From the NCBI GenBank assembly GCA_903875045.1, contig CAIQUS010000090.1, forward strand, positions 1 through 39,506: a stretch of 39,506 nucleotides of DNA, read 5' to 3'. Both the position numbers and the translations under genes were made by a program. The notes beneath the pieces are model-generated. The model saw nothing but the letters and a program-made list of their open reading frames with translations, was not told the DNA's origin and searched no databases. How positions within the stretch are numbered: position 1 is the stretch's first letter; each line of letters begins with the position of its first letter. This document shows positions 1 through 39,506 of this stretch, one piece after another. Origin of the DNA: an uncultured Bacteroidales bacterium. GTDB lineage: Bacteria > Bacteroidota > Bacteroidia > Bacteroidales > FEN-979.

Positions 1-2661
1 ACAACCTGATGTATCAGTTGTTTTGGTATAATTGGTATCAGGATAAGCAGTGTTGGTAAGTTTAACCATGGTTCCGGCCTTTGCATTGGCTGCGCAGGTC
101 AGAGAAACACATACGTTCACATTGGCAATCCAGCCTTTTCCGATCACGTTCGAGAACGTAGGTGCAGAAGGACGCTGTCCCGGAGGGGAATAGATGGCTT
201 TTACTGCCCAGCGGTATGCACCGTTTGGCAGAGCAGGCCAGCCATTGTCAACTGTTGTGTTAACACTGCCGGTCCAGATGGAAGTCCAGAGGGTTTGGTT
301 ACCTTCTTGTCCCTGTAAGAGGCGCCATACCTGATAGGTCATAGCCAAAGGCTGATAATCAGCAACACCTTCGTAACCGGTAACTGTAGCAACTGGTTTC
401 TCATAGATGAGGCCAGCAGGAGCAGAAGCAGTGATGAGTTCTTTGTTGGCTGACTGATTGTCAGTTAACAACGGACCACCAACACCCTGGAGGATGGCAC
501 GCATCATAAAGTTACCAGCGGCAGGAATCCATGGGGCGCCACCAGTCACAAATTTTGAATAACTGCGCAATTGGGTATTGGTTAAGTCAACACCAATGCC
601 GGCTGCGTGGGGAGGAATGCCACCCTGTTTCATCACCAGGTAGAAATCGCCTGAGTTGATGGTGATAGGAGCAGCAAATGAGAAATCAGCCCAGCCAAAT
701 CCGGTCGGGGTCACTTCAACACTGTCGATTACGGTTCCCGGAACACCACCTGCACCATCGGCTTTGTAAGCCATCATTTTGAATTTGGTCAGCGGAAGGG
801 CGTTTGCGGGGTAATTGGCAGCCACTCCGAGGTTCACTTTACCACCAATCAGTTTGACAGGCCATCCCAGCGGGGTGAACTTCAAAGCATTGAGGTTGTT
901 GGCAGTGGCCCAGATGGCAAAATTATCCTGTGTACCATCATCATAGATCACCTGATACAATCCCTGGGGAACTCCCCAGTTAAGGTTCACAGCGGTTGGT
1001 GTGGTAGGATTGTTTAAAACAGCGGTAAAAGGACCAGGCTGAACGGCAGTGGGCAACAAAGCTGCATCCTGGGTAGCCGTTGTATTGGGAACCAGGTTCA
1101 CTGAGCCGGTGAAGTTATCATAACCTGTTTTTCCGATCACGATCGGTGTAGCACCTGACAACGAGAGCAGCGGGGTAAGATAGGTACCGCCAGCAATCGT
1201 ATAGGTTGTTACAGCATTCGCACCAGTACCAACAGTAACGGTAGCGCCAACGATCGGAGCTCCGGTAGAAGCATCGGTAACGGTTCCACCAACTTTGGGA
1301 CCAGGTGCCATCATAATATCAAGACTCGTGGCAACACCTGTTACAATCGTACCAGATCCTGAGCCGTTGATGTAACCGGGGGCTGTACAGTTAGCAGTAA
1401 CTGCACCTGAAGGCAGGTTGTAGATCATATAAAAACCATTGGCACGGGAGGTATCCCTTTTTGTACCAACTACTACAATTGCTCCGGCAATCGGGGCAAG
1501 GGTATTTACATCTTTCACATATCCCATCAAAGCACCCGGGGTACTTGCAGGAACACCAAATTGAATGTTGGGGCGCGATGTAGGTGCATTATTGGTTGCA
1601 ACACTGCATTCGGTCTGATTGTCTGCATAATGTCCGGCAGTCATACCAGCAAGAGTTGTTGAATTTACATAAGAATAGCTTGTATAGCTTGTATTTGCAT
1701 AGCAAATTTCAACAATCATGTTCGAGGTACCATTCCAATTGAAAGGGGTTGTGAGGGTAATGGTCTGCCAACCGGTTCCTGGAACTGCATAGGCAGTGGT
1801 GTAATTTGATGTTAAGCCGTTCACATAACCTCCGGTGAGGTTGGTTAGTGCTGTTGCGCCAAATTTCACATTGAAACCATTCATCACCTGGGTTGAGTAA
1901 GAAATTACATTAAACCCAACAGATGAAATGTTTCCGGCGGAAACACCGGCAGCGGTTAATTCAGCAGCCGTAAACAGCATTTGTGTTCTTCCACCCATCC
2001 AGAATGTTGTATAAGGATAAGGTGAAGAAACGGTACCTGTACCAATGGTAACAACTGCGGGAGGTGCGGCAGGGCCGGCGGTAACATGTACCAGGTCCAT
2101 GGAGCAGTTATTGCCATAGGCAGAAGTAAACAGGAAGGCAACATAAAGTGTTGCCTGGTTATTGGCGCCACTTGGAAGTACGATGTTCTTGACCTTCCAG
2201 CCGGCTACAGCATTGTAGCGGTTGTAGGTGCCTGCCGTATTCCAGGTAGTACCGTTGGTTGACCACTGTACATCAACTTTATCAGCGCTGGTCGAATAGC
2301 CGGGATCTTCGAACCAGGCAAAATCAACCATGATAAAGGATTTGTTGGTGGTAGACATGGCAGTAGTCCTCTTCATACGAGTCGAGCCACTGGAGATGTT
2401 GAACGAATTGTACATGGCAAATTTCGTTCCATCGTAAGCAGTCGAAATCGTAGGATAAGTACTGGAAGTTACAAAGCTCACACCAAGGGTGGTGCCTGTA
2501 ACCTGCTCCAGAGCCCATCCGGCCGGAGGAGTTGTTCCGCTACCTGTCTCAAAGCTTTCGGTCAACAGCATTGTCTGCTGTGCAAACCCAAAAGAAACGA
2601 AGACAAACATCGACACTGCAAGCAGCATCAATGATTTCAGCGTTCTGGTAACATTTCTCAT
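1..2661 (-). CDS. Secreted multidomain protein with anchor-J-like and carboxypeptidase-regulatory-like domains (partial)
   Basis: An open minus-strand frame of 887 codons runs from ATG at 2661 off the left edge, so its C-terminus is missing. It starts with a Sec signal peptide (MRNVTRTLKSLMLLAV..., cleavage probably near FGFAQQ). Residues about 27-190 resemble a choice-of-anchor J domain (LLTESFETG...PPAGW). A second beta-sandwich follows to about 365, then two carboxypeptidase-regulatory-like domains (LMGYVKDVNTLAPIAGAIV and GGTVTDASTGAPIVGATVTV, about 370-540). After these come another lectin-like sandwich (FGWADFSFAAPITINSGDFY) and a Fn3-like domain near the break. I checked the frame for stops from the left edge to about position 1440 and by translation elsewhere. 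The architecture suggests an exported or cell-surface protein, probably ending in a T9SS sorting domain outside the window. Substrate and exact role are unknown. The neighbour at 2875-4500 reads the same way, 213 bases upstream. Confidence 0.85.
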   Translation of the reverse strand, partial: MRNVTRTLKSLMLLAVSMFVFVSFGFAQQTMLLTESFETGSGTTPPAGWALEQVTGTTLGVSFVTSSTYPTISTAYDGTKFAMYNSFNISSGSTRMKRTTAMSTTNKSFIMVDFAWFEDPGYSTSADKVDVQWSTNGTTWNTAGTYNRYNAVAGWKVKNIVLPSGANNQATLYVAFLFTSAYGNNCSMDLVHVTAGPAAPPAVVTIGTGTVSSPYPYTTFWMGGRTQMLFTAAELTAAGVSAGNISSVGFNVISYSTQVMNGFNVKFGATALTNLTGGYVNGLTSNYTTAYAVPGTGWQTITLTTPFNWNGTSNMIVEICYANTSYTSYSYVNSTTLAGMTAGHYADNQTECSVATNNAPTSRPNIQFGVPASTPGALMGYVKDVNTLAPIAGAIVVVGTKRDTSRANGFYMIYNLPSGAVTANCTAPGYINGSGSGTIVTGVATSLDIMMAPGPKVGGTVTDASTGAPIVGATVTVGTGANAVTTYTIAGGTYLTPLLSLSGATPIVIGKTGYDNFTGSVNLVPNTTATQDAALLPTAVQPGPFTAVLNNPTTPTAVNLNWGVPQGLYQVIYDDGTQDNFAIWATANNLNALKFTPLGWPVKLIGGKVNLGVAANYPANALPLTKFKMMAYKADGAGGVPGTVIDSVEVTPTGFGWADFSFAAPITINSGDFYLVMKQGGIPPHAAGIGVDLTNTQLRSYSKFVTGGAPWIPAAGNFMMRAILQGVGGPLLTDNQSANKELITASAPAGLIYEKPVATVTGYEGVADYQPLAMTYQVWRLLQGQEGNQTLWTSIWTGSVNTTVDNGWPALPNGAYRWAVKAIYSPPGQRPSAPTFSNVIGKGWIANVNVCVSLTCAANAKAGTMVKLTNTAYPDTNYTKTTDTSGC

Positions 2662-2874
2662 AATTTTGAATTTTAGGTTAATAAATAAAGGTTAGTTAAA
2701 TAAAAAGGGACCAATATTGCTATTGGCATATATATTGGGGGAAATAAGGTTGCAAATCAGCACTATAACAAAATTGAAATAAGTTCGCAAGATACGGCAT
2801 TTTTTAATACAGATGAAAAGTTTTCAGCAATTATTTGTTTTTAGGCTTATTGCCGAAATATCATGGACAAAGGA
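2662..2874. other. Intergenic spacer between two minus-strand surface-protein genes
   Basis: An AT-rich 213-base gap. It must hold the promoter of the partial gene at 1-2661. The best -7 candidate on the minus strand is CAATTTTG (2768-2775), one base off TAnnTTTG, without a convincing -33 partner. I see no clear terminator hairpin for the gene ending at 2875. Confidence 0.4.
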
Positions 2875-4500
2875 CTATTGTTTGATCAGTTTCTCTACAC
2901 CCATTTTATTACCTGCCATCACACGGACTATATATACACCTTTAGGCCAGTCTGTTACATCGAACTTGTATTGCTTCTGACCAATTACGCTGGTTTGGAT
3001 GACCCGTTCTCCCATCATGCTGTAAATTTCAACCTGTATGGTTTGAGCCGCTTCAAAATCAAATACCTCAAGTGTAAAGGCACTGGTAGCAGGGTTCGGG
3101 GACACGGTAAATAACGCTGATGCTTCTTTCATCTCCATGGTTATCATCTCCTTTGGGAGTTCCTCTTCATTTATCGTCAGCATGCTTTTCGTTAGGAGGC
3201 AGTAGCCGGCGTTGGTGGTAATAGATGCCCTCAGGTAACCTCCGTTTTCAACCGTTGTGGCCGGTTGCAACACGATGTTCCCACCGGATATAAAAGTTGC
3301 GTTTCCTCCTGTTTTAACAGTAAAGTTGGAAACCGTGATAGATTGTGTGGCATCGAAGCAGGTGACTGTACCTGTATTGATGGTCAATCCAGAAAGTGCC
3401 AGGATGGAGGGAATAGCGGTCATAAATTCAACCTGAAGACCATAAGATGTTCCAATATTATTGGTAGCATACGCTTTAACGTAATATCTTGTTTTGGCTG
3501 CGAGGCTGGTAAGATTGCTGGTAAACTCGCCCGTTCCCGTACCATCTGTGGTGATACCCTCATGGGTCGTAACAGTCGGATTTTGTGTGGTACTCCAAAC
3601 CACGCCGCGGGCATTAATATCGGCACCGCCGTCGTTCGTAACATTTCCTCCGCCAACAGCGGTGGCTTCCGCAATTGCTGAAATTGATGAGGTGGATACA
3701 GTGGGCAAGGTCGCCGGATTTTTGAGGCACCGGACACTCGAACTGTTGCTATACCAAGTATAGTTTGAGTACATTAATGCGTCATCATATCTCAATCGCA
3801 CGAAATATGCGCAACAGTAATACCAGCCTGAAGAAGTAAAAAAGAAGGTCTCGAAACCCAGACTGGCGAAATTTCCCTGATCATTTTTCCAGCCTCCGGG
3901 CAGGGCATTGAAACCACTCGAATTGGTGGCTAAAGTATTCGGTGCGTACCACAAACCCGTGCCTGCTTCAAAGGTGCCCGTTGATTTCATTCGTCCTCCT
4001 GCATCATTCAACAAAAGATAGCTAAGCCACGTCCACTCAGCAGAGGTAGGTATATGCCAGCCAACCGGGCAAATGCCTTGCTTTGGTCCATCCCCGGCAT
4101 ACTGCATCAACTCATTCCATTGGTAAAGGCCCCCATAGGTGTTGCAATTGGAAGGATTGTCTCCATAACAATGCTTTTCAATGATGCCATTGTTTGTTTG
4201 GCCCGTGCTGCCTGGGATCATAACACCTACTTTGAGGTTTTCGCCCAACCAGCATTGGTCGCCTATTTGCACGGTGCTGTAAACGTTGCCGTCAGCGTCT
4301 GTAGCAGTGGATGTGCCACAGGTGAATGTCATGCTGGAAGAAGGGTTGATTTTTTCCGCTCCGATGATCGAAGAAGAGACATCCGGCAAGCCGCTGCTAC
4401 CGGTTTGCCGGACTGCGGAGATACTGGTTTTTGAAGCGCTTTGAGCAGTACACATCATGGCTGTCATGAGGACCAACATCGTAAAACAGAGTTTTTTCAT
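2875..4500 (-). CDS. FISUMP-domain protein with T9SS type A sorting domain
   Basis: 541 residues from ATG 4500. The frame stays open to a TTG at 4536, but that TTG lies inside the -7 box TACCTTTG (4534-4541), so translation must start downstream, and the ATG gives a good signal peptide (MKKLCFTMLVLMTAMMCTAQS). Domains: FISUMP at about 45-250 (DQCWLGENLKVG, QWNELMQY, GICPVGWHIPTSAEW, ending SSSVRCLKN); a Fn3-like domain at about 255-350 (ARGVVWSTTQNPTV...YYVKAYATNNIGTSYG); a short beta module with a GGNIVLQPATTVENGGY motif; and a T9SS type A C-terminal domain at about 465-541 (VSPNPATSAFTLEVFD...GVYIVRVMAG). The sorting domain directs export by the type IX system and surface attachment or release. 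FISUMP domains have a C-type-lectin-like fold and probably bind ligands. The FISUMP-Fn3 order recurs in the gene at 23974-26826. Confidence 0.9.
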   Translation of the reverse strand: MKKLCFTMLVLMTAMMCTAQSASKTSISAVRQTGSSGLPDVSSSIIGAEKINPSSSMTFTCGTSTATDADGNVYSTVQIGDQCWLGENLKVGVMIPGSTGQTNNGIIEKHCYGDNPSNCNTYGGLYQWNELMQYAGDGPKQGICPVGWHIPTSAEWTWLSYLLLNDAGGRMKSTGTFEAGTGLWYAPNTLATNSSGFNALPGGWKNDQGNFASLGFETFFFTSSGWYYCCAYFVRLRYDDALMYSNYTWYSNSSSVRCLKNPATLPTVSTSSISAIAEATAVGGGNVTNDGGADINARGVVWSTTQNPTVTTHEGITTDGTGTGEFTSNLTSLAAKTRYYVKAYATNNIGTSYGLQVEFMTAIPSILALSGLTINTGTVTCFDATQSITVSNFTVKTGGNATFISGGNIVLQPATTVENGGYLRASITTNAGYCLLTKSMLTINEEELPKEMITMEMKEASALFTVSPNPATSAFTLEVFDFEAAQTIQVEIYSMMGERVIQTSVIGQKQYKFDVTDWPKGVYIVRVMAGNKMGVEKLIKQ

Positions 4501-4533
4501 AGTAGCATGGTTTTTGGGGTTTTGTTTCGTTCT

Positions 4534-4541
4534 CAAAGGTA
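4534..4541 (-). promoter_or_regulatory. Bacteroidota -7 box for the 2875-4500 gene
   Basis: TACCTTTG on the minus strand matches TAnnTTTG. Transcription should begin about 5-8 bases downstream, leaving a leader of about 28 bases before ATG 4500. It overlaps the upstream TTG and so excludes that codon as start. No clear -33 TTG is seen at the usual distance. Confidence 0.6.
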
Positions 4542-4679
4542 CAGAATGGTTTGCTGATAACCTAATTTTAAATTATCCGGGTCTAAATCCCAAATAGGGA
4601 CTTATCCATAGCATATCTGCAACAGTAACATCCGTTTTTATTTCTATCTTTACAGTGTTTAATTGACCTGATCCTTCTC

Positions 4680-7600
4680 ATGAATGTTTCAAGACCGCTG
4701 CTCGGTTTCCTGACCGGTTGTCTGACACTGCTCCTGCCAGTTCCTGATCTTTCGGCCCAGGTGGCCGGTTTTCTGTCGCCGGATACTGTTTGTACCGGCG
4801 AACTCATTACCCTTACAAATACCACAGTTGGCGGAACCACCTGGTACTGGAATTTCTGTTCGGGAAATGCCAATCAGAACCCTTCCGGGTTGAATATCGG
4901 CAATCCGGGGAACCTGCTCGACATCCCGACATATCTTACACTTGTAAAACAAGGCAACGACTGCTTTTCGTTCATCAGTTGCCAGGGCGTTGGCGTGGTG
5001 CGTTATTTTCATGGCACAAGTTTTAAAAATAATCCTGTCAGCTGGACCAACCTGGGAACCTTTGGCGCGATCTCTTTCAGCCAGGAAGGGATCCAGGTAA
5101 AGGAAGACAATGGTCAGTGGTACGGGATCGTTTGCAGCGACACAAAACTTGTAAGGCTGAACTTCGGCGCTTCACTCTGGAACACCCCCACGGCAACCAA
5201 TCTTACATTCGCCGGATTGAACATGCTGCATGGTTTGGTGGTCATCAAGGAAGGAACCACCTGGCTCGGGTTTGCGACATGCTCCACGGGAAATAAACTG
5301 GTTCGGTTCAATTTCGGGACCAGTTTGGGAAATGTTCCTGTGATGACTGATTTTGGCAATCTTGCCGGTTTTAGTTCACCAGGGGCGCTATGCCTGGTCC
5401 AGGAAAACACATTGTGGTATGGCATGATGATGGCAGGCGGTAACACCCTGGCACGAATCACTTTCGGGAATTCACTCCTGAATACCCCGACCGGCGTAAA
5501 TCTTGGCAACCCGGGCGGTTTCAGCAGCGCCATCGGGCTGACCCTGATCCGTGATTGCGAATCAACGGTTGGCTACTGGGTCAACTACCTGTCGCCGGGG
5601 CAGCTTGGCAAGTTGGTATTTCCAACCGGGATCACCGGAAGTGTTACCGGTACGGTGCTTGGCAATATCGGGTCGCTGGCCCAGCCTCACAGTTTTTCAG
5701 AGATTTTCAGGCAAAACGATACCCTTTATGCCTACATCACCAACCGGCAGAACGGCACACTTACCCGGCTCACCTTCCCTCCGTGCAGCAATGCATCCGT
5801 TCCTTCATCCACCATGTTCAATCCTCCGGCTTTTTCATACAACACCGCCGGAACCTATAATATCCGGCTGATCGTCAACGAAGGTTTGCCGAATCAGTCG
5901 ACCATCTGTAAAAGCATCGTTGTACTCGCAGCACCCTGCAATCCTGTGGCAGCATTCACCGCCCCTGATACGGTTTGCGTAGGAAGTACCGTCAATATAA
6001 CCAACCAATCAACCACCGGAGCCACCTATTACTGGAGTTTCTGTTCCGGCAATGCCCTGTCAAATCCCCTGGGTGTAAACATCGGAAACCCGGGTAATCT
6101 GCTGAACATCCCCGGGTATAGCACACTGGTAAAAGATGCAAGCGGAACATGCTATTCATTTATTACAAACCAGGGCACCATGTCGGTGGTAAGGTACAAC
6201 CATGGCACAAGTTTCAGCAACAACCCTGTTTCATGGACAAATCTGGGTGGTTTCGGTATGCTGAGCGATACGGTTCTTGGGATTAAAATAAAGTATGACA
6301 ACGGACAATGGATCGGTTTTGTGAACAACAACAACCGGATCGTGAGGCTGAATTTCGGCGCATCCCTGGGAAATGCACCAACAGCTACCCTCCTGGGCCC
6401 TTATGCCATGCTGAATACCGCACATTGCATTGATATTTTCAAGGAGGGTGCAACCTGGTTCGGTTACATCACCTGTTCCTGGGGGAACAAGCTGGTACGG
6501 TTGAATTTTGGCAACAGCCTGCTGAATACCCCGGTACTCACCGACCTGGGAATCCCGGGAGCGATGAATTTGCCAGCATCATTCCGGTTTATCAATGAAA
6601 ACGGGACATGGTACGGGCTGGTGGCTAATTTCGGGAACAACACCATGACCCGGTTAACATTCGGAAGTTCCCTGCTGAACGATCCAACGGGGGTAAACCT
6701 GGGTGTTGTGTGTCCCGGGATCATCACGCCGGGAGGGATCACCCTCATTCGCGATTGCGGAGGCACAACCGGTTTTCAGCTCAACTATTCCACCTCATCC
6801 CCCGATCTCATCTGGAGGCTAAGTTTTCCGTCAGGGATAACCGGACCGGTTACCGGAACTTCTCTTGGGAACATTGGCGCCATGAACAGGCCATCCATGT
6901 TCTCGGAACTCTTCAGGGTAGGCGATACCTTGTTTCTTTACGCAACAAACCGCCAGAATTTCACTCTCACCCGACTTCGTTTCCTGCCTTGCTCCAATGC
7001 CTCGGTACCCTCCTCCACATTGTACAATCCACCTGCTTTTTCATACAATCAGCCGGGTACATACAACATCCAGCTCATCGTTAACGAAGGACTGCCCGAC
7101 CAGGCAACCCTCTGCAAAAGCATTGTGGTGCTTGCAGCTCCCTGCAATGCAGCGGCAGCATTCACCGCCCCGGATACCGTTTGCGTGGGTACCCCGATCA
7201 ATGTTATAAATACTTCTACCGGCGGAACCTCATACTACTGGAACTTTTGTTCTGGAAGCGCATCGGCAAACCCGGCAGGGATCAATATAGGTAATCCGGG
7301 AAACGCGTTGAATCAACCGGTTTATAACACACTGGTGCAGGACGGGACAGATTGCTATTCCTTTGTTACAAACCATGGAAGTCCGACCCACATCACCCGG
7401 AATTATCATGGCAACAGTTTCCGCAACAATCCGGTGAGTTCGACCATCATTCTTCAAAACGGGATCATACACCAATATTGCGAAGCCATTCAGATCAGGA
7501 AGGAGAACGGGAACTGGTATGGTTTTGTGAACAACAATACCACCATCCACCGGATTAACTTCGGTGCTTCCATCACCAACAATTCACCAACGACAACAGA

Positions 7601-10600
7601 CATTGGTCCGTTTCCCAATATTGCTGTTGCCCATGGGCTGGTCATTGTAAAAGAAGGTACCACCTGGCTTGGCTTCTTTGATTCTTCCGATCAGAACAAA
7701 CTTTACCGATTGAATTTTGGAACCAGCCTGGCCAATATACCCGTCTTTAGCGATCTTGGCAACCTTGCCGGATTCAGCCATCCCTGCCAGATTGCATCTG
7801 TAAAAGAAAACGGTACCTGTTACCTTTTGATAGTTAATTTTGATGGCAACAGTTTGTCGAGAGTTAATTTCGGGACATCGTATCTGAATACGCCTACCGG
7901 ACAGAACCTTGGAAATTGCGGAGCCATGGTAGCTCCCATCGGGATTACTGTGCTCAATGATTGTGAAACCACTACCGCATACTATACCGAATACCTGCCC
8001 TCCGCGACCACCACTTTGGGAAAACTGACATTCTCAGGGGGCATTGGAGGCACAGTTACGGCACAATCACTGGGAAATATTGGTACCCTTCATTATCCGG
8101 TTGGATTCTCTGAGTTGTTCCGGCAAAATGATTCCCTGTTTGCTTATGTGGCAAATCAGTACAGCTCGTCGCTTACACGGTTCAGTTTTCCGCCCTGCAA
8201 CAATGCCTCCATCCCTTCATCCACCCTGTTTACACCTCCGGCCTTTTCTTACAACGCACCTGGGACTTATCCGGTAAGGCTCGTGGTGAATGAGGGTCAG
8301 TATACCGAAGCCAGTGTGTGTCATTCCATCGTGGTGATGCCCCAGCAGATTGTGAACCTTGGCAATGACCGGTCGATCTGCCCCGGAACGACCACCATCC
8401 TCGATGCGGGGGCCGGGTTCACATCGTACCTTTGGTCAACGGGTGCCACATCCCGCATGATCACCGTTGGCACTGCCGGAAGTTACTGGGCAAAGGGAAC
8501 AAAGTATGGTTGCGAAGATTATGATACCGTTGTGGTTTCCGTCTATCCCTTTACACCTGTGAACCTTGGGCCGGACCCGACAGTTTGCGACGGGCAAACA
8601 GTAACCTTTGATGCCGGTACATGCTGGAACTGTAACTATCTCTGGTCGAACCTTACCACCGGCCAGACAAACATCGGAACCGGACAAACATACACCACCG
8701 GTAACGCCGGAATTTACTCGGTTTTATTGACCAGTACCGATGGCTGTATCAGCCGCGATACCATTCAGCTATTCACAAACCCCACCCCGACGGTGACAAA
8801 CTGGCCGCTCTTCCAATCCATCTGCTCCAACAACCATGTTATCATCAACCTCACCTCCGGCATCCCGGGCAGTAATTTCGCCTGGACGGTAACGGCAAGT
8901 TCACCCGATGTTACCGGATGGTCCAATGGAGTTGGCTTGAGCATCAACCAGCTTTTGCTGAACACTTCAGCGATTGACCAAACGGTAACCTACCACATTA
9001 CCCCCTTCATCGGATCCTGCAGCGGACCGGTTGTGGATTACATTGTTACTGTGAAGCCTGTGCCGGATGTTTCTGCCAGCCCGCCCTCTCAAAGTGTTTG
9101 CAACGGCGCTTCCGTGACAATTTCATTGTCATCCGGCATCAGCAGTGCCTCCTTTACATGGAGTGCCTCCGGAAGTCCCCCTGCCATTTCCGGATTTTAT
9201 TCCGGCTTCGGCCCGAATATAATACAGCCATTATACAACTCCGGTCAAACCATCGGGACGGTTACATATCAAATTACCCCCATCGCCAACGGATGCCCGG
9301 GCACACCTTTGGTTTACAACGTTCCCGTGATGCCGCAACCCGACGTGGTGATCAATCCGCCGGCACAAATCATTTGCTCGGGAAATTCAACCACCATCGC
9401 GCTCACTGCATCCTCCGCACTGACCACTTTTTCCTGGACGGCCAGCCTCTCTTCCGGTAACATCACCGGTTATTCAGGCGGTTCCGGTGATACCATCAGC
9501 CAGCTTCTCACCAATCCGGCATTTACGCCTGGCAGTATCAACTATTCAATAACGGCAGAGATCAGCGGGTGTTTATTTCCGCCGGTAATATGCCCTGTCA
9601 CCGTAAACCCTTCGCCCTCCATCACGAACTCCGGGATAGTTTCTGAGATGTGCTCAGGTGCATATACCAGTTTTACCCCCGTTTCAACTGTTGCAGGAAC
9701 CCTGTTTTCATGGACGGCAGTTGGAAATTCCCCTGATTTAACCGGTTATATTCCCGGCAACGGAAATTCAATCACCCAACAGCTTTTCAATAGCGGGTTT
9801 ACCAATCCTTCCGTGATCTATACCGTTACGCCTTATGCGCTGGGTTGCAGCGGTGCTCCCGGGATTTTTACCGCAATCGTCCATCCTATCCCTGATATCA
9901 ATTTCAGCCCGGCGTCAACCACAGTTTGCACCGGGGATCCCGTCAGTATTCAGCTGAATTCCCAGGCACAGCCGGCACTTTTCACCTGGACGGCCACAGG
10001 AAGTTCGGCATTCATTACCAATTATTCCGGAGGAACCGGACCGGCCATTCAACAGGTACCGCAAAATACCGGCCCCGACCCGGAAACGGTTACCTACACC
10101 GTTACACCGGCATCCAACGGATGTTCCGGCGTTCCCGTTCCATATATTGCCAACATAAACCCGAGGCCGGTTTTAACCATCAGCTCTTATCCGTCATCAC
10201 TCTGCTCCGGTGAATTGTTTTCTTTGGCATTTTCTTCTGCAACCACGGGTACCCTCTTCAGTTGGAGTGCCTCAGCTACTTCTCCATCGGTATCAGGATA
10301 TTCTTCCGGGAACGGCAACAACCTAAGCCATACTCTCCAGAATCAAGGATCAACGGTTGAAAGCGTAACCTACCTGATTACCCCTCAGGCCAATGGTTGT
10401 GCCGGTACCACATCCACGGTGGTGGTATATATCAAGCCAAAACCTGATCTCATTTTCAATCCGGATTCCCAATCGGTTTGTTATGGCCAGCATGCACAAA
10501 TTGTGCTTTCATCCTCCTTCCCGGGAGCCATCTGTTCGTGGACGGCCACCGGTTCCTCACCGGCGGTTACAGGTTACACAGACGGTACCGGAAATACGAT

Positions 10601-11810
10601 CAGCCAGCCGCTATTTACCACTGGTTCAACTACCCAAACAGTTACCTATTTTCTTTCTTCCGCCCTGGATGGTTGCGTCAGCCCGGTTTCCCAATCAACC
10701 GTACTGACCTATCCGGTTCCCGATGTCACACTGACCCCTTCCGCACAATCGGTTTGCAGCGGTCAATATACCGGCATCACGCTGCAGTCGCAATTGTCGG
10801 GCACTACTTTCCCATGGACCGCTACAGGCTCTGCTGGTGTTGCGGGGTATTTTAACGGAATGGGCAATACCATCGCCCAGCTTCTTACCAATGCCACCAA
10901 CACCCAGGGTTGGGTAAACTACTCCGTTACACCCGTTGTTTCGAACTGTTCCGGACCGGTTTCCTCTGTGCTGGTCAATGTTTATGTCAATCCTGCCGTC
11001 TCATTTTCCATTTGTTCCGACACCATCACCACCACATCCGGAAAACCATTTCTGCTTCGGGGCGGGTTGCCACGCGGCGGAGTTTATACCGGAGCAGGGG
11101 TGGATTCCGGCACAGGATTGTTTGATCCTTCATTGTCCGGTGCGGGGAATTTCCAGGTCACCTATTCCTATACAAATTCATATAACTGCTCTTCAGGCAT
11201 AACTGGTACTATGCACGTTTTGCCGGATATGCCATTTATCTGCAGCAACTTATTGAACGATGTGCGTGATGGTCATCAATACCCGACTTACCTGCTGCCG
11301 AATGGAAAATGCTGGATGAAAGAGAATTTGGATTTTGGATTGACGATTTCGGATTCAGGTCCTCAAACCGACAACTGTATGGTAGAAAAATATCATCGGT
11401 ATTCCACATTCAATAATCGATATTCGTCATATTATCAATGGGACGAACTCATGCGTTACAACCCGGTTCCCGGTTCCCAGGGTTTATGTCCGCCGGGATG
11501 GCATGTTCCAACATCCGCTGAATGGGACGAACTGGTTGATTTCAACACAGGGCCCGGCCAGGCTGGCGGCCCGATGAAGGATCAATGGCTGGCCAACGGT
11601 TTTCATTCATATCAGCAGGGGTTTTTATATCTGAACAACTCCTGGGCATTTACATCAGGACTGTATGCCGGAACGATGTACTGGACCTCGAACCCACAGG
11701 GTGATGAACGGGCAATGGCCAGGGGATTGAACTCATATACACCGAGTGCATCGATGTACCCGTCATCCAGGGGGAATGCCTTTACTGTGCGCTGTACGAA
11801 GGATTTGTAG
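4680..11810 (+). CDS. Giant secreted protein: three propeller-in-PKD repeats, PKD-like array, C-terminal FISUMP
   Basis: 2376 residues from ATG 4680, with a signal peptide (LLGFLTGCLTLLLPVPDLSAQ). Three repeats of about 400 residues start near 29, 424 and 825. Each opens with half a PKD domain (PDTVC.G...YYWNFCSG), continues with about six blade-like repeats (WLGF...NKLVRLNFGTSL.N.P), and closes with the other half of the PKD domain (PPAFSYN.AGTYNIRLIVNEG). Residues about 1222-1366 hold two Ig-like domains (LGNDRSICPGTTTILDAG). Eight PKD-like repeats of about 92 residues follow (about 1367-2100), each starting near a Cys motif such as SQSVC.G and carrying FSWTA. A FISUMP domain closes the protein (about 2183-2376: CWMKENLDFGL, LCPPGWHVPTSAEWDEL, FTVRCTKDL). 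No T9SS sorting domain is visible, so the means of surface attachment is unclear. It is probably an adhesin or binding protein outside the outer membrane. Divergent from the 2875-4500 gene. Confidence 0.9.
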   Translation: MNVSRPLLGFLTGCLTLLLPVPDLSAQVAGFLSPDTVCTGELITLTNTTVGGTTWYWNFCSGNANQNPSGLNIGNPGNLLDIPTYLTLVKQGNDCFSFISCQGVGVVRYFHGTSFKNNPVSWTNLGTFGAISFSQEGIQVKEDNGQWYGIVCSDTKLVRLNFGASLWNTPTATNLTFAGLNMLHGLVVIKEGTTWLGFATCSTGNKLVRFNFGTSLGNVPVMTDFGNLAGFSSPGALCLVQENTLWYGMMMAGGNTLARITFGNSLLNTPTGVNLGNPGGFSSAIGLTLIRDCESTVGYWVNYLSPGQLGKLVFPTGITGSVTGTVLGNIGSLAQPHSFSEIFRQNDTLYAYITNRQNGTLTRLTFPPCSNASVPSSTMFNPPAFSYNTAGTYNIRLIVNEGLPNQSTICKSIVVLAAPCNPVAAFTAPDTVCVGSTVNITNQSTTGATYYWSFCSGNALSNPLGVNIGNPGNLLNIPGYSTLVKDASGTCYSFITNQGTMSVVRYNHGTSFSNNPVSWTNLGGFGMLSDTVLGIKIKYDNGQWIGFVNNNNRIVRLNFGASLGNAPTATLLGPYAMLNTAHCIDIFKEGATWFGYITCSWGNKLVRLNFGNSLLNTPVLTDLGIPGAMNLPASFRFINENGTWYGLVANFGNNTMTRLTFGSSLLNDPTGVNLGVVCPGIITPGGITLIRDCGGTTGFQLNYSTSSPDLIWRLSFPSGITGPVTGTSLGNIGAMNRPSMFSELFRVGDTLFLYATNRQNFTLTRLRFLPCSNASVPSSTLYNPPAFSYNQPGTYNIQLIVNEGLPDQATLCKSIVVLAAPCNAAAAFTAPDTVCVGTPINVINTSTGGTSYYWNFCSGSASANPAGINIGNPGNALNQPVYNTLVQDGTDCYSFVTNHGSPTHITRNYHGNSFRNNPVSSTIILQNGIIHQYCEAIQIRKENGNWYGFVNNNTTIHRINFGASITNNSPTTTDIGPFPNIAVAHGLVIVKEGTTWLGFFDSSDQNKLYRLNFGTSLANIPVFSDLGNLAGFSHPCQIASVKENGTCYLLIVNFDGNSLSRVNFGTSYLNTPTGQNLGNCGAMVAPIGITVLNDCETTTAYYTEYLPSATTTLGKLTFSGGIGGTVTAQSLGNIGTLHYPVGFSELFRQNDSLFAYVANQYSSSLTRFSFPPCNNASIPSSTLFTPPAFSYNAPGTYPVRLVVNEGQYTEASVCHSIVVMPQQIVNLGNDRSICPGTTTILDAGAGFTSYLWSTGATSRMITVGTAGSYWAKGTKYGCEDYDTVVVSVYPFTPVNLGPDPTVCDGQTVTFDAGTCWNCNYLWSNLTTGQTNIGTGQTYTTGNAGIYSVLLTSTDGCISRDTIQLFTNPTPTVTNWPLFQSICSNNHVIINLTSGIPGSNFAWTVTASSPDVTGWSNGVGLSINQLLLNTSAIDQTVTYHITPFIGSCSGPVVDYIVTVKPVPDVSASPPSQSVCNGASVTISLSSGISSASFTWSASGSPPAISGFYSGFGPNIIQPLYNSGQTIGTVTYQITPIANGCPGTPLVYNVPVMPQPDVVINPPAQIICSGNSTTIALTASSALTTFSWTASLSSGNITGYSGGSGDTISQLLTNPAFTPGSINYSITAEISGCLFPPVICPVTVNPSPSITNSGIVSEMCSGAYTSFTPVSTVAGTLFSWTAVGNSPDLTGYIPGNGNSITQQLFNSGFTNPSVIYTVTPYALGCSGAPGIFTAIVHPIPDINFSPASTTVCTGDPVSIQLNSQAQPALFTWTATGSSAFITNYSGGTGPAIQQVPQNTGPDPETVTYTVTPASNGCSGVPVPYIANINPRPVLTISSYPSSLCSGELFSLAFSSATTGTLFSWSASATSPSVSGYSSGNGNNLSHTLQNQGSTVESVTYLITPQANGCAGTTSTVVVYIKPKPDLIFNPDSQSVCYGQHAQIVLSSSFPGAICSWTATGSSPAVTGYTDGTGNTISQPLFTTGSTTQTVTYFLSSALDGCVSPVSQSTVLTYPVPDVTLTPSAQSVCSGQYTGITLQSQLSGTTFPWTATGSAGVAGYFNGMGNTIAQLLTNATNTQGWVNYSVTPVVSNCSGPVSSVLVNVYVNPAVSFSICSDTITTTSGKPFLLRGGLPRGGVYTGAGVDSGTGLFDPSLSGAGNFQVTYSYTNSYNCSSGITGTMHVLPDMPFICSNLLNDVRDGHQYPTYLLPNGKCWMKENLDFGLTISDSGPQTDNCMVEKYHRYSTFNNRYSSYYQWDELMRYNPVPGSQGLCPPGWHVPTSAEWDELVDFNTGPGQAGGPMKDQWLANGFHSYQQGFLYLNNSWAFTSGLYAGTMYWTSNPQGDERAMARGLNSYTPSASMYPSSRGNAFTVRCTKDL
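4764..5935 (+). repeat. Propeller-in-PKD repeat, unit 1
   Basis: First of three coding repeats, residues about 29-419 of the 2376-residue protein. Marked by FLSPDTVC at the start and NTAGTYNIRLIVNEGLP at the end, with about six blade-like motifs between. Confidence 0.8.
5949..7136 (+). repeat. Propeller-in-PKD repeat, unit 2
   Basis: Second unit, starting AAFTAPDTVCVGSTVNITN and ending QPGTYNIQLIVNEGLPDQ. Clearly homologous to units 1 and 3 along its whole length. The offset from unit 1 is about 1185 bases. Confidence 0.8.
7152..8336 (+). repeat. Propeller-in-PKD repeat, unit 3
   Basis: Third unit, starting AAFTAPDTVCVGTPINVIN and ending APGTYPVRLVVNEGQ. It looks the most diverged of the three by eye (for example HGSPTHITRNYHGNSFRNNP in blade 1). 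Confidence 0.8.
8788..10995 (+). repeat. Eight-fold PKD-like coding repeat
   Basis: Eight units of about 276 bases (92 residues). Their Cys motifs are QSICSN, QSVCNG, QIICSG, SEMCSG, TTVCTG, SSLCSG, QSVCYG and QSVCSG. Each unit has a downstream WTA/WSA, a Y..G.G motif and VTY..TP. They match PKD-like/Ig-like domains seen in many Bacteroidota surface proteins. Confidence 0.8.
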
Positions 11811-12023
11811 TTAACCGAACGCCTTGTTTGACCTGACTTCTGACGCTTCATAATTTTAGTTCGTGGATGTTTTACAATCGACTGAATATGAATGACATAA
11901 AATTTACAATTATATTTTTTACCGCACTAACGCCCATTTTAAGTACGAAGTACAAAGGACGAAGTACAAACGAAAGTGGGAAGTACCTCGTACTTCACGT
12001 TGTTCCACACTAAATGTCAGAAG
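11811..12023. other. Convergent intergenic region with inverted and direct repeats
   Basis: Lies between the 3' ends of the 2376-residue gene (plus) and the ATPase (minus). CCTGACTTCTGAC (11832-11844) is repeated inverted as GTCAGAAGTCAGG (12016-12028), which includes the ATPase stop codon. Inside are several copies of GAAGTAC. Confidence 0.6.
11980..11996. terminator. Possible bidirectional terminator hairpin
   Basis: GAAGTAC-CTC-GTACTTC forms a 7-base-pair stem with a 3-base loop between two convergent genes. It has no T-run, so termination is inferred from position only. Confidence 0.35.
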
Positions 12024-13175
12024 TCAGGACGGGTTTGGAAATTTCGCTCCATCTGCAGGCTGAACGAATTCCCTGAAGTTTTCGCTTGTTATACACCGAT
12101 CGATACTGTTGTATGATTTTGAAAAAGTGGTGGGCAACCGTTTTGCCTGTTTAGGATTCCATTTGAATTCAAATCCATAGATATTAAAATTATCTGCTTC
12201 AACATAGTCAACTTCCTGCTGTTGTTTGGTTCTCCAGAAATATTGATTTACCGAGGATTTGCTGTAATTCAGGAATTTTCGGCGTTCACTTATCAAAAAA
12301 TTCTCCCACAAAACACCAATGTCTTTTCGTATCTGGATTGGTTGAAACTGCCCGATCACGGCATTTCTGATACCGTTGTCGTTAAAGTATATTTTGCGCC
12401 CGGTTTTAATTTCATTCCGGAGATTGCGGCTAAACGAAGGCAAACGAAATAATACACCAGCTCTTTCAAGTATTTCAACATAACTGGCAACTGTTTTTGG
12501 ATCCAACCCTGAAATTTCAGCAACTTCGGAATATGCTACCTCGTTTCCCACCTGCCAGGCAAGTGCCTGAACCAGTTTTTGAATGGAATCAGGTTTTTTT
12601 ATGTTGGCAAAGATCAGAATATCCCTATATAAATAACTTTCGGCCAACTCTTTAAGAACCAATTCCTGATCTGACTGGTTTACCAGGACATCCGGATAAA
12701 AACCATAGACCAGCCGGTTTCCGATGTCCTGTGCCGATTTTACAAAACCAATATACTTTTCCCATTCCATCCAGCTTACAGGCCATAAAGAGAAGGTCCA
12801 TTTTCTGCCTGTCAGCGGTTCATTGGTGTGATTTAACAGATCAAAAGAGGAAGATCCGCTGAGTATCAACTGAATATCCTGTATCTGGTCGACTATGATT
12901 TTAGCCGTAAGCCCTATTTCATTGATTCGTTGACTTTCATCAATGAACACCGTTTTATTTGTACCAATTATCTGCCGAATTTGCTCCGTATTAGGTCTGT
13001 CAAGCAATTTCATGACTGTTGGATCGTCTCCATCGAGAAACAGCACACCATTCATGTCCTTCAGGATTTTTCTTATCAGCGTGGTTTTCCCCACCTGACG
13101 CGGACCTGTGACGATTATGGCTTTTCCGGTAAATAACCTTTTGCGGATCTGATCCTCTAACATTCTGTCTATCAT
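12024..13175 (-). CDS. AAA_14/DUF4143-family ATPase
   Basis: 383 residues from ATG 13175. A TTG at 13196 is also in frame but sits inside the -7 box, so it is not the start. Near the N-terminus are a Walker A (TGPRQVGKTT), a Walker B (VFIDESQ) and a sensor-like LSGSSSFDLL, as in AAA_14 ATPases. The middle has LTGRKWTFSLWPVSWMEW. The C-terminal part carries a winged-helix-like stretch (SEVAEISGLDPKTVASYVEILERAGVLFRLPSF) and a DUF4143 region ending in a PD-(D/E)xK-like strand pattern (EVDYVEADNFNIYGFEFKW). Members are common cytoplasmic ATPases in anaerobes; their cellular role is poorly known. It is monocistronic, 3' of the MFS gene. Two palindromes upstream suggest control of its own promoter. 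Confidence 0.88.
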   Translation of the reverse strand: MIDRMLEDQIRKRLFTGKAIIVTGPRQVGKTTLIRKILKDMNGVLFLDGDDPTVMKLLDRPNTEQIRQIIGTNKTVFIDESQRINEIGLTAKIIVDQIQDIQLILSGSSSFDLLNHTNEPLTGRKWTFSLWPVSWMEWEKYIGFVKSAQDIGNRLVYGFYPDVLVNQSDQELVLKELAESYLYRDILIFANIKKPDSIQKLVQALAWQVGNEVAYSEVAEISGLDPKTVASYVEILERAGVLFRLPSFSRNLRNEIKTGRKIYFNDNGIRNAVIGQFQPIQIRKDIGVLWENFLISERRKFLNYSKSSVNQYFWRTKQQQEVDYVEADNFNIYGFEFKWNPKQAKRLPTTFSKSYNSIDRCITSENFREFVQPADGAKFPNPS

Positions 13176-13193
13176 CCTGCTTAAATTACAAGA

Positions 13194-13201
13194 CAAATAT
13201 A
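13194..13201 (-). promoter_or_regulatory. -7 box for the ATPase gene
   Basis: TATATTTG on the minus strand matches TAnnTTTG exactly. A start site about 6 bases downstream leaves a leader of about 12-15 bases to ATG 13175. The -33 position falls inside the adjacent palindrome. Confidence 0.65.
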
Positions 13202-13215
13202 CAATATATTCTTCA

Positions 13216-13245
13216 ATTCCCGTAAAGTTATAACTTTACGGGAAT
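13216..13245. promoter_or_regulatory. Perfect 30-base palindrome upstream of the ATPase gene
   Basis: Arms ATTCCCGTAAAGTTA and TAACTTTACGGGAAT are perfectly complementary with no loop. The site begins 15 bases upstream of the ATPase -7 box and covers the -33 region. This is the geometry of an operator, though it could also form a hairpin 3' of the MFS gene (stop near 13284). Confidence 0.6.
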
Positions 13246-13248
13246 GTA

Positions 13249-13276
13249 TTCCTTCATAGTCATAACTATACGGGAA
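13249..13276. promoter_or_regulatory. Second, imperfect copy of the palindrome
   Basis: TTCCTTCATAGTCA + TAACTATACGGGAA. The right half differs from that of the first site by one base, and the left half matches its own partner at 10 of 14 positions. Centre-to-centre distance from the first site is 32 bases, about three helical turns. Confidence 0.5.
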
Positions 13277-13283
13277 AACGACA

Positions 13284-14546
13284 CTACCCGATCTCCCGCA
13301 GGTTCAGCTTTCTCAGCTTTGGGGCAAATCGTGTGGTGAACCCGACAATTCCCAGGGTCATGATGCCGCCGAAAATCACAGAAGGGATCAATCCCATCAG
13401 CCGGGCGGCGAGGCCAGATTCAAAAGAGCCGATTTCATTGGAGGAACCAATGAAGATGGCATTGACAGAGGCAACGCGGCCCCGCATTTCATCAGGGGTG
13501 AGCAATTGCATGGCGGTAGCCCTGATGATCACGCTGATGTTATCGAACATACCGCTCAGCATAAGGATTCCCATTGAAAGGTAAAAATTCCGTGAGAGCG
13601 CAAAACAGATGATGCTCAGCCCGAAACCTGCAATGCCGATCATCAGGTATCGGCCGGCATGAACCATCGGTGGCCGGTGAGCCATCACCAGCGACATGGC
13701 CACAGCGCCCAGCATGGGAGCGGCGCGTAAAAAACCCAGTCCCTGTGGCCCAACCATCAGTACCTCAGCGGCAAAAATGGGCAGCATGGCCACAGCACCG
13801 CCGAAAAGCACCGCGAACATGTCGAGCGACATGGCCCCCAGCAACACCTGGTTTTTGAAAACAAATTTCAGCCCCGACGACAGACGCTGGTAGAGGGTTT
13901 CCCCCGCAACAAACTGCGTCATCGGGCGGCTCTTCACAAAACCAAGCAGGGTTAATGCAAGCAATAAAAAGAAAAGCACACTCAGGTAGGCCACCCGGAC
14001 CCCGAAAAACCCATAAATCAATCCGCCAAGCGCCGGACCAGTGATAGCAGCAATGTGCCACATGGTACTGTTCCAGGTGGAGGCATTCGTGTACAAACTT
14101 CTTGGAATGAGCTGCGACATCATTGCAATGATGGAAGGATAAAGAAATGCCCGTGAAACGCCGGAAATCATCACCACCAGATATATCGGAAACACACCGA
14201 ATGTGGCGACGATTCCCAGCGATTTGATGGAAAACAGAAAAAGAAGTGTAGTTCCGACGAGAAAAAGCAAGGTAAACCAGACAATGATGCGTTTCCGGTT
14301 GTAGCGATCGGCAGCATGACCGGCGAACAGGGCTGTTGCAATATTCGGCACCGCTTCGGCAAGTCCGATCAGCCCAAGAGCCAGCGGATCTTTGGTAAGC
14401 TCATACATTTGCCAGCCTACAATCAGACCCTGCATCTGGAAAGCGATGGTGGTAAAAAAACGGAATGTAAGGAATAGACGGAAATCGCCCACCTTCAAAA
14501 CCGCGTAGGCATCATGTTTGACCGAATGACTCGTGTCGGCTGACAA
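13284..14546 (-). CDS. MFS transporter (MFS_3 / EntS-like)
   Basis: 420 residues, about 12 hydrophobic segments, in the inner membrane. The N-terminal stretch DFRLFLTFRFFTTIAFQMQGLIVGWQ and the loop motif GHAADRYNRKRII (the MFS motif A position) are typical of the MFS_3 group, which includes the enterobactin exporter EntS and tetracycline/macrolide efflux proteins. TPDEMRGRVASVNAIFIGSSNEIG in the C-terminal half is also typical of the group. The substrate cannot be told from sequence. No in-frame ATG lies near the start; the most likely start is TTG 14546, two bases after the TAA of the EF-G2 gene (14549-14551), so translation is probably coupled. Part of an EF-G2/MFS operon. Confidence 0.85.
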   Translation of the reverse strand: MSADTSHSVKHDAYAVLKVGDFRLFLTFRFFTTIAFQMQGLIVGWQMYELTKDPLALGLIGLAEAVPNIATALFAGHAADRYNRKRIIVWFTLLFLVGTTLLFLFSIKSLGIVATFGVFPIYLVVMISGVSRAFLYPSIIAMMSQLIPRSLYTNASTWNSTMWHIAAITGPALGGLIYGFFGVRVAYLSVLFFLLLALTLLGFVKSRPMTQFVAGETLYQRLSSGLKFVFKNQVLLGAMSLDMFAVLFGGAVAMLPIFAAEVLMVGPQGLGFLRAAPMLGAVAMSLVMAHRPPMVHAGRYLMIGIAGFGLSIICFALSRNFYLSMGILMLSGMFDNISVIIRATAMQLLTPDEMRGRVASVNAIFIGSSNEIGSFESGLAARLMGLIPSVIFGGIMTLGIVGFTTRFAPKLRKLNLREIG

Positions 14547-14548
14547 TG

Positions 14549-16684
14549 TTATTCCTCGTCTTTCTCCTGATCTTCGTAGGCCTTGAGCAGTTTGTCCTGA
14601 ATATCACCGGGAACCTGTGAATACTCGGCAAACTTCATGTTGTAGGTTGCACGGCCGCTGGTGATCGAACTGAGCGCGGTGGAATACCGGTTCAACTCTG
14701 CCAGAGGGACTTTGGCCATGATTTTCTGATAATTACCTTCACTGTCCATGCCCATGATTACTGCACGGCGGCCCTGTAAATCGGTCATCACTTCACCCAT
14801 TTTATCTTCAGGCACAATCACCTCAACATCATAAATCGGTTCCATGATTTTCGGCCCTGCATTTTTAAAGGCTTCACGGAAGGCATTGCGGCCTGCCAGT
14901 TTAAAAGAAATTTCATTGGAGTCGACCGGGTGCATTTTGCCGTCATAAACATTTACGACAATGTCGCGGGCATAGGAGCCGGTGAGGGGTCCCTCTTCCA
15001 TTTTTTCCATAAGCCCCTTCATGATGGCGGGCAAAAACCTTGCATCGATGGCGCCCCCGACAATGCAGTTGTTCATCTGAAGGCGTCCGCCCCAGTCGAG
15101 TTCAACAACATCGCGGCCGCGGATGGGAAATTCAGTCTGATCAGCCATCCCTTCCTTGTAAGGCTGGATTGACATGTGCACTTCACCAAACTGTCCCGAA
15201 CCACCAGATTGTTTCTTATGGCGGTACATCGATTTTGCAGGTTTGGTAATGGTTTCACGATAAGGGATCCGGGGTGCATAAAATTCCATTGGGATTTTCT
15301 CGAGAACCTCAACATGCCATTTGGCCAGGTTAAGATGCAGTTCACCCTGACCCTGGAGGATCATCTGTTTCAATTCGCGGGAATATCCCATGATCAGCGT
15401 CGGGTCCATCTTGGCAAGTTCGTGCAGAACGATGTTGATCTTTTCATCATCGGTATTGCTCTTTGCCTTCACAGCCGTTCTGAACTTTGGATCAGGGAAG
15501 CTGATGGGTTCAATCACATCATCCGGGTTCTTCAGGGAGTTCAACGTATTGTTGGTAAACGAATTTTTTAATTTGATGGTAGCGCCAAGATCACCGGCCA
15601 CCATTTTTTCAACTTTTTCGCGGTTCTTGCCATTGATCACAAAAAGCTGCGAAAGACGCTCTTTTGACTGACGGACTGGATTGACCATGTCCAGCGCTTC
15701 AGTAATTTCACCTGCGTAAACTTTGAAGTAGGAGATCTCCCCGAGATGCTGTTCAATGGATGTTTTAAAAATAAATGCAGTAGCAGGATCTGTTGATTTG
15801 CAGGTTAACAGCTTGCCATCCCTTGTTTTAATAGCGGGCATTTCATTCGGGGCGGGAACACTGGAGGCAATAAATTCGAGTAAACGGCCAACGCCTAAAT
15901 CCTGTTTGGCACAAGTACACATCACCGGGAAAATCGTGCGGTTGATCAGCCCTGTTTTCATGGCTTGCAGCATCTGCTCTTCGGTAAGGGTTCCCTTGTC
16001 GAAGAAAATCTCCATCAGCGCTTCATCCTTTGATGCCAATTCTTCCATCAATGATGCGTACATCTCTTCGGCTTTATCCTTTTCACTTTCGGGGATATCA
16101 GAAATTTCAGGTTTTCCGCCACCGGATGTAAATTTATACTGCTTCATTTTCAGAAGGTCGATGATGGTGTTGAAGCCCGAGCCGGCGTTGACCGGATATT
16201 GCATCAGGGTAACATTTTTACCAAACTGCGCCTTCATCTGACGAAGGGTTTCATCAAAATTGGCGTTTTCCTGATCAAGATGGTTCATCACGAAAATAAC
16301 CGGGGTATTGGCACGGGTGGCATATCTCCAGGTAATCTCGGTACCAACTTCCACGCCATTCTGTCCATTGACGAGCATCACCGCGGTATCGACCACACGA
16401 AGCGCTGAAATCACCTCACCGCAAAAATCATCAAAGCCGGGAGTGTCAATGATGTTGATCTTCTTGTTGTCGAACAAGGTATAAAGTATTGTAGCGGAAA
16501 CAGAGTTCTGACGTTCCAATTCAATCGGACGATAGTCGGAAACCGTATTCTTGTCTTCTACTGATCCCCTGCGGCTGATCACACCTCCTTCAAACAGCAA
16601 GGCTTCGGCTAAAGTCGTTTTACCTGATTTGGCGCCCCCGATGAGGGCAATGTTTCGGATTTCGTTGGTCTGGTATACCTTCAT
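14549..16684 (-). CDS. fusA2: Elongation factor G paralog (EF-G2 type) with altered GTPase motifs
   Basis: 711 residues, the full EF-G length, from ATG 16684. It has a P-loop at 16-23 (GGAKSGKT) and all later EF-G domains (SGGSGQFGEV in domain IV, EPIYDVEVIVPEDKMGEVMTDLQGRRA in domain V). The switch I RGITI of ordinary EF-G is replaced (NSVSATI at 60-66). The switch II motif reads DTPGFDDF, so the catalytic His of DTPGHVDF is Phe84, and G4 is NHLD (134-137) instead of NKMD. This matches the second EF-G of Bacteroides, which is reported to support translocation without GTP hydrolysis and to help the cell when carbon is scarce. Being the same functionally is an inference. Cytoplasmic, on the ribosome. 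First gene of an operon with the MFS transporter. Confidence 0.9.
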   Translation of the reverse strand: MKVYQTNEIRNIALIGGAKSGKTTLAEALLFEGGVISRRGSVEDKNTVSDYRPIELERQNSVSATILYTLFDNKKINIIDTPGFDDFCGEVISALRVVDTAVMLVNGQNGVEVGTEITWRYATRANTPVIFVMNHLDQENANFDETLRQMKAQFGKNVTLMQYPVNAGSGFNTIIDLLKMKQYKFTSGGGKPEISDIPESEKDKAEEMYASLMEELASKDEALMEIFFDKGTLTEEQMLQAMKTGLINRTIFPVMCTCAKQDLGVGRLLEFIASSVPAPNEMPAIKTRDGKLLTCKSTDPATAFIFKTSIEQHLGEISYFKVYAGEITEALDMVNPVRQSKERLSQLFVINGKNREKVEKMVAGDLGATIKLKNSFTNNTLNSLKNPDDVIEPISFPDPKFRTAVKAKSNTDDEKINIVLHELAKMDPTLIMGYSRELKQMILQGQGELHLNLAKWHVEVLEKIPMEFYAPRIPYRETITKPAKSMYRHKKQSGGSGQFGEVHMSIQPYKEGMADQTEFPIRGRDVVELDWGGRLQMNNCIVGGAIDARFLPAIMKGLMEKMEEGPLTGSYARDIVVNVYDGKMHPVDSNEISFKLAGRNAFREAFKNAGPKIMEPIYDVEVIVPEDKMGEVMTDLQGRRAVIMGMDSEGNYQKIMAKVPLAELNRYSTALSSITSGRATYNMKFAEYSQVPGDIQDKLLKAYEDQEKDEE

Positions 16685-16739
16685 GGCAGCTAAAAAATTA
16701 TATAAGTGATTGAAAATTATTATTTTCGTGAAAGGGCGA

Positions 16740-16770
16740 CAAAATTAGGAATTATTCCTCAATTAACCAA
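16740..16770 (-). promoter_or_regulatory. Promoter of the EF-G2/MFS operon
   Basis: Minus strand: TTGG (16770-16767), a 19-base spacer, then TAATTTTG (16747-16740). This fits the Bacteroidota TTG-N19-TAnnTTTG consensus and is the best-formed promoter in the window. The expected leader is about 50 bases to ATG 16684. Confidence 0.7.
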
Positions 16771-16795
16771 CCCCCCCGGGTGGAATAACCGATGA

Positions 16796-16857
16796 AATGT
16801 AAACAATGTAAACAATGCAGACAATGAAGGCAATGCAAACAATGAAGGCAATGCAGG
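16796..16857. repeat. 9-base tandem repeat, seven units
   Basis: Units AATGTAAAC, AATGTAAAC, AATGCAGAC, AATGAAGGC, AATGCAAAC, AATGAAGGC and AATGCAGG (last one short). Located between the EF-G2 promoter and the kinase 3' end. Confidence 0.85.
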
Positions 16858-16884
16858 TTTTGGCTAATTGTTTTACCGCAACGT

Positions 16885-16926
16885 GTCACTCGTCACTCGT
16901 CACGTGTCACCAGTCACCTGTCACCC
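16885..16926. repeat. 7-base tandem repeat reaching into the kinase stop codon
   Basis: Six units with strict 7-base spacing, each starting GTCAC (16885, 16892, 16899, 16906, 16913, 16920). The last unit supplies the TGA stop (16921-16923) and the final Gly codon of the kinase gene on the minus strand. Confidence 0.85.
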
Positions 16927-17931
16927 TTTCACCATCTCACCCCTGATTTTTTCCCACCGTTCGGCCGACATCTTTGATCCCATGAATTCGATCACATTAC
17001 CGGCCAGAAGTGCACCAAGTTCGCCACATTCCGGTAGAGACATGCCATTGGCAAGACCGTATAAAAATCCCGATGCATAAAGGTCGCCGGCGCCGGTGGT
17101 ATCGATAGGTGTTACTTTAATGACTCCGATTGAGTATTGATCATCCCCCGACTTTATCAGTGAACCACTGCTGCCGGTTTTAACCACGGCAATTTCCGCA
17201 AGTTTGCTCAATTCGTGAACCGCATCTTCAGGTTCCAGTCCGGTTAGGGCTCGGGCTTCATCCTCATTGGCAAAAATGATGTCCACATATTCGGTGATGA
17301 TCGAAAGCAGGAAATCCTTATTGGCTTCAACGACATTGTAACTGGCCATATCGAGCGAAACGATCAGCCCATGTTCCTGCGCCAGCTCAACCGCCCGGCG
17401 TATGAGTTCATGGTTTTGAACCAGATAGCCCTCGATGTGAAAATAGGAATAACCACTGAAAATGCCGGATTTCGGATTTGGGATTTCAGATTTACGATTT
17501 ACGGGATCGAGATGATCGGCAGAGAGCTCAATGGCTGCACCAAGAAAGGTTGCAAATGTACGCTCTGAATCGGGTGTTACAAGTGCCACGGCCCTGCCTG
17601 TTTCCTGGTTGCTGTGGATCATGTGGGGGTCGACGCCGGCCTGGATGAGGTCGCGCACAAAAAAACCACCCAGTTCGTCCTCGCCCACAACTCCGATGTA
17701 CCCTGTTTTAGCCCCCAGCATGGCCAGTCCATGAATGGTGTTGGCGGCTGATCCCCCTGCCGAAAGGCTCTTTTGATAACCCTTCAGGGCGTCGAGCACC
17801 GCATTGCTGCGTTCCTTATCTACCAGTTGCATGCTTCCTTTGGGCAAATTTAACAGTTCAAGAATGTTATCGCTTTCGAGCGAAATCATAACGTCAACAA
17901 GGGCATTGCCCATTCCGAGAATCTTCTTCAT
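16921..17931 (-). CDS. PfkB-family carbohydrate/nucleoside kinase
   Basis: 336 residues from ATG 17931. It has the ribokinase-family N-terminal strand (GMGNALVDVMI), the substrate motif GGSAANT, and the C-terminal anion-hole motif DTTGAGD at 277-283 with catalytic Asp283. Bacteroidota homologues are often named adenosine kinase or sugar kinase; the substrate is not provable here. It phosphorylates a sugar or nucleoside with ATP in the cytoplasm. Residues about 143-155 (NRKSEIPNPKSGIF) look like an in-frame insertion encoded by five 7-base repeats (17467-17501). The stop codon lies in a second 7-base array. It seems monocistronic, divergent from the first toxin-antitoxin pair. Upstream on the minus strand, TAATTTCG (17957-17950) is a weak -7 candidate. 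Confidence 0.88.
   Translation of the reverse strand: MKKILGMGNALVDVMISLESDNILELLNLPKGSMQLVDKERSNAVLDALKGYQKSLSAGGSAANTIHGLAMLGAKTGYIGVVGEDELGGFFVRDLIQAGVDPHMIHSNQETGRAVALVTPDSERTFATFLGAAIELSADHLDPVNRKSEIPNPKSGIFSGYSYFHIEGYLVQNHELIRRAVELAQEHGLIVSLDMASYNVVEANKDFLLSIITEYVDIIFANEDEARALTGLEPEDAVHELSKLAEIAVVKTGSSGSLIKSGDDQYSIGVIKVTPIDTTGAGDLYASGFLYGLANGMSLPECGELGALLAGNVIEFMGSKMSAERWEKIRGEMVKG
17467..17501. repeat. Heptad repeat inside the kinase gene
   Basis: Five units on the plus strand: GGATTTC, GGATTTG, GGATTTC, AGATTTA, CGATTTA. The same kind of GGATTTN array is common between genes in Bacteroidota; here it lies in frame in a coding region. Confidence 0.85.
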
Positions 17932-18036
17932 ATTTCAAAATTTGAAGCGCGAAATTACGATAATAATTTAAACCAGGTTTTCAAAGAAATTTGTTGATTT
18001 CAGATAAAAATTGGCGCAACAGACGTATAATATGTG

Positions 18037-18044
18037 TATATTTG
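18037..18044 (+). promoter_or_regulatory. -7 box of the first toxin-antitoxin operon
   Basis: TATATTTG matches TAnnTTTG, 17 bases before ATG 18062. This supports the downstream ATG over codons further upstream. A TTGG at 18011-18014 is 22 bases upstream, slightly far for a -33 element. Confidence 0.6.
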
Positions 18045-18061
18045 TACGTAAAATTAACAAA

Positions 18062-18307
18062 ATGGATACGAAATTAACACTACGGTTGGATGAAAATGTG
18101 ATTTCACGGGCCAAAGATTATGCGCAAAGCCATCATATCAGTTTATCCAGGTTGATTGAATCCTATCTTGATTCCATAACGATGCAAAAATCAGAAAATG
18201 TCAAAATTACCCCTCTCGTGGAAAGTTTAAGCGGGATAATTGAATTGCCGGACGATTATGATTACAAAAAGGATTACGCTGACCACCTCATGGAAAAATA
18301 CAGATGA
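18062..18307 (+). CDS. Antitoxin, DUF6364 type
   Basis: 81 residues from ATG 18062. The N-terminal half (MDTKLTLRLDENVISRAKDYA...ISLSRLIESYL) is a ribbon-helix-helix-like pattern typical of DUF6364 proteins, which sit in front of PIN-domain toxins in Bacteroidota. The C-terminal tail (LSGIIELPDDYDYKKDYADHLMEKY) is acidic and probably wraps the toxin. The first part likely binds its own promoter. The stop overlaps the toxin start as ATGA (18304-18307). A longer reading from 18011 is excluded by the -7 box at 18037. Confidence 0.85.
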   Translation: MDTKLTLRLDENVISRAKDYAQSHHISLSRLIESYLDSITMQKSENVKITPLVESLSGIIELPDDYDYKKDYADHLMEKYR

Positions 18308-18720
18308 AAAAGCTCCTGGTAGATACAAACATCGTACTTGACTTGTTGGCGAAAAGAGAACCATATTATACAGCCTCTGCAAGTTTGTTTTCTTTGGCAG
18401 ATAAGAGACAAATAAAGCTAAGCGTTTCTTCATTGACTTTTGCAAATACAAATTATACACTGTTGAAAGCAAAGAGTCCCAACGAAGTAAAATCGATTCT
18501 GAGAAAATTAAAGTTGATCGTACAGGTGTTGCCATTGGATGATAAAGTAATAGGCCGGGCCTTGAATGACGATGAATTTGCAGACTTTGAAGACGGCCTG
18601 CAATATTTTTCGGCCATCGAAAACAATCAGGACATCATCATTACACGAAACCTGAAAGATTTCAAAAAGGCAAAAATTCCTGTCATGAGTGCTGCGGAAT
18701 ATCTGCAGACAATTGAATAG
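18304..18720 (+). CDS. PIN-domain toxin (VapC-like ribonuclease)
   Basis: 138 residues. It carries PIN-fold acidic motifs: VDTNIVLDLL with Asp7, FEDGLQ with Glu96/Asp97, and TRNLKDF with Asp119. These coordinate the metal ion for RNA cleavage. Members act as endoribonucleases on tRNA, rRNA or mRNA and are held inactive by the partner antitoxin. The start overlaps the antitoxin stop by ATGA, so translation is coupled. Length and motif layout suit the PIN_3 group. Function in this organism, such as stabilising the region or stress arrest, is inferred. Confidence 0.87.
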   Translation: MKKLLVDTNIVLDLLAKREPYYTASASLFSLADKRQIKLSVSSLTFANTNYTLLKAKSPNEVKSILRKLKLIVQVLPLDDKVIGRALNDDEFADFEDGLQYFSAIENNQDIIITRNLKDFKKAKIPVMSAAEYLQTIE

Positions 18721-18847
18721 CAGGAGGCCTGCACTTTACCCCGCTTTCCAATGAGTTTTTGCAGATTACCCCGCCAAACATACACCGGACTCCGGGGAAA
18801 AGTTGGGGGGATTGGCAAATAGGTAAAAGGAACAAGAATAAATTCCT

Positions 18848-18855
18848 TAAATTTG
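18848..18855 (+). promoter_or_regulatory. -7 box of the second toxin-antitoxin operon
   Basis: TAAATTTG matches TAnnTTTG, 15 bases before ATG 18871. The TTG inside the box (18853) is not a usable start. The 130 bases before it hold no gene. Confidence 0.6.
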
Positions 18856-18870
18856 CAGAAAAGCAAGATT

Positions 18871-19092
18871 ATGAACATTCAGGCGGAAAAACTGGAGCTT
18901 GTCAGATTGATCCTGGATACTGACAACCCAGGCATTCTGGCCTCGGTTAAACGTGTTTTCACTAAGGTAAAGAGTGTAGATTTTTGGGATACACTGTCTC
19001 AATACCAAAAAGAGGAAATACTTAAAGGAATCGAGGAAATAGATAATGGTGAAACAACAGATTATGAGCTGTTTATTAAAAAACACCTGTAA
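18871..19092 (+). CDS. Antitoxin of a RelE/ParE module
   Basis: 73 residues from ATG 18871. The pattern MNIQAEKLELVRLILDTDNPGILASVKRVF, then FWDTLS.YQKEEILKGIEEIDNGETTDYE.F, is that of the putative addiction-module component family found before RelE/ParE toxins in Bacteroidota. Mostly helical and acidic, without a clear DNA-binding motif beyond the N-terminus. Its TAA shares a base with the toxin ATG (TAATG at 19090-19094). It should neutralise the toxin by direct binding. The nominal frame extends to TTG 18853, rejected because that codon lies in the -7 box. Confidence 0.82.
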   Translation: MNIQAEKLELVRLILDTDNPGILASVKRVFTKVKSVDFWDTLSQYQKEEILKGIEEIDNGETTDYELFIKKHL

Positions 19093-19391
19093 TGAACCGG
19101 GAAATCAAACTCTCTCTGAGAGCGATGAAAAAAATAGATAATCTCCTCATTTTCCTTGAAAATGCATGGTCAGCCAAAGTTAAGCAAGACTTTATCCAAC
19201 GGCTGAACAAATCATTGCATCAAATTCAAAAACTTCCTGATAGTTTCCCAGAATCAGATAAGGTCAAATCCCTGAGAAAGTGTGTTGTGACCAAACAGAC
19301 AACCATTTTCTATAAATATTCGGATACAACGATTTACATTGTCACGATTTTTGATAATCGGCAAGACCCGAATTCTCTGCATAAAGAATAG
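19092..19391 (+). CDS. RelE/ParE-family toxin
   Basis: 99 residues. The pattern LRAMKKIDNLLIFLENAWSAKVKQDFIQRL...IQKLPDSFPES...LRKCVVTKQTTIFYKYSDTTIYIVTIFDNRQDP matches RelE/ParE toxins: an N-terminal helical hairpin and a C-terminal sheet ending in a DNRQDP motif. Members cleave ribosome-bound mRNA or poison gyrase; which applies here cannot be told. Translation is coupled to the antitoxin by a one-base overlap. Followed by 227 bases without a gene. Confidence 0.85.
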   Translation: MNREIKLSLRAMKKIDNLLIFLENAWSAKVKQDFIQRLNKSLHQIQKLPDSFPESDKVKSLRKCVVTKQTTIFYKYSDTTIYIVTIFDNRQDPNSLHKE

Positions 19392-19596
19392 AAAAGCTAA
19401 TGGTAACTCGTCAATCTGACCGTTGCGCTGACTTTAGTTAACATTTTCTCATGCATCATTTGTTGATACTGCATCATAAGCCTTATCCAAACGCTCAGTA
19501 GTCTCCGGCGAAAAGAAAGTGGGGCTTGTCGAATGTGGGGTTAAAGGAGTTTTTGGGGTTAAAATGAAAATCGCTAACTTTTTTCTTAAACTGTCG

Positions 19597-19604
19597 TACC
19601 TTTG
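19597..19604 (+). promoter_or_regulatory. -7 box of the third toxin-antitoxin operon
   Basis: TACCTTTG matches TAnnTTTG, 14 bases before ATG 19619. Upstream, GGGGTTAAA-type text is repeated (about 19537-19563). A T-run lies at the -33 distance but no clear TTG. Confidence 0.6.
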
Positions 19605-19618
19605 AAAAAAAACAAACA

Positions 19619-19804
19619 ATGCTGACAAAAGAAAAAATCAGGAAAACGATTGATAATCTTCCGGATGAAAGTTTTTCAATTGATGAAATTGTTGAAAGAC
19701 TCATCATTCTTGATAAAGTGGAACAAGGACTTCAGGATGTTACAGACGGAAATGTCTATACTACTGAGGAGGTCAGGAAAAAATTAGATCGATGGTTAAA
19801 ATAG
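19619..19804 (+). CDS. Antitoxin of a ParE-type module
   Basis: 61 residues. MLTKEKIRKTIDNLPDESFSIDEIVERLIILDKVEQGL and then YTTEEVRKKLDRWLK is the usual layout of small Bacteroidota antitoxins paired with RelE/ParE toxins: an N-terminal dimerisation part and a C-terminal helix ending in W-L-K. It overlaps the toxin gene by 13 bases (19792-19804), which implies tight translational coupling. It should bind the toxin and probably its own promoter. Confidence 0.84.
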   Translation: MLTKEKIRKTIDNLPDESFSIDEIVERLIILDKVEQGLQDVTDGNVYTTEEVRKKLDRWLK

Positions 19805-20097
19805 TCTCGACAAACAGGGCTTTAAACGATTTACAGGAAATCGCAGATTATATTTCCAGAGACTCTTTCCAGTATGCCGGAATTACCCTTGAAAAGCTCA
19901 TAGAAGCTGCTTCTTTTATAGAAACTAATCCATTCATAGGCAGGAAAGTTCCTGAAATTAATGAAGCTTCCATCAGGGAATTAATTGTCGGCAGTTATCG
20001 GGTGATTTATAAAAGAGTACATCAAAAACAGGTTAATGTACTAACGGTTCACCATTCCGCCCGATTATTAAAAAAAAGTGCCATCAAACGAAGATAA
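19792..20097 (+). CDS. RelE/ParE-family toxin
   Basis: 101 residues. MVKIVSTNRALNDLQEIADYISRDSFQYAGITLEKLIEAASFIETNPFIGRKVPEI, then SIRELIVGSYRVIYKRV....VNVLTVHHSARLL, is a clear ParE/RelE-like pattern: P.IGRKVPE, RELIVG.YRVIY and a V.V..VHH.ARLL strand. Typical ParE proteins inhibit gyrase and RelE proteins cleave mRNA; the motif style is nearer to ParE. The third consecutive toxin-antitoxin pair on this strand. Confidence 0.87.
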   Translation: MVKIVSTNRALNDLQEIADYISRDSFQYAGITLEKLIEAASFIETNPFIGRKVPEINEASIRELIVGSYRVIYKRVHQKQVNVLTVHHSARLLKKSAIKRR

Positions 20098-20146
20098 TAT
20101 CGCCAACCTCCCCCGTAACTTCCGGTGGAAAGTGGATCGCGAAGCT

Positions 20147-20237
20147 GGAAGCATATAGGAAGCATATAGGAAGCACATATAGGAAGCATACAGGAAGCAT
20201 ACAGGAAGCATACAGGAAGCATATAGGAAGCATATAT
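20147..20237. repeat. 11-base tandem repeat, eight units
   Basis: Unit GGAAGCATAYA, eight copies; the third is 13 bases (GGAAGCACATATA). Units at 20147, 20158, 20169, 20182, 20193, 20204, 20215 and 20226. It has no spacers, so it is not a CRISPR. Confidence 0.9.
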
Positions 20238-20324
20238 GTCAAAAAAGGGAGTCTGCATGAATTATCAAAAAATTGTCAGAATTATCCCTCCGAAATACGG
20301 AAATTTCTCCTGATTCCCCCGTAA

Positions 20325-20344
20325 CAGTCAGCTAAAGCTGACTG
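20325..20344. terminator. Hairpin upstream of the Msr gene
   Basis: CAGTCAGCT-AA-AGCTGACTG is a 9-base-pair inverted repeat. No T-run follows, so it could be a terminator for the toxin-antitoxin run or a regulatory site. Confidence 0.4.
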
Positions 20345-20447
20345 CAATAGATTCGTCGCTAATGTGGGTAATCCAGGCACATATTTGCGAATATATGTAA
20401 TAAAGTTCCCCCTCTGTCGTTTTTATTCAGTCTAAATTGATTTTTGT

Positions 20448-21416
20448 ATGTCGATGAAAAATTGTATTTTTATCATTTCATTTTCACTTATCGTGATTGC
20501 AGCATGTACGCAGAATCAGAATCAACCCTTGGCTAAAACTCAACAGAACATGAAATTCAGGCAACTAACCCCCGACGAAGAACGTGTGATCGTTTACAAA
20601 GGTACCGAGGCCCCCTTCACTGGCAAATATGATCAATTCGAGGAAACAGGTACTTACGCGTGTAAACGATGCGGCTCTCCTTTGTACAAGTCAGCCGATA
20701 AATTTGATGCCCATTGCGGATGGCCGGCATTTGACGATGAAATTCCCGGCGCGGTTAAACGGATTCCTGATGCCGATGGCATGAGAACCGAGATCGAATG
20801 CGCCAAATGCGGCGCACATCTTGGCCATGTGTTTACCGGAGAGGGTTTAACCGACAAAAACACCCGTCATTGCGTTAATTCGGTTTCCCTGGAATTCACA
20901 CCAGCATCCACGGACTTAAGTCCGGGGATAGAGGCGACTGATACCGCCATCTTCGCCGGTGGCTGTTTCTGGGGTGTGGAATATTACATGCAAAAAATAA
21001 AGGGAGTGGTTTCAACCGAAGTTGGTTACACCGGCGGAAAAACCGACCATCCCACCTATAAGGAGGTGTGTGCCGGCAAAACCGGGCATTATGAAGCCAT
21101 TGAAGTGGTTTTTGACCCCTCCGTCACCTCGTATGAAGTGGTTGCCAAAATGTTTTTCGAAACCCACGATCCTACCCAATGGAACCATCAGGGGCCCGAT
21201 TGGGGCGAACAATACCGTTCAGCCGTTTTTTACCGGGATGAGGCTCAAAAGGCAACCGCCCAAAAACTGATAAACCAGTTAAAAGATAAAGAATTCAGGG
21301 TAGTCACAGAATTACTCCCTGCAAAAACATTCTGGAAAGCGGAAGATTATCATCAGGATTACTACGACCACAAGGGGGATACGCCGTATTGTCATGGGTA
21401 TGTGAAGAGGTTTTAA
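20448..21416 (+). CDS. msrAB: Bifunctional methionine sulfoxide reductase B-A fusion, lipoprotein
   Basis: 322 residues. The N-terminus is a lipoprotein signal (IIFSLIVIAAC-like, acylated Cys20), so the enzyme is probably anchored outside the inner membrane. MsrB comes first (about 36-150): Zn cysteines 72/75 (CKRC) and 118/121 (CAKC), GHVF, and catalytic Cys142 in RHCVNS. MsrA follows (about 165-322) with catalytic Cys173 in GGCFWG, then GYTGG and HYEAIEVVFDP. Together they reduce both R- and S-methionine sulfoxide, repairing oxidised proteins. The B-A order is the reverse of the better-known A-B fusions. ATG 20448 is taken; ATG 20454 is also possible. It stands alone. Confidence 0.93.
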   Translation: MSMKNCIFIISFSLIVIAACTQNQNQPLAKTQQNMKFRQLTPDEERVIVYKGTEAPFTGKYDQFEETGTYACKRCGSPLYKSADKFDAHCGWPAFDDEIPGAVKRIPDADGMRTEIECAKCGAHLGHVFTGEGLTDKNTRHCVNSVSLEFTPASTDLSPGIEATDTAIFAGGCFWGVEYYMQKIKGVVSTEVGYTGGKTDHPTYKEVCAGKTGHYEAIEVVFDPSVTSYEVVAKMFFETHDPTQWNHQGPDWGEQYRSAVFYRDEAQKATAQKLINQLKDKEFRVVTELLPAKTFWKAEDYHQDYYDHKGDTPYCHGYVKRF

Positions 21417-21445
21417 TGATGTGGGGATGTGATGATGTGGGGATT

Positions 21446-21580
21446 ATGAGGAATGATAAGGAGAATTTGATAGTGAGGCTTACGTTGGAGTTTGCTTTGG
21501 ACATCGTTGCCTTTACTGAACTCCTTGAAGAAAACAAGAAGTATGTGACTCAAGTTTCGGGGTTTAACATTCGATTATAA
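21446..21580 (+). pseudogene. Remnant of a four-helix-bundle (S23-like) protein gene
   Basis: A 44-residue frame, MRNDKENLIVRLTLEFALDIVAFTELLEENKKY, matches the N-terminal helix pattern of four-helix-bundle S23 proteins (about 120 residues). It then diverges (VTQVSGFNIRL) and stops. The rest of the domain is missing. The intact family is encoded in 23S rRNA intervening sequences and at many chromosomal sites. Similarity judged by eye only. Confidence 0.5.
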
Positions 21581-21584
21581 TACA

Positions 21585-21765
21585 GCCCCGAATGGGGCGT
21601 AATATAGTAACGATGGGTGAAGCCCATCGCAGAGAGCCTGGCAACTTAAAAACAGCCCTGAAAGGGTGTAATCGATTACGCCCTTTCAGGGCTTAGAGAC
21701 ACACTGGTTGACCAGGCATACACAGGGCTTCACCCTGTGTTGACAACTTGAGCCCTTTCAGGGCT
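21585..21765. repeat. Cluster of six palindromes (mosaic repeat element)
   Basis: Six stems in 181 bases: GCCCC/GGGGC (21585-21598); CGATGGG/CCCATCG (21611-21629); a 40-base palindrome with 20-base arms and one G-T pair (21654-21693); CTGGT/ACCAG (21704-21715); ACACAGGG/CCCTGTGT (21720-21740); AGCCCT/AGGGCT (21751-21765). The motif GCCCTTTCAGGGC occurs more than once. Similar text is scattered in many Bacteroidota genomes. Confidence 0.8.
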
Positions 21766-21895
21766 AAAGGAAGTTTTGATCGCAGAGTTGAATCAGATAA
21801 ACCGGATATTACTTTTCCAACCCCGAAATAAAAGATAAACTCAATGTTATTATCAATATTGAGGGTACTGCGATAAGTCTGCTAACAAATAATAT

Positions 21896-21979
21896 AACCG
21901 CAGAGGGCCGCAGAGTTTTTTCGCAGAGTTTCGCAAAGTTATAATTATCTGCGAGTTATCTCTGCGGCCCTTTGCGGTT
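21896..21979. repeat. Large imperfect hairpin rich in CGCAGAG
   Basis: Outer arms of 20 bases (21896-21915 and 21960-21979) pair with one mismatch. Inside, CGCAGA (21922-21927) pairs with TCTGCG (21948-21953). Repeats of CGCAGAG and TTTGCG continue after the right arm. It lies 3' of the Kir-like gene and might act as its terminator. Confidence 0.7.
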
Positions 21980-22065
21980 TCTTTGCGTTCTTTGCGGTTT
22001 AACAATTTTTTAATGGTGATTTGATGAATAAACTACTTTTCGGAGTGGACTCAATCTTCAAACTT

Positions 22066-22917
22066 TCAAATCCCCCCCCCAACAAACCTATCAGCCATGG
22101 TTTTGTCCATCGGTTCTATCCTTTCAAAATTGCCCCACCGGAAGTTTTTCCTTCTCCCGTTCGGATCCCAGGAATAGACATTGAGAAACATCTTACCGAA
22201 GCTCAGGTGCCGTGAATCGTAGTATTTGGCATAAGCTACCTGCTCGCCGGTTTTGATGTCGTTGCCGATAAAAGAAAACTTCATGTGCAGCAGCGTTTTG
22301 TTGACAAGGGCATCGGCGATGGCTACGCGGAGGGAGTGGCTGGCCGGATCATCCAGGTTGAGGTCATAATAGAGAATTTTCTCCAGATCGGGCAACTCTT
22401 CTTCGAGCCGAAAAGCCCTGATTCGCGTATTGTTTTCAATGGTCCAGGCTTCAAACTTGCTTTTCAGGTCGATGATATCGCGCCCTTTGTTCCCAAGGCG
22501 CAACGACAAAAAATAGTGATCCTTGCGGTACCGGATATAAACCTTTTTCGTGGTAAACACATCCTGGGGGCGTTTGATCACAAAATAGACAAGGAAGCCT
22601 GAAAAAATGGAGGTAAAAAAAAGTGAAATGGTCGATTGGATCATTACAATTTGCCGGCCAAGTTGCGTCACCGGGTGAATGTCGCCAAACCCGATGGTAT
22701 GAAACGACACGATGCTGAAATAAACTGCCTTTTCAAAATTGATCCTGGTTGATCCCGAATCGATGCCCGGATGATTATACGATGTTGAATACGGGGTCAT
22801 TTCAATGCTGCCCGTGTTGTAATATATCCAGGCAAAGCCAAAGATAATAATCATGTAAACCCCCAGTGATATGGAGATAAACAAAAGAACTTCCCGGGTT
22901 TTAAACCTGAATATCAT
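22066..22917 (-). CDS. Inward-rectifier-like potassium channel (KirBac type)
   Basis: 283 residues from ATG 22917. TM1 is about 10-32. A pore helix and selectivity filter follow (SFHTIGFGDIHPVTQLG, filter TIGFGD), then TM2 (about 90-113, IVMIQSTISLFFTSIFSGFLVYFVI). The C-terminal half starts RPQDVFTTKKVYIRYRKDHYFLSLRLGNKG and resembles the cytoplasmic beta-sandwich of Kir/KirBac channels. Two TM helices and this domain order fit a tetrameric inner-membrane K+ channel. Conduction and gating are unproven. It is 18 bases downstream of crcB in an operon. The coding strand has a run of nine G (22072-22080) five codons from the stop. Confidence 0.82.
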   Translation of the reverse strand: MIFRFKTREVLLFISISLGVYMIIIFGFAWIYYNTGSIEMTPYSTSYNHPGIDSGSTRINFEKAVYFSIVSFHTIGFGDIHPVTQLGRQIVMIQSTISLFFTSIFSGFLVYFVIKRPQDVFTTKKVYIRYRKDHYFLSLRLGNKGRDIIDLKSKFEAWTIENNTRIRAFRLEEELPDLEKILYYDLNLDDPASHSLRVAIADALVNKTLLHMKFSFIGNDIKTGEQVAYAKYYDSRHLSFGKMFLNVYSWDPNGRRKNFRWGNFERIEPMDKTMADRFVGGGI

Positions 22918-22935
22918 AAGAGTTTCCGTTAAAGG

Positions 22936-23340
22936 TCAGACGCCAATCTTACAAAATAAAACAAGGGTTTTAACAATGAACCAGTGACCCAGCCATGTGG
23001 CCATGATGCCAAGAAAAATACTTAGACCGGTATAGAGGGCAAAATGAAAAGAGTTGCCATTGTTCAATAAAGTGAGATTTTCGAGCGCAAAAGCTGAAAA
23101 GGTGGTAAATCCGCCGCAAAACCCAACTGTCAGAAAAAGAATCCATTCAGCATTCAGGAAATTACTCTTCTGGGTCAACCCGAAGATGATCCCGATCAGC
23201 AGGCAACCGGCAATATTGATGATGAAGGTTGCGAAAGGAAAGGTTGAAACAAAGAGAGTGAAAAGATAGCGTGAGGCAAGAAATCGGCAAATGGTTCCGA
23301 GCAACCCGCCGGAACCGGCAATCATGATTAATTTTAACAT
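22936..23340 (-). CDS. crcB: Fluoride ion channel CrcB/Fluc
   Basis: 134 residues, four hydrophobic segments. Family motifs: GGLLGTICRF (about 11-20), the Asn-containing NIAGCLLIG helix, and GFCGGFTTFS with the polar track residues. CrcB forms a dual-topology dimer that exports toxic fluoride through the inner membrane. ATG 23340. The leader (about 50 bases) has a hairpin but nothing I recognise as a fluoride riboswitch. First gene of the operon with the Kir-like channel. Confidence 0.92.
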   Translation of the reverse strand: MLKLIMIAGSGGLLGTICRFLASRYLFTLFVSTFPFATFIINIAGCLLIGIIFGLTQKSNFLNAEWILFLTVGFCGGFTTFSAFALENLTLLNNGNSFHFALYTGLSIFLGIMATWLGHWFIVKTLVLFCKIGV

Positions 23341-23361
23341 CCCTGTGCTGTTTTAAGCTTT

Positions 23362-23377
23362 GAGCGAAACATCGCTC
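23362..23377 (-). promoter_or_regulatory. Hairpin in the crcB leader
   Basis: GAGCGA-AACA-TCGCTC (plus-strand text) folds into a 6-base-pair stem, extended to 7 by the flanking T-A pair. It lies between the predicted transcription start and ATG 23340. Role unknown. Confidence 0.5.
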
Positions 23378-23394
23378 AGGTTCCTCTAATTTTA

Positions 23395-23402
23395 CAAAAA
23401 TA
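23395..23402 (-). promoter_or_regulatory. -7 box of the crcB operon
   Basis: TATTTTTG on the minus strand matches TAnnTTTG. The predicted leader is about 50 bases. No strong -33 TTG is seen at 19-21 bases; the palindrome at 23424-23445 lies there. Confidence 0.5.
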
Positions 23403-23423
23403 GCGAAAAAGGTATCATCATCA

Positions 23424-23445
23424 AAATACGCGATTTCGCGTATTT
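23424..23445. promoter_or_regulatory. Palindrome between crcB and the SUMF1/FISUMP/Hint gene
   Basis: AAATACGCGA-TT-TCGCGTATTT, perfect 10-base arms with a 2-base centre, 22 bases upstream of the crcB -7 box. Could be an operator or a hairpin. The half ACGCGATTT recurs immediately after it. Confidence 0.5.
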
Positions 23446-23813
23446 ACGCGATTTTATTGGTGCCATTGAAATCAATTGTCAGGTACCTTAAAAATTTGAA
23501 AATGTTTAAACGCTCACCTTCAATATGTTAACTATGAATCCCTCTCTTTTTCCGGTGCGTGTTTTTCATTGGCATATCATTTGCATGTGCATTGCCCTTT
23601 TGGGAAACTTTTTGTTTTTTCGCTTCTTTTGTTTACAACCATATAACCGAAATTTTATTTTTTAACACTGGGTTTCATGAGAAGCACTGCCATGTTCTAC
23701 CTCTATTTCTTCTCTTAAAATAATTTTGTGAACATAGTAACAACACAATTGCTTGTTAATCTGATGAATAACAAATAAATTTCCAAACATTAGGATTTTG
23801 ACCAATCTCCATA

Positions 23814-23821
23814 TATATTTG
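23814..23821 (+). promoter_or_regulatory. Candidate -7 box for the 23974 gene
   Basis: TATATTTG is an exact TAnnTTTG match but lies 150 bases before ATG 23974 and lacks a -33 partner at the usual distance. AATATTTG (23890-23897) is a one-mismatch alternative nearer the gene. Confidence 0.3.
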
Positions 23822-23973
23822 TTACTGTGTTTGCCTTCAAAAAGTGTGATTTTTCGGTATTGCCTTAAATTATTTGTTACCCGTTTAACAATATTTGCAT
23901 GAGCCAGATCAATTCACCTGTTTTCCCTTCCCTTTTCCGTCAGCAGATAATTTTTACCATAAAACCAAATCCC

Positions 23974-26826
23974 ATGAAATTTGTTTTTACCTTGTTCATC
24001 ACGATGGCATTTCTTCCTGTACTCCTTGCCAACAACATTTCCATCAGCAACCTGAGCCTTACAGGCAAGAACACGACCGACCATTACACGATGGTGCAGT
24101 TCGACATCTCCTGGGAAAACTCCTGGCGTAAATCCACTGCCGAAAGCAACTGGGACGCCGCCTGGGTTTTTGTGAAATACCGGGTAGCCGGCGGAGCCTG
24201 GCAACATGCATGGCTTAATGAAGATGGTCATACGGCTCCGGCAGGAAGCACCCTCACGCCCGGTTTGCTAACTCCCGACGCAGCATTTAATGCCACCACC
24301 AACCCGGGACTTGGCGCATTTATTTACCGTGACGCCAACGGCACTGGCACCTTTTCCAAAACCGGGGTACAGCTCCGCTGGAACTATGGCGCCAACGGCG
24401 TGGCAGACGGAGACTTAGTTGAGTTTAAGTTGTTCGCCATCGAAATGGTGTATGTGCCGCAGGGTGAATTTAAAGTAGGCAGCGGAGGAACCGAATCGGG
24501 AAGTTTTACCAATGGGTCCTGGACAGGCGGGGCAACCATCCCATTGTCAATTTCTTCCGAAATCACATTGACCATTGGTCCATCGGCCGGCAACCTTTGG
24601 GGCACCTCCGGCAGTGGAAGCAATACCATTGGTGGAACCGGAACACTGGGTGTAGCTTTTCCTAAAGGTTATGGCGCATTTTATTGTATGAAATACGAGA
24701 TCAGCCAGCAGCAGTATGTTGATTTTCTGAACACGATTACTTCAACGCAAGCTGCCAATCGCTATTCATCGGGCAGTACCGGCTACAGATACGGCATTTC
24801 GGCATCAGGCGGTGTTTACAGTACATCCAACCCTTATGTTGCCTGCAACTTCCTTAGCTGGATGGATGGCGCTGCCTACACCGATTGGGCAGGTCTGCGC
24901 CCGATGACGGAACTGGAGTTTGAAAAAGCCTGCCGGGGAACAGCAACACCGGTAGCCAACGAATATGCCTGGGGCAATACAACTGCCATTGCAGCCAATA
25001 ACATTACCAACGGAGGCGCCAGCAACGAAACCACCAATACTACGGATGCCAATGCGGTTTTTCACAATCACCCAATTGATCAGGCAGGCCCGATGCGTAC
25101 AGGTGTTTTTGCCACAGGCAGCACCAGCCGTGCACAAGCAGGAAGCACTTACTTCGGGATTATGGAAATGACCGGTAACCTGTGGGAGCGAACGGTAACC
25201 CTTGGCAGCCCGACAGGCCGGGCCTTCACCGGGGTACACGGCAACGGAACGCTGAGCACTGCCGGAAATGCCGATATTTCCACATGGCCGGGATATGTTA
25301 CGACTGAAGTAACCGGCGCCACAGGATCGGGCTTCCGGGGCGGCAGTTTTCTTGATGACTATATGAACATCTCCAACCGCCAACTGGGCAGCTTCGATTA
25401 TTCCGCCAGGTTCAACAATGACGGCTTCCGGGCGGTGCGTACCCAACCGCCCTTTACCTGCGGCGTTTCAACCATCACCATTAACCATGTAACTACAGGC
25501 GGGGTAGCCCCTGTGGATAAACCGGTAACCTATGGCACAACATCCACCACCCTCTTTGGCGGAACAAAATGCGCGATTACCAGAAATCTGGGCGCCAGCC
25601 AGCAGGCAACTGCCGCCAACGATGCTACCGAAGCCTCTGCCGGCTGGTACTGGCAATTTAACCGTAAGCAGGGATGGGAATATAAAACCTCACGTTTGCC
25701 CGTTACTCCCGCCTGGGTTTCAACAAACGACAATTTATCTGCAACCTGGGAGGCGGCCAAAGATCCCTGCACCCTCGAATTTGGCGCAGGCTGGCGTATC
25801 CCGACCAATACAGAATGGACTGCTGCAAATACAAACGGTTCATGGGGAAATTATACCGACACCTATAATTCACTCTTAAAACTTCATGCTGCCGGGTACC
25901 TGAGCAACAGCGATGGTTCGCTGAACGTTCGCGGCTCAGGCGGCTACTACTGGAGTAGTACCCAGTACGATGCCACCAACGGCTGGTACCTGGACTTCTA
26001 CAGTGGGTTCAGCTACATGAGCTACAACGGCAAGGCGTACGGTTTCGCGGTCCGCTGCCTGAAAGACCTGCTCCCAACCGTTACCACCACGGCTGTTACA
26101 TCAATTACATCCTCCACGGCATCTTCAGGTGGCAATGTGACCGACGATGGCGGAAGTACCATTACCGCAAGGGGCGTATGCTGGAGTACAACCGCAAACC
26201 CTGTCGCTACCGGCAGTCATACCACTGATGCAGGCACAACGGGAATTTTTACAAGCAACATCATTGGTCTTTCCGCTGGCACGATCTACCATGTTCGGGC
26301 TTACGCTACCAATGCTATTGGCACAGCCTACGGCAATGATTTGAGTTTTACAACCACCGCGAGTTGTTTTATTGCCGGAACAAAAATCAGCATGGCTGAT
26401 GGTTCAGTTAAGAATATTGAGGATGTTTTGGTTGGCGACCAGGTGAAATCGGTAAATACCGAAACCATGGAAATCGTTACAGAAACTGTTACAAATACTT
26501 TTGCCAACCTGCCAGCCGGCAATCTGACAAAAATCACTTTCAGCAATGGGCAGACCAACACCAATACAAAAAATCATCCCTATTGGGTAGTTGGCAAAGG
26601 ATGGAGTTGCGTTGATCCGGCAGCTTACAGCAATTCAAAAGTAATGAATGCAGCACTTTTAGCAGTTGGCGACCAATGCCAGATTTTAGAAAATGGCAAC
26701 CTTGTAACAGTAACCGTTACAGCAATCGAAGATCAGCCACAGATGACCGTGCCAACATTTAATTTTAAGGTAAACCAAACCAAGTGCTATTTTGCGAACG
26801 GCGTGCTGGTGCATAATAAAACTTAG
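23974..26826 (+). CDS. Secreted protein: SUMF1-like, FISUMP, Fn3-like and C-terminal Hint domains
   Basis: 950 residues from ATG 23974, chosen because it gives a signal peptide (MKFVFTLFITMAFLPVLLANN); the frame continues up to ATG 23899. After an N-terminal beta domain, residues about 156-490 are SUMF1/formylglycine-generating-enzyme-like (MVYVPQGEFKVG, MKYEISQQQYVDFLN, LRPMTELEFEKACRG, MEMTGNLWER, FRGGSF, GFRAVRT). FISUMP lies at about 527-705 (CTLEFGAGWRIPTNTEW, YYWSSTQYD, FAVRCLKD). A Fn3-like domain follows at about 706-795. The end is a Hint domain (Cys798 in CFIAGTKISMADGS, TKNHPYWV, terminal VHNKT). SUMF1-like and FISUMP domains share the C-type-lectin fold, suggesting ligand binding; no enzyme activity is claimed. 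The Hint domain should cleave the protein before Cys798. Codons 657-690 are unusual (see findings). Confidence 0.9.
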   Translation: MKFVFTLFITMAFLPVLLANNISISNLSLTGKNTTDHYTMVQFDISWENSWRKSTAESNWDAAWVFVKYRVAGGAWQHAWLNEDGHTAPAGSTLTPGLLTPDAAFNATTNPGLGAFIYRDANGTGTFSKTGVQLRWNYGANGVADGDLVEFKLFAIEMVYVPQGEFKVGSGGTESGSFTNGSWTGGATIPLSISSEITLTIGPSAGNLWGTSGSGSNTIGGTGTLGVAFPKGYGAFYCMKYEISQQQYVDFLNTITSTQAANRYSSGSTGYRYGISASGGVYSTSNPYVACNFLSWMDGAAYTDWAGLRPMTELEFEKACRGTATPVANEYAWGNTTAIAANNITNGGASNETTNTTDANAVFHNHPIDQAGPMRTGVFATGSTSRAQAGSTYFGIMEMTGNLWERTVTLGSPTGRAFTGVHGNGTLSTAGNADISTWPGYVTTEVTGATGSGFRGGSFLDDYMNISNRQLGSFDYSARFNNDGFRAVRTQPPFTCGVSTITINHVTTGGVAPVDKPVTYGTTSTTLFGGTKCAITRNLGASQQATAANDATEASAGWYWQFNRKQGWEYKTSRLPVTPAWVSTNDNLSATWEAAKDPCTLEFGAGWRIPTNTEWTAANTNGSWGNYTDTYNSLLKLHAAGYLSNSDGSLNVRGSGGYYWSSTQYDATNGWYLDFYSGFSYMSYNGKAYGFAVRCLKDLLPTVTTTAVTSITSSTASSGGNVTDDGGSTITARGVCWSTTANPVATGSHTTDAGTTGIFTSNIIGLSAGTIYHVRAYATNAIGTAYGNDLSFTTTASCFIAGTKISMADGSVKNIEDVLVGDQVKSVNTETMEIVTETVTNTFANLPAGNLTKITFSNGQTNTNTKNHPYWVVGKGWSCVDPAAYSNSKVMNAALLAVGDQCQILENGNLVTVTVTAIEDQPQMTVPTFNFKVNQTKCYFANGVLVHNKT

Positions 26827-26836
26827 CCAACACAAC

Positions 26837-26869
26837 AGACCTTCCGGGTTTTAAAAACCTGGAAGGTCT
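26837..26869 (+). terminator. Hairpin terminator after the Hint-domain gene
   Basis: AGACCTTCC (26837-26845) pairs with GGAAGGTCT (26861-26869); a G-T pair and GGTTT/AAACC extend the stem to about 15 base pairs with a 3-base loop. Located 11 bases after the TAG, before the next gene. No long T-run follows. Confidence 0.65.
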
Positions 26870-26918
26870 CATTAATCGAAATTAACAAGAAAACAATAAA
26901 CAATAAAAACCATCACCT

Positions 26919-29900
26919 ATGAAAAAGATGAAACTTACCCTGGTCATGTTACTTTTACTGCCGATCATTTCAATGGCACAGCACACTGGCGGCGTCGGCC
27001 GCGGAGATTATTCTGCTTATTTCGTTGACCCGGTGGTAGTAACCACAGAACCAGTCGCCGGAGGGCCAATTGCCTACACAACCCTGAAAGCGGCGTTTGA
27101 TGCCATTAACCTGGGTACGCACCAGGGAATTATAACGGTAAAAATCAATGCAAGTACGACCGAAACTGCCAGCGCTGTTTTACATGAAAGCGGATATTCA
27201 TCCGGATCTGGTAAATCGGCAGTCGGGTCAAGTTACACAGCTGTCCATATTTATCCCACGATGGCTGGCCTCACTATCAGCGGGAACGTAAATGCCCCGT
27301 TAATTGATCTGGACGGGGCGGATAGCGTGACCATTGACGGAAGGGTCAATCAAACGGGAGCCAGGGACCTCACTATTATAAACAGCTCCGTTTATACCGG
27401 CAGCGACCAGTATGTTGCGGCCATCAGGTTGATAAACTCTGCCCAGACTAACATCGTCAAATATTGTAACATCAGGGCTTGTGCGGCGACAGTGGACGGT
27501 ACTTTCTTTTCAAACAGCGCTGTGGTGTTTTTTTCAACGGCATCTGCCGGCAGTGGCAACAGCAACAATACCATCGACAACTGCGATATCACCACCGCAA
27601 GCTCCAGTCTACGCCCATACAGGATGGTTCATTCTCTCGGATCGGCTGGTTTCGAAAACAACAGCAACACAGTCTCCAACTGCAATATTTACGATTGCTT
27701 TAAAAGTTTATCCACCTCCAACGGAATTTTCATTTCATCCAACTCCTCCGACTGGACGATCACCGGTAACAATTTGTACGAAACAACACCGGTTGTTCCT
27801 GGACACAACAGCGTCATCTATTATTTTATCCGGGTGGATAATACTACGGGAAATAATTTCACCATTTCGGATAATTTCATCGGTGGTACTGCTTCCAACC
27901 ACACGGGAACATGGACGGTGAGCGCTGCGTATACCCACAGTTGCCAGGCTATCTACCTGAATGTTGGCACCACCACCGCCAGTAGTGTTCAAAACAACAC
28001 CATCCAGGGTATCGCATATACCAGTACATATCCGAAACCATTTTCCGGAATTTATATTACGAATGGTTTAGTCAATGTTGGAACGGCAACAGGTAACACA
28101 ATTGGTTCAGCTACCGGAACAGGGAATATCACTGTTACAAATACTGCCACAAATGCCACAACCTATGGAATTTATACCGAAGGTTCGGGAACTGTTTCCA
28201 TCCGGAACAACACAATAGGCTCGATTACGACCATGGGTTCTGCCACTACCGGCAATAGTTTTTATGGAATTTATAAATACCCCAGCGAAGGAACAACAAC
28301 CATCAGCGATAATGTGATTGGAAGCACATCAAGTGCAAACAGCATCAAGGCCAGTGGAACTTCCACCGGCAATCCTCAATACGTTTATGGAATACTTTGT
28401 TATGGATCAGGTTCGAACATGATAAATGGAAATACGGTTGCGAATTTAACGAATAGCACAACCAATGTAAACACTGGCACTATGGGTCAGGTATTCGGGA
28501 TTAATTCAGCGCAGGGGGCCAATACAGTAACCAACAACAATGTAAATTTCCTGACAATTGCCAATGCAAACAATTCGACAACATCGGTGAGTGTTGCAGG
28601 AATTTCAGTTACGGGAACCGGGGCAGCCCAGACAGTTTCGGGCAACATCGTGCATGATTTGTCGAACACATATGGCTCTTTTGCGGGCAGTGTTGTTGGT
28701 TTATATCTGCCCCTGCCAACCACTGCTGCAAATACCATTGCACAAAATTTCATATATAATTTATCGGTAAACGCTACAAGCAGTGGAGCATCTATATATG
28801 GTATTAAAATTGTCAGCGGCTTATCCACCTACGCCAACAACATCATCAGTTTGGGGGGAACCACCAGCACCAACCTTTATGGAATATATGAAACAGGCAC
28901 GGCTGGTAACGACAACAATTTGTATTTTAATACGGTATATATTTCAGGCAGCAGTGCTTCCTCCTATAAATCGTATGCTTTATACAGTGCTGCGAATACA
29001 AACATCCGCGACATCAGGAATAACATTTTTTCAAACCTTCGCATCCAGGGTGCCGGCAAATCGCCGGTAGTAACGTCAAGCTACAACTATGCCATATACT
29101 TTGTAGCAACCGGAGGAACTTTAACCTGCGATTTTAATGATTATTACGTATCAACAGCCCCTTTCAGTGGCGGCGTGCTGGGATATTTCAACGGCGACAA
29201 AACGGCTTTACCAATTGTAACCGGGGGCTTCGGCAACGATTATCACAGCTTTGCCAATGACCCGGCATTCACCGGTGCAGGCGGCACGATGGCGAACAAT
29301 TACAAGGCTACGGCCACCACCCTGGCTGGCGTTCCGGGTACCGGGATCACCACCGATTATGAAAACAGTGTAACAAGAAGCACGACCGCGCCGGCCATGG
29401 GCGCCTGGGAGTATGCCGTTACTCCGCCTGTTTATCCTGTCGAAGTAACCGCTTCTTTGGGATATGCCGGCCCGTTGGGCTACTACACCCTAAAAGATGC
29501 CTTCGATGCCATCAATGCCGGCACCCACAAGGGTGTCATCGCCATTGCGATCAAAGGCAATACCACCGAAACAGCTGAGGCACAATTACTGGCTTCCGCC
29601 GGCACTTCAAGTTATACGGCTATAACCATTTCTCCTTCCGGCGGCGCTGCCCGAACCATCAGTGGTAACCTTACCTATTTCCTCTGTTTATTCGATGGGG
29701 CTGACAATGTAACCGTTGACGGGTTAAACACGGGTGGCAATTCGCTGACCATTGAAAATACGAATACCGGCACGAACGCTTCATCTGTTACGTTTGATAA
29801 CGATGCCCACAACATCACGGTTACCAATTGCACCATCCTGGGGTCCTCAACCTCCACCAGCAATACAGGAACGGTTTTTTTTGGCATGGGCAGCACCGTA

Positions 29901-32900
29901 ACGGGCAATAATAACATAACCATTTCCCATTGCAACATCGGCCCGTCGGGCAGCAATTTGCCCTATATCGCCATTTATTCACCCGGCGGCTTAACGGAAG
30001 CCCTGGCAAACAGCGGCAATACCATCAGTTATAACAACATTTACGACTGGTACAACCCTTTTGGCAGTGATTATGCCATTATGTTTCATCCCCAAAGAAA
30101 CAATATAAACTGGACCATCGATCATAACAATTTTTACCAGACAGCCCCGCGCACCAAAACAAACGCTTCGGCCACCAACAGTTATGCGATGTCTTTATCA
30201 GGGGTCTTTAGCTACGGACATTCTATAACCAACAATTGCATCGGCGGCAGCACGGCCGGGTGTGCCGGTGATCCGATGAGCTACTCGAGCAGTGCCGCAG
30301 GCAATGTAACCTTTGAGGCTATTTACATGCACCAGGTGGACCCGGCGACCAAAGCCAGTTGCACCATTCATGGCAATGTGATTAAAAATATAGCGCTGAA
30401 CGCCGAGGCCGGCGTTGCCATTAACGGTATCAGCGTGCAGGCAGGAGCATATTCGATCGATAACAACGTGATAGGTTCCGGTTCATCGGGAGGCAGTATT
30501 TCCCTTGTCTCTGCAACCAAAGGAGCCGCTGTTTACGGGATCTATTGTACCGGCGCAGCTGTCATATCCAGCATCAACAATAACTCAATCGGTGGAATTA
30601 CCCTGGATGGCCGGGGCACTGTCACTTCTAATTATTTTACCGGAATTTATATTTCAAGCGAGACAGCCTCCATCGATGAGATAAAAAACAATACCATCGG
30701 CAGCCTCACCTTTCCCAATTCCGTGTCGATCACAAATTCAACAGGCGTTTGCCGGATGTTTTACAATGGCATAAAACTGTTAGCTTTCACATTGGGGACA
30801 AGAATTATCGATGGCAATACCATCGCCAACATCACCCTGGCCAAAGACGCCACCAGGCCCAGCGCCGAATACTGCTCGGGCATCAACTCGGCAGTCCCCG
30901 ATGCCACCATCAGCAACAACGAGATATTTAATCTGAAAAACGGTTTAATTTATCAGGGTGCGTTACTAAGTGAATCGTATGCACCGGTGGTAGGTATCTA
31001 CCTGAGTCATGCGAGCGGTACGACAACTGTGCGCGCTAACAAAATCCATGGGTTGAATTGCACCAGTACCACCAGCACTTCTGCTGTGTCGATGACCGGC
31101 ATTTACAAGGGGGGTAATGGCCTGGCGGTCATTGACCGGAACTTCATCTACGGGATATCATCGGATGCGACAACCTCAACGGGTTTCGATATCCGCGGAA
31201 TTTCGGCGTACCTGTCAGGAACCCCTTCACCGGAGGCTACCGTGACCATCAGCAACAATATCGTCATGCTCGGATTGGACGATGCCGGTAATAATTTACC
31301 CCATAACCACCAGTATTTTGGGATTTACCTGAATTACACCCAAAGTGCTGATGTTTATTACAACACGTGCTACATCGGCGGAACAGGCAATACAGGATAT
31401 GGAAATTCCAGCGCCTATTACCAAAGTGCAACTCCCCTTGAGGATGTCCGCAACAATATTTTCTACAACGCCCGTGCAAACGGCACAGCCACTGGAACCC
31501 ATTATGCCATCTGGAGCAACGATGCCACTTTTTCGACCATCGATTACAACGATTATTACACCTCAGGCACCGGTGGAGTTTTGGGCAGGGTAATCGGCAC
31601 AAATAAAGACGACCTGGCTGCCTGGAAGAGTGCCACTCTGCAGGACACCCACAGTGCAAATACAGATCCGGCCCTTGCCACCCCGGGAGGCATCCTGGCA
31701 ACCAATTACAAGCCATCCACCTCAACACTGGTTGGCGCAACGGGCACCGGCATCACAACTGATTATGGCGGTACTGATACCAGGAGTAATATCTATCCGT
31801 CGATGGGTGCCTGGGAATACACGGTTCTCCCTCCGCCTTTCGTAGAGGTAACCGCTACCGAAGGAACGCTTACCGGGGGTTATTATACCTTACAGGCGGC
31901 ATTCGACAACATTAACCAGGGAATCCACAAAGGCGTCATTACCATCAAAATCACAGCCAGTACCACCGAAACTGCCACGGCTGTTCTATATCATAGCGGT
32001 TATACCGCTGGTAAATCTCCAACCGGATCAAATTACGATTCTATTACAGTCTATCCCACCGCCGCAGGTCTCTCCATCAGCGGCAGTATCGACGGGCCGC
32101 TCGTGGATTTACACGGGGCCGACAATGTCGTCATTGACGGAAGGGTGAACCAGGCTGGCGCGAAAAGTCTCACCATTGTTAACACTTATGGAGCTGGAAG
32201 TACATTACCGGTATCGGCCATACGGTTTATTAACTCGGCTGAAAATAATAAAGTTAAATATTGTACAGTGAAAGCTTCTGCCTTAAACGTTTTCAGCGGC
32301 GTGATTCTTTTTTCAACTGCGACCGCAAGCAATGGAAACAGCGGGAACAGGATTGACAACTGCGATATTACCCAGGATGTGAACCGTCCGTTCAACGTGG
32401 TTATTTCAGTTGGTTCTTCCGGATTTGAGAATAAAAACGATACTGTTTCCAACTGCAACATTTACAATTGTTTTAAAAATGATGCAAGTTCAACAGGGGT
32501 CTGCCTCCTTGATTTTTCAACCGACTGGGTAATCAATGCCAATAATTTTTACGAAACAGCCACGGTTGCTCCCAACGGGGCATTTGAATATCGTTATATA
32601 TATGTGGTAAATCCTTCAGGAAATAATTTCACAGTTTCAAATAATATCATTGGGGGTAACGCAGCCGATCACACAGGAACCCTGACGATCAATGGAGCCT
32701 CCTGGCATAGTTTTACGGGTATCCACATGGAAGTTGGGTCAACCACGGCGAGTTCGGTACAGAACAATACCATAAAAAACATGTCCTATACCAATATTGG
32801 TTCATATGCATGGGTTGGAATTGGAATTGCTGAGGGTAAAGTAAACGTTGGCACTTTGGTCGGCAACACAATCGGCTCATCAACGGGAACCGGTTCCATC

Positions 32901-35900
32901 ATACTGGCGAACTCAACCGCCAACAGAACTTCCTATGGCATTTACACTTTTCAGGGAGAAATGAACATTCAGAATAACGAGATCGGATCAATTACCACCA
33001 TCGGCTCAGCAACATACGCACATAGCTTCTATGGAATATTCAATGAAGGCACGGCAACGGGACCCACCACCATCAGCAACAATGTGATCGGAAGCGCTGC
33101 TACAGCAAACAGCATCGATGCAAGTTCAATCTCCGCAACCGGCATCCAGGTCGTTTATGGGATTTTTAACGCCGGAACAGAAAGTTCAACAATTTCGGAC
33201 AATATCATTGCCAACCTTGCAAACGGAACCACGAATTCTGTTGGAAGCATAATTGGCTTGTACCATAATGGCTCAACAACGGCAGGTGCGGTATCACGTA
33301 ATTTTATTCAAAATTTATCGGCTACCGGCGCGGGTAGCACGACTGCCAGTATTTATGGAATGAAAATAAATACCAGTTCAGCCACCTACGCCAACAACAT
33401 CATCAGTTTGGGCGGAACCACCGCCACCACGCTGTATGGAATTTATGAAACAGGCGCTGCAGGCAACGTCAACAACCTGTATTACAATACGGTATATATA
33501 TCCGGTAACAGTACCACAACCAGCTCCTACGCCCTGTACAGTGCAACGGCCAACACCGCACGCAATATCAGGAACAACATCTTTTACAATGCCAGGACTA
33601 AAATAGCCGCCAAATCAGCGTCGGCAGTTCAGGCTCAGCATTATGCCGCCTATTTTGCGTCACCCGGTGGCAATTTAACCTGCGATTACAACGATTATTT
33701 TGTCTCCCCATCGGGGGTCCTGGGGTATTACATCACGTCGAAAACAGCATTGCCGATCGTGACGGGTGTAACAGGAAACGACGACCACAGTGCAAAATTG
33801 AATCCGGTCTTTGCCGGTCCAGGGGGGACGACTGCTGCAAGTTATTACAAGCCTTCTGAAACCCTGCTGGTTGCCCAGACAGGCACAGGAATCACCTCAG
33901 ACTATGCCGGCCTCATCACCCGCAGCGATATTTATCCTGCCATGGGAGCCTGGGAATATGCAGTAACCCCACCCTGTGCCAACCCGACCAATGGCGGCAC
34001 GATTGCGGCTGATCAGGCAAATTGCGGCAGTTTCGACCCGGATGAGATTACCAGCACCGCGCTTCCCTCCGGTCAGGTGGGCGTGTTGGAATACAAATGG
34101 CAACAATCAACGGATTATAGTTATTATGGCGATATTGATGCAGCTACAGCTGCAACCTACAATCCCGGAACCCTTACACAGACCACCTGGTACAAGCGGG
34201 TTGCCCGGGTAACCTGCAAGGCCGACTGGACCGGTGCCATTTCATCGAATGTGGTGAAAATGAGTGTCGATCCAACCACCGTTGGCGGATCAGTTGCAGG
34301 CGGCACCAATGTGTGCACAGGCACCAACAGCACCCTGTTAACCCTGAGCGGGCATACCGGCAGCGTGGTGAAATGGCAATACCTTGAAAACAGTGGATTT
34401 GCTCCGCCTGTCTGGCTTGACATTACCAGTGCAACCAACACAACCTATACGGCTGTCAATTTAACTGTTCCCACGCAATATCGTGTTGTGATTAAGAGCG
34501 GCGTATGTGCAGAAGAAAACTCGTTGCCAACAACTATTACCATTGATCCCGCCACGGTAGCAGGTGTTGTTACCGGCGGCGTGCATGTTTGCACAGGCAC
34601 CAACAGCACCGAACTTACTTTGAGCGGCCACACCGGCAGTGTTGTAAGATGGGAATACCAGGAGGTTCCGTCCGGTGATGAACCTGTCCAATGGCAAGAT
34701 ATCCTGGCAGCGACTTCAACTACATATACAGCAACCAATCTGACTGTTACAACCCAATACCGGGCAGTGGTCAAAAGCGGTGCATGCGGTGAAATGACCT
34801 CAACGATTACAACCATCACGGTTGATCCCACCAGTGCAGGCGGGTCAGTTAGCGGCGGGACAACCGTGTGCACCGGAACCAACAGCACATTGCTTACTCT
34901 GAGTGGTCAAACAGGTAGTGTGGTCAACTGGCAATATCGGCCGGGTGGTATACTGGCAGCAGTTGACTGGCAGGATATTCCTGGCACCACGAATACAACC
35001 TATACCGCAACCGGTTTGACGGCTACCACCCAGTACCGGGCAGTTGTCAAGAGCGGGACCTGCGCGGAGGATAATTCCACTCCGGCAACTGTAGCGGTCA
35101 TCGAACCCTCCAGACGATACGTTACCCAAGCCGGGGCAGGTTCCAAAAACGGAACCACCTGGGCGAATGCCTATGACAAGACTCAGCTTCAGACAGCCAT
35201 CAACGAATACTGTGTGAACGAGGTGTGGGTTGCAGCCGGAACCTATGTGCCAACAACCCTGGCGGATCGTACCATCTCTTTCCAGATGAAAAACGGGGTA
35301 GCCATTTATGGCGGTTTTGCCGGAAGTGAAGTGACGCTGAGTGAACGAAACCGGACAACCAATGTAACCACCTTAAGTGGCGATATCGGAACCCCGGGAA
35401 ATACAACGGATAACAGTTACCATGTGTTCTACCACCCAAGTGGACTGGGCTTGACAGCTTCTGCCATACTCGATGGATTTACCATCACCGGCGGCAACGC
35501 AAATGGTCCTTCCCCGAATAACAATGGTGCGGGTATGTACAATAACAGCAACAGTCCTTTAATAAGGAATTGTACTTTTGGTTCAAATACAGCCAGTAAT
35601 GGCGCTGCCATGTTTAATGTTGCCGGAAGCAATGTCTCACTGGTCGACTGCGAAATAAAATACAACGAGGCCATTGGAACAGGTGGCGGAGGTTTCTGGA
35701 TCAATGATGGTTGTCAGATCACGATGACCAATTGCCTGATCTATGATAACTCCTCACCAACCTGGGGTGGCGGCATGATCATTCTGGCTGGTGCAACTGC
35801 CACCCTCACCAATTGTACGTTGTCGGAGAATTCATCTGAGTTCGGCGGAGGCCTTTACAATGCAGGTGGAACCTATGTTATCAACAATTCGATTTTATGG

Positions 35901-38900
35901 GGGAACACCTCCACGCAGTGGGGCAACCAGATAGAAACGACCAACGGAATCTCCACCACCCTGAACTATTCCTGCTTTGCAAATGTGTATGCCGATCCTG
36001 TGTGGGATGTGGAAGGTCCGGTGATCAAATATTCATCTATCAATACCAACCCTGCCTTTGTTTACCCGGGCGGGGATGACTTCCGTCTTCTGGGGAATTC
36101 TCCATGCATAAACACCGGTTACAATGCTTACAATACCCAGCTTACCGATATCCGGGGACAGGCTCGTATTCAGGACACCACCATTGACATGGGGGCGTAT
36201 GAATGGACAACCGGGACCGATCCCGCCTACGGCAACGTATTTGTAAAGTATGATGCAACAGGCACCAACGATGGTTCAAGCTGGACAAACGCTTACACCT
36301 CTTTTCAGTCAGCACTTGAAACAAACCTGATTTCCGGTGATAAAATCTGGGTTGCTGCGGGAACCTATTACCCAAGTTCTTCCTACGGACTTGATCCTTC
36401 CAATACCAATCCAAGGTATAAACATTTCCGCATGGTTCCAGGAATTTCCATCTATGGCAGTTTTGTCGGGAATGAGGATGTGACCACATACGATTTAGCT
36501 CTGAGGAACTTCGATCTTAACAAATCCATCTTCAATGGCAATATCGGTGTATCAAATGATTCTACCGACAATTGCTACCATGTATTTTATCATCCTGACG
36601 GAGTTGGTTTAACGGCAACAGCTGTACTGGATGGTTTTGAAATCAGGGACGGAATGGCCAACCTTGGAGGTGATTTCCAGGATGGAGGCGGAATGTTCAA
36701 CGTAAACAACAGTCCTACCCTGAGAAACTGTTCTTTCTACAAAAATGTTGCATCCGAATGGGGAGGAGCCATGTATAACAGCAACAGCGATCCTTTGGTT
36801 ACCCGGTCCCTGTTCACCCGGAACCGTGCTTTGGTCGATGGTGGAGCCGTATTTAATAATAATGACAGTGACCCTGTATTTACTTCATGTGGATTTGTCC
36901 AGAACCTGGCAACCTTCAGCGGAGGCGCCGTGTATGCCAAGGAAAACTCCAATCCGCAATATACCAATTGTGTTATGGTTTATAACCATGCCATGTACGG
37001 AGGAGGCTCCTTTGCCCAATCGGAGGTTCATTATACCAATTGCACCTTTGCCTACAACATTGGCTACCAGGGCGGAGGGTTGTCGAATGAAGCCAATGTG
37101 ACGATGGACAATTGCATTGTTTGGGGAAACAGCGGCGTTGTCGGCAAACAGTTGCATATTCTGAGTCCGACTACCACAACGATGAATTATTCCGACTATT
37201 CCAACGGGGACAATGATGTAAACGGAACTCCCGTTGTGTCGAATTGTATCACGACCAACCCATTGTTTGTGAATACGACAACCGGTGATTTCCGCATTGA
37301 TCCTGCCTCGGGATGTGCCGATGCCGGGCTGAATTCGAGTAATACCGAGGAAACTGATGTTCGGGGTACCGGTTTCGCCAGAAAGCTGAACAAGACAACC
37401 GGCGCAGCAGGAACCATTGACATGGGGGCCTACGAATTCTGGTTTGGCATTGACCTGGCAAATCCGACAAACGGAGGCACCATTGCGGAGGATCAAACCG
37501 GCTGCACCCCGTTCGACCCTGCGCTGATTACCAGCACAGCATTGCCCACCGGGCACACCGGTACCTTGGAATACAAATGGCAAAGTTCAGTCAATAACAC
37601 TGATTTTGTCGACATTGCCAGCGCTACCACCACAACGTACAATCCCGGGCCTCTTACAACATCCACCTGGTTCAAACGCGTTGCACGGGTAAATGGCATG
37701 GGCGACTGGATAGGCGCCGCTTCATCCAATGTACTGAAAATGACCGTTGATCCTACCACCGTGGCAGGTACAGTAACCGGCGGCACGCATGTGTGCGGCG
37801 GAACCAACAGCACCGAACTGACCTTAAGCGGTCACACCGGAAGTGTGGTGAAATGGCAATATCTGCCCACTGCAATCGGCAAATCAAGTGTTGATTGGAT
37901 CGATATTCCCGGCACAACCTCAACCACTTACACGGCAACAGCCCTCACAGTTACCACCCAGTTCAGGGCAATGGTAAGAAGTGGTGTCTGTACCGAAGAA
38001 GGTTCTTCTCCAACGACCATGACGGTCGATCCGGCCAGTGTTGGAGGATCGGTTGCCGGCAGTCAATCAGTTTGCACAGGCACCAACAGCACAGTGCTGA
38101 CCTTAAGCGGACAAACAGGTGTTATAGTGAAATGGCAATCATTTAGTAGCGGACCAGACTGGGAAGATATTTCCGGCCAGACATCCGCTACTTACACAGC
38201 AACTGATTTAACCTCAACAACGCAGTATCGAGCAATTGTCAAGAGCGGTACCTGCAACGAGACCAACTCCATTCCGGCCACTGTTACCGTTGATCCCGCC
38301 TCCAACGGAGGCAATGTTTCCGGCAGCGCCACAGTATGTTACGGCACAAATAGCACCCTGTTAACTCTCTACGGACAAACCGGTAACGTGGTGAAGTGGC
38401 AATACAACCCTGGCAGCGGCTGGCTCGATATTACAAGTGCCACAAGTACTACTTATACAGCCACCAACCTGACCACCACGACCAATTTCAGGGCTGTGGT
38501 ACAAAGCGGGGTTTGCAGTGCGACACCGGGCGGTTACGCCAATGTCACCGTGCGCCCGCTGTTTGTCGCCCCGGTTGCCAGTGCCAGTCATATCATTTGC
38601 TGGAACACCACCGCAGCAGAGCTCACGGCAACTGCAGCAAGCGGAGGCACAGGACCTTATACTTATCAATGGCAAATCAGCCCCGACTCACTCGCCTGGA
38701 CAGATATTGACGGAGAAACAACCCTCTCGCTCTTGCCCGGGGATCTCTCAGAAACCCAATATTACCGGGTAGTTGCCACCGACAAGGGAACACCATCATG
38801 TTCCGGTGATGTGACAAGCAACTTGGTTAAGATCACCGTTCGCGACCCGTTTACCCCATCGGTACTCAGCATGGAAGGCAGTCAGACGATCTGCAACAGT

Positions 38901-39506
38901 ACAATACCAGGTTCATTAACAGCCACACCCACCCTGGGAGGCAGCGGCCCGCCATTCCTCTACCAGTGGCAAAAGAAAACCACCGGAAACTGGAGCAATG
39001 TCGGGACAAACAGTCTCACCTACCAGCCTGCAAGCCTGAGTTCCAATACACAATACCGGCTTATCGCCTTCGACCAGGGCACCCCTGAATGCGGTTCGGT
39101 ATTCAGTCTGAACGATTTGACAATCACCGTACAAACCGTTCCAAATGCGGGGAGCATTGCAGCAGACCAGTCGATCTGCATTGGCACAACCCCTGCAGCC
39201 TTAACCTCTGTGGTTGATGGCTCTACCACCACCCCTGGTGGCATGATATCATACATCTGGAAATCCTCCGTGAACAGCGGGACTGACTGGACACTGATAT
39301 CTGCAGCAACAGGCACCGGATATGCTCCGGGAGCTTTAACCCAGACAACCCAATTCGCCAGGATTACCGTGTCAACACTGAACAATGTAGCCTGCGAATC
39401 AGTCCATGCCACTGTGACCGTTACCGTTACACCGCTGCCTGCAGCCGTGGCCGGTGACGACAGGCCCATTTGCTTAAATGAAAACACCACCCTTGGCGCT
39501 TCAGCC
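26919..39506 (+). CDS. Giant secreted beta-helix / Ig-like repeat protein (partial, at least 4196 residues)
   Basis: An open frame of 4196 codons from ATG 26919 to the right edge, no stop found (frame checked at about 15 points along its length). Signal peptide MKKMKLTLVMLLLLPIISMAQ. Modules: three parallel beta-helix units (about residues 37-840, 841-1640 and 1642-2345), each starting like YTTLKAAFDAIN.GTH.G.I and ending MGAWEY; four Ig-like domains (2350-2728; GG.V.GG..VCTGTNST.LTLSG.TG); two further beta-helix units of the kind with TFxGG/WVAAGTY and GGGM/GGA repeats (2730-3105 and 3105-3505); four more Ig-like domains (3507-3880); then PKD-like repeats. Repeated AN-rich, Ser/Thr-rich text is typical of exported adhesins. 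A T9SS sorting domain would be expected beyond the edge. Ligand unknown. Confidence 0.88.
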   Translation, partial: MKKMKLTLVMLLLLPIISMAQHTGGVGRGDYSAYFVDPVVVTTEPVAGGPIAYTTLKAAFDAINLGTHQGIITVKINASTTETASAVLHESGYSSGSGKSAVGSSYTAVHIYPTMAGLTISGNVNAPLIDLDGADSVTIDGRVNQTGARDLTIINSSVYTGSDQYVAAIRLINSAQTNIVKYCNIRACAATVDGTFFSNSAVVFFSTASAGSGNSNNTIDNCDITTASSSLRPYRMVHSLGSAGFENNSNTVSNCNIYDCFKSLSTSNGIFISSNSSDWTITGNNLYETTPVVPGHNSVIYYFIRVDNTTGNNFTISDNFIGGTASNHTGTWTVSAAYTHSCQAIYLNVGTTTASSVQNNTIQGIAYTSTYPKPFSGIYITNGLVNVGTATGNTIGSATGTGNITVTNTATNATTYGIYTEGSGTVSIRNNTIGSITTMGSATTGNSFYGIYKYPSEGTTTISDNVIGSTSSANSIKASGTSTGNPQYVYGILCYGSGSNMINGNTVANLTNSTTNVNTGTMGQVFGINSAQGANTVTNNNVNFLTIANANNSTTSVSVAGISVTGTGAAQTVSGNIVHDLSNTYGSFAGSVVGLYLPLPTTAANTIAQNFIYNLSVNATSSGASIYGIKIVSGLSTYANNIISLGGTTSTNLYGIYETGTAGNDNNLYFNTVYISGSSASSYKSYALYSAANTNIRDIRNNIFSNLRIQGAGKSPVVTSSYNYAIYFVATGGTLTCDFNDYYVSTAPFSGGVLGYFNGDKTALPIVTGGFGNDYHSFANDPAFTGAGGTMANNYKATATTLAGVPGTGITTDYENSVTRSTTAPAMGAWEYAVTPPVYPVEVTASLGYAGPLGYYTLKDAFDAINAGTHKGVIAIAIKGNTTETAEAQLLASAGTSSYTAITISPSGGAARTISGNLTYFLCLFDGADNVTVDGLNTGGNSLTIENTNTGTNASSVTFDNDAHNITVTNCTILGSSTSTSNTGTVFFGMGSTVTGNNNITISHCNIGPSGSNLPYIAIYSPGGLTEALANSGNTISYNNIYDWYNPFGSDYAIMFHPQRNNINWTIDHNNFYQTAPRTKTNASATNSYAMSLSGVFSYGHSITNNCIGGSTAGCAGDPMSYSSSAAGNVTFEAIYMHQVDPATKASCTIHGNVIKNIALNAEAGVAINGISVQAGAYSIDNNVIGSGSSGGSISLVSATKGAAVYGIYCTGAAVISSINNNSIGGITLDGRGTVTSNYFTGIYISSETASIDEIKNNTIGSLTFPNSVSITNSTGVCRMFYNGIKLLAFTLGTRIIDGNTIANITLAKDATRPSAEYCSGINSAVPDATISNNEIFNLKNGLIYQGALLSESYAPVVGIYLSHASGTTTVRANKIHGLNCTSTTSTSAVSMTGIYKGGNGLAVIDRNFIYGISSDATTSTGFDIRGISAYLSGTPSPEATVTISNNIVMLGLDDAGNNLPHNHQYFGIYLNYTQSADVYYNTCYIGGTGNTGYGNSSAYYQSATPLEDVRNNIFYNARANGTATGTHYAIWSNDATFSTIDYNDYYTSGTGGVLGRVIGTNKDDLAAWKSATLQDTHSANTDPALATPGGILATNYKPSTSTLVGATGTGITTDYGGTDTRSNIYPSMGAWEYTVLPPPFVEVTATEGTLTGGYYTLQAAFDNINQGIHKGVITIKITASTTETATAVLYHSGYTAGKSPTGSNYDSITVYPTAAGLSISGSIDGPLVDLHGADNVVIDGRVNQAGAKSLTIVNTYGAGSTLPVSAIRFINSAENNKVKYCTVKASALNVFSGVILFSTATASNGNSGNRIDNCDITQDVNRPFNVVISVGSSGFENKNDTVSNCNIYNCFKNDASSTGVCLLDFSTDWVINANNFYETATVAPNGAFEYRYIYVVNPSGNNFTVSNNIIGGNAADHTGTLTINGASWHSFTGIHMEVGSTTASSVQNNTIKNMSYTNIGSYAWVGIGIAEGKVNVGTLVGNTIGSSTGTGSIILANSTANRTSYGIYTFQGEMNIQNNEIGSITTIGSATYAHSFYGIFNEGTATGPTTISNNVIGSAATANSIDASSISATGIQVVYGIFNAGTESSTISDNIIANLANGTTNSVGSIIGLYHNGSTTAGAVSRNFIQNLSATGAGSTTASIYGMKINTSSATYANNIISLGGTTATTLYGIYETGAAGNVNNLYYNTVYISGNSTTTSSYALYSATANTARNIRNNIFYNARTKIAAKSASAVQAQHYAAYFASPGGNLTCDYNDYFVSPSGVLGYYITSKTALPIVTGVTGNDDHSAKLNPVFAGPGGTTAASYYKPSETLLVAQTGTGITSDYAGLITRSDIYPAMGAWEYAVTPPCANPTNGGTIAADQANCGSFDPDEITSTALPSGQVGVLEYKWQQSTDYSYYGDIDAATAATYNPGTLTQTTWYKRVARVTCKADWTGAISSNVVKMSVDPTTVGGSVAGGTNVCTGTNSTLLTLSGHTGSVVKWQYLENSGFAPPVWLDITSATNTTYTAVNLTVPTQYRVVIKSGVCAEENSLPTTITIDPATVAGVVTGGVHVCTGTNSTELTLSGHTGSVVRWEYQEVPSGDEPVQWQDILAATSTTYTATNLTVTTQYRAVVKSGACGEMTSTITTITVDPTSAGGSVSGGTTVCTGTNSTLLTLSGQTGSVVNWQYRPGGILAAVDWQDIPGTTNTTYTATGLTATTQYRAVVKSGTCAEDNSTPATVAVIEPSRRYVTQAGAGSKNGTTWANAYDKTQLQTAINEYCVNEVWVAAGTYVPTTLADRTISFQMKNGVAIYGGFAGSEVTLSERNRTTNVTTLSGDIGTPGNTTDNSYHVFYHPSGLGLTASAILDGFTITGGNANGPSPNNNGAGMYNNSNSPLIRNCTFGSNTASNGAAMFNVAGSNVSLVDCEIKYNEAIGTGGGGFWINDGCQITMTNCLIYDNSSPTWGGGMIILAGATATLTNCTLSENSSEFGGGLYNAGGTYVINNSILWGNTSTQWGNQIETTNGISTTLNYSCFANVYADPVWDVEGPVIKYSSINTNPAFVYPGGDDFRLLGNSPCINTGYNAYNTQLTDIRGQARIQDTTIDMGAYEWTTGTDPAYGNVFVKYDATGTNDGSSWTNAYTSFQSALETNLISGDKIWVAAGTYYPSSSYGLDPSNTNPRYKHFRMVPGISIYGSFVGNEDVTTYDLALRNFDLNKSIFNGNIGVSNDSTDNCYHVFYHPDGVGLTATAVLDGFEIRDGMANLGGDFQDGGGMFNVNNSPTLRNCSFYKNVASEWGGAMYNSNSDPLVTRSLFTRNRALVDGGAVFNNNDSDPVFTSCGFVQNLATFSGGAVYAKENSNPQYTNCVMVYNHAMYGGGSFAQSEVHYTNCTFAYNIGYQGGGLSNEANVTMDNCIVWGNSGVVGKQLHILSPTTTTMNYSDYSNGDNDVNGTPVVSNCITTNPLFVNTTTGDFRIDPASGCADAGLNSSNTEETDVRGTGFARKLNKTTGAAGTIDMGAYEFWFGIDLANPTNGGTIAEDQTGCTPFDPALITSTALPTGHTGTLEYKWQSSVNNTDFVDIASATTTTYNPGPLTTSTWFKRVARVNGMGDWIGAASSNVLKMTVDPTTVAGTVTGGTHVCGGTNSTELTLSGHTGSVVKWQYLPTAIGKSSVDWIDIPGTTSTTYTATALTVTTQFRAMVRSGVCTEEGSSPTTMTVDPASVGGSVAGSQSVCTGTNSTVLTLSGQTGVIVKWQSFSSGPDWEDISGQTSATYTATDLTSTTQYRAIVKSGTCNETNSIPATVTVDPASNGGNVSGSATVCYGTNSTLLTLYGQTGNVVKWQYNPGSGWLDITSATSTTYTATNLTTTTNFRAVVQSGVCSATPGGYANVTVRPLFVAPVASASHIICWNTTAAELTATAASGGTGPYTYQWQISPDSLAWTDIDGETTLSLLPGDLSETQYYRVVATDKGTPSCSGDVTSNLVKITVRDPFTPSVLSMEGSQTICNSTIPGSLTATPTLGGSGPPFLYQWQKKTTGNWSNVGTNSLTYQPASLSSNTQYRLIAFDQGTPECGSVFSLNDLTITVQTVPNAGSIAADQSICIGTTPAALTSVVDGSTTTPGGMISYIWKSSVNSGTDWTLISAATGTGYAPGALTQTTQFARITVSTLNNVACESVHATVTVTVTPLPAAVAGDDRPICLNENTTLGASA
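27030..29440 (+). repeat. Beta-helix unit A of the giant protein
   Basis: Starts near VVVTTEPVAGGPIAYTTLKA, ends MGAWEYAVTPP. Shows parallel beta-helix rungs such as NNTIGSITTMGSATTGNSFY and NNIISLGGTTSTNLYGIYE. Confidence 0.75.
29442..31840 (+). repeat. Beta-helix unit B of the giant protein
   Basis: Starts VEVTASLGYAGPLGYYTLK, ends MGAWEYTVLPP. Similar in plan to A and C but more diverged. Confidence 0.75.
31845..33960 (+). repeat. Beta-helix unit C of the giant protein
   Basis: Starts VEVTATEGTLTGGYYTLQA, ends MGAWEYAVTPP. Closest to unit A: both carry DGRVNQ.GA..LTI.N, and both have NNIISLGGTT followed by LYGIYETG.AGN.NNLY.NTVYISG. Confidence 0.75.
33970..35100 (+). repeat. First Ig-like block of the giant protein
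   Basis: One NPTNGGTIAADQ-type domain, then three with VCTGTNST.LTLSG.TGSVV.W.Y, each about 92 residues. Confidence 0.75.
37450..38560 (+). repeat. Second Ig-like block of the giant protein
   Basis: Again one NPTNGGTIAEDQ-type domain and then three with VC.GTNST.LTL.G.TG..VKWQ, the same order as the block at 33970-35100. Confidence 0.75.

Follow-up and report, generated by a model that had tools for sequence, protein, structure and literature searches.

A probable remote target of a diversity-generating retroelement, with an internal variable region, in an uncultured Bacteroidales bacterium

Introduction

Why should one short segment in the interior of a large gene be enriched in codons ending in C, with every tyrosine written TAC? 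The segment lies in a 39,506-nucleotide stretch of DNA (the window) from an uncultured Bacteroidales bacterium, and an earlier note had proposed that its gene is, or once was, a target of a diversity-generating retroelement (DGR). The variable region (VR) of a DGR target is nearly always found at the end of its gene. We have compared the segment with the rest of its own genome, assembled in 253 contigs and labelled G000, and with related genomes; G and C labels denote genomes and contigs.

The gene and its codon bias

The gene occupies positions 23974 to 26826 on the forward strand, where all window features given below also lie, and has 950 codons, or 975 if an upstream ATG at 23899 is used. 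An FGE-sulfatase (SUMF1-like) domain at 24676 to 25440 (PF03781, 47.9 bits versus a cut-off of 23.3; residues 260-514 on the 975-residue reading) is followed at 25453 to 26073 by the domain that bears the segment in question. This domain scores below the curated cut-offs of both PF09603 (21.9 bits versus 33.9) and TIGR02145 (29.5 versus 41.65) and is therefore called FISUMP-like; 20 of the 24 members of our alignment A1 match PF09603 (E<=0.1). Next come an Fn-like linker stretch, named by eye and without a Pfam match of its own (26074 to 26361), and a C-terminal Hint or bacterial-intein-like domain (26362 to 26817; PT-HINT 39.3 bits versus a cut-off of 27.7), in which the match to the bacterial intein-like domain 2lwy (E=1.5e-7) spans residues 797-948 of 950. 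Downstream, a giant open reading frame (26919 to 39506) encodes at least 4196 residues and continues past the end of the window; it contains Beta_helix, Ig_7 and DUF5123 domains. Its relatives stand directly behind such genes on G015 C218, on G009 C541, C506, C436 and C189, and on G029 C147, and locus L040 is a weaker relative (31%).

C is the last base in 21 of the 34 codons from 25942 to 26043 (the earlier note had counted about 22) and in 321 of the gene's other 916 (Fisher p=0.0017, uncorrected), and the non-overlapping 34-codon stretches of the gene contain at most 20, none having 21. Tyrosine is encoded by TAC eight times and never by TAT in the segment, versus 15 TAC and 17 TAT elsewhere in the gene (Fisher p=0.006, uncorrected), and asparagine by two AAC and no AAT, versus 37 and 33 in the other 916 codons. 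As had also been noted, this bias is missing from the two further FISUMP genes in the window: the gene at 4680 to 11810 has 7 C-ending codons in 34, and that at 2875 to 4536 has 9-11 in 34, with five TAT and two TAC, in three overlapping, in-register frames between 3721 and 3852. The former encodes a protein of 2376 residues with seven PKD_5 stretches and a Fib_succ_major domain at its C-terminus. This family (PF09603) has 77 matches in the 6-Mb genome, a large domain expansion.

The codon bias is real, modest when taken alone and decisive together with the template comparison below. So modest a bias might by itself be put down to chance or to an expression preference with no retroelement involved. 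That explanation is refuted by the template match, and the reverse transcriptase, the adenine-specific differences and the homogenised synonymous sites also speak against it; we give it practically no credence.

A DGR cassette on contig C29

The earlier note had suggested searching the genome for an adenine-biased DNA match beside a reverse transcriptase. With 25882 to 26066 as query, 28 matches were found in G000 at E<=10, the best after the window itself being C29:4607-4790 (84%) and C29:3592-3776 (82%), and a search with RVT_1 found three reverse transcriptases (RTs), one of them at C29:5396-6082. The 84% match thus adjoins a DGR-type RT, and a template exists in the genome, although on a different contig from the window.

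Contig C29 (6828 bp) carries a RadC-family gene, followed by a gene for a variable protein of 1008 residues (757-3783), an open reading frame without a Pfam match (3871-4449), an AAC-rich template repeat (TR; 4607-4790), a bAvd gene (4849-5199; PF22296, 55.2 bits versus a cut-off of 40) and the RT gene (5165-6355; RVT_1, 60 bits). The closest solved relative of the RT is 8ub7 (E=8.3e-37), which we take to be the BPP-1 RT, and its translation contains IGNLTSQ and YVDD, presumably motifs of DGR-type RTs. NCBIfam gave the RT matches below cut-off only, group_II_RT_mat being the best (105.5 versus 300). Between the TR and the local target, 20 of 57 A and none of 124 other bases are changed, and therefore the cassette has been active in the manner expected of a DGR. 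With its DGR-type RT, TR/VR pair and Avd gene, C29 reads as a complete-looking, uninterrupted DGR.

Over 200 bases, the TR is 98.5% identical in the congeners G001 and G015 and 96.5% in G004, and the RT has a match at 1e-20 in 11 of the 100 genomes searched, G000 included. Seven relatives of the RT were found in IMG/VR, and because their identity is at most 46% they give no pointer to a phage. The RTs on C93 and C244 were rejected as candidate cassettes, their flanking stretches having no TR match at E<=1e-3; by eye, the RT on C93 (L031) is retron-like and followed by a FISUMP gene, and that on C244 (L032) adjoins open reading frames resembling cas1, cas2 and Cmr genes. In another genome, G015, positions 1-9000 of C169 (L120) hold two DGR-type RT genes close together (188-1327 and 2469-3653) and a second AAC-rich, template-like stretch (1527-1625). 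Window and cassette are on separate contigs of the 253-contig assembly, for which the contamination estimate is 2.29%, and it is likely that they share one cell.

The rewritten tract

Positions 25886 to 26042 of the window correspond to TR positions 4-160, and here changes affect 19 of 54 template A as against 2 of 103 other bases (p=1.6e-8; G 1/40, T 1/22, C 0/41). In the core of the tract, 18 of 52 A and 2 of 100 non-A positions differ, and the differences are thus not spread over all codon positions, the pattern that the earlier note had named as counting against its reading. The two changes at non-A positions both fall in Thr codons and are synonymous; that at TR 95 is common to the window, the VR on C200 and the TR of G004. 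Fourteen residues are changed, every one replacing a template Asn: N644S, N652V, N656G, N658Y, N665Y, N672Y, N674D, N676Y, N679F, N681Y, N683S, N684Y, N686G and N689Y. The window gene therefore matches the TR except mainly at adenines, as a VR does.

The tract starts at TR 4, where the TR-VR homology of the other targets also starts. Beyond 26042 the pattern ends: in 26043 to 26066 (TR 161-184), where an IMH would lie, the 3 A are unchanged whereas 7 of the 21 non-A positions differ, and an IMH-like 3' end nearly identical to the TR was not found at this place. Twenty bases from 26053 onwards are the same in the G016 orthologue, which marks this 3' segment as native to the gene. The tract begins 56 bases upstream of the interval first pointed out, 25942 to 26043, and ends at 26042; GFAVRCLKD, which had been read as a varying position, is mostly un-rewritten 3' segment.

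We conclude, with a probability of about 0.86, that the DGR on C29 has the window gene as a remote target, with 25886 to 26042 as the VR. The TR, a DGR-type RT and bAvd lie together on C29, and the tract is a copy of the template changed almost only at adenines. By analogy with known DGRs, the RT would copy RNA of the C29 template into cDNA, misincorporating bases at adenines, and this cDNA would replace the matching stretch of the window gene, turning AAC (Asn) codons into codons for Tyr, Ser, Gly, Asp, Phe or Val. Writing would have halted at about 26042, leaving the gene its own 3' segment, and variation of what the target protein binds is the likely purpose. The reading thus supports the proposal that the gene is or was a retroelement target. 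The tract looks recently written, judging from a single assembly, and the gene may still be subject to writing.

Copying from the template versus shared ancestry

Perhaps the tract resembles the template through descent rather than copying. We therefore compared third bases in codons for the same residue between the window gene and 14 other genes, seven from its own genome and seven from relatives. Against the C29 target, third bases are identical at 35 of 37 non-A core sites and at 37 of 72 upstream codons (p=1.8e-6); the corresponding values are 32/33 and 49/94 for C200, and 35/36 and 38/72 for G001 C338. The test gave p<0.05 for 11 of the 14 genes, the exceptions being G015 C218, G009 C541 and G009 C189. 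Genes that match the window gene over their full length have higher upstream agreement and mostly lower core agreement (G015 C218, 75/111 upstream and 20/24 in the core; G009 C541, 71/104 and 19/26). The G016 C209 orthologue (57/87 upstream, 28/30 in the core) has a template-like core of its own, and therefore the effect is not missing from all orthologues. The contrast between core and upstream third positions means that the core and its flanks differ in history: the tract was copied in, its synonymous sites being homogenised with the template while those of the flanks were not. The adenine bias itself was rejected as a dating tool because old paralogues also show A-biased differences; it reached p<0.05 in 11 of 14 paralogue rows, not in C70, C250 and C243, and one alignment, that of C86, is counted twice among the rows.

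The copying could also have been ordinary gene conversion, that is, homologous recombination from another DGR target into a gene which the DGR does not recognise. This is the main rival, and it would account for an internal VR, a missing hairpin element (see below) and a poorly matching 3' segment; moreover, just 1 of 100 non-A sites distinguishes the window core from that of C200. However, no donor was found among 14 other VRs, identity at the 52 core A sites being 22-34 against an expected 26.8-27.5, and 22-29 for the seven VRs of the same genome. The tract also starts at the TR boundary, although homology with the paralogues extends further upstream. A donor rewritten since, or lying outside the VRs compared, is conceivable, and the highest values (34, 33 and 32) belong to VRs of other genomes. 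On balance gene conversion appears improbable, and writing from the C29 template is preferred.

Placement within the gene and the hairpin element

The 3'-terminal position of a VR, usual although not strictly defining, is absent from the window gene, in which 252 codons follow the VR as compared with 0-4 in the genes on C29, C200, C178, C198, C13, C160 and C31. Terminal placement has been ascribed in PMC8144416 to intergenic or non-coding cis elements behind the VR. A short hairpin element, 18 bases long with a stem of 5 bp (TACCGCGTAGCGGTCGAA), lies behind the VRs of C29, C200, G001 C338 and G015 C169, and its 17-base core occurs at exactly two places in G000, behind C29 and C200. Allowing one mismatch, the element was found at six places in 19 genomes of the genus, four being the VRs just named; a further one, in G004, is near a contig end and by eye has no template match. 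The remaining one, on G009 C436 (L228/L216; one mismatch), follows a segment at the C-terminus of a paralogue of the window gene which by eye resembles a DUF1566-type VR, and therefore one N-terminal part may bear different variable domains.

The hairpin element was not found in the window, and folding of the flank of the tract is at the level of shuffled sequences (83 of 200 shuffles as good). A scan for 6-bp stems was overly strict, missing even the 5-bp stem of C29, and its empty result for the window carries no weight. By eye, C178, G014 C241 and G027 C217 have an alternative stem with a loop ending in GCACA. The VR of C198 is terminal and has neither hairpin type, and therefore a missing hairpin is not peculiar to the window. 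By the rules of the Bordetella phage BPP-1 system (PMC3240598), the window gene would be a poor target because of its 3' mismatch and missing hairpin, and this counts against the main reading; residual homing without a hairpin has been reported in the same paper and in PMC12875486.

A further possibility is that the DGR wrote the tract and has since ceased to target the gene. Such a history would not conflict with the main reading and bears on present activity only, and the missing hairpin and poor 3' match would fit it, as would the older-looking tracts of the G015 and G016 orthologues (17 and 11 differences at 100 core non-A positions). On the other side, the window core has two such differences in 100, both synonymous, as against 0-1 in the two hairpin-bearing targets. 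We regard a frozen product as quite conceivable, if rather short of an even chance.

Other targets of the same template

A search of G000 with the TR gave 18 matches, the TR itself included. Core non-A differences rise from 0/100 in C29, 1/100 in C200 and 2/100 in the window to 6/99 in C198, 10/100 in C178 and 16/99 or 16/100 in C13, C160 and C31; older matches differ at 18% to 33% of non-A positions. Across the loci examined, 60 distinct template matches could be compared over at least 120 core positions. Non-A differences were 10% or less in 25 of them, four being templates; four of the other 21 are internal, namely the window, L112, L137 and L115 (the last open-ended). Among the seven with 3% or less the window alone is internal, and two of these (L133 and L134, genome G027) are reading frames with stops in the domain. 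The VR-Fn-Hint module is also present on G015 C218 and, beyond the genus but within the same family, on G029 C147 (L112), where it is followed by the same giant partner gene; the G029 core differs from the template at 18 of 52 A and 8 of 100 non-A positions.

The variable domain and the Hint domain

A structure model from 24 sequences was poor (pLDDT 55.7) and was discarded; a model of the variable domain from 77 sequences was used instead (pLDDT 79.0, pTM 0.81). Foldseek found no match in the PDB at E<=0.001, the top hit being the C-terminal domain of Legionella Lcl (E=0.013, probability 0.97, TM 0.28/0.40) with weak C-type-lectin-like matches below it, and comparing a profile with solved structures yielded three matches of marginal strength, the best at E=0.027. 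A lectin-like fold is likely from the model, and the changed residues map to the last strands of this predicted domain.

The target protein is probably secreted and appears to be a surface protein. It contains CFIAGT, TKNH and a terminal HN, which we assume to be Hint-processing motifs, and because of these the Hint domain probably cleaves itself, which would put the diversified part at the C-terminal end of the mature protein. Tentatively, and with some doubt, we propose that the DGR may write an internal VR by homology of the tract alone, with no hairpin and a poor 3' match, and that self-cutting by the Hint domain may place the diversified part at the C-terminus after translation.

Comparison with known systems

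Like the C29 cassette, the BPP-1 DGR (mtd, avd, TR, brt; PMC3240598, PMC12875486) has its template, accessory gene and RT together, and the two are alike in adenine-specific changes from template to target and in the hairpin element behind the local target. Unlike BPP-1, the best-matching targets here are on several contigs, and the window target is internal and hairpin-less with a poor 3' match. The Treponema denticola DGR (PMC4891356) similarly serves dispersed surface-protein targets from one template, two to seven per isolate, but the TvpA VR is C-terminal, whereas that of the window is internal and precedes a Hint domain. The remote variable proteins of cyanobacteria (PMC7517822) are likewise remote, paralogous targets with a graded match to the template. 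The FISUMP or Fib_succ_major variable proteins of human-microbiome DGRs (PMC4159848) share the variable-domain family; Table 2 of that survey gives FISUMP in 9 proteins and FGE-sulfatase in 42. As described there, it admitted C-terminal VRs only, and a gene of the window type would be missed.

DGRs, remote targets and FISUMP-type variable domains are therefore already known, and the internal, hairpin-less, Hint-linked setting of the VR is new. Among the open papers within the scope of our search, none matched for a DGR with FISUMP, none for an internal VR, and none for a DGR with a Hint or bacterial intein-like domain. Being internal, recent-looking and without the element of the best-matching targets, this VR offers a natural way of testing which features a DGR requires for target recognition. 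Hypervariation is moreover linked here with a Hint domain that probably processes itself and with a giant partner protein of the beta-helix type. If the reading is confirmed, surveys restricted to 3'-terminal VRs overlook some targets.
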